A stretch of 45,041 nt of DNA. Source: an uncultured Oscillospiraceae bacterium (GTDB taxonomy: Bacteria; Bacillota; Clostridia; Oscillospirales; Oscillospiraceae). The position numbers and the translations under genes are program-made. The stretch covers positions 1-45,041 of the forward strand of contig CAKTMO010000012.1 in NCBI GenBank assembly GCA_934573935.1. Reading direction: 5' to 3'. Below the pieces are notes generated by a model. It saw only the letters and a program-made list of their open reading frames with translations. It had not been told where the DNA came from and made no database searches. Positions 1-45,041 of this stretch are shown here, one piece after another (positions within the stretch are counted from its first letter, which is position 1; the number at the start of each line of letters is the position of its first letter).

Positions 1-98
1 GTGGATTTTCCCACCTGACGCGGGCCGGTCAGCAGCACGCAGGCGTACTCCTCGCTTACGGCTATAAACTTCTTTTCCAGCTGTCTTTCAATATACAT
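1..98 (-). CDS. AAA+ ATPase (AAA_14/DUF4143-type), 5' end only
   Basis: Only the first 32 codons lie in the window; the gene runs off the left edge. The N-terminus MYIERQLEKKF is followed by a strand and a Walker A loop, LLTGPRQVGKS, which is the usual opening of the AAA_14/DUF4143 ATP-binding family of unknown cellular role. The start at 98 is set by AGGAGG nine bases upstream. The encoded N-terminus is identical in residues to the copy at 44944-45041, so two paralogues point outward from the contig ends. The family assignment is good; function is not known. Confidence 0.75.
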   Translation of the reverse strand, partial: MYIERQLEKKFIAVSEEYACVLLTGPRQVGKS

Positions 99-114
99 TG
101 TTCCGCCTCCTTTG

Positions 115-205
115 GGCTAAAATACGATGCACCTTTATTATAGCCTAAAAGCAAAGAGAAATCAACCGATTTTAGGCTAAAATACGATGCACTTTTATTT
201 TAGCC
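115..205 (-). promoter_or_regulatory. ATPase promoter with two palindromic operators
   Basis: On the minus strand a -35 TTGATT (165..160) and a -10 TATAAT (142..137) are 17 bp apart, upstream of the ATPase. Two 31 bp palindromes lie at 115-145 and 175-205, with arms GGCTAAAATA and TATT(T/A)TAGCC around an 11 bp spacer CGATGCAC(C/T)TT. The distal one has perfect 10 bp arms; the proximal one overlaps the -10. This geometry suggests repression by a dimeric regulator, possibly the gene product itself (inference). Confidence 0.7.
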
Positions 206-241
206 TGCGCAGCAGCAATTATGCGTATCCGTAACAGGAAA

Positions 242-266
242 GCCGCCCGATTTGAAATCGGGCGGC
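242..266. terminator. Perfect GC-rich palindrome, terminator-like
   Basis: GCCGCCCGATTT and AAATCGGGCGGC form a perfect 12 bp stem around one base. It is followed by only a short T stretch, so it may be a terminator or simply part of the repeat; the same palindrome recurs at 44775-44799. Confidence 0.5.
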
Positions 267-452
267 TTCGTTGCCTCGTAAGTGCTTTCCTCTGGGGGAC
301 AGCCGGCATTGCGATACCGGCACTTTGCGCACACCCCCACGATTTTGACCTCTCCCGCGCCTGAAACGCCCGCCAAACATCCTTTTTACAGGTCAATTTT
401 TGGGCTGATGCGCATCGTCGCCAAACCCGCAAACCATTGCGGCACAACGACT

Positions 453-814
453 TTAAGTCATTTCCGGTTGCTCCACATCCCATTGGATCGGCTCCATCCC
501 CAATGACCGTACTGCGGAGATCACGTGGTCGTCATACTCGCCGTAGGGGCAGCGGATCAGGGTGGGGCAGCAGCCGGTGACGGCTTCGATTTTTTCGCAG
601 CTCTTCTGAATATCCGCCACGATTTGGGAGGAACTCAGGCTGTTGTAGTGGTCGTGGTGGGTGGAATGGCTCATCACCTCGTGCCCCGCGTCGTGAAGGG
701 CCTTTACCGACTCCGGATACTTATCCACCCAGTCGCCCACCACAAAAAAGGTGGTTTTTACGTTGTACTTCGCCAGAATGTCAATGAGATGCTGGGTATC
801 CTCGTTGCCCCACG
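453..814 (-). pseudogene. Polysaccharide deacetylase (NodB domain), C-terminal fragment
   Basis: This is the downstream half of a PdaB-like NodB-family peptidoglycan/polysaccharide deacetylase whose upstream half is at 13441-13643. It begins at WGNEDTQ and contains the metal-binding motif (MSHSTHHDHYNSL), the RCPYGEYDDH motif and QWDVE. The reading frame joins the other half exactly when the intervening element is removed, giving SFDAAWGNEDTQ, the expected motif 1. The end (QWDVEQPEMT) diverges from the family and the last His-containing motif is missing, so the 3' end also appears truncated, next to the ATPase repeat module. The intact gene would have encoded at least 188 residues. Almost certainly inactive. 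Confidence 0.8.
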
Positions 815-834
815 GTGATGCAAAAGTGCGGCAG
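808..834. other. attL of the 12.6 kb integrated element
   Basis: The sequence CCCCACG (808-814), belonging to the deacetylase gene, is followed by the arm GTGATGCAAAAGTGCGGCAG (815-834). The same CCCCACG recurs at 13441-13447 preceded by an inverted copy of the arm (17 of 20 positions match). The recombinase stop codon lies 62 bp inside. This is the arrangement expected for attL of a serine integrase. Confidence 0.75.
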
Positions 835-895
835 TTCTGTAGGAAACGTTTCAAAGTTCCCGTGCCTTTTGCTTCGCTTATAGAAAGTCGTATTG

Positions 896-2443
896 CTACC
901 TTTCCAGCAGTGCGCGGTACTCCTCCGGAAACAGATAGTCGATCTCAATGCGGTTCCCCTCATAGACACGTATCTCGCGAATAGCGGCGGCCACTGTGGG
1001 ACGATCCAGCTCCGTCAGATGACCCAGAGCCAGCAGCTCCTTTACCCACGGCAGCGCCAGCGGATCGTCCTGCGCCGTGTTGCGCAGCTTGTCCCGCTGG
1101 GCCTGTAGTGCCTGCTCCTGTGCGTCATAGTCGGCGCGGTAGCGGAGGTAATCCCCCTTGGAGATCAGCGCGTCCTGATAGTCCTCATAGGCACTCTGGC
1201 GGCGGCGCTGAATGCGCTGCAAGGCGGCTTCCAACTTTTGTGGTTGATCGGTGCCGGAGCGCGGATGCTTTGCCGCGCACTGCTGTGCCAGCTGGCGGAG
1301 GTTTTCCACGCCGGCAATGAGTTGGTTCAAATCATCCAGTATTACCTTCGTCAACACATCGTGGGCAATATAATGCTTGCTGCACACGGACGCGCCGTAG
1401 CGCTTGTATGAGCCGCAAGTGTAGAATGTCTTACCGCCCCAGACGGTCTTGACCATGGCCCGTCCACAATCGCCGCACTTGAGAAAGCCCGCAAAGGGAC
1501 TGACATTCTGCTGAAGATCCGGCATGCGGGCGTTGCTGTTCAACAGGGCCTGTACCCGCTGCCACTGGTCTTTCTCGATGATCGGTTCGTGAGTGCCGGA
1601 TACCACCGTCCACTGAGAACGATCCTTCCGCTTGGCTTTCCCGTGCATTTGGAGTCGGTCATCCCGACCCTGCTCCATATTCCCGATGTACATCTCGTTC
1701 TGCAAAATACGGTGGATGGTGGCATATGTCCAGTAGGTGGTGGCCTCCAGGCGGTGGTTGTTGCGGTATTTTTCGCCGGTAAGCCGCTTGTACTCGCTAG
1801 GGCAGGGGAGACCCTCCTCGTTCAGTTGCCTGGCAATACGGATCTTTCCCATTCCGTTTTCAAACAGGGTAAAGATGCGCCGTACCACCTCCGCCGCAGG
1901 CGGGTCGATGACAAGACGGTTGTGATTCTGCGGGTCCTTGCAGTAGCCGTAGCTGGCGAAGGCTCCGATAAACTCACCCCGCTGCTGCTTGGCGTGGAGG
2001 GAGCTTTTAACTTTTTGGGAAATGTCTCGGGCGTACTGGGTGTTGAACAGGTTCTTCAGCGGCATCATCATGTCATAGGCGCCGCGGTCACTGTCGATGT
2101 TATCCGTGACGGCGATGAACCGCACGCCGTGCTCCGGCAGCCAGCGTTCCAGATAGCGGCCTGTTTCGATGTAGTCGCGGCCGAAGCGGGACAAATCCTT
2201 TACCAGCACACAGCGGATGCGCCCGCGCTCCATATCCCGCAGCATCCGCTGAAAGGCGGGACGCCGAAAATTCGTGCCGGTATAGCCGTCGTCGGCATAG
2301 CACTCCGACACGGTCAACTCAGGATGATGTTCAATATACTCCTCCAGCAGCTTCCGCTGGTTGCCGATGGAATCGCTCTCCATCCGGTCCCCGTCCTCCC
2401 GGGACAGACGGCAGTACAGCGCGGTGGGGATCTTCTGCGCCAT
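896..2443 (-). CDS. Large serine recombinase (integrase of the 12.6 kb element)
   Basis: A 515-residue site-specific recombinase. The N-terminal resolvase domain carries the catalytic serine in ALYCRLSRED (Ser14) and the arginine motif VKDLSRFGRDYIETGRY; a Recombinase domain follows, then a zinc ribbon (CGDCGRAM ... YTCGSYKRYG) and a coiled-coil-rich C-terminal arm that in this family controls attP/attB choice. The start MAQKIPTALYC is chosen because GGAGG lies six bases upstream; a start nine codons earlier lacks one. It ends 62 bp from the left attachment arm and is preceded by a 39-aa ORF. The gene looks intact, so the element may still excise. Family assignment is firm; its action on the sites described here is inference. 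Confidence 0.92.
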   Translation of the reverse strand: MAQKIPTALYCRLSREDGDRMESDSIGNQRKLLEEYIEHHPELTVSECYADDGYTGTNFRRPAFQRMLRDMERGRIRCVLVKDLSRFGRDYIETGRYLERWLPEHGVRFIAVTDNIDSDRGAYDMMMPLKNLFNTQYARDISQKVKSSLHAKQQRGEFIGAFASYGYCKDPQNHNRLVIDPPAAEVVRRIFTLFENGMGKIRIARQLNEEGLPCPSEYKRLTGEKYRNNHRLEATTYWTYATIHRILQNEMYIGNMEQGRDDRLQMHGKAKRKDRSQWTVVSGTHEPIIEKDQWQRVQALLNSNARMPDLQQNVSPFAGFLKCGDCGRAMVKTVWGGKTFYTCGSYKRYGASVCSKHYIAHDVLTKVILDDLNQLIAGVENLRQLAQQCAAKHPRSGTDQPQKLEAALQRIQRRRQSAYEDYQDALISKGDYLRYRADYDAQEQALQAQRDKLRNTAQDDPLALPWVKELLALGHLTELDRPTVAAAIREIRVYEGNRIEIDYLFPEEYRALLER

Positions 2444-2476
2444 GACGCGCCTCCTTTCCTGCGTGGTCAAGCGGCG

Positions 2477-2596
2477 CTACGCCGTCTGTGTGTGGGCGCG
2501 GATCAATTCCAGCACCAGCGCCTCCGCCGTCTGCTGGCCGACAAATTGTCGGGTGACGGTGATCGCCTGCGCAGGCGTTTGCTGAGCGGTTGGCAT
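2477..2596 (-). CDS. Small 39-aa protein upstream of the recombinase
   Basis: Short ORF beginning MPTAQQTPAQAITVTRQFVG with GAGGAGG eight bases before the ATG, ending 33 bp before the recombinase start. No recognisable domain. It is probably cotranscribed with the recombinase; the second recombinase in the window (41052-42518) also has a small ORF directly upstream, although the two peptides are not alike. It could be a directionality or accessory factor, but nothing in the sequence shows that. Confidence 0.55.
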   Translation of the reverse strand: MPTAQQTPAQAITVTRQFVGQQTAEALVLELIRAHTQTA

Positions 2597-2659
2597 AAAC
2601 AGACCTCCTCTTCGGGAATAGTCCATCCTATGCGCCCAGCAGAAGCCGTATGTTTGCCG

Positions 2660-2732
2660 GTATCCATCAAATGGATACGACAGTTCCGGTAAGCTGTTTT
2701 GGCGGCTCTCAAAATTTTTTGAAAAAAATTTT
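2660..2732. promoter_or_regulatory. Two palindromes upstream of the recombinase operon
   Basis: GTATCCAT-CAA-ATGGATAC (2660-2678) is a perfect 8 bp inverted repeat typical of a repressor operator. Next to it CAAAATTTTTT and AAAAAATTTTG (about 2709-2732) form an A/T-tract palindrome. Both lie between the divergent recombinase and surface-protein genes, so they could regulate either. The remaining bases of the 2597-2823 gap show no gene. Confidence 0.45.
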
Positions 2733-2823
2733 GCATTCGGGGTGAGAGTTTTTCTGATTTGATGTACCTATATAGGTGAAAGGCATATTTTCGGACAAAC
2801 CAAAGGGAGGAGGTGCAGCTGAC

Positions 2824-5209
2824 ATGTACGATACCGCGAAACGGGTGGAACTGGTCAAAAAGCGGGTGCGGGAAAACATCCGCCGGAAACAGCGCCGCGG
2901 TGTCTGCGGACTGTCCGCCGTGTGCGTGTTCCTGCTGGCGGCGCTGACGCAGACGACGGGCCTGGTGATCGGCCAGGGCCAGACCGCCGCCCAGGGTGGC
3001 TTTGGCGCCATGCTGCTGCGGGAGGACGCAGGCGGCTATGTGCTGGTGGCCGTGGCGGCCTTCGCTGTATCAGCGGCGCTGACAGCCGTTTGCATGCGGC
3101 TGCATGAGCGGGACAAACGAAAGGAAGAGACAAAGGATGATAATGGTGCGAACAGTACTCGTTCCAGTACCATCATCGGCGGAACGTTCTATGGGTCGGT
3201 CATAAATGGAAAACGAAGCGAGATCAGCGGCGGTACGTTCCATGGAACTGTCACGAACGAAGCGGACAACTGGCCTGGCGGCCACATCGGCACGATCAGC
3301 GGCGGCTCGTTCGATGAAAAACCCTACGGCGCCTTCACCGTGACGTTTGACGTCCGCGGCGGCACGCCGGAGCCGGAGCCGCAGGTGCGCGTCAACGCCC
3401 CTGCCACCGCGCCGACCACTGACCCGACCAAAGACGATCAGCAATTCCTCGGCTGGTATACCGACAGCGAGTGTACGCAGCCCTATGAATTCACGAATAC
3501 TTTCAAGGAATGGATCCTGGCGGACACCACACTCTACGCCCTGTGGTCTGACGATCGCTGCGCCATGACATTCGATTCAAACGGCGGCAGCGAAGTGCAA
3601 CCGCAGCTGCTGCTTATCTCCGGCGACAAGGCCAAAGAGCCGCTGGACCCCACCAAGGAGGGCGCGACGTTCCTCGGCTGGTTCACCCAGAGCGGAAAGC
3701 ACTGGAACTTCACCCACGACCCTGTGACCGAGAACATCACCCTCAAAGCCATGTGGCTTGACGGCGCGGCCCCCACTCCGCCGACGACCGTAGCCGTCAC
3801 CGGCGTGACGCTGGATCAGACCGCCCTGACGCTTGCCAAGGGCGGCAGCCAGCCCCTGACCGCCACCGTTGCACCGGCAGATGCCACCGACAAGACCGTG
3901 TCCTGGTCCAGCACCGACGCTTCGGTGGCATCCGTCAGCAGCGACGGCACGGTCACGGCGGGCAAGGCGGGCATGGCGCTTATCGTCGCCCGCACAGCGG
4001 ACGGCAATTACATTGCGGCCTGCGCCGTCACGGTGCCGGAGGATGCGCCGAAGCCGACCGACCCCGCCAAGCCCGACATTCGGGTCACCGGCTCCTATAC
4101 CTACAACGGCTCCGTGCAGACGGCCGCCGTGACCGGCTATGACCCCGCCGCCATGGATATCACCGGCAACACCGCCACAGACGCGGGCAGCTACACCGTG
4201 AAAGTCACATCCAGGACCGGAAAATGGGCGGACGGCAGCAGCGATACCGTGACCGCGGACTGGCGCATCGGCCAGGCCACACAGAGCGCGCCCACCGGCC
4301 TGGCCGGCGTTGCGCCCACCACCAAGGATGGCAATGACGGCAGGATCACCGGCGTGACCAGCAAAATGGAATACCGCGCGGAAGCGGATACGACTTATGC
4401 GGCCTGCACCGGAACGGAGATTACCGGCCTGTCCGCCGGCAACTACTTCGTCCGCTGCGCGGCGGACAAAAACCATTCCGCCAGCCCTGATGCGGCGGTC
4501 ACAGTGGGCGAGGGCGCTCCCCTTGCGGACTGCACCGTCACCTTCGCCCCCAACGGCGGTGCCGGAAGCATGGAGCCTGTGACCGTCAAGACGGGAATCA
4601 ACTACACCCTGCCCGCCTGCGGCTTCACCGCGCCCGAGGGCCGGGCGTTCAAAGCCTGGGAGATCGGCGGCAGAGAGTACGCCGCGGGCGATCCCTACAC
4701 CGTGACGGAAAATACCACGGTCAAGGCGCTGTGGCAGGACAGTGTCGTTACCTCCACCACCGATTACACACTGCGCTTTGAAACGGGCGGCGGCAGCGTC
4801 ATCGCCAGCGTGCGGGGCACGTACAATACCTATATCGACCTGAGTAAGTACGTTCCCACCTGGCGCGGCCATACCTTTATCGGCTGGTACAGCGACAGCA
4901 GCCTGACGAACCGGATCTCCGGCGTCTATCTGACGGAGGATACCACCGTGTATGCCGCCTGGCGCGCGGACGGCCCCCCCTGATCCCACCGACCCCGCCG
5001 ACGCCGCCGGTTCCAGTACCCCCAGTACCCCCAGCGCCCCCAGCAGCCCCACCGGCCGGACCGACGCCAAGCGGCTGGAATCCCAGCGGACCGGCGACAG
5101 CAGCCCGTTAGGTCTGTGGAGCCTCTCCCTCTGCGCGTCTCTTGCTGGCTGCCTGACGCTGGCCGCATGGCAGATCAGGCGGCGGCGCAGGGAAGCTGAC
5201 CAAAAGTAA
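2824..5209 (+). pseudogene. InlB-repeat/Big2 membrane protein, frameshifted in a C7 tract (phase-variable?)
   Basis: ATG at 2824 follows GGAGGAGG; the first frame stops at 4983 (719 aa). Domains: a basic N-terminus, two hydrophobic segments (about residues 24-50 and 68-92), ISGGTF-type beta repeats, two InlB/Listeria-Bacteroides repeats each ending in a W, a Big2-like domain (VAVTGVTLDQTALTLAKGG), an MBG-like block, and two more InlB repeats. At the C7 run 4974-4980 the frame ends in GPP-stop. Removing one C continues through a Pro/Ser/Thr-rich stalk to TGDSSPLGLW, a transmembrane stretch and RRRRREADQK ending at 5209 (794 aa total). The anchor is therefore out of frame in this assembly. This could be a phase-variable state, a fixed mutation or an error. 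It belongs to the integrated element. Likely cell-envelope adhesion or matrix function, from family knowledge only. Confidence 0.8.
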
Positions 5210-5225
5210 GAACTGCCTGTAAAAA

Positions 5226-5256
5226 GAGAGCCATCGGCAAAATGCCGATGGCTCTC
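5226..5256. terminator. Bidirectional terminator between surface protein and lysR
   Basis: GAGAGCCATCGGC pairs perfectly with GCCGATGGCTCTC around AAAAT. It is preceded by A5 and followed by AATT, and lies between two convergent genes. Confidence 0.75.
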
Positions 5257-5294
5257 AATTGATACCCGATCACATGCCGGAGCGGCAGACGCCC

Positions 5295-6179
5295 TCACTG
5301 ATCCCCGTTTTCCGCCACCCACGCCCGTACATAGTCCACAAACAGGCGGGTGGAGTTGGACAGCGCCTTCTCGTCCTTCACCCCGATGCCGATGGTGCGG
5401 TGGAAGGTCATAGGCGGGCGGCAGGCGGTGACGGGCGCGGGACTGTGCCGCACCATCAGCTCCGGCAGCAGGCTGATGCCCAGCCCCTCCGACACCATGG
5501 ATAAAATCGTCCGGTCCTCCCGCGCCACATACTTCACGTTGGGCCGGATGCCCATCTCGTCAAAGGCCGCCATGATCTCATAGTCGTCGCCCTCCTCTAG
5601 CTGGATGAAGGGCTCCGACGCCAGCAGCTCCTTAGGGAAGGGATCGCTGCCCGCGTAAGGATGGTCGCAGGGCACAATGACCTGCAGTTCGTCCCGATGC
5701 AGGGCGTAGGTCTGCAGCCGCTTCACCGGCGGCAGCCGCAAAAACCCGCAGTCCACCGCGCCGGTGACGATCCAGTTCTCGATCTGGTCATAGAAGTCGC
5801 CGGTGACCACCTCGAACTCAATGTTGGGATACAGTTTGCCGAAGCTCTTCAGAATGCGGGGCAGCCACTGGGCCGACACGCTGGAAAAGGTGGCGATCTT
5901 TACCAGGCCGCTGTCCATGTCCTTCAGCCCCTCCACCGTCTGCATCAGGGCATGATGAGCGGCGCACAGCTTCTCGATTTTGGGCAGCACCGCCCGCCCG
6001 TCCGCCGTCAGTACCACGCCGCCCCGATTGCGGCTGAGCAGCGTGATGCCCAGCTCGCTCTCTAACGACGTGATGGCGTGGCTGATGCCGGACTGGGTAA
6101 AGTTCAGCGCCTCCGCCGCCTTGGTAAACGTGCCGCAGGACACCACCTTCAAAAACACCTGATATTTGGAAATGCTCAT
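5295..6179 (-). CDS. LysR-family transcriptional regulator
   Basis: A 294-residue LysR-type regulator of normal length. The N-terminal winged helix-turn-helix reads MSISKYQVFLKVVSCGTFTK then AAEALNFTQSGISHAITSLE, and the C-terminal periplasmic-binding-like effector domain follows (VKIATFSSVSAQWLPRIL onward, including GLGISLLPELMV). The start at 6179 is the one giving a canonical N-terminus, with AGGTGG upstream; a longer open frame lacks support. The likely target is the divergent gene at 6316 and/or itself, through the T-N11-A palindrome between them. The effector is unknown. Confidence 0.9.
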   Translation of the reverse strand: MSISKYQVFLKVVSCGTFTKAAEALNFTQSGISHAITSLESELGITLLSRNRGGVVLTADGRAVLPKIEKLCAAHHALMQTVEGLKDMDSGLVKIATFSSVSAQWLPRILKSFGKLYPNIEFEVVTGDFYDQIENWIVTGAVDCGFLRLPPVKRLQTYALHRDELQVIVPCDHPYAGSDPFPKELLASEPFIQLEEGDDYEIMAAFDEMGIRPNVKYVAREDRTILSMVSEGLGISLLPELMVRHSPAPVTACRPPMTFHRTIGIGVKDEKALSNSTRLFVDYVRAWVAENGDQ

Positions 6180-6210
6180 AGAAACCACCTCGCTGTTGTC
6201 TATGGCGTCT

Positions 6211-6283
6211 ATTATACATGACGACCGCTCATGAAAGCAATAGCAAAGATGCGTTTTACAAATGTGGGTTTTCGTGCTATGCT
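6211..6283. promoter_or_regulatory. Divergent promoters and LysR box
   Basis: Minus strand: -35 TTGCTT (6240..6235) and -10 TATAAT (6216..6211), 18 bp apart, for the LysR gene. Between them ATGA-N7-TCAT (6218-6232) contains the T-N11-A core of a LysR-type binding site. Plus strand: TTTACA (6255-6260) and TATGCT (6278-6283), 17 bp apart, for the small zinc-ribbon gene. Autoregulation and divergent control are inferred. Confidence 0.6.
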
Positions 6284-6315
6284 GTGTACAGCTTACGAAA
6301 CGGAGGACAAGGACC

Positions 6316-6534
6316 ATGGCCGCGCCTGCAAAAACCATCCGCTGCGCCCTGTGTGGCAGCAGCAGTGTGGTATACCGGAGCGGACGCTACTATTGCGTCT
6401 CCTGCGGCGCTCGCGGCGACCATCCCATGTCCGACGCGGAGTTGGCCCATATCGACCAGGCCCTTTCCCTGGGCGAGAACAGCGTGGAGTTGGCGGCACT
6501 GCGACGCCGCTATCCCCGCCTGCGCGTCAGATAA
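6316..6534 (+). CDS. Small zinc-ribbon protein (72 aa)
   Basis: Starts at an ATG preceded by GGAGG. Residues about 10-32 form a compact zinc ribbon, CALCGSSSVVYRSGRYYCVSCG, resembling TFIIB- or primase-type ribbons; the rest is a short helical tail rich in Arg. Divergent from the LysR gene with a shared control region. Function unknown; nucleic-acid binding is plausible but not shown. A strong hairpin follows it. Confidence 0.65.
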   Translation: MAAPAKTIRCALCGSSSVVYRSGRYYCVSCGARGDHPMSDAELAHIDQALSLGENSVELAALRRRYPRLRVR

Positions 6535-6592
6535 ATCCCCCTATCTGTACCCAATCTTTTCCATAATGAGGGTAATCCTCCCCTCGGACCGC

Positions 6593-6663
6593 GTCCGGCC
6601 ACACCGCCCTGTGGCCGGACGTGGTTTTTGCGTCAGAAAAGGGACAGCCCACCGGCTGTCCCT
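6593..6663 (+). terminator. Two tandem terminator hairpins
   Basis: GTCCGGCCACA/TGTGGCCGGAC (6593-6620) is followed by GTGGTTTTT, and AAAAGGGACAGCC/GGCTGTCCCT (6637-6663) is followed by CTTTT. Together they end the zinc-ribbon transcript and may also stop minus-strand transcription. Confidence 0.65.
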
Positions 6664-6772
6664 CTTTTGCCCGCCCGTAAGCGGGCGTTTCGTCACTTCT
6701 GCGCGTTGTACCACGCCAGCACGGCCTCCAAATGCGCCATCCCTTTCCGCAGGGAAGGGATGGCAAAGCCCG
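6664..6772. other. Short gap with hairpin and possible coding remnant
   Basis: GCCATCCCTT and AAGGGATGGC (6736-6764) form a hairpin behind the hydrolase stop. On the minus strand about 6697-6745 the sequence reads AHLEAVLAWYNAQK and then a stop, which looks like the tail of a deleted gene. This is a weak suggestion. Confidence 0.25.
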
Positions 6773-7369
6773 TCAAGCCCTTGTGATCCAATCATCCAAA
6801 AACCGCATCTGCTCCGCCGTGTGGAACCAGTGGGCTCCCTCCGGCATGACGGTCAGCGCCGCGCCGGTCCGCTGGGCGAAGGCCGATATGGTTTCCGGCG
6901 CGGTCAGCTCGTCGTGCGCCCCATATAAGATCCAGGTGGGCACGCGCCAGGAGATAGGGTGCGCCCGCACATCGCAGAGATACGCCCACGACAGCGTCTC
7001 CCCAAGCTCCGTGGGGATCTCCCCCTTTTCCGCAAGCTCCTCCTCCGTCACATGGGCCCACTGCATCATGTCGCGGATCAGCTTCTCCATGTCCACCACG
7101 GGGGAGATGAAATACGCCCGATCCACCAGCGTTTCATCCAGCGCGGACAACGAGAAAAACGCGCCGATGCTGTTGGCGATCAGAGTAAGGCGGCCGCGGC
7201 CCTGCCGCTGCTGCGCGAAAAACGCCGGAAGTTCTTCCCGCGCCTCCCAGGGCGTCTGCGCGCGGTAATCGAAGCCCACCACCTCGCTGTCGGGGAACAG
7301 GGCCTGATAATGCGCGGCTTCCGCCGCCGTACCGCCCTTCCCGTGAACGTATACCATCAAATCTTTCAT
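6773..7369 (-). CDS. Alpha/beta hydrolase, 198 aa
   Basis: A small single-domain alpha/beta hydrolase. The oxyanion strand MVYVHGKGG is near the start, the nucleophile elbow is ANSIGAF (Ser near residue 95), the acid is in YGAHDELTAPE and the catalytic His is in PEGAHWFH near the C-terminus. The start at 7369 gives a canonical N-terminus MKDLMVYVHGK; an upstream open frame has no family likeness. It lies five bases after the stop of a membrane-protein gene in the same direction. The substrate is unknown; esterase or peptidase activity would fit the fold. Confidence 0.82.
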   Translation of the reverse strand: MKDLMVYVHGKGGTAAEAAHYQALFPDSEVVGFDYRAQTPWEAREELPAFFAQQRQGRGRLTLIANSIGAFFSLSALDETLVDRAYFISPVVDMEKLIRDMMQWAHVTEEELAEKGEIPTELGETLSWAYLCDVRAHPISWRVPTWILYGAHDELTAPETISAFAQRTGAALTVMPEGAHWFHTAEQMRFLDDWITRA

Positions 7370-7374
7370 CTGTC

Positions 7375-7839
7375 TCAACCTTTCCTGAAGGATTGCAGCG
7401 ACACCGTGATATGTGCCGCGCCGAAGACCGCCATCATGATCGCCGCCGGAGGATTGTGCAGCCAGACGGCGGCGCACAGAAAATACAGCACCGGAAACAC
7501 CTCCGGCGGCAGGGGGACGAAGAGGAACGCCCGCCGCAGCAGCTCCGTTTTCCGCCCGCCCGCAAAATACCGCAGCCAGACCAGGTGGTACAGCGCCAGA
7601 AAACCGGCGGCCAGGTACAGCCATACACTGTAAAGGTCCAGCGCCTCACGGCTCACCAGCAGCGTCACCGCCAGCAGATACGCCACGCGGCTGATCTGCT
7701 CCACCGCCTCTACCCAGCGGGTGACCGCCGCCTGCTCCGTCTTTTCCGCCGGCGGAAAGAGGACATAGGCGATGTTGACCGGCATGGGCAGGGCAAAGAT
7801 CACCAGCCCCGCCCAGGAAAAGGACAGCGTCAGATTCAC
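7375..7839 (-). CDS. Polytopic membrane protein of unknown function (154 aa)
   Basis: About four hydrophobic segments (residues about 8-30, 50-68, 75-92 and 105-145). No recognised motif. Its ATG overlaps the stop of the gene upstream (ATGA at 7836-7839), so translation is probably coupled to that ORF, and the alpha/beta hydrolase follows within five bases. The three form one transcription unit. Function is not known. Confidence 0.6.
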   Translation of the reverse strand: MNLTLSFSWAGLVIFALPMPVNIAYVLFPPAEKTEQAAVTRWVEAVEQISRVAYLLAVTLLVSREALDLYSVWLYLAAGFLALYHLVWLRYFAGGRKTELLRRAFLFVPLPPEVFPVLYFLCAAVWLHNPPAAIMMAVFGAAHITVSLQSFRKG

Positions 7840-8747
7840 AGCACAACACCCGCTTTCACGGCGAAAGGCGGCAGCTTCGCAGGCTTTCCGTAAATGGCGG
7901 CCAGCGCACGGAACTCCCGCCGAAAGGCCTCCCGCAGCTCCGTTTCCGTCAGGTGCAGATGGTCGGTGTTGGCCAGAATGGCCAGCCCATAGGAGAAGTA
8001 GATCATGTCCTGATGGAACCGGTGGGCAACCTCCTCACAGTAGCCGAACTCCTCCGCCATCACGCCGATGACCTCCGGCAGCAGAACGCTTCCCGTGCCG
8101 ATGCCCAAAAATGTATGCTTCATCATCGTAAGCCCCTGCGTCAGCGGGAAGAAGCTGACGATCCGCTGCATCACCGGCGGCATGACCTCGATGGGCAGCG
8201 TCGTGCCGGAAAAGATCAGCATGGGGAAATAGAGGATCGACGCAATGACGCTGGCCTGTTTGCTGTCCTTTGCCACGCCGCCCACCAGCATACCGATGGA
8301 CAGAGTCGAGAGCATGGTAAGCGCCCAGCTCCCCAAAAAAGCGAGAAGCGACCCCCGCAGCCGCACGCCCCACAAGAGCGCCGCTGCGGCCAGTGTCACC
8401 AGCGACACGATGCAGTAGACGATGTACATGGACAGCTCGACGCCCAGAACGAACACGGGGCTGACCGGCGTAACACGGAAGCGCTTGAGGATCTTCAGCT
8501 CTCTCAGGCCGGATACCGCCTGGGGCAGACCCATCAGCCCGCCGGCGCAGATGGCGATCGTACCAGCGGCTCCGAAAGACTGCTCCAGAAACGTATAGTC
8601 CGCGTCGTCATAGGCGGGCTTTGTGCCATAGATGATGCCAAGGATGACAAAGACCGCCAGCGGCATAATGACAGCAAAGATGGGCATATTCATGTCCCGC
8701 ACACTCAGCTTCAGCTCCGTTTTCAAAAACGTGAAAAAGCGTTTCAT
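7836..8747 (-). pseudogene. Chimera: ABC-2 permease N-part fused to a TetR-like C-terminus
   Basis: Residues 1 to about 233 are an ABC-2 type exporter permease: MKRFFTFLKTELKLSVRDM, then hydrophobic segments, GLMGLPQAVSGLRELKILKR, IFSGTTLPIEVMPP and FPLTQGLTMMKHTFLG. The normal last membrane segment is absent. The remaining 70 residues (from about VIGVMAEEFGY) are hydrophilic and helical, with HRFHQDMIYFSYGLAILAN and LTETELREAFRREFRALAAI, reminiscent of the ligand domain of a TetR regulator. The simplest reading is an in-frame deletion that joined two neighbouring genes, near 8070. It overlaps the upstream ORF by ATGA. Exporter activity is doubtful. Confidence 0.55.
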
Positions 8748-8926
8748 GCGTCCACCTCCTCGCTTGACAGCTGCAAATAGGCCGCGTCGATGACCTTGAC
8801 CTCGCCGCCGCGAAGCTGCGTTGCCGCCCGCGCAAGACCGGACAGGCGGATCTCCTCCGTTTTGTTCTGCTCAATGTAGTCCTGCATCCGCTGGACAGCT
8901 AAAATCTGTTCCTTCAAGCGCCTCAA
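8744..8926 (-). pseudogene. 60-aa remnant with AraC-like N-terminal helix
   Basis: Residues 9-34, starting AVQRMQDYIEQN and ending LSGLARAA, look like the first helices of an AraC-type DNA-binding domain. They are followed directly by TQLRGGEVKVIDAAYLQLSS, which does not belong to that domain and may be the tail of another protein, perhaps the ABC ATPase expected before the permease. Stop and start overlap with the permease ORF (ATGA). Probably a second deletion fusion. The gap 8927-9074 upstream shows nothing I recognise. Confidence 0.4.
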
Positions 8927-9074
8927 CTCCTTACGGAAGCATTATACCGCGCCGGAAGCGTATCCGCTTGACGTTCCTTGCCATTCTGCGCCGCCCTGCA
9001 TTTCGAAGAGGAGCCGTGCGCTGTATTGCCGCCGCCCGCATATTGCGGCAGATCACAGGAAAGGGCGCAGGCAG

Positions 9075-9473
9075 TTACCCGTGATAGTCGCCGGTCGCGG
9101 GATCCACCACGACATAGGGGACGACCTTGCCGTCGATCTCTACATACACCTGATACACGCCATTGTCCAGCTCCTCGTAGTGATCCGGCGTGAAGCCGTA
9201 GTTGTCCAGCAGGCTTTTTTCAAATTCGGCCTTCCACAAATCATCGGCGGCGGTGTCCCCGTTTGCCGGGGCGTCGCTGTCCTCCGCCGTATCCTCACCG
9301 GACGCGATGTCCCCACCCGCGGAAGGGGAAGCGTCAGCCGCTCCCTCTGTATTTCCCGTAATAGAAGCGTCCTGGCCGCCTCCGCCGGGGAACGGCAGCG
9401 TTCCGCAGGCCGTGAGGGAGAGCAGCAGCATCGCCGCAAGCACAGCGGCGCCAAAAGATTTCCATTTCATCAT
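9075..9473 (-). CDS. Predicted lipoprotein, 132 aa
   Basis: A type II signal peptide (hydrophobic stretch then LLSLTAC, lipid-modified Cys near residue 23) is followed by a low-complexity acidic Gly/Ala/Asp/Ser linker and a C-terminal domain of about 55 residues (DNYGFTPDHYEELDNGVYQV ... DPATGDYHG). The C-terminal block resembles small secreted Clostridia domains, but I cannot name the family. GGAG lies upstream of the start. Another lipoprotein gene is directly upstream in the same direction. Confidence 0.65.
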   Translation of the reverse strand: MMKWKSFGAAVLAAMLLLSLTACGTLPFPGGGGQDASITGNTEGAADASPSAGGDIASGEDTAEDSDAPANGDTAADDLWKAEFEKSLLDNYGFTPDHYEELDNGVYQVYVEIDGKVVPYVVVDPATGDYHG

Positions 9474-9500
9474 TTCATATCTCCGGCTTTGCGCCTTGCA

Positions 9501-10337
9501 TCATCCGCGAAGTCCCGCCGCCTGCATGATGGCCTCCACGGCCGCCACCGGCTCGCTGCCCCAGGTGATCTCAGTGTCCTGGCATCCGGCGCTGTCCAGC
9601 AGCGTGCGGGCCTCACCGGTCAGCAGCTGCTGATAGGCGTCGTCCACCATCTCCAGCTTCTGCAGGAATTCCTCCAGGCCGTCGTTGTTGTTTGCCAGCC
9701 ATGTGGTGGCCGCGTCGCTGATCTCGTCCGCGCCGAGACCCGTGTCCGCGCCCCAGCTCAGCAGCTTGGCCGCCGCCTGCACCGCCGACAGGGAGGAACC
9801 GGCAGTCCCCACCATCACGCCCGTGTCGATCTCGTCCAGAATGGGCAGCGTCAGCACCGGCGCCACATCGGCCGGTGCGTCAGGCGCGTCGGAGGTAGAG
9901 CAGGTCACCCCATCCGCACCGATGGTCACGTACAGCTTCTCCTGGACCGCGTCGTAAAGGAAGGTGCCTTCCCCCAGCAGCGTATCATCCGCCCCCAGCG
10001 CACCGATGGTGAACAGCACCGCGCAGTGATCATTCTGGGAGAGCTCCCTGATGTCCTCGCCTGTGAAGACCCAGTCTCCCGCCTTCAGCAGCGAACCGTC
10101 GGCGTTTTCACACACCTTCGTGAAGCTGCCGCCGTGGAGATAGACAGAGCGCACGTCGTCCCGCGCCAGCTTGAAGTATACGCCGTATTCCCCCGGCTCC
10201 GCGGCGGCGTGATCCGCCCCTGTCCCCGCAGGCGTGTCGTCCTTTACCTCCGTCAGACGGGTGCAGCCCGTCATCAAAACGGCCATCAGCAATACCGCCG
10301 CGGCCAGCAGTGCGATCTTTTTCATATGCTTCATCAT
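9501..10337 (-). CDS. Predicted lipoprotein, 278 aa
   Basis: Signal peptide II with VLMTGC (Cys near residue 25). The mature part is acidic, with beta-rich (YGVYFKLARDDVRSVYLHGG) and helical (GLGADEISDAATTWLANNND) portions; no catalytic motif is evident. The gene ends 27 bp before the second lipoprotein gene, so they are probably cotranscribed and exposed together on the outer face of the membrane. Function unknown. Confidence 0.65.
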   Translation of the reverse strand: MMKHMKKIALLAAAVLLMAVLMTGCTRLTEVKDDTPAGTGADHAAAEPGEYGVYFKLARDDVRSVYLHGGSFTKVCENADGSLLKAGDWVFTGEDIRELSQNDHCAVLFTIGALGADDTLLGEGTFLYDAVQEKLYVTIGADGVTCSTSDAPDAPADVAPVLTLPILDEIDTGVMVGTAGSSLSAVQAAAKLLSWGADTGLGADEISDAATTWLANNNDGLEEFLQKLEMVDDAYQQLLTGEARTLLDSAGCQDTEITWGSEPVAAVEAIMQAAGLRG

Positions 10338-10380
10338 GTCTCCTTTTTCTCAAATCGTTTCTTGTCTTGTTGTTTTCGGT

Positions 10381-10728
10381 CTACTCCGCCTGGTGGAGCT
10401 GCCTCAGATTGTCCAGCACCGCCGGCGTATTTTCCGCGATGCGCCCCAGTGTCCCACACCCGTCCATCTGCGGGCAGTCGGCGCAGGTGTCCAGCCCCTT
10501 CTCGCGGACGCAGTTATGTACGGGGCAGAGCTTGTCGCAGAAGGGCGTTTTCGCGCCATCCACACGGCAGCCGGTGCAGTGGATCATCTCCGGCGTGATG
10601 GTCACGCCGTTGAGCTTTGTCCACAGCGCGGCAGTCTTCTCCCGCAGAGCGTCGTCGTTGGTGACGGTTGCGATCCTGGCGTCGCATGCTGCGCAGTCCA
10701 GCCCGCAGCAGCCGATCAGTTGGTTCAT
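10381..10728 (-). CDS. DUF3795 cysteine-rich protein, 115 aa
   Basis: Begins MNQLIGCCGLDCAACDARIA and carries further Cys pairs (HCTGCRVDG, FCDKLCPVHNC, CADCPQMDGCG), the pattern of the DUF3795 family. The spacing suggests metal or iron-sulphur binding; the biochemical role of the family is not established. GGAGG is positioned correctly before the start at 10728. A longer upstream frame is ignored because it lacks a ribosome-binding site. It precedes the two lipoprotein genes on the same strand. Confidence 0.78.
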   Translation of the reverse strand: MNQLIGCCGLDCAACDARIATVTNDDALREKTAALWTKLNGVTITPEMIHCTGCRVDGAKTPFCDKLCPVHNCVREKGLDTCADCPQMDGCGTLGRIAENTPAVLDNLRQLHQAE

Positions 10729-10797
10729 ATGGCTACCTCCTGTCTGATATGGCTTTTCCATTTGCTTGGTTCTGGGCGCCTGTCATAGTGCCCCCAT

Positions 10798-10941
10798 TCA
10801 TGCTCGTCCTGACTTTCCCGTCCACGCCATCATTCTGCGCAGGCGCTCCCGCATCCCGATGCCGGAGTCGTCCAGAAACAGCGTAAACGCCGCCAGAAGC
10901 GCACTGCCCAGTAAAAACGTTATGATGCGTTTTCCCTTCAT
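10798..10941 (-). CDS. Small single-pass membrane protein (47 aa)
   Basis: MKGKRIITFLLGSALLAAFT opens a single hydrophobic helix followed by a basic tail (GMRERLRRMMAWTGKSGRA). GGGAGG stands about 12 bases before the ATG. No family recognised. It sits just downstream of the duplicated hairpin at 10953-11010, which may be part of its leader. Confidence 0.5.
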   Translation of the reverse strand: MKGKRIITFLLGSALLAAFTLFLDDSGIGMRERLRRMMAWTGKSGRA

Positions 10942-10952
10942 CCTTCGCAGCA

Positions 10953-11010
10953 CCTCCCAGATCATAAACGCGGCACAAGCCGTTTTTGTGGCACGCGCCG
11001 CGCCTGTGCG
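10953..11010 (-). repeat. 58 bp imperfect hairpin repeat, copy A
   Basis: Reads on the plus strand as CCTCCC, then ATAAACGCGGCACAAGCCGT and TTTTGTGGCACGCGCCGCG. A related copy lies at 12432-12490 with many compensated changes, such as GGCACAA against GTACAGG. Each lies just upstream of a minus-strand gene. Confidence 0.6.
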
Positions 11011-11065
11011 CCTAATATTTTCCCGCCGCTTCCGCGGACAGGCTGTTCTGTGTTCGCCCGCCGTG

Positions 11066-11824
11066 TCATTTGGCTGCCCCCTGACTGACGTGGTCCTCCT
11101 GTCTTTTCGGCAGCGTCCTTGTCAGGATCAGGGTATAGCCCACCGTGATCGCCGTCAGAACGAACAGATGAAACAGTCGCTTTTCCTCGGTCAGCCCTGC
11201 CGTATTGGAAAAGGTGCCAAGTGTGTTGATGGCCGCGTGGACGATCATGCAGGGCAGCAGACTTCCGCCGCGGGAAAAGATCGTGACCAGCAAAAAGCCC
11301 ACCGCCACCGCAAAGACGATCTGGCACAGATTGCTGACCGGATCCATGCCGCTGCCGTTGATCAGATTGATCACATGCCCCACGCCAAAGGTGACGCTGG
11401 AGATGACAACGGCCGATTTGATATTGTTCCTTGCGATGGCCGTAAACAGGAATCCCCGAAAGATCAACTCCTCCAAAAACCCGACGCAGAGCATGCACAC
11501 GATGCGGCAAGCCGTTTCCGCCGGTGGATCGTTGACCGCGGCGCCGTTCCAAAGGTTTCCCGTCGCCAAAAGGAAAAGCGGCACATAGTAAAGGAACTGT
11601 CGGGCAGGGACCGGCGACCGGCAGAGCCCGTACCGTTTCTCCAGCCCGTTCCTCCGGATAAAGGCCAAAAGGATCGCCGTCTGCAAAACGCAAAAAGCGG
11701 CGCTGGCAGCATAGGGGATCCCGATGATCTCATTCAGCGGATTCGCCAGCGATTGCAGCACGCAGTACACCACGATCCACACAATGGCAAAGGTCAGCTC
11801 ATTTTTCTCATAGAATGCTTTCAT
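11066..11824 (-). CDS. CPBP-family intramembrane metalloprotease
   Basis: A 252-residue polytopic membrane protein of the CPBP/Abi (CAAX-protease-like) family. The glutamate motif is FLEELIFRGFLF (EExxxR), the second motif is FGVGHVINLING and the third is HAAINTLG; these hold the predicted zinc ligands. Around seven hydrophobic segments. In Gram-positive bacteria relatives protect against bacteriocins or process peptides; the substrate here is unknown. It lies between the cysteine hydrolase and the 47-aa membrane protein, all on the same strand. About 40 bp separate it from the upstream stop. Confidence 0.85.
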   Translation of the reverse strand: MKAFYEKNELTFAIVWIVVYCVLQSLANPLNEIIGIPYAASAAFCVLQTAILLAFIRRNGLEKRYGLCRSPVPARQFLYYVPLFLLATGNLWNGAAVNDPPAETACRIVCMLCVGFLEELIFRGFLFTAIARNNIKSAVVISSVTFGVGHVINLINGSGMDPVSNLCQIVFAVAVGFLLVTIFSRGGSLLPCMIVHAAINTLGTFSNTAGLTEEKRLFHLFVLTAITVGYTLILTRTLPKRQEDHVSQGAAK

Positions 11825-11867
11825 TTCCGATTCCCTTTCCTCCGTAATTGTCCGGTCGCCGCGGCCT

Positions 11868-12362
11868 TTACGCCCCCGTGACCTCGGAAAGCGTCATGAC
11901 GGCGCAGCCCTTGCTCTCGTAATACGCAAGCAGCTCCGGCAGCTTCTTTTTGTCATAGCTGGTGATGCAGTCCGACAGCACGTGAACGGTATAGCCGCTT
12001 TTCGCCATATTATAGCAGGTGGATTTGATGCAGGCCGCGGCGTCGGCGCCGGCCAGATAGAACTCGGTGATGCCGTGCTCCTGAATGAAGGCGGCAAACG
12101 CCTCGCTGGTCAGCGCGCTGCTCTTTACCTTTGTAAAAATATGGTCGGAAACGACCTTCATCTCCGGCACCAGCTCCGCGCCGCGGGTGCCGGGCTTGAA
12201 GGTCCTCGTCCCCGCCGACAGGTTGTTGTGCCGGATGTAGATCACCCACAGATCCATTTCAACGGCCCAGTCGATGGCCGCATTGACGTTTTCGATGATC
12301 TCCCTGTAGTTTTTCGTGATGTCGTTCTGCAGGTCGATCACCACCAGCGCGCAGTTTTTCAT
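11868..12362 (-). CDS. Isochorismatase-like cysteine hydrolase, 164 aa
   Basis: Isochorismatase/nicotinamidase superfamily. The aspartate is in ALVVIDLQNDI, the lysine in FTKVKSSAL and the nucleophilic cysteine in GADAAACIKSTCYNMAKSGY, so the Asp-Lys-Cys triad is complete. Start at 12362 with GGAGGG eight bases upstream; the longer open frame has no likeness to the family. The substrate cannot be told from sequence. Preceded by hairpin repeat copy B. Confidence 0.85.
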   Translation of the reverse strand: MKNCALVVIDLQNDITKNYREIIENVNAAIDWAVEMDLWVIYIRHNNLSAGTRTFKPGTRGAELVPEMKVVSDHIFTKVKSSALTSEAFAAFIQEHGITEFYLAGADAAACIKSTCYNMAKSGYTVHVLSDCITSYDKKKLPELLAYYESKGCAVMTLSEVTGA

Positions 12363-12431
12363 GCTGCATCCCTCCGTAATAAAATGTATTCTGCCTGAAT
12401 CGAATTCCATATCCACGTTTGCCCTCGCAAA

Positions 12432-12490
12432 CCCTCCCGAAACGATAAACGCAGTACAGGCCATTTTTGTGGCATGCACTGCGTCTAAGC
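12432..12490 (-). repeat. 58 bp imperfect hairpin repeat, copy B
   Basis: Second copy of the repeat at 10953-11010 (CCTCCC, then ATAAACGCAGTACAGGCC, ATTTTTGTGGCATGCACTGC). It overlaps the last codons of the KTR protein gene and sits about 70 bp upstream of the cysteine hydrolase. Confidence 0.6.
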
Positions 12491-12676
12491 GTCTGGCATT
12501 TTGCGTTCTTCCATGATTTTTCCGCCCCGAAAACGGATCACGCAGGCATACCGGCACTTGGGACAGAAGAGGGGAAAATCCTCCAGTACCGTGTGGGGCC
12601 GTATCTGCGTCCGCGTCTTGCCGCCGCATTGGGGACAGCGCAGCCAATCCAGCTTCGCTGCAGGACCCTCAGCCAT
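12485..12676 (-). CDS. Cysteine-rich KTR-motif protein, 63 aa
   Basis: Two CxxC knuckles, LRCPQCGGKTRTQI and LFCPKCRYACVI, with the KTR signature between them, match the small cysteine-rich KTR-domain proteins often found beside TetR regulators in Firmicutes. Its start at 12676 overlaps the end of the TetR gene by eight bases, so the two are translationally coupled. Zinc binding is very likely; role unknown. Confidence 0.75.
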   Translation of the reverse strand: MAEGPAAKLDWLRCPQCGGKTRTQIRPHTVLEDFPLFCPKCRYACVIRFRGGKIMEERKMPDA

Positions 12677-13310
12677 GCCGCACCGCCTCCGTTTCCGTCC
12701 CCGCCAGCGCGCGAAAGGCCCCGTCCCGATCAAACGTGCCGTCGGCGAACCCTGGAATCTCCTTGATGGCCTTGTAGATGCTGATGCTGAACCCCGTCAG
12801 GATCCGGCCGATCTCCTGATCGGAATAGCCGCAGTCGCCGGTGACGATCAGCGTGGACAGGCTGTGCACCACGAACCACAGATCGCGGAAATACAGGTCG
12901 GCCTCCGCCGCGGTGATGCGATAGATGTCCATCAGCGTCGGGTGCACCAGCGCCTGCAAATGCGCCATGGACTTCACGGCGCTGTACTCCGGCGTCCGCG
13001 TCAGAAACAGCATCCGGTAAAGCTCCGGCTCCTCCCGCGCAAACCGGATATACTGCTTCCCCACGCCCAGAAAGGGAATCTCCTCCTGCAAGCCCTGGCG
13101 CGTATAGCCGTCATAGACCGCCACCGCGGCGGCGTAGACCGCCCGCCTCACATCGTCCATAGAGCCAAAGCCGGTGAAGATCGGCCGCGTAGAGGTGCCC
13201 AGCGCGTCGGCGATGGTCTTTGCCGTCAGCGCGTCCAGTCCCTTGCTCCGCACCACCTCCAGCGCCGCCGCCGCCATCTCTTCTCGGGTAAACTTATTCT
13301 TCGGCGCCAT
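12669..13310 (-). CDS. TetR/AcrR-family repressor
   Basis: A 213-residue regulator. Residues about 8-55 form the TetR helix-turn-helix (FTREEMAAAALEVVRSKGLD, LTAKTIADALGTSTRPIFTG), and the rest is a helical ligand domain. AAGGAGG precedes the ATG. A strong sigma-A promoter with a palindromic operator lies upstream, indicating autoregulation. Cotranscribed with the KTR protein. It is the gene nearest to the right attachment site of the element. Ligand unknown. Confidence 0.88.
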   Translation of the reverse strand: MAPKNKFTREEMAAAALEVVRSKGLDALTAKTIADALGTSTRPIFTGFGSMDDVRRAVYAAAVAVYDGYTRQGLQEEIPFLGVGKQYIRFAREEPELYRMLFLTRTPEYSAVKSMAHLQALVHPTLMDIYRITAAEADLYFRDLWFVVHSLSTLIVTGDCGYSDQEIGRILTGFSISIYKAIKEIPGFADGTFDRDGAFRALAGTETEAVRHG

Positions 13311-13334
13311 CGTCTGCCCTCCTTAAAATGCATT

Positions 13335-13395
13335 AGGCGATGCACATCATACGATGCGCATCGCCTATTATATGCACGAACCACCCGTTTGTCAA
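13335..13395 (-). promoter_or_regulatory. tetR promoter and operator
   Basis: Minus strand: -35 TTGACA (13395..13390) and -10 TATAAT (13372..13367) are 17 bp apart, a near-consensus promoter. Directly after the -10 comes the palindrome AGGCGATGC-N14-GCATCGCCT (13335-13366), perfect over 9 bp per arm. A TetR dimer bound there would block initiation. Confidence 0.8.
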
Positions 13396-13421
13396 TAGGG
13401 AAGTGCCCGATCTCGCACCTC

Positions 13422-13447
13422 CTGCCGCACTTTCCCCTCACCCCACG
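13422..13447. other. attR of the 12.6 kb element
   Basis: The arm CTGCCGCACTTTCCCCTCAC (13422-13441) is an inverted copy of the left arm at 815-834, followed by CCCACG and the intact deacetylase sequence CGGCGTCG. Joining the right arm, the core CCCACG and the left arm gives a 46 bp imperfect palindrome, the form expected of a serine-integrase attP, with CA as the central dinucleotide. Confidence 0.72.
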
Positions 13448-13643
13448 CGGCGTCGAAGGAGATGGAGCACAGCTTTTCCTTCCGCTCCACCGAATAGATG
13501 GGCAGCTGCCGCGTGGTGGCCGCCGCCGCGCGGGACGCGGGGTACAGCGTCACATAAAAAATACCCGCTGCCGCCGCGATGGTGCACAGCAGCACCGCCA
13601 GACGGCGGCGCAGCAGCAGTACCCGAACCCGATTTTCTTTCAT
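13441..13643 (-). pseudogene. Polysaccharide deacetylase, N-terminal fragment
   Basis: Upstream half of the gene whose other half is at 453-814. It begins with a basic N-terminus and a signal anchor (RLAVLLCTIAAAAGIFYVTL), then SVERKEKLCSISFDAAWG, where the frame passes into the element and ends 16 codons later at 13392. The predicted protein was a membrane-anchored extracytoplasmic deacetylase. It is divergent from the surface-protein gene at 13807. Confidence 0.78.
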
Positions 13644-13766
13644 ACCATCCCCGTCCTTTCTGCCCCAGCCTATGCGCCGCCCGCCCCAAAAAGACCCCAT
13701 CGGCCCTGTCCTGGCCCCACTTTGGTCTCTTTGGTGCCCTTTTCGGGTCGATTGATGTCGCCCGCC

Positions 13767-13788
13767 GCCGGTCATACGGATGACCGGC
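13767..13788. promoter_or_regulatory. Hairpin in the leader of the surface-protein gene
   Basis: GCCGGTCAT-ACGG-ATGACCGGC, with perfect 9 bp arms, ends six bases before the GGAGG of the gene at 13807. It may affect translation of that mRNA or be an operator for either divergent gene. Confidence 0.4.
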
Positions 13789-13806
13789 GAAAAGGAGGAT
13801 GGCAAG

Positions 13807-16800
13807 ATGAAAAGACGGATCATCAGCGTGCTGCTGGCCCTGGTGCTGGCGCTGAGCCTGGTGCCCACCACCGCGCTGGCGTCCCAGCCCGACGCGGAGC
13901 CGGAGCAGCCCCAGATCCAGGCGGACGGTGCGCAGCAGAACGGGGACACCCCCCAGCCCGCTCCCGCCGCCGATGGCGAAGAGAGCGTCCAGCCGGAGGA
14001 GCAGGACACCCCCGACCAGCCGGAAGGGGAGGAGAACGCCCCCGCCGCGCCGGAAGCGGAGACCACAGACGCCCCCGCCCAGCCCGCGGACGACGATCAG
14101 GCTCCGCAGATTGCGGAGCCCCAGCCCCTCCTGCCCGCCGATGACGGACAGGATATGCCCTCTGTGCGGATCGGCAGCAGCGCGGATGCCCACCGGCACT
14201 GCGTCTGCGGCGCGTCCCATGAGACCGTGGGCGATCACACTGCGGAAGACTTCGGCGCAGAAGCATGGACCGGCGTCGAGTATCTCAGCGACATCAAGAC
14301 ATCCGGCTACTACTACCTGATCAAAAATATAACGCTGAGCAGCGGCAGCAGCTATGGCAACTTTCAATGGAGTCTGCCCACCGGCATCAATGTCGTCCTC
14401 TGCCTGAACGGCCACAGCATCAGCCGCGACGGGGCATCTGAAAAAGACAGCGTGATTGCTGTCCCCCCGCGGCAGTACCCTGACCATCACCGACTGTCAG
14501 GACAACGGCAAGATCACCTGCGCGGCAAACAAGACAGGCATCCTTGTCACCGGCGGCGGTACCCTGAACCTGTACGGCGGCAAGATCACCGGCAACAAGT
14601 GCGGCGTAAAGATCAGCGCGGACGGCACGTTTAACCTGTACGGCGGCAGCATTTCCGGCAATGGCAGTGCTGACCAAATTGAGTGCTATGGTGTGGATAA
14701 TGCCGGTACCTTCAACCTGTACGGCGGCAGTATTTCCGACAACACCGCAAATAGCGGTGCGGCGGTACGTATCGGCAGCCCTGCCTCCTTCACCATGTCC
14801 GGCGGCACCATCGCGAACAATACCGGCTCCTACGGCGGCGTATACCTGACCGGTACCGACAGCGCCTTCACCATGTCCGGCGGCAGCATCACCGGTAACA
14901 AGGCGGAAGGCAACGAGGATTGCCGCGGCGGCGGTGTGTATAACTGGAGATACGACCAGACGGACGGCGTTTTTGAGGTTTCCGGCAAGGTGACTATCAC
15001 CGGCAATACTTACATAGCCCATTACTATTTGAAAAAAGACGAGGGCCCCAGCAACGTCTTTCTGGCTTTCACCGATAAGCCCATTGTTATCGGCAAGGAC
15101 GGCCTGAACAGCGCCTCCCGCATCGGCATTGCCCAGCCCAACAGCGGCGTCACCACCATCGTGGCGGTCAAGGGTGTGAAAGACACCGCCACCGCCAACT
15201 GTTTCACCAGCGACAGCAGCACCTACGGCAAATACTACATCGACCCCCAGAACGAGATCTGGCTCTCCACCTCCGCCCCCCACACCCACAACTGGTCCTA
15301 TACCACCTCCGGCGCGGTCATCACCGCCCGCTGCGACGCGGACAACTGCCCCTCTCCCAAAGGCGGCAGCGTGACCATCACCCCACCCACCGACCCGACC
15401 TATAACGGCCAGGCCAAAGCGGCGACCGTCACCGGCAGCTTCACCAACGGAACGCCGAAGCCTACCGTTATCACCTACTGGAAGAACGGCGAGACCCTCT
15501 CCGGTGCACCCATAAATGCCGGTGAATATACCGCTTCCATCACCGTGAACGATGCCGTCGCCACGCTGACCTATACCATCGCCAAGGCCGCACCCCAGGC
15601 CGCCGACTTCACCTTCACCGCCCCCACCGGCCTGACCTACAATGGCCAGCGTCACGAGGCCTCCGTGACCGTGAATGCCAACGTCGATGGTATGGGCCAG
15701 ATCACCCAGATCCACTATTACAACGCCAGCGGCGAGGAAGCCGAGCCCATCAACGCGGGCGTCTACCTCGTCAAGATCGACGTGGCCGAGGGCGAGAACT
15801 ACACCGCCGCCCAGCTCACCCCTGCGGATAGCAGCTGGTGCATGCAGATCCAGCCCGATCCCAGCACCCCCGTTGTCACCCTGAACGGCGATATGACCTA
15901 TACCGGCAGCCAGATCAAGCCCGCCGTGACAGTGACCCTGAACGGCAGAACGCTGACGGAGACCACCGACTATACCGTGACCTACAGCGCAAATATCAAC
16001 GCCGGTGAAAACGCGGGCACCGTCACCGTCACGAAGACAGCCGCCCAGAGCGATAACTACACCTTCACATCGGTGCAGCAGCAGTTCACCATCGCCCCGA
16101 AGGAGGTTACCGTCTCCGGCATCACAGCCGCGGATAAGATCTATGACGGCAATACCGCCGCTACCCTGAACTACGACGGCGTGACCTTTACCGGCAAGGT
16201 GGAAGAGGATACCCTGACCGTCAGCGCCTCCGGCGCCTTTGCGGATAAGAACGTGGGACAGCATAAGGCCGTCACCCTGACCGGCCTGACGCTCTCCGGA
16301 GCCTCCGCTAATAACTACTGCCTGGCGGCCTCCCAGCAGACCTATCTCATCGACCTGAAGGCGCTGCTGAAGGACAGCATAGGCGACCTCACCTTTGCGG
16401 ACCTGACCGTCACCCTCACCGGCGGCTACTATACCGGCGGCGCGTCCGTCACGGCGGACGGCCTCCTGACCCTGCCCATCAACGCCGTGGACAGCACCGC
16501 CACCGGCAGCATCGGCAGCGTCCAGCTGACAGTGACCTCCGCCAATTACGAGACCTTCACCCTGACCGTCAATATCACCGCGGAGAATCCCCGTCCGGAG
16601 GATGTCCGGCCCACGCCGCCCGCCGACGACGGCCATAACTGGGTGGGCGTCATCCGCCGCTATCCCGCCGCCGTACCCGCGGCAGCGGAGCAGGCCGATG
16701 TCACCTCCGCCCGCACCTTTGACCCAGGCGTGACCCTCTACATGGCCCTGACCCTCCTGTCCGCCGCCGGTACCGCTCTGCTCACCGGCAAACGAAAGGA

Positions 16801-16807
16801 ACACTGA
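13807..16807 (+). pseudogene. Secreted beta-solenoid/MBG surface protein, frameshifted in a C6 tract
   Basis: ATG at 13807 with GGAGG eight bases upstream. Signal peptide (RRIISVLLALVLALSLVPTT, ALAS), then an acidic Pro/Glu/Ala-rich region (residues about 25-115). At C6 (14463-14468) the frame is lost and stops at 14634. Dropping one C continues as VPRGSTLTITDCQDNGKIT into NLYGGxIxGN/TMSGGxIxxN right-handed beta-helix repeats, a long central region, several YNG-type MBG/SLAP-like domains (PTYNGQAKAATVTG, TYTGSQIKPAVTVTLNG, KIYDGNTAATLNYDGVTF) and a C-terminal RRYPAA ... SARTFDPGVTLY followed by a membrane helix and KRKEH. Corrected length is 999 residues. Likely a cell-surface adhesin or wall protein; its sister gene follows at 17482. 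Confidence 0.8.
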
Positions 16808-16813
16808 CCCCAC

Positions 16814-16844
16814 AAAAGGAGACGGCGCCCGCCGTCTCCTTTTT
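16814..16844 (+). terminator. Terminator after the surface-protein gene
   Basis: AAAAGGAGACGGC pairs with GCCGTCTCC followed by T5, seven bases after the stop codon. Confidence 0.88.
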
Positions 16845-16876
16845 CCTCCCAATATGCACAAGAGCCACGGCGAATT

Positions 16877-17230
16877 GCGTAGGGGGCGGCGTCCCCGACG
16901 CCCCGTCCCAAAAGGCCCCCGCGCAAGGCCATTTCGTAGGGCGGGGTGCCCCCACCCCGCCGCACGGTGACCGCCCCCAAAGCCTCCCTTGTGTAAAGGG
17001 AGGTGGCAGCGCGAAGCGCTGACGGAGGGATTGTCGTAGGAGGGTGCGGCGGGGGCGGTTATTGATGGTGCGGTGGAAACCAAGATGGATGCTACGGCGG
17101 CACAGCCGCCGAGATCGGCGTTAAAAACATGCCACCGGCATGTTTTCTTAACACGCCGACACCGGCATGTTTTCTTCACGCCGCGACGGAGGGATTGTCC
17201 TGAGATAGTGCGGTGGAAACTTGCTGGAAG
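16877..17230. repeat. REP-like GC palindromes and hairpins
   Basis: No gene is seen here. GTAGGGGGCGGCGTCCCCGA (from 16879) and GTAGGGCGGGGTGCCCCCAC (from 16936) are palindromic GC blocks of the same type as those at 26576-26773. Another unit with CCTCCCTTGTGTAAAGGGAG and GCAGCGCGAAGCGCTGACGG (16983-17030) follows. AAAACATGCC-ACC-GGCATGTTTT (17124-17146) is partly repeated at 17159-17175. The phrase GACGGAGGGATTGTC occurs twice, each time followed by GTGCGGTGGAAAC. Confidence 0.65.
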
Positions 17231-17351
17231 CTGCGGTGTCATAATCGCAGACAAATGTGTGTCCCACACCACCAAACCTTGCCAAAATCCACAAATAACC
17301 CGAAAATAATCTGTGCAAAAAAGAGAAAGTGAAAAAAGTAATTGAAATAAC

Positions 17352-17379
17352 GTGACATTGCACCGATAAATGCTATAAT
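17352..17379 (+). promoter_or_regulatory. Promoter of the second surface-protein gene
   Basis: -35 GTGACA (17352-17357) and -10 TATAAT (17374-17379) with a 16 bp spacer, about 100 bp upstream of the ATG, leaving a long structured leader. Confidence 0.6.
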
Positions 17380-17396
17380 AATTGATGTATCAGTAA

Positions 17397-17445
17397 ACAG
17401 CCCATGGGCTGTCCTTTTGTTTCCCTCTTTTTTCAGAGGGAAACA
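17397..17445 (+). promoter_or_regulatory. Structured 5' leader: palindrome plus hairpin
   Basis: ACAGCCCATGGGCTGT (17397-17412) is a perfect 16 bp palindrome. TGTTTCCCTC and GAGGGAAACA (17418-17445) form a perfect 10 bp stem around an 8-base T-rich loop. Both are in the presumed leader of the gene at 17482; neither is followed by a T run, so mRNA stabilisation or regulation is likelier than termination. Confidence 0.45.
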
Positions 17446-17481
17446 AGGAAAAATTCATGTGTATATAAAGGAGAATCAGCA

Positions 17482-18972
17482 ATGAAAAAGATCATAAGCA
17501 TCCTCTTGGCGCTGACTCTGGCGCTGAGCCTGTGCAGCACCGCATGGGCAGACAACGAAGGCAGCACGCCGACACCGGCCAATGTTGCGCAGATCACAAT
17601 AGGCAATGTAACGACAGAATATCCCACGCTGCAAGCGGCTGTCGATGCTGCAACAGCAGAGCCCACCGTGATTAAGCTGATGACCAGCTGTAGCGGCGAG
17701 GGTGTTGTTGTACCGACGGGAAAGAATATCGTTATTGATTTTAACAAGTGCACCTATACACTTACCCTGGGCGTAGGCTCTCCCAACACCCGCACGAGTG
17801 GTTTTCAGCTGATTCAAGGCAGCACCGTGGTGATGCAAAACGGCAAGGTAGACATTGTGGAAAAAAACAGAACAACGGCGATTACCGATGAAGAGGCGAC
17901 ACGAGCGGATAGCGTTCGCAATGTCATGCGTCTGATCCAGAGTTATGCCGATGTTACGCTGACGGACATGGTGTTTGACGCGGCAAATCTGTACAACCTG
18001 TCTGACTATGCCTTTAGCTTTAATAAGGGAACGGTGCTGTTCAACGGCTCCACTGCGCTTGTCAATTATCCGGATAACATGATCGCTTTTGACTCCTGCG
18101 ATGGCAGTTGGGCAGGCAGCGGCGTTTACAATGGCAATCCTGTCACCGCCATCACCATGGATACCACAGGAACGATCTCCGGCAAGGTTGCCCTGGGCGG
18201 CGGACATCTGAATGTCAATAAGGGAACGGTCAATGTCGTAATGGACAGCAACAGCCCTGACCTGATCGTGGGCGCAGGCGCAAACGTTACGCTGGATCTG
18301 TGCGGCAAGACCCTGACCGGCACCAGCACGACCGATTCTATTACCAACAATGGCGTGTTGACCATCAAGGACAGCAGCGAGGCAAAGACCGGTAAAGTGG
18401 AGTCCAGCACAGGCAAGGCGCCTCTGAATAACGGCACGGGTGCTGCCGCGATCCTGGATGCGTCTCTTGGCGATGGTGCTTTGCCGTATTATGACATTGC
18501 GGGTGACAGAATTAGCGCAGAGCTCAATGGAACGCTTTACGTAGGCGCTGCCGGTATTAAGGCGGCCATTGCCGCTGCCAAGAGCGGCGATACCATGGAG
18601 ATCGTGAATTGCGGCGACAATGAGGTGGTTATACTGGAGAATGTTGCCGCTGGGGTTAAAGTAAAAGTTCCTGCCTCCGTCACGACGGTTAAGGTCAACG
18701 GCTACACGCTTACGAACACCATGGGCGACTACTATGAGTTCGAGGTTCCCGCTCCCACTCCTGATCCCGAGCCCGATCCCACCCCCGACCGCCCCACCCA
18801 CACCAACCGCCGCTACCCCGCCGCCAACACCACCACGACCCCCACTGAGACCAAGAAGGACGATGCCATCAGCTCTGCCAAGACCTTCGACGCCGGTGTG
18901 GCCCTGTACGTGGGCATGGCCCTGACCTCCGTCACCGGCATGGCCTGGGTCGGCAAGAAGCGCGGCCTGTAA
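17482..18972 (+). CDS. Secreted surface protein with TFD-type C-terminal anchor (496 aa)
   Basis: Signal peptide KKIISILLALTLALSLCSTA-WA, then beta-rich repeats resembling a parallel beta-helix, with NGVLTIKDSS and NVTLDLCGKTLTG units. A Pro/Asp stalk (PAPTPDPEPDPTPDRP) and the tail THTNRRYPAANTTTTP ... SAKTFDAGVALY, a hydrophobic helix and KKRGL follow. The C-terminus matches that of the preceding surface gene, so both proteins are probably anchored by the same route. Start set by AAAGGAG and ATG at 17482. Lower G+C than its neighbours. It has its own promoter and terminator. Adhesion or wall role is inferred only. Confidence 0.85.
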   Translation: MKKIISILLALTLALSLCSTAWADNEGSTPTPANVAQITIGNVTTEYPTLQAAVDAATAEPTVIKLMTSCSGEGVVVPTGKNIVIDFNKCTYTLTLGVGSPNTRTSGFQLIQGSTVVMQNGKVDIVEKNRTTAITDEEATRADSVRNVMRLIQSYADVTLTDMVFDAANLYNLSDYAFSFNKGTVLFNGSTALVNYPDNMIAFDSCDGSWAGSGVYNGNPVTAITMDTTGTISGKVALGGGHLNVNKGTVNVVMDSNSPDLIVGAGANVTLDLCGKTLTGTSTTDSITNNGVLTIKDSSEAKTGKVESSTGKAPLNNGTGAAAILDASLGDGALPYYDIAGDRISAELNGTLYVGAAGIKAAIAAAKSGDTMEIVNCGDNEVVILENVAAGVKVKVPASVTTVKVNGYTLTNTMGDYYEFEVPAPTPDPEPDPTPDRPTHTNRRYPAANTTTTPTETKKDDAISSAKTFDAGVALYVGMALTSVTGMAWVGKKRGL

Positions 18973-19030
18973 TTTTCCCCATCATACGATCGGATAGGGC
19001 GGGAACACCTCTGCACGGCCCTTGAAGATA

Positions 19031-19070
19031 AAAAGAGAGACGCTCACTGAACCGGGCGTCTCTCTTTTTT
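19031..19070 (+). terminator. Terminator of the 17482 gene
   Basis: AAAAGAGAGACGC and GCGTCTCTCTTTTTT form a long stem with a T6 tail. Confidence 0.9.
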
Positions 19071-19077
19071 GCAAAAA

Positions 19078-19112
19078 ACCGGCGTATGCCGCCTATGGCG
19101 GCATACGCCGGT
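19078..19112 (-). terminator. Terminator of the HAD hydrolase gene
   Basis: ACCGGCGTATGCCGCC-TAT-GGCGGCATACGCCGGT is a perfect 16 bp stem; on the minus strand it is followed by T5. It is directly downstream of the minus-strand gene ending at 19123. Confidence 0.85.
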
Positions 19113-19122
19113 CCGTCATATC

Positions 19123-19998
19123 TCAAAACAGCGTCTCCTGATACGCCAGCTCCACCTGTCCGATGGAGCGCATCTGTGCGGCATTCTCCGCCGTCAGCGC
19201 GTCGCAGATGGCCATTTTCCGGATGATGTTCTGCACCGTCAGATCCAGCGCCGTCCCCGCCCGATAGTCGGCAGGGAAGATGAAGTCCACCCGCCCCCTG
19301 GCCAGCAGCTCCTCCACGCCGGTGCGGTTGGACTCCTGATATACCGCGATGGCCTGCCCGCCGTAGGAGCGCATCATCTTCATGCAGGGCACGTCCGAAA
19401 GTCCGTCCCCCACATAGATCATGTTGGTAAAGGGGATGCGCTTGCTGTCGTCCGGCATGGAGTCGTTCAGCTTCCTGTCCTCGCTGACCTCCAGCACTCC
19501 CTTGTTGATGCGGTACACGAATTGGGTCTTGTTGGTGAAGTTCACGTCCAGCTTGGGCCAGCAGGCGGCCCCGTCCCGATAGTAGAATTCGCAGGCGTAG
19601 ATCTTCTTGAAGTGGTGGGCGATGCCGCTGCCCTCAATGATCTCCTTCAGCCCCGAGGACAGCACATAGTGCTCCACCGTCACCCCCAGACTGTCGCCGA
19701 AGGCGTCGATCCGGTCAAACCACTCCCGCACGCCGGGAAACAGCTCGATGGCCTTGCCGCACTGCACCAGATAGTCGCGGTTCAGCGTCATGCCCTGGGC
19801 GCGGCACTCCTCGATCATGGTGTACATGTACGCCAGCAGCCCGTCCATCTGATTTTCCCAGCCGAAGGCGTTGGCCTTCTGCCAGAACTGGGCGGGGGTG
19901 TAGCCCAGACTGGGGATGAAGGAGTAATCCTCCATGTCGGTGGTGCACAGCGTCTTGTCAAAGTCGTACAGCAGGGCGATGATAGGTCTTTGGCTCAT
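19123..19998 (-). CDS. HAD-superfamily hydrolase, 291 aa
   Basis: Haloacid dehalogenase-like phosphatase. Motif I is LLYDFDKTLCT (nucleophile Asp), motif II the serine in HYVLSSGLKEI and motif IV IYVGDGLSDVPCMKMM. A helical cap lies between motif I and II (residues about 25-100). AAAGGAGA precedes the ATG. It lies behind the terminator that follows divIVA and is probably a separate or read-through unit. The substrate is not evident. Confidence 0.85.
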   Translation of the reverse strand: MSQRPIIALLYDFDKTLCTTDMEDYSFIPSLGYTPAQFWQKANAFGWENQMDGLLAYMYTMIEECRAQGMTLNRDYLVQCGKAIELFPGVREWFDRIDAFGDSLGVTVEHYVLSSGLKEIIEGSGIAHHFKKIYACEFYYRDGAACWPKLDVNFTNKTQFVYRINKGVLEVSEDRKLNDSMPDDSKRIPFTNMIYVGDGLSDVPCMKMMRSYGGQAIAVYQESNRTGVEELLARGRVDFIFPADYRAGTALDLTVQNIIRKMAICDALTAENAAQMRSIGQVELAYQETLF

Positions 19999-20018
19999 AA
20001 TGTGTTCTCCTTTGGGCT

Positions 20019-20047
20019 AAAAAAGCGGCCGGTCAGGCCGCTTTTTT
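20019..20047 (-). terminator. Terminator after divIVA
   Basis: GCGGCC-TGACC-GGCCGC flanked by A6 and T6 on the minus strand, ten bases after the divIVA stop. Confidence 0.85.
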
Positions 20048-20056
20048 GCGTTTCTG

Positions 20057-20698
20057 TTATTCGCCGGTGTAGTTGCGGCCGAACTTCAGCTCGTCCAGAC
20101 TCAGCTTGAAATCGCTGGGGATCGCGGTCTCGGTGTCGCTCACCTCGGCGGGCGTCTCGGTCTCCATCACGTCCAGATGCTGCATGATGTCCTGCTGGAT
20201 GTCCGCCGCCTCGACAGGTGCGGCCTCCGTCTTCGCCGTCAGCTGCATCTCCGGCAGAGAGTTCAAAAACTCCTGCTGCTGGGCGCACAGCTCGCTGCCG
20301 TGGCGCACGAAATCCGCCAGGCTCTGCTGAGCCATCACCAGCTTCTCCTCGGCATCGTGCTTGTCCTGCTCCAGCTGGGCCAGCTGGGCGGCGTGCTGCT
20401 CGCGGGCCTCCTTCAGCAGATTCTCCTTCTCGCTCTGAGCCTCCTGCACCAGCTTGGCGGCCATCTTCTGGGCCGTCAGCAGCGTGGAGCGCATGGCGTC
20501 CTCGGTGGCGCGGTATTCCTCCACCTTCTCCGCCAAGATCTTCAGCTTGGCCTTCAGCGTCACATTTTCCTTATACAGCGCCGAGTAGTCCTCCGTCAGC
20601 GCGTCCAGAAACTCATCCACCGGCGCCATGGCGTAACCGCCGCCGCCAAAGGATGCCTTGGGGAATACTTTTTCAGAAACTTCCTGCGGTGTCAACAT
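20057..20698 (-). CDS. divIVA: DivIVA-family cell-division/polarity protein
   Basis: A 213-residue protein. The N-terminal lipid-binding segment begins MLTPQEVSEKVFPKASFGGG and continues YAMAPVDEFLDALTEDYSAL; coiled coils follow (about residues 40-150) and an acidic C-terminal tail ends in LDELKFGRNYTGE. DivIVA binds negatively curved membrane at septa and poles and recruits division or sporulation partners. It is 24 bp downstream of sepF, as in many Firmicutes division clusters. Confidence 0.88.
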   Translation of the reverse strand: MLTPQEVSEKVFPKASFGGGGYAMAPVDEFLDALTEDYSALYKENVTLKAKLKILAEKVEEYRATEDAMRSTLLTAQKMAAKLVQEAQSEKENLLKEAREQHAAQLAQLEQDKHDAEEKLVMAQQSLADFVRHGSELCAQQQEFLNSLPEMQLTAKTEAAPVEAADIQQDIMQHLDVMETETPAEVSDTETAIPSDFKLSLDELKFGRNYTGE

Positions 20699-20722
20699 GG
20701 TATATCCCTCCCATTGTCCGGT

Positions 20723-21181
20723 TTACAGGTACAGGCCGTTGTTCTCCAGCTCGTCGATCAGGTCGCCCATGATATCCACGCTGTAGGGCGTGATGATATA
20801 GGTGTTGGCGGCCACCTTCTTGATCTTGCCGTCACCGGCATAGGCCACGCCGGACAAAAAGTCGATCAGCCGCCGCGCCACGTCCTTGTTGGTGGACTCC
20901 AGATTCATCACCACCGTGCGCTTTTCCCGCAGATGGTCGGCGATCTCGCTGGCATTTTCAAAGCGCTCCGGCTTCACCAGCACCACCTTCAGCGCGGCGG
21001 TGGCGTGGATGTTCACCACCTTGTTGTGGCGGTCCTCCGGCTGCTTGCGCTCCTCGCGGCGGTCATCGAAGATGCTTCTGGCCTCGCTCTTTTCCGGCTG
21101 CTCCAGTTCTTCCTCCTCGTAATCGTAATCCTCGTCGTCATACGGGTGAATGATCTTCTTGATCTCGTCCATGAAACCCAT
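20723..21181 (-). CDS. sepF: Cell-division protein SepF
   Basis: 152 residues: an N-terminal amphipathic membrane-targeting helix (MGFMDEIKKIIHPYDDED), an acidic linker, and the DUF552/SepF domain (NKVVNIHATAALKVVLVKPE, ADHLREKRTVVMNLE, FLSGVAYAGDGKIKKVAAN, TYIITPYSVDI). SepF bundles and tethers FtsZ to the membrane. The start at 21181 has GGGAGG upstream. It lies between yggS and divIVA in the usual order. Confidence 0.93.
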   Translation of the reverse strand: MGFMDEIKKIIHPYDDEDYDYEEEELEQPEKSEARSIFDDRREERKQPEDRHNKVVNIHATAALKVVLVKPERFENASEIADHLREKRTVVMNLESTNKDVARRLIDFLSGVAYAGDGKIKKVAANTYIITPYSVDIMGDLIDELENNGLYL

Positions 21182-21218
21182 TTGAAAGCCTCCCTGTTGT
21201 GTGAATTTGTATCGTCTG

Positions 21219-21914
21219 TTATTTTTGATAATTCCGCGCGCCGAAGATGGCGGAGCCCACGCGCACCATATTGGCGCCGCAGCGCACGGCGTCCGCAAAA
21301 TCGTCGCTCATACCCATGGAGATATATTCCCATTTATTATCGTACATTTCTCGGCTTATGTCAACAAAAAGACGATAAACTTTCTCAAAATATGGTATGT
21401 TCCCGCCTTTTTCCACCGCAACGGGTGGTATCGTCATCAGCCCCCGTACCCGAATGTGGGGCAATTCCCTGGCATACGCCGCCGCCTGGGCCAGCTCCTC
21501 CGGCGCAAAGCCGCTCTTGGCCGCCTCGCCGCCGATGTTGACCTCCAGCAGCACGTTCTGGGTCAGCTCCAGCCGGGCGGCCACCTTTTCGATCTCGTCC
21601 AGCAGCTCGCGGCTGCCCACGGACTGGATCAGGGCCGCCTTGCCCACCACCTGCTTCACCTTGTTGCGCTGCAGATGGCCGATAAAGTGCAGCGGCGCGC
21701 CGTCATAGGCGTTCTCCTTCAGCTTCTCGGTCATCTCCTGCACGCGGTTCTCGCCCAGCGCGTCGATACCGGCGGCGATGGCCTCCTGACAGGCCGCCGC
21801 GTCGTTCATCTTGCTGGCGCCCACCAGCGTGATGTCGGCGCCGGTGCGCCCTGTGGCCCGCGCGGCCTCGTCGATCTCTGCGCGGATGCGCGCGATATTC
21901 TCTGCAATAGACAT
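21219..21914 (-). CDS. YggS-family PLP homeostasis protein
   Basis: 231 residues, pyridoxal-phosphate-binding TIM-barrel protein of the YggS/YlmE/PROSC family. The PLP lysine is in LVGASKMND (near residue 35), with LGENRVQEM, HFIGHLQRNK, SMGMSDDFADAV and RVGSAIFGAR as family landmarks. It buffers free PLP and has no known catalytic activity. It precedes sepF by 37 bp. The family match is firm. Confidence 0.93.
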   Translation of the reverse strand: MSIAENIARIRAEIDEAARATGRTGADITLVGASKMNDAAACQEAIAAGIDALGENRVQEMTEKLKENAYDGAPLHFIGHLQRNKVKQVVGKAALIQSVGSRELLDEIEKVAARLELTQNVLLEVNIGGEAAKSGFAPEELAQAAAYARELPHIRVRGLMTIPPVAVEKGGNIPYFEKVYRLFVDISREMYDNKWEYISMGMSDDFADAVRCGANMVRVGSAIFGARNYQK

Positions 21915-21962
21915 GGAAACATACCCCTTTCTCTGTCTGAAATCTGTCCAAAACCGGATATC

Positions 21963-23180
21963 TTACCCGATCACCTTGCCGTCATACAGCGCGGCCGTGG
22001 TGACGATCACCTGATCGCCCTGCCGCAGCATGCTGGAATCCTCCTGTGCGGACGCCGCCTCCACCAGCGCGTAGCCGTCGCCCTGATAGATCACCGCCAC
22101 CGGCTTGAACTTGGCCCGTACGCCCAGCAGGCAGTACACGCCCGTCACGCCCTCGTCGCTGACCCGCAGCGCGTTGGCGGGCAGCCGCAGCCCCTCATAG
22201 GTGCGCAGCACCAGCGTGGCGGCCTGATGCCGCATCAGCGTGGTCTGGGCCAGATATTTCTCGCTGCGCAGCACCAGCGTCCGCTGGCCGTTCTCGCTGC
22301 GGGAGATGCTGTCAATGGTCATCCGCAGCTCCGTGTTCAACCCCTTGGCGAATCGCAGCGTCACAGTGGAGCGGCCGCTCAATTGCTCCGCCTGGGCCTC
22401 GGTGATGTTGGCGGCGTAGTACCAGGTGTCGCCGTAGATCAGCTTGCCCACGTTGGCGCTGTCGCTGCTGATGGGCTTCACGCTGCTCAGCTTGCTGGGA
22501 CTCAGATCGTCCTGCAGAAAGTCCGGCGTCAGCACCGTCTCATACCCGTCGCAGGCGGCGGAATAGATGCCCGATTCCGGCGCGGTGATGGCCTGTCCCC
22601 GCAGGGAGGCCGTCAGCTCCTGAATGGCCCCCTCCGTCTCCTGGATATCCGCCTCGATCTCCTCCTGGGAGGCGGAGCTGTAATCCCGCTTCAGAACGGC
22701 GCTCTTCAGGGCGGACAGCTCCTCGTCCGCGCCGCTGTACTCCCCGTCGGAGATGGCCTGCCGCAGCGACAGGATCCCGCTGTTGATGGAGGAATCCAGC
22801 TTCAGCGCCGCGTCGGGATCCAGATAGGACACCAGCGCAAAGGACAGCTGCTCCAGCCGCAGCTTCAGCGCGTCCAGCTGCTCCACGCGGCTCAGCGCGC
22901 CGCCGTCGGGATAGGCGGTGGCAATGGTCTGTCCCTTGCCGGCCCGCTCGCCTTCCCCCAGGGCGTGGCCCAGGGTAGCGGCGTCGGAGTGGAAGGTCTC
23001 TTCATCGCGGATCAGATAGCCGTTGATCTCGATGACCTCCTCCTCGCTGGAGGTATAGACCGGCGTGGTGTTGATGGATTCCGTGAAATAGCGGTACACC
23101 TGCACCCCAAAGTACAGCAATACCGCGCCCAGCATCACCGCAGACAGTATTTTGAAAATTGAAGTGGTTGAGCCCTTCAT
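21963..23180 (-). CDS. HlyD-like single-pass membrane protein (405 aa)
   Basis: One N-terminal membrane helix (SIFKILSAVMLGAVLLYFGV), then an extracytoplasmic part with a biotinyl-lipoyl-like segment (INGYLIRDEETFHSD), a coiled-coil region (about residues 110-200), and a beta-barrel-like C-terminal part (GVYCLLGVRAKFKPVAVIYQ). It resembles periplasmic adaptor (HlyD) proteins, but no ABC or RND partner is nearby. Placed between hfq and yggS-sepF-divIVA, it may act in envelope or division processes (inference). AAGGAGCGGG precedes the start at 23180. Confidence 0.75.
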   Translation of the reverse strand: MKGSTTSIFKILSAVMLGAVLLYFGVQVYRYFTESINTTPVYTSSEEEVIEINGYLIRDEETFHSDAATLGHALGEGERAGKGQTIATAYPDGGALSRVEQLDALKLRLEQLSFALVSYLDPDAALKLDSSINSGILSLRQAISDGEYSGADEELSALKSAVLKRDYSSASQEEIEADIQETEGAIQELTASLRGQAITAPESGIYSAACDGYETVLTPDFLQDDLSPSKLSSVKPISSDSANVGKLIYGDTWYYAANITEAQAEQLSGRSTVTLRFAKGLNTELRMTIDSISRSENGQRTLVLRSEKYLAQTTLMRHQAATLVLRTYEGLRLPANALRVSDEGVTGVYCLLGVRAKFKPVAVIYQGDGYALVEAASAQEDSSMLRQGDQVIVTTAALYDGKVIG

Positions 23181-23269
23181 ATCCCGCTCCTTGGTTGGCA
23201 TTTGTGTCGGTATTTCCAGCCGCAAGCTGAAAAGGCGTCCTGACGGCGTGTTCGGTAAACAGCGCGCAG

Positions 23270-23290
23270 GGGCGGGGGTCTACCCCGCCC
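23270..23290 (-). promoter_or_regulatory. GC hairpin between hfq and the HlyD-like gene
   Basis: GGGCGGGG and CCCCGCCC pair around a five-base loop in the 130 bp gap. There is no T run, so it is a possible attenuator or mRNA-processing signal rather than a terminator. Confidence 0.35.
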
Positions 23291-23310
23291 GCAGGCGCAG
23301 GCCCGATCCT

Positions 23311-23559
23311 TTACGCCAGGTCCACGTTCTCCGCGTCCGCCTCCTGAAAGCTCACCGCCCTGGCCGGCGCGATGGTGGAGATGGCGTGCTTATAGATCAC
23401 CTGCTGCCGCCCCTCGCTGTCCAGGATCACCACAAAGCAGTCAAAGCCCGTGATGGTGCCCCGCAGCTGAAAGCCGTTCACTAAAAACATGGTGACGGGG
23501 ATCTTCTGCTTCCGCGCCTGGGTCAGAAATACTTCCTGTAAATTGTTGGTCTTTTGCAT
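23311..23559 (-). CDS. hfq: RNA chaperone Hfq
   Basis: 82 residues. Sm1 is [20 protein letters not shown] and Sm2 is [12 protein letters not shown]; the N-terminus [20 protein letters not shown] matches the family. Forms hexamers that help sRNA-mRNA pairing. It follows miaA, the classic miaA-hfq order. The start at 23559 is favoured over one five codons upstream because AGGAGG lies just before it. The C-terminal tail is short, as is usual in Firmicutes. Confidence 0.95.
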
Positions 23560-23622
23560 AGCGTCCTCCTGCATTCTTTCTTTGTGCGGACGCTATCCTG
23601 TCAGAACAGCTCCCGCCGTGAT

Positions 23623-24564
23623 TCAGCATAAACCACGACCGCGGAGATATTCTGTCGCTTTTTGTAGTCCCTCTGGGAAATTTGGCTGCCGCTGCCAGCG
23701 CACCCAGAAAATGTCCGGATTCCGCCGCAGCCACGTCAGCTGCCGCTTGGCATACTGCCGCGACCGCAGCTTCACCTCTGCAATAGCCTCCTCCACCGTG
23801 GCCCGCCCCTCGCTTACCGCCAGAAACTGCTTGTAGCCGATGGCCTGCCACGCGGTGGCGTCGTGGGACAGCCCTCCTGCCAGCAGGGCGTTCACCTCGT
23901 CCAGCAGTCCCTGGGCCACCATGGCGTCCACGCGGGCGTCGATGCGGTCCCGCAGATCCTGCCGGTCCTCGAAATCCAGCCCGATGTACAGCGCCTCATA
24001 CTTGGGCGGCAGCTGCCGCTCCCATGCGTCGTGCTCGGTGATGGTGCGGCCCGTCTCCTGCCACACCTCCAGCGCGCGGATGATCCGCTTTTCGTCCCGC
24101 GGATGCAGCTTCGCCGCCGCGTGGGGATCCACCTGCCGCAGCTCCGCCAGCAGCACCTCCACGCCCTCGTCACGGGCGCGCCGCTGCAAGGCCTGCCGTA
24201 CCTCCGTGCCCTGAGCTCCAGCGGCAAAGTCCGTGCCGCGGATCAGCGCCTCCAGATACAGCCCCGTGCCGCCCACCAGTACCGGCAGCTTCCCCCGCCG
24301 CAGGATGTCCTGCACGCATGCGTCCGCCGCGCTCACATACCGCGCCACCGACCAGCTCTCCGCCGGATCGGCCACCGCCACCATATGGTGCGGCACGCCC
24401 GCCATTTCCTCCGCCGTCGGCGCGGCGGTGCCGATGCCCATGCCGCGGTACAGCTGCATGGAGTCCACGCTGACCACCTCGCCGTCAAAGCGCTGGGCCA
24501 GCGCCACGCCCATCTTCGTTTTTCCTGTGGCGGTGGGGCCCACCACACAAAGCACTCTCGCCAT
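23623..24564 (-). CDS. miaA: tRNA dimethylallyltransferase MiaA
   Basis: 313 residues. P-loop VVGPTATGKTKMGVALAQRF, DSMQLYRGMGIGTAAPT and VGGTGLYLEALIRG are hallmark motifs, with WQAIGYKQF near the C-terminus. It transfers a dimethylallyl group to N6 of A37 in tRNAs reading UNN codons; MiaB, encoded at 29406, then methylthiolates the product. Lies 16 bp after mutL. Confidence 0.96.
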   Translation of the reverse strand: MARVLCVVGPTATGKTKMGVALAQRFDGEVVSVDSMQLYRGMGIGTAAPTAEEMAGVPHHMVAVADPAESWSVARYVSAADACVQDILRRGKLPVLVGGTGLYLEALIRGTDFAAGAQGTEVRQALQRRARDEGVEVLLAELRQVDPHAAAKLHPRDEKRIIRALEVWQETGRTITEHDAWERQLPPKYEALYIGLDFEDRQDLRDRIDARVDAMVAQGLLDEVNALLAGGLSHDATAWQAIGYKQFLAVSEGRATVEEAIAEVKLRSRQYAKRQLTWLRRNPDIFWVRWQRQPNFPEGLQKATEYLRGRGLC

Positions 24565-24580
24565 GGGTCACTCCTGCTTT

Positions 24581-26527
24581 CTATGCCCGTTTGAACATCT
24601 TCTCGATGTCGTATTTGCTCAGCTTGTACTTCACCGGCCGCCCGTGGGGGCAGTACAGGATCTCACCCGACTGCACCTTTTCCACCAGCGCCGCCAGCTC
24701 GGCGGGGTCAGAGGTCATACCGGCCTTGATGGCGCTTTTGCATGCCATGGTGTGCAAAAGCTCGTCCCGCGCCGCCGCCGGATCGGCCTGCCCCAGCGTC
24801 AGCTTCTGGGCCAGCTCCTCCAGGGTCGCGGCGGCGTCCGCCGCCAGAATGTCCGCCGGTACCTCGCGGATCAGCACCGTGCCGCCGCCGAAATCCTCGC
24901 ACACAAAGCCGAACTGGCGCAGCAGCGGCAGATTCTCCAGTACGGCGGCGTAGCCCTCCGGCTCCAGCTCCGCCGTCACCGGCGTCAGCAGCGGCTGGGC
25001 CATCAGGGGCTGATGGCTGGCCTTCAACGCGTCGAACCGCAGCCGCTCGTGGGCGGCGTGCTTGTCGATGAGCCATACCGTCTCGTGCTCGTCCTCGCAG
25101 ATGATGTAGGTCTTCAGTACCTCGCCCACCATGCGCCACGGCGCTTCCCCCGTCGGCTCCATGGTCTGCTGCTCCGGCTCCTCCGGCAGCGGGATGGCCT
25201 CCTGCACGGCGGGCGGCTCTGTCAATGGTTCCGCCTTTACAGGCGGCGTGATCTCATAGGTTTTTCCCGTCAGGGGAGAGGAGGCCACGATGGTCTCCTC
25301 CGGCCGCGCCACATCCCGCACATAGACGGTCTCGGCGCTGTGGGGCCGCTGCGCCATGGCGGGCACGCTGCTGGGCGCCGCGTTTCGGATGACCGGCGCC
25401 GCGGGGCGGGACACAAAGCTGCCCAGGGGCTTTTTCTCCTCCGCAGGGGCCGCGGCCCTGGCCTGATACTCCTGCGCTGTCATTTTCTGGAAAAATTCCG
25501 GTGTTTTACCGGCCTTTATAGGTGCGTTTTGGGGCCTTTTTTCCCCGTTTAGGGCGTCTAATATGGTGTAATACACCGCGTCGAACACGGATTTGTCCGA
25601 CACGAACTTTACCACCGTCTTGGCGGGGTGGACGTTCACATCCACCTGATCCATGGGCAGCGTCACATGCAGCACGCAGCCGGGGAACCGCCCCTTCAGC
25701 AGCTGGTTCTTATAGGCCTCCTCCAGCGCCGCCGTCAAAAGCTGGGACTTGACGAACCGGCCGTTGACGAAAAACACCTGCTTGCCGCGGCTGCCGTGGC
25801 CGTTCAGGGGCTTGGTGACAAAGCCCTCCACCCTGATGTCGCCGCCGCTGCCGCTGATGGGCAGCAGCCCCAGGGCGAAATCCCGCCCCATGGCGGCGTA
25901 AACGGCGGACAGCAGCTGCCCGTCGCCGGGGGTGTGCAGTACCTCCTGCCCGTCGCGGATCAGCTTGAAGGACACATCCGGATGGCTCAGCGCCAGATGC
26001 TGCACCACACCGGCCACGGCGGCGCCCTCGGCGCTGTCCTTCTTCATGAACTTCATGCGGGCGGGGGTGTTGTAAAACAGATCCCGCACGCAGATGGTGG
26101 TGCCCTCCGGACAGCCGGTGGGCTCGGTATGCCCGGGCACGCCGCCCTCCAGATGCAGCGCCGCCCCCATCTCCTCTTCCGGCGAGCGGGAGAAGATGTC
26201 CACCCGACTCACGGCGGCAATGGCCGCCAGCGCCTCGCCGCGGAAGCCCAGCGTGCCGATGGCCGCCAGATCGGCGGCGGCGCGGAGCTTGCTGGTGGCG
26301 TGGCGCAGAAAGGCGGTGGGCAGCTGCTCTGCCGGTATGCCGCAGCCGTTGTCGGTGATGCGGATAAAGGTCAGGCCGCCCCGCTCGATCTCCGCCGCAA
26401 TGGCGGAAGCGCCCGCGTCGATGGCGTTCTCCAGCAGCTCCTTGATGACGCTGGCAGGCCGCTCCACCACCTCTCCGGCGGCGATCAGATCCGCCACATG
26501 GGGCGGTAAACATTGGATCTGGGGCAT
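24581..26527 (-). CDS. mutL: DNA mismatch repair protein MutL
   Basis: 648 residues. N-terminal GHKL ATPase: IAAGEVVERPASVIKELLEN, ITDNGCGI, GTLGFRGEALAAIAAV. C-terminal dimerisation/endonuclease domain with DKHAAHERLRFD (the DxHAxxE motif), ACKSAIKAGM and CPHGRPVKYKLSK, so this is a nicking-competent MutL, as expected without MutH. The linker (about residues 335-450) is Pro/Ala-rich. The start at 26527 has AAGGAGG. It follows mutS after a 252 bp repeat-filled gap. Confidence 0.96.
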   Translation of the reverse strand: MPQIQCLPPHVADLIAAGEVVERPASVIKELLENAIDAGASAIAAEIERGGLTFIRITDNGCGIPAEQLPTAFLRHATSKLRAAADLAAIGTLGFRGEALAAIAAVSRVDIFSRSPEEEMGAALHLEGGVPGHTEPTGCPEGTTICVRDLFYNTPARMKFMKKDSAEGAAVAGVVQHLALSHPDVSFKLIRDGQEVLHTPGDGQLLSAVYAAMGRDFALGLLPISGSGGDIRVEGFVTKPLNGHGSRGKQVFFVNGRFVKSQLLTAALEEAYKNQLLKGRFPGCVLHVTLPMDQVDVNVHPAKTVVKFVSDKSVFDAVYYTILDALNGEKRPQNAPIKAGKTPEFFQKMTAQEYQARAAAPAEEKKPLGSFVSRPAAPVIRNAAPSSVPAMAQRPHSAETVYVRDVARPEETIVASSPLTGKTYEITPPVKAEPLTEPPAVQEAIPLPEEPEQQTMEPTGEAPWRMVGEVLKTYIICEDEHETVWLIDKHAAHERLRFDALKASHQPLMAQPLLTPVTAELEPEGYAAVLENLPLLRQFGFVCEDFGGGTVLIREVPADILAADAAATLEELAQKLTLGQADPAAARDELLHTMACKSAIKAGMTSDPAELAALVEKVQSGEILYCPHGRPVKYKLSKYDIEKMFKRA

Positions 26528-26575
26528 GGTTCCTCCTTGTTGGGTGTCGATGGATGGAAATGGGTATGGGAAATT

Positions 26576-26773
26576 GCGTGTAGGGGGCGGCGTCCTCGAC
26601 GGCCCGTCCATATTGCGGTGGGTTTCCGGTAAACCGGCGGGGCGTTGAGGACGCCGCCCCCTACGAATGATGTATCGAAATTTATCCGTATATTGGCGGC
26701 GGGGTGTGGACACCCCGCCCTACGCACGGATATCAATAGAATTCCGTAGGGCGGCCTGCCCTCAGGCCGCCGC
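26576..26773. repeat. Cluster of four REP-like palindromes between mutS and mutL
   Basis: GTAGGGGGCGGCGTCCTCGA (26579 on) and its inverse TTGAGGACGCCGCCCCCTAC face each other around 30 bp, followed by GGCGGGGTGTGGACACCCCG and GTAGGGCGGCCTGCCCTCAG. The same family occurs near 16880-16960. No gene is present. They may stabilise or attenuate the mutS-mutL transcript. Confidence 0.75.
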
Positions 26774-26778
26774 CTGGC

Positions 26779-29379
26779 TTATTGCAGCTTGCTCTTCAAC
26801 TCATACAGCAGGTTCAGCGCCTCCAGCGGGCTCAGGGTATCCACCTGCGCCCTGCGAAGCGCATCAATGACCGCGCTCTCGCTGAGAGCCTCCAGGGAGA
26901 CCTGATCGGTCTCCTCCGCCACGGCGTGGGGCTTGCCCGCCTCGTCCTCCAGCTCCTGCAGAATGTGCCGTGCGCGGGTCAGTACCTGCTTGGGCAGGCC
27001 CGCCAGCTTGGCCACCTCAATGCCGTAGCTGCGGTCCGCCCCGCCGGAGAGGATCTTTCGCAGAAAGATGATGTCCTCGCCCCGCGTGCGGACGGCGATG
27101 TTGTAGTTGCGCACGCCGGGCAGCTGGCCCTCCAGCGCCGTCAGCTCGTGATAGTGGGTGGCGAACAGGGTCTTGGCCCCCAGCTTTTTCGGGTCGGCGC
27201 AGTATTCCACCACCGCCCTGGCGATGGACATGCCGTCAAAGGTAGAGGTGCCCCGTCCGATCTCGTCCAGGATCAGCAGACTGTCCGCCGTGGCGGACTT
27301 GAGAATATCGCTGACCTCCGTCATCTCCACCATAAAGGTGGACTGTCCGGCGGACAGGTCGTCGGATGCGCCGATGCGGGTGAAAATGCGGTCCACCACG
27401 CCGATGCGGGCGGCCCGGGCGGGGACGAAGGAGCCGATCTGCGCCATCAGCACCATCAGCGCCACCTGCCGCATATAGGTGGACTTGCCCGCCATGTTGG
27501 GGCCGGTGATGATGGCCACCCGATCGTCCTTTTCCCCCATATAGGTGTCGTTGGGGACAAACAGGCTGTCCCGCCGCATCTGCTCCACCACCGGATGGCG
27601 TCCGTCGTGGATCTCAATGATGCCGGACTCGTCCACCACGGGACAGCAGTAGTTGTTTTTCACCGCCACCGCGGCCAGAGAGCACAGCGCGTCCAGCTCC
27701 GCCACAATGGCGGCAGAGCGCTGCACCCGCGCCGCCTGGGCGGCCACATGCAGCCGCAGCTCGGTAAAGAGCTGGTATTCCAGCGCTGTGACCCGATCCT
27801 TGGCGGACAGGATGTCATGCTCCAGATCCTTCAGCTCCTGGGTGATGTAGCGTTCGCCGTTCACCAGCGTCTGCTTGCGGATATAATGCTCCGGCACCTG
27901 ATCCTTAAAGGAGTTGGATACCTCGATGTAGTAGCCGAATACCTTGTTGTAACCGATCTTCAGGGTGCGGATGCCGGTCTTTTCCTTCTCCGTGGCCTCC
28001 ATGCGGGCCACGATGCTGCGCCCGCCGTGCAAAATCTCCCGCAGGCGGTCCACCTCGCCGTCAAAGCCGTCCCGCACCAGCTCGCCCTCGCGGACAGAGA
28101 AGGGGGGATCGTCCACCAGCGTCCGACCGATCCGCTCCGATAGATCCTTCAATTCATCCAGCTCCGTATACAGCTGATGGAGCCGCCCTCTGTCAAAGCA
28201 GGCCAGCTGCTCCTTCACCTGGGGCAGCCGCTCCATGGCGGCGCGCAGCGACGCCAGATCCCGTCCGCCGGCGGTGCCGTATACCACGCGGCCCACCAGC
28301 CGCTCCATGTCGGAGATGCCCTGCAGGGCCAGGATCAGCTCCTCCCGCGTCACGGTGTGCTCCACCAGTGCCGACACGGCGGCGCTGCGCCGGTCGATCT
28401 CCGTCACCGACAGCAGTGGCCGCTCGATCCACGCGCGCATCAGCCGCCCACCCATGGCGGTCTTCGTCTTGTCCAGCACCCACAGCAGACTGCCCTTCTT
28501 CTCCTTGCTACGCAGCGTCTCCGTCAGCTCCAGATTGCGCCGCGCCGTCAGATCCAGCTCCATGAACTGGCCCCGCCGGTAGTATTCCAGATCGTCCACA
28601 TGGGACAGATCCGTCTTCTGTGTCTCATGCAGATAGCTGAGAAGCGCCCCCAGCGCCAGAAACACCGCCGGATTGTCCCGCGGCAGGCGCCGCAGCGCGT
28701 CGTCGCCGAACTGGCGGCGGATCAACTTTTCGGAGGCCTCCATCTGGAACCGCCCCCCAGGCAGCTTCTCCAGATGGCAATTCAGCTTGTCCTGCAAAAA
28801 GCCGTGCAGTGCCTCGTCAAAGTATGCCGCCTCATTCACCACCGCCTCGGCAGGGGAGAAGCGGCCCAGCTCGTTAATGAGCTGCCGCACCCGCTCACCG
28901 CCGGAAAAGGCGGTGGCGTGTGCCTTGCCGGTGGAGATGTCGCAGGCGCATACCGCGGCGTAGTCCTCGTCCAGATACACCCCCGCGCAGAAGTTGGAGC
29001 GTCCCTCCTCCAGACACGCGCTGTCGATCACCGTGCCCGGGGTCACCACGCGGATAATGTCCCGCTTCACCAGCCCCTTGGCCTGGGCGGGGTCTTCCGT
29101 CTGCTCGCAGATGGCCACCTTGTAGCCCTTGGCGATCAGCCGCGCGATGTAGGAGTCCGCCGAGTGATAGGGTACGCCGCACATGGGCATCCGTTCCTCG
29201 GCGCTCTTGTCCTTGCTCTTGTCGCGGGTGGTCAGCGTCAGATCCAGCTCCCGCGAGGCGGTGCGGGCGTCCGCGCCGAACATCTCGTAAAAGTCGCCCA
29301 GCCGGAAAAACAGGATGGCGTCCTGATTCTGTTCCTTTATTTGCAGATATTGCTGCATCATGGGGGTCAGCTCAGCCAT
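26779..29379 (-). CDS. mutS: DNA mismatch repair protein MutS
   Basis: 866 residues, full length. The N-terminal mismatch-recognition domain carries FFRLGDFYEMFGADA, with the Phe-x-Glu motif YEMF; connector, lever and clamp domains follow; then the ABC-type ATPase with Walker A ITGPNMAGKSTYMRQVALM, DDLSAGQSTFMVEM, Walker B LLILDEIGRGTSTFDG and FATHYHELTALE. It recognises base mismatches and recruits MutL. Starts 26 bp after miaB, so it is likely cotranscribed. Confidence 0.97.
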   Translation of the reverse strand: MAELTPMMQQYLQIKEQNQDAILFFRLGDFYEMFGADARTASRELDLTLTTRDKSKDKSAEERMPMCGVPYHSADSYIARLIAKGYKVAICEQTEDPAQAKGLVKRDIIRVVTPGTVIDSACLEEGRSNFCAGVYLDEDYAAVCACDISTGKAHATAFSGGERVRQLINELGRFSPAEAVVNEAAYFDEALHGFLQDKLNCHLEKLPGGRFQMEASEKLIRRQFGDDALRRLPRDNPAVFLALGALLSYLHETQKTDLSHVDDLEYYRRGQFMELDLTARRNLELTETLRSKEKKGSLLWVLDKTKTAMGGRLMRAWIERPLLSVTEIDRRSAAVSALVEHTVTREELILALQGISDMERLVGRVVYGTAGGRDLASLRAAMERLPQVKEQLACFDRGRLHQLYTELDELKDLSERIGRTLVDDPPFSVREGELVRDGFDGEVDRLREILHGGRSIVARMEATEKEKTGIRTLKIGYNKVFGYYIEVSNSFKDQVPEHYIRKQTLVNGERYITQELKDLEHDILSAKDRVTALEYQLFTELRLHVAAQAARVQRSAAIVAELDALCSLAAVAVKNNYCCPVVDESGIIEIHDGRHPVVEQMRRDSLFVPNDTYMGEKDDRVAIITGPNMAGKSTYMRQVALMVLMAQIGSFVPARAARIGVVDRIFTRIGASDDLSAGQSTFMVEMTEVSDILKSATADSLLILDEIGRGTSTFDGMSIARAVVEYCADPKKLGAKTLFATHYHELTALEGQLPGVRNYNIAVRTRGEDIIFLRKILSGGADRSYGIEVAKLAGLPKQVLTRARHILQELEDEAGKPHAVAEETDQVSLEALSESAVIDALRRAQVDTLSPLEALNLLYELKSKLQ

Positions 29380-29405
29380 AGGGCGGCTCCTTTCTGCTTG
29401 TTGCG

Positions 29406-30818
29406 TTATACCATCTCGCCGAACAGCGCCCAGGTGTTGCTGTCGGTGATCTTCACATCGTGATAGGCGCCGATGGCGGCCCTGTCGCCCACCAGATGCA
29501 CCAGCCGTCCTCCGGCGGTGCGGGCCGTCAGGGGCCAGCGGCTGTCGTCACTCTCGCCGTCGATGAGACAGCGCAGCGTCCGCCCCACATACTGGGCGTG
29601 GATCTCCTCGGAGATACGGTTCTGGGTGTCGCACAGCCGGTCGAACCACACCTGCTTCTCCGCCCGGGGCACGGGATCGTCCATTTTGGCCGCCGGTGTG
29701 CCGGGGCGGGGGGAGAAGATGAAGGTGAACAGCGCGTCGAACCGCACCTGCTCCACCAGCGCCACCGTCTCCATGGCCTCCGCCTCCGTCTCGCCGGGGA
29801 AGCCGATGATCACATCGCTGGTCAGCACCAGCTCCGGCATGACCTTGCGGGCGTAGCCGATCAGCTCCAGATACCGCGCCTTGTCATAGGGCCGGTTCAT
29901 GGCCCGCAGCACCCGATCGCTGCCGGACTGCACCGGCAGGTGCAGCTGCTTGGCCACATGAGTGCACCGCGCCATGGTGTCAAACAGCTTGAAGCTGGCG
30001 TCCTTGGGCTGGGAGGACATGAAGCGGATCAGATAGTCCCCGGGGATCTCCTCCAGCGCTGCCAGCAGGTCGGCGAAGTCATACCCCGTGCCCAGATCCT
30101 TGCCGTAGGAGTTCACATTCTGCCCCAGCAGGGTGATCTCCTTATAGCCCTCCGCCGCCAACTGGCGTACCTCGTTGATGATCTGCTCCGGCTCGCGGCT
30201 GCGCTCGCGCCCCCGTACATAGGGCACGATGCAATAGGAGCAGAAGTTGTTGCAGCCGTACATGATGGACACCCATGCACGGGTGCGCCCCTCGCGGACC
30301 ACCGGCATGCCCTCGGCAATGGAGCCGTGCTCCTCTTCCACGGAGAACACACGTCCGCGGCGGCTGTAGACCTGCCACAAAAGCTCCGGAAACTTCCATA
30401 AGGCCTGGGGGCCGAAGACCAGATCCACGTGGCGATAGGACTTGCGCACCTTCTCCGCCACCTCCGGCCGCTGGGCCATGCAGCCGCACAGGCAGATGAT
30501 CTGCTCCGGATCGGCCTTTTTCGTGTGGGTCAGGGCGCCCAGATTGCCGTATACCCGCTTCTCCGCGTGCTCGCGGATGGCGCAGGTGTTCAGCACGACG
30601 ATGTCGGCCTGGGCGGGCTCCGTGACGAATTCGCAGCCCATGGCCTCCAGCATGCCCAGAATGTGCTGGCTGTCGGCCACGTTCTGCTGGCAGCCGAAGG
30701 TGTCCACCATCGCGCGGACAGTCCTGCCCCGTTGCCGGTGCAGTTCCTTTATTTTTTCGGTAAATTCCCGCTGGCGCTGCATGTCCGCGTCAGACAGGAC
30801 GACGTTTTTCCGTTCCAA
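29406..30818 (-). CDS. miaB: tRNA-2-methylthio-N6-dimethylallyladenosine synthase MiaB
   Basis: 470 residues. N-terminal UPF0004 domain with one cluster (FGCQQNVADSQ, LNTCAIREHAEKR, CLCGCMAQRPE), a radical-SAM domain with CNNFCSYCIVPYVRGRERSR (CxxxCxxC) and a C-terminal TRAM domain. It adds the methylthio group to i6A37 of tRNA, acting after MiaA. First gene of the minus-strand miaB-mutS-mutL-miaA-hfq run. Confidence 0.95.
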   Translation of the reverse strand: MERKNVVLSDADMQRQREFTEKIKELHRQRGRTVRAMVDTFGCQQNVADSQHILGMLEAMGCEFVTEPAQADIVVLNTCAIREHAEKRVYGNLGALTHTKKADPEQIICLCGCMAQRPEVAEKVRKSYRHVDLVFGPQALWKFPELLWQVYSRRGRVFSVEEEHGSIAEGMPVVREGRTRAWVSIMYGCNNFCSYCIVPYVRGRERSREPEQIINEVRQLAAEGYKEITLLGQNVNSYGKDLGTGYDFADLLAALEEIPGDYLIRFMSSQPKDASFKLFDTMARCTHVAKQLHLPVQSGSDRVLRAMNRPYDKARYLELIGYARKVMPELVLTSDVIIGFPGETEAEAMETVALVEQVRFDALFTFIFSPRPGTPAAKMDDPVPRAEKQVWFDRLCDTQNRISEEIHAQYVGRTLRCLIDGESDDSRWPLTARTAGGRLVHLVGDRAAIGAYHDVKITDSNTWALFGEMV

Positions 30819-30867
30819 GAGTACCTCCTTCGCCCGCGGATGACACGGGGCGATTTTTAATCAAACT

Positions 30868-30896
30868 ATTATACCACATCCCAAACCGCAACACAA
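30868..30896 (-). promoter_or_regulatory. miaB promoter
   Basis: -35 TTGTGT (30896..30891) and -10 TATAAT (30873..30868), 17 bp apart, about 50 bp before the miaB ATG. Probably drives the long downstream cluster. Confidence 0.7.
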
Positions 30897-30935
30897 GAAA
30901 GGGACGAAGAAAAATGTGCGTTTCTGTCGCAAACC

Positions 30936-30968
30936 AAAGGTGGACTGACCTCCGGTCAGTCCACCTTT
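30936..30968 (-). terminator. Terminator overlapping the end of uvrC
   Basis: AAAGGTGGACTGACC pairs perfectly with GGTCAGTCCACCTTT around TCC. The left arm on the transcript includes the last codons and the stop of uvrC. Confidence 0.82.
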
Positions 30969-32788
30969 TCATCCTGTGGATGCAGATGCTCATATACCGC
31001 CTGGGCCGCGGGGATGGGCAGTACCTTCCGCAGCTCCTCCAACGACGCCTCCTCCACGGCCTTCACCGTGCCGAAGCGCTTCATAAGGGTCTGCTTTCGC
31101 GCCTCTCCTACGCCTGGAATGCCGTCCAGCTTGCCGCGATAGGTGCGCTTTTTGTGCTTCTGCCGCTGGAAGGTGATGGCAAAGCGGTGCACCTCCTCCT
31201 GAATACGGCCGATCATGGTGAAGATATGGGGCGACTGCTGGATGCCCAGCTCCGCGCCCTCCGGCGTGATAAGGGCGCGGGTGCGGTGCCGGTCGTCCTT
31301 CACCATGCCCAGCACGGGGATAAACACCCCCGCCGCCCGCTCCGCCGCCAGCGCCGCGTGGACGTGGCCAAGGCCGCCGTCGATCAGCAGCAGATCCGGC
31401 AGGGGCGGGAATTTTTCATCATCCCTGTGGGCGAACCGCCGCTCCAGCACCTCCTCCATGGCGGCGTAGTCGTCGGGGCCCGTCAGGGTCTGGATGGCAA
31501 ACTTGCGATAATCCCGTTTCAAAGGCTTGCCGTCCACAAATACCACCATAGAGGCCACCATGTCGTCGCTGCCCAGGTTGGAGATGTCGTAGCTCTCCAT
31601 CCGCCGCGGCACGGCGGGCAGCTGCGCCAGGGTTTGCAGATCCGCCAGCGTTTTGGACAGCCGCTCCGATTCCGTGGTGATGCGCTCTACCTCTTCCCTG
31701 GCGTTCTGGGCCGCCATGTCCACCAGCTGGGACCGCTCGCCCCGCTGGGGCGCTTTGATGGTCACTTTATGGCCCGCCTGCCCCGTCAGCAGGGCGGCAA
31801 AGGTGTCGCTTCCGTCAAACAGGCACGGCAGCAATATCTCCCGCGGCAGCACCGCCTTGTCCAGATAGTACTGGCTCAGCACGGCGGACAGCACCTCGCC
31901 CTCCGCCTGATCGGCGGCGGTGGGGAAGATCTCGATCTGCCGTCCCAGCAGGTCGCCGTTTTCAATGTGCAGCACCGCCGCGCCGCACCGCACCGGCCCG
32001 ATGTATACGCCCCACACGTCCGTGTCGGCGCATACGCCGGCGATGACCTGCTGCTGCTTGCCCAGCACCTGCAATGCCTGCATCCGGTCGCGGAGAGCGG
32101 CGGCCTTTTCAAATTCCAGCGCCTCCGCCGCCTGCTCCATCTCCTGCCGCAGCGCCGTCGTCACTTGCCGCAGCCTGCCTCCCAGCAGCTCCGCCGCCTG
32201 ATCCATACGGGCGCGGTACTCCTCCTGCCCCGGGCCGTCCGGCGAGCAGAAGCCGTCACACTTTCCAATGTGGTGGTTCAGACAGGGCCGCTCCTTCCCG
32301 ATATCCCGCGGGAACTGGCGGCTGCAGGTGGGCAGCTTCAACGCGGCGCACACCGCCTGCAGCGCCGCCTTCGTCTCGTGCCGCCCGCCGAAGGGGCCAA
32401 AGTACCGCGCCCCGTCCTCCTCCGGCTTGTTTACCAGCGTAAAGCGGGGATAGGACGCCTTTTCATTCATCCGCACGAAGGGATACCCCTTGTCGTCCTT
32501 CAGCAGAATGTTATAGCGGGGCTGGTGCCGCTTGATAAGGGAGTTTTCCAGCACCAGCGCCTCAAACTCCGTCCGCACCACAATGGTGTCGAAGTGATCC
32601 ACCTGGGACACCATCATGCGGGTCTTCTCGTTGTGGCCGCTGCCGGACTGAAAATACTGGCTGACGCGGTTTTTCAGCTTCTTCGCCTTGCCCACATAGA
32701 TGACGAGCCCCGTCTTGTCCATCATAATATACACGCCCGGGGACAGGGGCAGACTGTCCGCCTTCTGCAGCAATTCCTGTTTGGTCAT
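30956..32788 (-). CDS. uvrC: Excinuclease ABC subunit C
   Basis: 610 residues. N-terminal GIY-YIG nuclease (LSPGVYIMMDKTGLVIYVGK, KLKNRVSQYF), UVR domain (EQAAEALEFEKAAALRDRM), RNase H-like C-terminal nuclease (YDISNLGSDDMVASMVVFVD, LLIDGGLGHV), and tandem helix-hairpin-helix motifs (IPGVGEARKQTLMKRFGTV). It makes the dual incisions of nucleotide excision repair. The start at 32788 has AAGGGGGAT; it is divergent from nudC. Confidence 0.96.
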   Translation of the reverse strand: MTKQELLQKADSLPLSPGVYIMMDKTGLVIYVGKAKKLKNRVSQYFQSGSGHNEKTRMMVSQVDHFDTIVVRTEFEALVLENSLIKRHQPRYNILLKDDKGYPFVRMNEKASYPRFTLVNKPEEDGARYFGPFGGRHETKAALQAVCAALKLPTCSRQFPRDIGKERPCLNHHIGKCDGFCSPDGPGQEEYRARMDQAAELLGGRLRQVTTALRQEMEQAAEALEFEKAAALRDRMQALQVLGKQQQVIAGVCADTDVWGVYIGPVRCGAAVLHIENGDLLGRQIEIFPTAADQAEGEVLSAVLSQYYLDKAVLPREILLPCLFDGSDTFAALLTGQAGHKVTIKAPQRGERSQLVDMAAQNAREEVERITTESERLSKTLADLQTLAQLPAVPRRMESYDISNLGSDDMVASMVVFVDGKPLKRDYRKFAIQTLTGPDDYAAMEEVLERRFAHRDDEKFPPLPDLLLIDGGLGHVHAALAAERAAGVFIPVLGMVKDDRHRTRALITPEGAELGIQQSPHIFTMIGRIQEEVHRFAITFQRQKHKKRTYRGKLDGIPGVGEARKQTLMKRFGTVKAVEEASLEELRKVLPIPAAQAVYEHLHPQDEKVD

Positions 32789-32817
32789 CGTCGATCCCCC
32801 TTCCCGATAATGCCACC

Positions 32818-32877
32818 AGTATAGCACGCCGCCGCCCCTGCCGCAAGGTTGCTTTTTGGGGAAGAAAATGGTACGAT
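32818..32877. promoter_or_regulatory. Divergent uvrC/nudC promoters
   Basis: Minus strand: -35 TTGCGG (32846..32841) and -10 TATACT (32823..32818), 17 bp. Plus strand: -35 TTGCTT (32849-32854) and -10 TACGAT (32872-32877), 17 bp. The -35 boxes are two bases apart, so RNA polymerase probably cannot occupy both at once. Confidence 0.65.
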
Positions 32878-32907
32878 AAAGAAAAACACCGAAAGAAGGA
32901 ACCCCTT

Positions 32908-33726
32908 ATGATACAGGACATCGCCCCCCACCGGTTTGACCGCGCCTACGTCATCGGCAAGCCCCACGCCCACGACATCGCCCTGTGCGTGCGAAAGGGC
33001 AAGGTGCTGCTGCAAACGGACGGTCCCCTCTGGGCGCTGCCGCGGTTCGGGACCGCCATCCCCACGGAGGACGCCCTTCACGTCTTTTCGCTGGACGGCG
33101 TGGACTGCTATCTGGCCCGTACCCCCGACACGGTGCCGGAGGACATGGCGTACGTGGAGGTATCGGGCATCCGCAGCCTGCGGCCCATGGAGGTGGCCTT
33201 TGCCGCCATCACCGCCGTGCAGCTCCACCGCTGGTACGGCGCGCGGCAGTTCTGCGGCCGCTGCGGCCATAAAATGAAGCCCAGCGATATCGAGCGGGCC
33301 ATGGTCTGCCCCGCCTGCGGCCAGATCGAGTACCCCAAGATCTGCCCCGCCGTCATCGTGGCCGTCACCCACGGTGACAAGCTGCTGCTGACCCGCTACG
33401 CCAACCGCCCCTTCCGTGGCTACGCCCTCATCGCCGGCTTCGTGGAGATCGGCGAAACGCTGGAGGACACCGTCCACCGCGAGGTGATGGAGGAGGTAGG
33501 GCTCAAGGTAAAAAACCTGCACTACTACAAAAACCAGCCCTGGGCCTTCACCGATACCCTCCTGACGGGCTTTTACTGCGAGCTGGACGGCGATCCGGCC
33601 ATTACCTTGGATCACAACGAACTGTGCGAGGGTGTCTGGCTCAGCCGTGACCAGATCCCCAGCCGCGAAAACGACATCAGCCTGACCGCCGAAATGATCG
33701 AGCGGTTCCGGAAAGGAGAAGCATAA
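32908..33726 (+). CDS. nudC: NudC-type NAD(H)/NAD-capped RNA pyrophosphatase
   Basis: 272 residues. An N-terminal domain is followed by a zinc ribbon (FCGRCGHKMKPS, MVCPACGQIEYPK) and a Nudix box (GFVEIGETLEDTVHREVMEE then VGL). The order zinc ribbon, EYPK, then Nudix with a following aromatic segment (QPWAFTDTLLTGFY) matches NudC, which hydrolyses NADH and removes NAD caps from RNA. GAAGGAA precedes ATG 32908. Confidence 0.9.
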   Translation: MIQDIAPHRFDRAYVIGKPHAHDIALCVRKGKVLLQTDGPLWALPRFGTAIPTEDALHVFSLDGVDCYLARTPDTVPEDMAYVEVSGIRSLRPMEVAFAAITAVQLHRWYGARQFCGRCGHKMKPSDIERAMVCPACGQIEYPKICPAVIVAVTHGDKLLLTRYANRPFRGYALIAGFVEIGETLEDTVHREVMEEVGLKVKNLHYYKNQPWAFTDTLLTGFYCELDGDPAITLDHNELCEGVWLSRDQIPSRENDISLTAEMIERFRKGEA

Positions 33727-33729
33727 GCA

Positions 33730-33763
33730 ACCAGCGCCGTCCCGTCGGGACGGCGCTGGTTTT
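33730..33763 (+). terminator. nudC terminator
   Basis: ACCAGCGCCGTCCC-GTC-GGGACGGCGCTGGT followed by TTT, just behind the nudC stop codon. Confidence 0.88.
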
Positions 33764-33765
33764 CA

Positions 33766-33887
33766 GTGAAGAGAGAAAAGTGAAGAGTGAAGAGAAGTGG
33801 TGTGCCGCTGCGCGGCACATATTAAAACCATGCCGCCTGCGGCGGCATACCGCAGCTTTTCTCTCTTCACTCTTCTCTTTTCACTCT

Positions 33888-33890
<3 letters not shown>
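33766..33890. repeat. MITE-like inverted repeat with GTGAAGAG arms
   Basis: AGTGAAGAGAGAAAAGTGAA near the left and TTCTCTTTTCACTCTC near the right are inverted, purine-rich arms built of GTGAAGAG units. The centre carries two hairpins, TGTGCCGCTGCGCGGCACA and ATGCCGCCTGCGGCGGCAT. It lies between nudC and the end of recG, and has no coding capacity. Confidence 0.6.
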
Positions 33891-35945
<2,055 letters not shown>

Positions 35946-35973
35946 GCTTTCGCCTCCCTTGCCGTTTTGGCCC

Positions 35974-36056
35974 ATTATATCAGCTTTTGTCGGGGAATAC
36001 AATCGAAAAGAAACGCGGTCGGAGCGGTTGCGCCGCGGCGGCGGATGTATTATAAT
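35974..36056. promoter_or_regulatory. Divergent recG and glycosyltransferase promoters
   Basis: Minus strand (recG): TTGTAT (36002..35997) and TATAAT (35979..35974), 17 bp. Plus strand (glycosyltransferase): TTGCGC (36028-36033) and TATAAT (36051-36056), 17 bp. Confidence 0.72.
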
Positions 36057-36086
36057 GAGGCCATATAACAGGAAAGGAGCCGCCCT

Positions 36087-37481
36087 ATGGCCGAAAAACG
36101 CAGCATCTGTCTCATCAACGATTCCTTCCCGCCGGTGATCGACGGCGTGGCCAACGCCGTCACCAACTATGCCTCCGTCATCCAGCGGGACTATGGCGAC
36201 GCCACGGTGGTGACGCCCTATTACCCCGACGCCGACGACAGCGTCTATCCTTTTCCGGTGCTGCGCTATCCCAGCATCGACATGACGAAGCTGGTGGGCT
36301 ACCGCGCCGGCTTCCCCCTGTCGCCGGAGTTGATGGCCCAGGTGGAGGGCCGCCATATCGATCTGATCCACAGCCACTGTCCCGTCACCTCCACCGTCCT
36401 GGCCCGTATGCTGCGCCAGCGGCTCCATGTGCCTCTGGTGTTTACCTATCACACCAAATTTGACATCGACATCGCCAACGCCATCCATAGCAAGCTCTTG
36501 CAGGAGGCGTCCATCAAGCTGCTGGTGGAGAACATCTCCGCCTGCGACGAGGTGTGGACCGTCAGCCGCGGCGCAGGGGAAAACCTTCGTTCCCTGGGCT
36601 ATCAGGGGGACTATATCGTCATGCCCAACGGCGTGGATTTCCCCGCCGACCGCGTGGCGGAGGACAGAGCCCGCGCCGTGGGGGAGGGGCTGGACCTGCC
36701 CGATGAGATCCCCCTGTTCCTGTTCGTGGGCCGCATGATGTGGTACAAGGGCCTGCGCATCATTCTGGACGCCCTGAAGACCCTGAAGGACGAGGGACGG
36801 GACTTCCGCATGGTCTTCGTGGGCAAGGGCACCGACGGCGACGCCATCCGCGCCTATGCCCAGCAGCTGGACCTCTGCGACAAGGTGTTTTTCTTGCCGC
36901 CCTGCTATGACCGCCAGGTCATCCGCGCCTGGTACTGCCGCGCCGATCTGTTCCTGTTCCCCTCCACCTTCGACACCAACGGCCTGGTGGTGCGGGAGGC
37001 GGCGGCCTGCGGCCTGCCCAGCGTGCTGGTGGCCGGCAGCTGCGCCGCCGAGGATGTGACCGACGGGCAAAACGGCTTTTTCATTGAGGAAAACGCCCCC
37101 TCCATGGCCGCCATGCTGCGCCGCCTGATGACCCAGCGTCCCCTGATGCGCCAGGTGGGCGAGAACGCCCAGCGGGAGATCTACCTCTCCTGGGACGATT
37201 CCGTGGCGGCTGCCTGCCGCCGCTACGAGGTGGTGCTGGACAACTTCCGCCGCGGCCTGTACCCCGCCCGCGCCGACGAGCTGCTGCGGGATGCGGCGGC
37301 GTCTCTGGACACCGTCAACCGCCTCCGCGCCGCCCGCGACCAGCTGCGCGCCGCCATGGAGGAGGACGTCCGCCAGTGGCAGGACGAGGTGCTGGAAAGT
37401 CGCCTCCGCGCCCAGGAAAACCGCCAGAAAATGCAGGAACGCATCACCCAGCTGCGCCAGCGGATCGACCGTTATCTGTAA
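36087..37481 (+). CDS. Glycosyltransferase family 4
   Basis: 464 residues. N-terminal Rossmann domain: ICLINDSFPPVIDGVANAV, IDLIHSHCPVTST, VFTYHTKFDIDI. C-terminal GT-B domain: VMPNGVDF, LFVGRMMWYKGL, and the nucleotide-sugar site FPSTFDTNGLVVREAAACGL. The last 80 residues form a coiled coil (DTVNRLRAARDQLRAAMEED onward), an unusual extension. The best-known close relatives make glucosyl- or galactosyl-diacylglycerol; the acceptor here is inferred only. Its ATG follows AAGGAG. Confidence 0.85.
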   Translation: MAEKRSICLINDSFPPVIDGVANAVTNYASVIQRDYGDATVVTPYYPDADDSVYPFPVLRYPSIDMTKLVGYRAGFPLSPELMAQVEGRHIDLIHSHCPVTSTVLARMLRQRLHVPLVFTYHTKFDIDIANAIHSKLLQEASIKLLVENISACDEVWTVSRGAGENLRSLGYQGDYIVMPNGVDFPADRVAEDRARAVGEGLDLPDEIPLFLFVGRMMWYKGLRIILDALKTLKDEGRDFRMVFVGKGTDGDAIRAYAQQLDLCDKVFFLPPCYDRQVIRAWYCRADLFLFPSTFDTNGLVVREAAACGLPSVLVAGSCAAEDVTDGQNGFFIEENAPSMAAMLRRLMTQRPLMRQVGENAQREIYLSWDDSVAAACRRYEVVLDNFRRGLYPARADELLRDAAASLDTVNRLRAARDQLRAAMEEDVRQWQDEVLESRLRAQENRQKMQERITQLRQRIDRYL

Positions 37482-37487
37482 AAAAGC

Positions 37488-37516
37488 TTGCGGTATGTCC
37501 CACGTTATGATACCAT
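37488..37516 (+). promoter_or_regulatory. Promoter before the DegV-family gene
   Basis: TTGCGG (37488-37493) and TACCAT (37511-37516) with a 17 bp spacer, about 50 bp before the ATG. The -10 match is weak. Confidence 0.45.
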
Positions 37517-37564
37517 AAAGCCATCCCGCCCCATAAGGGCATTGAAACAAAGGAATTCTATCAT

Positions 37565-38416
37565 ATGAATATCAAAATTTCCGCCGACAGCACCTGCGAC
37601 CTGTCGCCTGAGCTGGTCGAACGCTATCACATCGGCATCTCCCCCCTGTATATCGTCCGCGACGGCGAATCGCTGGTGGACGGCGTGGATATCACCCCCG
37701 ATGAGATCTACGCCCACGTAAACAGCGGCGGCAGCATGTGCTCCACGGCGGCGGTGTCCGTCTACGACTACGTGGAGTTCTTCCGCAAAGAGCTGGAGAG
37801 CGCCGACGCCGTGGTGCATTTCCACATCTCCGGCGACATGTCCGCCTGCTATCAGAACGCCTGCATCGCCGCCCAGGAGGTGGGCAACGTCTACCCCGTG
37901 GACGCCCGCAATCTCTCCACCGGCATCGGCCTTCTGGTGCTGGAGGCGGCGGAGCTGGCCCAGCAGGGCGAAATGACCGCCCAGGAGATCCAGATGCGCA
38001 TGAACCGGCGGCGCGAGCTGCTGGACGTCAGCTTCCTGGTGGAGCAGCTGGGCTATCTGCGCAAGGGCGGCCGCTGCTCCAGCGTGGCGGCCCTGGGGGC
38101 CAATATGCTGTCCCTGCGCCCCTGCATCCAGGTGAAGGATGGCAAAATGGGCGTGGGCAAAAAGTACCGCGGCGCCTATCAGAAATGCCTGCTGCAATAC
38201 GTAAAGGAGCGGCTGGAGGGCCACGGGGATATCGACACCCGCCGCATCTTCATCACCGAATCCGGTGGCTTCACCCCCGAAGAGGTGGCCGAGGTGGAGG
38301 CGGCCGTCCGCAGCTATCAGCCCTTTGACGAGGTGCTGCACACCCGCGCCGGCTGCACCGTCTCCAGCCACTGCGGCCCCCGCACCCTGGGCATCCTCTA
38401 TTTCCACACCAAATAA
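37565..38416 (+). CDS. DegV-family fatty-acid-binding protein
   Basis: 283 residues. N-terminal DegV motif IKISADSTCDLSPELVERY; lipid-contacting region MCSTAAVSVYDYVEFF, FHISGDMSACYQNACIAA and DARNLSTGIGLLVLEA; C-terminal domain with QLGYLRKGGRCSSVAALGAN and a final HCGPRTLGILYFHTK. DegV/FakB proteins bind fatty acids and present them to a FakA-type kinase; no FakA gene is nearby. The gene is intact and abuts the mobile-element region. Confidence 0.9.
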   Translation: MNIKISADSTCDLSPELVERYHIGISPLYIVRDGESLVDGVDITPDEIYAHVNSGGSMCSTAAVSVYDYVEFFRKELESADAVVHFHISGDMSACYQNACIAAQEVGNVYPVDARNLSTGIGLLVLEAAELAQQGEMTAQEIQMRMNRRRELLDVSFLVEQLGYLRKGGRCSSVAALGANMLSLRPCIQVKDGKMGVGKKYRGAYQKCLLQYVKERLEGHGDIDTRRIFITESGGFTPEEVAEVEAAVRSYQPFDEVLHTRAGCTVSSHCGPRTLGILYFHTK

Positions 38417-38468
38417 AAAAAGCACCCTGCGGGTAGTGGCGCATAAGACAGGTTTATAAGGTTTAGAG

Positions 38469-38505
38469 AGAACAGCGTGGCGGAAGTCACGCTGTTCTGC
38501 TTTTT
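38469..38505 (+). terminator. Terminator at the end of the recombinase remnant
   Basis: AGAACAGCGTG and CACGCTGTTCT form an 11 bp stem followed by GCTTTTT. It serves plus-strand transcription from the DegV gene and overlaps the 3' end of the minus-strand recombinase remnant. Confidence 0.75.
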
Positions 38506-39198
38506 GATGCGTGAGTGAGCATTTCGGCAATGATGCTCTCCGGCAGGAAACCAATGCAGGCAAGGCTGATATGCACATCCTGCACTCGCTGCCCGCTGCT
38601 CTTATCCGGCGCGGAAACATAGACCCTGTTCACAAGATCATGCAGCACAGCGGGCGTCAGTTCCTGCAAGTTGGGATATTTCTTCGCCCGGAGGATGAAC
38701 TGCTCAATGCTGTCGGCTTCTTCCTCCTGCTGGGCAATCTCCTGTTCCAAAAGCTGCATTTTCTCCGTCAGCTCTGTTTGCTCATTTTCATAGTCGGCGG
38801 ACAGCTTTTCAAATCGGCTATCATTGATTTTGCCGGAGATATTGTCCTCATAGAGCCGTTTGAACAGACGGTCAAGCTCTTCCATCCTGCGCTGTGCCTG
38901 CGTAAGCTGTCTGCGCTTTGCGGCGAGTTCTTTCTTGAAGTCCTCCTTACGCTTTGCACCCAGCTTATCGCGGAACAGATCCTCACAATCGGCACAGTAG
39001 GCAACGCCGGAAAAGAGGTTGCTCTTACCCGTTCTTGCCGGTCTGCGTTTGTTGCGGCGCAGCTCCTGTACCCGCTGAAAGGTGTCCTCATCCACAATGG
39101 CTTCATGGGTGTTGCGGAATATCTTCCATTGCTCCGGTGGATTCTCGATGGTCTTCTTGATTTTGTAGGACTGCCGGTGCGTTTTGAAGTTCACGGTA
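38487..39198 (-). pseudogene. Remnant of a TnpX-like large serine recombinase
   Basis: Only the C-terminal part remains. It opens at VNFKTHRQSYKIKKTIENPP, runs through EAIVDEDTFQRVQELRRNKR and SNLFSGVAYCADC, then jumps to EDLFRDKLGAKRKEDFKKEL. The second half of the zinc ribbon and the region after it are missing. The coiled coil and the DUF4368-like tail (LTPAVLHDLVNRVYVSAPDK, then HISLACIGFLPESI) follow. The catalytic domain is gone, so it is inactive. Distinct in sequence from both full recombinases in the window. Confidence 0.82.
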
Positions 39199-39343
39199 CG
39201 GGCTTCCCATGCTGGCGGGCTGGCTGGTGGCAAAGCTCCATGTCCTGCGCTATATGCTTCGGGACTGGATATATGGATAAGGCTGTTTTCAGAAACACCG
39301 TATCAAGCAAAAGTGCGGAGCATATCGCCCCGCGCTTTTCGTT
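39199..39343. other. Junction stretch with possible coding remnant
   Basis: Between the two minus-strand fragments the plus strand can be read MLAGWLVAKLHVLRYMLRDW-IYG followed by a stop (39210-39281), which could be the tail of a deleted gene. The support is weak. Nothing else is recognised. Confidence 0.2.
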
Positions 39344-39586
39344 TTATTCGATCTCGTAATCCTCGCTGTCGTCGGCCTCGCCAGTGGTGCAGGTGAAGCA
39401 CATATTCGTCCCCGTGATGGCACTGCCGGCTGCCCAGATGGGCGCGCCGCAGATCATGCACCCTGCGCCGTTTTTCTTGGCGGCCAGGGATTCCCGCAGC
39501 GCCGCGATCAGCTCCCTGCGGTTGGCGTCCCTATTGTTTTTTACCACGCCGTCCGCAAATTCTTCAATGGAAATATAGGTGAACAT
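39344..39586 (-). CDS. Small zinc-binding protein (80 aa), cut off from its promoter
   Basis: Residues about 42-66 hold a treble-clef-like cysteine pair set, GCMICGAPIW and TNMCFTC; the ends are acidic (GEADDSEDYEIE). N-terminus MFTYISIEEFADGVVKNNRD. There is no ribosome-binding site: immediately upstream of the ATG the sequence is the SLH-protein fragment. The gene therefore appears complete, or nearly so, but separated from its expression signals by a rearrangement. Function unknown; likely part of a former mobile element. Confidence 0.55.
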   Translation of the reverse strand: MFTYISIEEFADGVVKNNRDANRRELIAALRESLAAKKNGAGCMICGAPIWAAGSAITGTNMCFTCTTGEADDSEDYEIE

Positions 39587-39589
39587 ACA

Positions 39590-40089
39590 CCGGCGGCGGC
39601 AGCAGCGGCGACGGTTACACCTACTACACCATCAAGGCCACCGCAGGCGTGAACGGCTCCATCTCTCCCACCGGCAATGTCAGCGTCCGCGAGGGCAGGG
39701 ATCAGACCTTCACCATCACCCCGGATAAGGGCTACGCCGTCGCCAAGGTGCTGATCGACAGCAAGAACGTGGGCGCGGTGAAGTCCTACACCTTCGAGAA
39801 TGTGAAGAAGAACCACACCATCGAGGTCGTCTTTATGAAGGCCAGCGGCAATCCCCAGACCGGCGTGTTCGTGGATGTGCCGGAGGGCAGCTACTATGAG
39901 GAAGCTGTCAACTGGGCCGTGGAAAAGGGCATCACCACCGGCACCGATGCGACCCTCTTCTCCCCCGATGGCATCTGCACCCGCGCGCAGGCTGTGACCT
40001 TCCTGTGGCGCGCAGCAGGCAGCCCCGCAGCTAAGTCCGCAGTCATGCCCTTTACCGATGTGAAGGCCGGCAGCTACTACTATGCTGCG
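39590..40089 (+). pseudogene. Fragment of an SLH-domain surface protein
   Basis: No start codon or leader: the frame opens at TGGGSSGDGYTYYTIKATAG, followed by a short Ig-like repeat (NGSISPTGNVSVREGRDQTF, YAVAKVLIDSKNVGAVKSY), a link (ASGNPQTGVFVDVPEGSYYE) and one SLH motif (AVNWAVEKGITTGTDATLFS, ICTRAQAVTFLWRAAGSP). A second SLH motif is broken off at VKAGSYYYAA. Both ends are junctions with unrelated DNA. The parent protein bound the secondary cell-wall polymer through SLH domains. Confidence 0.82.
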
Positions 40090-40798
40090 TTTCCTCGCCG
40101 CCGCTGATCTCCCACACCTCCATGGCGATGGGCGCATTTGCCAGAATGCCCGCGTAGACGTACCGGAGCTCCTCAATGATATACCGCACCAGATTGTGGA
40201 AGTCGGAGGGCGCTGCCTTACGGTCGGGCTTCACCGTCCGGAACTTTGCCATGGGACATCGGACGGAGATCGATGTGCCGGTGGGATGGGGCAGGTCGCC
40301 CGTACCCGAATAGAAACGTACCTTCATGGGTTTATCCAGTTCAGATGTACCCATAGAATACGGTGCCTTGACCTCACGGTACTGGTTCGCCGCCGCGTCC
40401 GTCTTCTTCCGCGTCCGGATGCTCCACTTCTGGTCAGGGCTGCTGTCGCAGGAGGCCAATGCGTGCTTCAAGCCAAAGCCGTGCTCGTTCAGCGGTGTCT
40501 GCGCGCCATCCCGACATGCGATGGTCAATGCACTGCCAAGGTCGGCAATGCCCGTGCCGCCGTCTGTCACAGTGATCTCCACGGCATCGCCAAGATTTTC
40601 CAGTGAAAGCACCACCCTCATGGACAGTTCGGGATCATCTTTGTTGGCGCGGAGGTTGGAGACCGCGTCGTCCATCAGCTCACAGATGACCTGTGCCACG
40701 CTGTTGAAACTGTCCCCGATACCGGCGAACAGGCCGTGGCCGGTGGGGTTGTTGCAGATGATCTCCTCTGCAATGGGCGTCTTGTTTTCGATTTTCAT
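40052..40798 (-). pseudogene. GHKL ATPase of a mobile module, C-terminally truncated
   Basis: AGGAGG lies ten bases before the ATG at 40798. GHKL motifs: N box VICELMDDAVSNLRAN, G1 ITVTDGGTGIADLG, G2 LNEHGFGLKHALA. After about residue 236 (EVWEISGGEE) the frame runs into the SLH fragment and stops at 40052, so the C-terminal part of the protein is lost. It lies in the same direction as the recombinase upstream, with a 67-aa gene between. Its role is unknown; similar ATPases accompany mobile elements and defence loci. Confidence 0.65.
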
Positions 40799-40815
40799 AG
40801 GTGCAATTCCTCCTG

Positions 40816-41019
40816 TTATCGGTTGAGTTGATTGGCCATGTCGGAGCGAATAGCGGCGGCGATAATGCGCAGCAGCGCCTGCTGGCGGATGACCTCCTGA
40901 CAGAATGCCACGGCCAGATCCTCCGGCGTCAGATTGATGTCCTCGCACAGACACAGCAGCTCAATCCACTCGTCATCGGTCATGTTCACTTCGATGGTCG
41001 TCTTACGTTCGTCGTTCAT
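40816..41019 (-). CDS. 67-aa protein between recombinase and ATPase
   Basis: MNDERKTTIEVNMTDDEWIE starts a helical acidic protein with a region LTPEDLAVAFCQEVIRQQAL; no named family. It starts 32 bp after the recombinase stop and ends 17 bp before the ATPase start, consistent with one transcription unit. Possibly a small regulator or accessory factor of the module. Confidence 0.6.
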   Translation of the reverse strand: MNDERKTTIEVNMTDDEWIELLCLCEDINLTPEDLAVAFCQEVIRQQALLRIIAAAIRSDMANQLNR

Positions 41020-41051
41020 AATGGTTACTCCTCATTCGTATCAAATTTGAT

Positions 41052-42518
41052 TTACACCGCCCAGATGATCTCTGCGCTGTCCTTTGCCACCTCGATGCGG
41101 CGGATGAACTGGGCGGCCACGGCCTTTTTCTCCTCGAAGGACAGTTCGCTGAACACCAGTTTTTCCGGCAGCGGAACGCGGCCTGCTTCACGCCGCTGGG
41201 CCTGCTGGAGCACTTCGCGCTCCTTTTCGATCTTTCCCAGCGCTTTCTGCAGATAGGACGCGGGCAGATCCTCACTCTCGGCAAAGGCATCCATCAGACG
41301 CTCGGCGCGGCGATCCAGCTCCAGCAACCGCTGGGTATAGCTGTCCTCCTCCGGCTTCGGCACAACGGGCTCCCGGGGACACTGCGCCAGCAGCTTTTCA
41401 ATCTCCGTCTGCACCACCGTTTCCAGCTCTGCCAGCTTGACGTGGATGGCGGCGTCGCAGCGGTTCATATTATACCGCCCGCTGCACGCCAGATAGCGAT
41501 AGGACTTGTCCACCACAACGGACAGGCTGTAGCCGCACTTGGCGCACTTCAGTAGGCCGGAGAGCCATGTGTGCTTGCCCTTGCCGCTGTTACCTACCTG
41601 ACGGTTGTGAGCCAGCTTCGCCTGCACCGCCAGAAACAGCGGCGATGGCACGATGCCCACGCTGTTCAGCACAGACGCCCGATGGTTCTCGGTCCTGGTG
41701 TACTTCCGCGCGTTGGCCTCCCGCTTGCCCACCAGCAGCACGCCGTGTACACCGTCAAAGGCCTCAGGCGGGCTGGTGACCTCCACGCCCTGCCCCAGAT
41801 AGTGGAGCCGCACCTGCTCGTCCGCCATCACATAGGCCGGATTGTGCAGCAGGCGGGACAGCGTCACGTTGTCCCATGTAGCACGCTTGGGGGCGGGGAT
41901 GCCCTCGGCGGTCAGCTTGCGGGCCAGCAGTCCTAACGACATGCCCTCCGCGGCGTACTCTTGAAAGATCCGCTGCACCACCGCCGCCTTGTCGTTGGGG
42001 ATAAGGGACGGCGCCTCACGGCCATCCTTACCGCGGGCCCGGCCATTGTCGAAGCCGTAGGGCGCCGGGCCGCCGGGCCATGCACCCAGCGCCGCGCGGC
42101 GGTAGTAGTTGTCCCGCACGCGCTCGGCGGTGGTCTCCCGCTCCAACTGAGCGAACACCATGATGATGTGCAGCATGGCCCGCCCCATAGGCGTCTTGGT
42201 GTCGAAGTTCTCGTTGACCGACACGAACTCCACATGGTGCTCCTGCAGCACCTCCCATAGTTGGCCGAAGTCTGCCACACTGCGGGAGAACCTGTCCAGC
42301 CGGTAGACATACAGCGTGCCGATGCGGTCGGCGCGGATATCCTTCATCAGCTGCTGGAATGCGGGGCGCTCGGTGTTCTTGCCGGAGTAGCCGGCATCCT
42401 TGTAGACCCGCAGCTCCCCGCCGCCCGCCGTGCGGCGGCACAGGTCGATCTGCCCCGCGATGGACAGGCTGTCCTTTTTCTCCACGGACTGGCGGGCGTA
42501 TACCGCGTCCGTCTTCAT
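41052..42518 (-). CDS. Second large serine recombinase (488 aa)
   Basis: Resolvase domain with the catalytic serine in VYARQSVEKKDS (Ser11), YKDAGYSGKNTERPAFQQLM and YVYRLDRFSRSVADFGQLWE, then MVFAQLERETTAERV. A Recombinase domain follows, then a zinc ribbon (LLKCAKCGYSLSVVV, LACSGRYNMNRCD) and a coiled-coil arm. Its start codon overlaps the stop of a 43-aa ORF (ATGA). Unlike the integrase at 896-2443 it is followed by two further genes rather than an attachment site, so its site may lie upstream. Appears intact. Confidence 0.92.
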   Translation of the reverse strand: MKTDAVYARQSVEKKDSLSIAGQIDLCRRTAGGGELRVYKDAGYSGKNTERPAFQQLMKDIRADRIGTLYVYRLDRFSRSVADFGQLWEVLQEHHVEFVSVNENFDTKTPMGRAMLHIIMVFAQLERETTAERVRDNYYRRAALGAWPGGPAPYGFDNGRARGKDGREAPSLIPNDKAAVVQRIFQEYAAEGMSLGLLARKLTAEGIPAPKRATWDNVTLSRLLHNPAYVMADEQVRLHYLGQGVEVTSPPEAFDGVHGVLLVGKREANARKYTRTENHRASVLNSVGIVPSPLFLAVQAKLAHNRQVGNSGKGKHTWLSGLLKCAKCGYSLSVVVDKSYRYLACSGRYNMNRCDAAIHVKLAELETVVQTEIEKLLAQCPREPVVPKPEEDSYTQRLLELDRRAERLMDAFAESEDLPASYLQKALGKIEKEREVLQQAQRREAGRVPLPEKLVFSELSFEEKKAVAAQFIRRIEVAKDSAEIIWAV

Positions 42519-42646
42519 GCGGTCTTTTCCCGCTGGGCTGCCCGCAGTGCCCGCAGCTTCGCCATACAGGCGGCGTAGGCATCCTTCATCTGCTGCTGCC
42601 GCGCCTGCGGATCCTCATACTGCGGATGGGTGTGTTTGACTTCCAT
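42515..42646 (-). CDS. 43-aa protein coupled to the recombinase
   Basis: MEVKHTHPQYEDPQARQQQM leads a basic helical peptide ending RAAQREKTA. GGGGG stands nine bases before the ATG at 42646, and the stop overlaps the recombinase start. A start two codons earlier is too close to the ribosome-binding site. No family recognised. Confidence 0.6.
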   Translation of the reverse strand: MEVKHTHPQYEDPQARQQQMKDAYAACMAKLRALRAAQREKTA

Positions 42647-42693
42647 GTTCATTCCCCCTCGCCACAGCCTATGAGTTGGGGACGTGGAACATG
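42644..42693. promoter_or_regulatory. Imperfect inverted repeat upstream of the recombinase operon
   Basis: CATGTTCATTCCCC and GGGGACGTGGAACATG are inverted around about 20 bp. This could be an operator or an attachment-site remnant of the second recombinase. Confidence 0.35.
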
Positions 42694-43012
42694 ACGATGA
42701 CGCGGGAAATGACTTCAACGCTAAGCGATCTGTCTATACGAAAACTATCAATGCAACTATGATTTTCCCGCTTCCTTGCGTTTTTCGCCCCGACATGCTA
42801 TGATAAAATATAACGCTGTCCAGTGTTGTGCATCTTGGCAGCGGCTCTATAAGGATCAATGCCCCGCCGAGAGGTGGGGCATTTTGTCATCCGGAAAATG
42901 CAACTCTGAAAATGTCCTTGGTATATTTTATGCTGGGAATAGAAGGGGGTACAATGAACAGAAGCTATTTCAATCAGATTACCAATAACTCTATCACAAG
43001 GAGAAAGCCTTT
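42694..43012 (+). promoter_or_regulatory. AT-rich gap: terminator and weak promoter for the FAH-family gene
   Basis: No gene is seen. AATGCCCC and GGGGCATT (42858-42883) followed by TT form a terminator-like hairpin. TACAAT (42950-42955) with a weak -35 TTTATG 17 bp upstream could start the next gene. The stretch is clearly richer in A+T than its neighbours. Confidence 0.4.
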
Positions 43013-43864
43013 ATGAAACTCATCACCTTCCTGCACGACAACAAAGAAACGGTAGGCGTCCTGACCGAAGACGGTTCCGTTCGTCCGCTGCCCTTTGCCG
43101 ATATGAATGCGCGGATCCAAGCGCCTAAAGATGTGCTGCTGGCCGCTGTCAAAGACGCTGCGGCAGCTCTGCCCCTGTCTGCCGTCACATTGCTGGCGCC
43201 CATCCCACGGCCACGGCAGGACGTAATCTGCCTGGGCATCAACTACAAGGCCCACGCGGAGGAAGCGGCGCGGTACAGCTCCGAGGCCTTCACCAAGGAG
43301 CGCCCCATCCCCATCTATTTCTCCAAGCGCGTGACCGAAGCCGTGGCGCCTGAGGGCTATATCGAGAGCCACCCCGGCCTTGTGGAGCGGCTGGACTACG
43401 AAGCCGAGCTGGCGGTCATCATCGGCAAGACGGTGAAAAACGTGAAAGCGAAAGACGCGGCAGACTATATTTTCGGCTACACCGTCCTCAAGGATGTGTC
43501 GGCTCGCGTCTTGCAGACCGCCCATAAGCAGTGGTACTTCGGCAAAAGTCTGGACGGCTTCACTCCCATGGGTCCCTGTATCGTCACTGCTGATGAGATC
43601 GCCTTTCCGCCTGCCCTGCATATCACCGCCCGCGTCAACGGCGAGCTGCGGCAGGACTCCACCACAGACCTGCTGATCACCTCCATCGCGGGCATCGTTG
43701 AGGAGTTGTCCTCCGGCATGACGCTGCTGCCCGGCACCATCATCTCCACCGGCACTCCCTCCAGCGTCGGCATGGGCTTCGACCCGCCAAAATTCCTGAA
43801 GCCCGGCGATGTGGTGGAGTGCGCCATCGAAGGCATCGGTACTCTGCGAAATACGGTGCGGTGA
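43013..43864 (+). CDS. Fumarylacetoacetate hydrolase-family protein, 283 aa
   Basis: FAH fold: PRPRQDVICLGINYKAHAEE, metal ligands in LVERLDYEAELAVIIGK, then KDVSARVLQTAHKQWYFGKS, GPCIVTADE, GTPSSVGMGFDPPKFLKPGD and VECAIEGIGTLRNTV. Such enzymes cleave or decarboxylate 2-oxo acids such as fumarylpyruvate or oxaloacetate; the exact substrate is not evident. AAGGAGA precedes the start. It is followed by a flavin-reductase gene with its own promoter. Confidence 0.9.
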   Translation: MKLITFLHDNKETVGVLTEDGSVRPLPFADMNARIQAPKDVLLAAVKDAAAALPLSAVTLLAPIPRPRQDVICLGINYKAHAEEAARYSSEAFTKERPIPIYFSKRVTEAVAPEGYIESHPGLVERLDYEAELAVIIGKTVKNVKAKDAADYIFGYTVLKDVSARVLQTAHKQWYFGKSLDGFTPMGPCIVTADEIAFPPALHITARVNGELRQDSTTDLLITSIAGIVEELSSGMTLLPGTIISTGTPSSVGMGFDPPKFLKPGDVVECAIEGIGTLRNTVR

Positions 43865-43883
43865 CCGAATCAAGCAAACAGGT

Positions 43884-43912
43884 TTTACGTTTGGTGTTCA
43901 ATGTGGTATAAT
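43884..43912 (+). promoter_or_regulatory. Promoter of the flavin-reductase gene
   Basis: TTTACG (43884-43889) and TATAAT (43907-43912), 17 bp apart; the -35 match is weak. Confidence 0.5.
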
Positions 43913-43943
43913 ACGATCATTCTTGAAGCAGGAGGACGGAACT

Positions 43944-44504
43944 ATGCGTAAGAATTTTGGAGCAAAGCCCTGGCTGTACCCGCAGCCTGTTTTGATCGTC
44001 GCGACCTACGGCGAGGATGGTACTCCGGACGCCATGAACGCCGCGTGGGGTGGTATCGCGGACATGAATCGCATCGCCATGTATCTCAGCGGCAGCCATA
44101 AAACGGTGAAGAACATCCTGAACCGCAAGGCATTTACCGTCAGCATGGCGGATGCGGCCCATGTGGACGCCTGCGACTATGTGGGCATTGTCTCCGGCAA
44201 TACAACGCCGGATAAGATGGCGCGTGCCGGATTCCATGTGACCAAGAGCGAGGTGGTGGACGCGCCGATCATCGATGAACTGCCCATGACGCTGGAGTGC
44301 AAACTGATCAGCTTCGACGAGGAGTCTGAACTTCTGCTGGGCGAGATCGTGAATGTCTCCGCCGACGAGCGTATTCTGGACGGTGAAGGGAAGATCGACC
44401 CGCAGAAGCTGCGGCCGATCACCTTTGACCCTGTGCACAACGACTACCTCGTCCTGGGCGAGAAAGTTGGCAACGCCTTCGAGGACGGCAAAAAACTGAA
44501 ATAA
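43944..44504 (+). CDS. Flavin reductase-family (FMN-binding split barrel) protein
   Basis: 186 residues. MRKNFGAKPWLYPQPVLIVA then TYGEDGTPDAMNAAWGGIAD and SHKTVKNILNRKAFTVSM are typical of flavin-reductase-like proteins that bind FMN as dimers; the tail DPVHNDYLVLGEKVGNAF is also conserved in this group. GGAGG lies eight bases before the ATG; the longer upstream frame overlaps the preceding gene and is not used. Probable NAD(P)H-dependent flavin reduction or redox role. Confidence 0.88.
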   Translation: MRKNFGAKPWLYPQPVLIVATYGEDGTPDAMNAAWGGIADMNRIAMYLSGSHKTVKNILNRKAFTVSMADAAHVDACDYVGIVSGNTTPDKMARAGFHVTKSEVVDAPIIDELPMTLECKLISFDEESELLLGEIVNVSADERILDGEGKIDPQKLRPITFDPVHNDYLVLGEKVGNAFEDGKKLK

Positions 44505-44509
44505 GCGTA

Positions 44510-44541
44510 AAGCACGGAGTCTTTTGACTCCGTGCTTTGCT
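44510..44541 (+). terminator. Terminator of the flavin-reductase gene
   Basis: AAAGCACGGAGTC-TTTT-GACTCCGTGCTTT followed by GCTT; a strong stem five bases after the stop codon. Confidence 0.82.
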
Positions 44542-44774
44542 TCACCTCAAAAGCTGTCTGTGAGGAAAAGTGTGCAATGATTGCATGCTTTTCCCGCAGG
44601 CGTAATTTCTTTCAACCACCTTCCCCCGCGCACACCCCCTTCATTTTGACCTCTAAACAGGGTGTTTGGCGGGCGTTTCAGGCGCGGGAGGGCTCAAAAT
44701 CAAAGAGTTGTGCGCAAAGTGCCAGTATCGCATGCTGGCTGTCCCACTGAAGAAGATACTTACGAGGCAACGAA

Positions 44775-44799
44775 GCCGCCCGATTTGAAATCGGGCGGC
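44775..44799. terminator. Perfect GC-rich palindrome (right copy)
   Basis: Same 25 bp palindrome as at 242-266 (GCCGCCCGATTT, inverted), followed here by TTTCC, so it could act as a terminator for plus-strand transcripts. Confidence 0.5.
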
Positions 44800-44836
44800 T
44801 TTCCTGTTGCAGATACGCATAATCGATGCCTGTGTA

Positions 44837-44927
44837 GGCTAAAATATAAGTGCATCGTATTTTGGCCCGAAATCGATTGATTTTTCTTTTCTCTTAGGCT
44901 ATAATAAAGGTGCATCGTATTTCGGCC
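44837..44927 (+). promoter_or_regulatory. ATPase promoter with two palindromic operators (right copy)
   Basis: -35 TTGATT (44877-44882) and -10 TATAAT (44900-44905), 17 bp. Palindromes GGCTAAAATA-N11-TATTTTGGCC (44837-44867) and GGCTATAATA-N11-TATTTCGGCC (44897-44927) match the left copy in position; the spacer retains GTGCATCG. The proximal palindrome covers the -10 and the start site. Confidence 0.72.
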
Positions 44928-44943
44928 TAAAGGAGGCAGAGCA

Positions 44944-45041
44944 ATGTATATTGAGAGACAGCTTGAAAAGAAGTTTATAGCCGTAAGCGAGGAGTACGCC
45001 TGCGTGCTGCTGACCGGCCCGCGTCAGGTGGGAAAATCCAC
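44944..45041 (+). CDS. AAA+ ATPase (AAA_14/DUF4143-type), 5' end only
   Basis: Second copy of the ATPase start: MYIERQLEKKF to LLTGPRQVGKS, 32 full codons before the right edge. GGAGG lies ten bases before the ATG. Identical in protein sequence to the left copy over this length, with a few silent base differences near the start. Role unknown. Confidence 0.75.
   Translation, partial: MYIERQLEKKFIAVSEEYACVLLTGPRQVGKS

What the first reader, a model, noticed from the sequence alone, without database searches (positions are those of the whole stretch)
808..13447. A 12.6 kb serine-integrase element with reconstructable attP and attB in a conserved deacetylase motif
Seen directly: the two deacetylase halves rejoin in frame as SFDAAWGNEDTQ when the intervening DNA and one CCCCACG are removed. 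The element ends are 20 bp arms inverted to each other (17/20). Joined through CCCACG they give a 46 bp imperfect palindrome with a non-palindromic centre CA. A large serine recombinase ends 62 bp inside the left arm. Serine integrases use such attP palindromes with a central dinucleotide (established). The target, the first NodB motif, is highly conserved, so related sites should exist in many genomes (inference).
Basis: partly seen in the sequence, partly recalled or inferred. Interest (0 to 1): 0.75.

Follow-up and report, generated by a model that had tools for sequence, protein, structure and literature searches.

The report
Mobile element splitting a spore-wall gene
A piece of mobile DNA cuts a gut bacterium's spore-wall gene in two at a catalytic motif, and related elements sit in this gene and in a second spore-wall gene of many gut bacteria, probably to be cut back out when the cell makes a spore.

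Summary
A 12.6 kb element (core CCCCACG at 808-814 and 13441-13447) splits a PdaB-like sporulation deacetylase in frame; the rebuilt attP is a 46 bp imperfect palindrome centred on CA, with a large serine recombinase at one end. A database protein 99% identical over 180 residues has the uninterrupted site. Of 81 related recombinases (80 fetched loci plus the window), 31 lie with pieces of pdaB, 43 with pieces of amidase genes (CwlD or a relative) and 7 with neither; where arms are recognisable, both genes are cut at a catalytic motif on the same dinucleotide. A sigma-E-like promoter core precedes the recombinase in 24 of 73 loci (about 2 in shuffles), and a small ORF of one loose motif in 70 of 73. 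Split pdaB evolves under strong purifying selection; 18 of 20 hosts have SpoIVA. The window's pdaB is cut a second time, at QWDV, where two relatives carry a different serine recombinase. Best reading: a skin-like intervening element, excised in the sporulating mother cell. Excision and its timing are inferred, not shown. My paper searches listed no report of interrupted pdaB or cwlD.

The parts
13438..13644 (-). N-terminal piece of the pdaB-like deacetylase (ATG at 13644) up to SFDAAWG
   Evidence: translation; the short piece alone has no Pfam hit
13441..13447 (.). right core CCCCACG; presumed crossover CA at 13444-13445 (first two bases of the Trp codon on the minus strand)
13422..13441 (.). 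right element arm
808..814 (.). left core CCCCACG; presumed crossover CA at 811-812
815..834 (.). left element arm, inverted match 17 of 20 to the right arm
471..812 (-). middle piece of the deacetylase (WGNEDTQ to QWDV), PF01522 E 5e-33
896..2443 (-). large serine recombinase, 515 aa
2477..2596 (-). small ORF MPTAQQTPAQ... just upstream of the recombinase; candidate directionality factor (inference)
   Evidence: sequence; loose motif present in 70 of 73 loci
2625..2651 (-). sigma-E-like promoter core ATA-N16-CATAGGAT ahead of the small ORF and recombinase
2824..13310 (.). cargo: list-bact-repeat/Big_2 protein, LysR regulator, ABC-2 permease, CPBP protease-like, isochorismatase-like, TetR regulator and ORFs without hits
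471..478 (.). second interruption (site 3): core TCCACATC, i.e. GATGTGGA on the coding strand; 1-470 is presumably the end of another element
41055..42518 (-). second serine recombinase, 488 aa, 55% identical to the site-3 recombinase of L083; belonging to the window's second element is not shown

Best explanation
A non-phage, skin-like gene-intervening element. A serine integrase inserted it by attP x attB crossover at a CA/TG dinucleotide in the first NodB motif of pdaB. During sporulation, mother-cell sigma E would transcribe both pdaB and the small-ORF/recombinase operon; the recombinase, probably with the small protein as directionality factor, excises the circle and rejoins pdaB in a cell whose DNA is not inherited. 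In this genome a second element at QWDV would have to leave too, by a different recombinase. Shown by sequence: insertion, att sites, recurrence, second cut, and an uninterrupted homologous protein. Supported by statistics: promoter class and selection. Inferred: excision, its timing, the small protein's role.
For: In-frame junction and attP. Uninterrupted P0121, 99% over 180 residues. 31 of 81 recombinases with pdaB pieces, 43 with amidase pieces (grouping). Constant arm register in 80 of 87 scored halves. Sigma-E-like core in 24 of 73 upstream regions against 1.94 (max 6) in 200 shuffles, 3 of 73 on the reverse strand and 27 of 769 control regions; also before 8 of 23 pdaB N-pieces. SpoIVA in 18 of 20 hosts. 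dN/dS 0.033-0.115 in the 7 of 11 pairs that could be estimated. In 80 Oscillospiraceae genomes all 4 with a site-1 split carry the clade recombinase on the same contig; none of 41 with full-length pdaB carries it. Five of the elements are only 3.3-3.9 kb.
Against: No reads, RNA or circle were seen. 49 of 73 loci lack the strict promoter core; the pattern was written from a recalled consensus after I had seen the alignment, and related loci are not independent. O. valericigenes, with the same double split, is reported non-sporulating although it has the sporulation sigma factors (PMC3558957). Some recombinases are much younger in place than their pdaB (L032/L040, L022/L055), so those copies have recently moved. 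G044 has the clade recombinase with site 1 intact, and 7 of 81 loci show neither target.
Confidence: 0.65

Rival explanations
1. An ordinary site-specific mobile element. The integrase uses conserved catalytic codons as attB because they are stable targets; loss of pdaB or cwlD is tolerated and there is no programmed excision.
For: Near-identical recombinases sit in different genes (L014 and L016, L025 and L058; tree) and some have moved recently, so mobility is real. Large serine recombinases commonly target conserved genes (PMC10083194, passages).
Against: Promoter class upstream, purifying selection on split genes with comparable recombinase and pdaB divergence in window/L002, L043/L051 and L010/L069, no phage or conjugation family among the 15 cargo ORFs scanned, and both targets being sporulation wall genes.
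Confidence: 0.2
2. In this genome the gene is dead: two insertions have broken pdaB and what is seen is a decaying remnant, whatever holds in relatives.
For: Two cuts in one gene; the third piece is outside the window and was not seen; no whole genome is held; O. valericigenes with the same state is reported non-sporulating.
Against: Window/L002 dN/dS of the middle piece is 0.064; proteins ending at the same QWDV site are found at 76-99% identity (P0121, P0122, P0123, P0125, P0128, P0133, P0140), so that state is old and the piece is kept.
Confidence: 0.15

Closest known systems
skin elements in sigK (B. subtilis, C. difficile)
   Same: Element splits a sporulation gene; serine recombinase; mother-cell control of the recombinase (B. 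subtilis) or of the directionality factor (C. difficile) (PMC5025042 and PMC517825, passages)
   Different: Different target genes; prophage-like; C. difficile skin recombinase is constitutive, here the promoter-like core is ahead of the recombinase operon
gin in gerE (B. cereus)
   Same: Gene-intervening element without phage genes, serine recombinase plus extra factor GirX (PMC5595907, passages)
   Different: 28.6 kb with three recombinases, one target gene; here one clade in two gene families, elements down to 3.3 kb
SPbeta in spsM, vfbin in spoVFB, yin in yabG
   Same: Elements splitting sporulation genes (PMC10747680, passages; PMC4191935, listing with abstract start)
   Different: Prophage or prophage-like; other genes
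Large serine recombinases with conserved gene targets
   Same: Domain make-up, attP palindrome and central dinucleotide, conserved coding target (PMC10083194, passages)
   Different: No sporulation link was seen in the passages shown

Membership tests
Large serine integrase element | Resolvase N-terminal, Recombinase and zinc-ribbon domains | tested here: met
Large serine integrase element | attP/attB sharing a short core with a central dinucleotide and inverted arms | tested here: met
Large serine integrase element | recombination activity | not testable with these tools
   no experiment possible
Sporulation gene-intervening element (skin-like) | splits a sporulation gene in frame | tested here: met
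   the PdaB model is below its cut-off because the piece is incomplete
Sporulation gene-intervening element (skin-like) | mother-cell promoter on recombinase or directionality factor | tested here: inconclusive
   24 of 73 loci match a sigma-E-like core, window included; no transcription data
Sporulation gene-intervening element (skin-like) | excision during sporulation restores the gene | not testable with these tools
   P0121 shows an uninterrupted gene but not how it arose
Prophage or conjugative element | phage structural or conjugation genes | tested here: not met
   none among 15 cargo ORFs scanned, some of them probably not real genes, not all ORFs scanned; one 48% viral-contig hit for the recombinase; four partial phage-record matches of 3-10% of the query; no plasmid match

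The most novel reading that the evidence does not exclude
A widespread programmed DNA-splicing system of gut Clostridia: elements of one serine-integrase clade sit like DNA introns in catalytic motifs of spore-cortex genes (pdaB, cwlD) under mother-cell promoters, and pdaB can carry two such introns at once, removed by different recombinase families, so that spore-wall maturation waits on successive DNA excisions.
Probability: 0.55. Interest if true: 0.88.

Novelty: new variant of a known kind. Interest (0 to 1): 0.77.

Why it matters
Developmental gene splitting is known for a few sporulation genes (sigK, spsM, spoVFB, gerE, yabG in the papers seen). Here one integrase clade recurs in two cortex-related genes across Oscillospiraceae, Lachnospiraceae and relatives, and by my reading about one in five classifiable pdaB genes in 80 Oscillospiraceae genomes is split (11 of 52). 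If excision is programmed, it would help explain gut bacteria that have sporulation genes but are not seen to sporulate, and it offers a natural set of integrases with two kinds of attB. It also means that truncated pdaB and cwlD annotations need not be pseudogenes.

Tried and rejected
Prophage or plasmid origin: no plasmid match, four partial phage-record matches covering 3-10% of the query, one 48% viral-contig hit. A dipeptidase as third target (flanks of L033, L053, L074): rejected, because both scored arms in those loci lie at amidase pieces. The CwlD survey of 60 genomes was uninformative, since the split lies at about profile position 7. An arm-like stretch near 42.7 kb was looked at by eye and dropped. 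The tree has long branches (L081, L080, L067, L071) whose place is unsure. The pdaB/amidase/neither grouping was made by hand from motif hits; 24 of 81 loci have no half with a scored arm, among them L067, whose amidase lies about 10 kb away. The small-ORF motif test is loose and has no chance control.

Full report
Observation. The joined protein's best curated family is PdaB (TIGR02764, E 5e-38, 131 bits against a cut-off of 237); the match covers profile positions 1-129 of 191, the rest is missing. The presumed crossover is on the first two bases of the Trp codon of SFDAAWGN.

Empty site. Among the 120 homologues listed of 7843, P0121 is 99% identical over the 180-residue query, shares the 19 residues upstream seen in the window translation and is uninterrupted at site 1. 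It too ends early, in QWDVELPEMT. P0124 and P0126 (89 and 86%) are full length. Whether P0121 comes from a strain without the element or from excised DNA cannot be told.

Recurrence. A scan with the 16-row recombinase alignment found 398 confirmed relatives in genome contigs and kept the best 80; nothing is said here of the other 318. Motif and tblastn searches put pdaB pieces in 30 of these loci plus the window and amidase pieces in 43; 7 show neither (labels as used). Ten amidase C-pieces were tested: six match CwlD at E 6e-50 to 1.3e-59, all below the curated cut-off because the first residues are cut off; four match it at only 1e-19 to 1e-25, three of which also hit SPOR-domain-type models. 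A half with an arm scoring at least 9 of 14 against CCGCAAGTTACCGC is found in 57 of 81 loci (chance about 5% per 40-mer); 80 of 87 such halves lie exactly 5 nt before or 7 nt after the Trp or His codon. That puts the centre on TG in pdaB and CA in the amidase, the same dinucleotide read on opposite strands; 28 loci have both halves with arms. On the tree the two labels are clustered but mixed (12 and 11 changes; shuffled means 25 and 27), and near-identical recombinases occur in both genes.

Unbiased sample. Of 80 Oscillospiraceae genomes 76 match the PdaB model at E 1e-12. By my reading of the listed rows (the list was cut at its weak end), 41 have a full-length gene, 3 are cut at site 1, 7 end at the site-3 position and 1 at both; 24 matching genomes were not classified (only weaker paralogue-like rows, or cut by contig ends). 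For the 7, the missing piece was not looked for. Recombinases of the clade (600 bits or more; the next scores 439) are in 6 of 80: the 4 with site-1 splits, G044 with site 1 intact, and G080 without a PdaB match. Pieces were checked: both in G047 (about 57 kb apart) and G075, only the C-piece in 19 kb of G073.

Second sites. In O. valericigenes (L006, L082) and L004 (L083) pdaB is also cut at QWDV, with a recombinase of another family between the pieces; in L029 (L084) it is cut at GGW with yet another, and in L013 the two pieces lie on different contigs, one beside such a recombinase. The window's middle piece ends at the QWDV site. The window's other recombinase (41-42.5 kb) is 55% identical to that of L083 and 39% to that of L082; whether it serves the window's second element is unknown.

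Regulation. The pattern ATA-N15-17-CATANNNT uses the ATA -35 motif reported for sigma E of C. difficile (PMC3789822, passages); its -10 letters and spacing are recalled, and it was written after I had seen the alignment. It occurs in 24 of 73 upstream regions against 1.94 (sd 1.3, max 6) in 200 shuffles, 3 of 73 on the reverse strand and 27 of 769 upstream regions of other ORFs. Six loci with under 300 bases upstream and two with recombinases cut at the start (L073, L075) were left out. It also precedes 8 of 23 pdaB N-pieces, with starts chosen by rule; the window's N-piece was not among the 8, but has CATAGGCT at 13669-13676 by eye. B. subtilis ybaN, named with pdaB in TIGR02764, binds SpoIIID (PMC517825, passages); cwlD and three polysaccharide deacetylases are sigma-E genes in C. 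difficile (PMC3789822, passages).

Constraint. dN/dS of pdaB pieces is 0.033-0.115 in 7 of 11 pairs; in 4 pairs dS was saturated. Recombinase and pdaB dS are alike in window/L002 (0.56 and 0.81), L043/L051 (1.07 and 1.15), L010/L069 (1.15 and 1.21) and window/L006 (1.63 and 1.75). They differ in L032/L040 and L022/L055, where the recombinase is younger, and in L007/L010, where it is more diverged. So some elements seem to have stayed with their gene while others moved; constraint from before an insertion cannot be separated in every pair.

Hosts. SpoIVA is in 18 of 20 host genomes. O. valericigenes is reported non-sporulating but with Spo0A and the sporulation sigma factors (PMC3558957, passages).

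Literature. Searches combining pdaB, cwlD, polysaccharide deacetylase, intervening, recombinase and sporulation terms listed no paper on an interrupted pdaB or cwlD; I read listings and passages only, and most subscription papers and preprints are not held.

Noticed in passing
window 1-340 and 44700-45041: The two window ends are inverted, similar copies of one repeat ahead of an ATPase-like gene start, so the window is probably a contig that broke at repeats.
   Followed up: partly
window 40055-42646: Second serine recombinase with a small ORF and a sigma-E-like TCATGTT-N14-CATAGGCT (by eye) upstream; followed by a small gene and a GHKL-like gene that appears to run into S-layer-like sequence near 40.1 kb. 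Its target gene was not found.
   Followed up: partly
pdaB loci, e.g. window, L002, L010, L069 versus L004, L006, L022, L055: Elements sit in pdaB in both orientations relative to the gene; a flip of the central dinucleotide in a near-palindromic attP could explain it (inference).
   Followed up: partly
L018 and L020 (one genome): Identical recombinases in two different amidase genes of one genome.
   Followed up: no
window 24581-32827: Chromosomal repair and tRNA genes mutL, mutS, miaB and uvrC next to the split gene's side of the contig.
   Followed up: no
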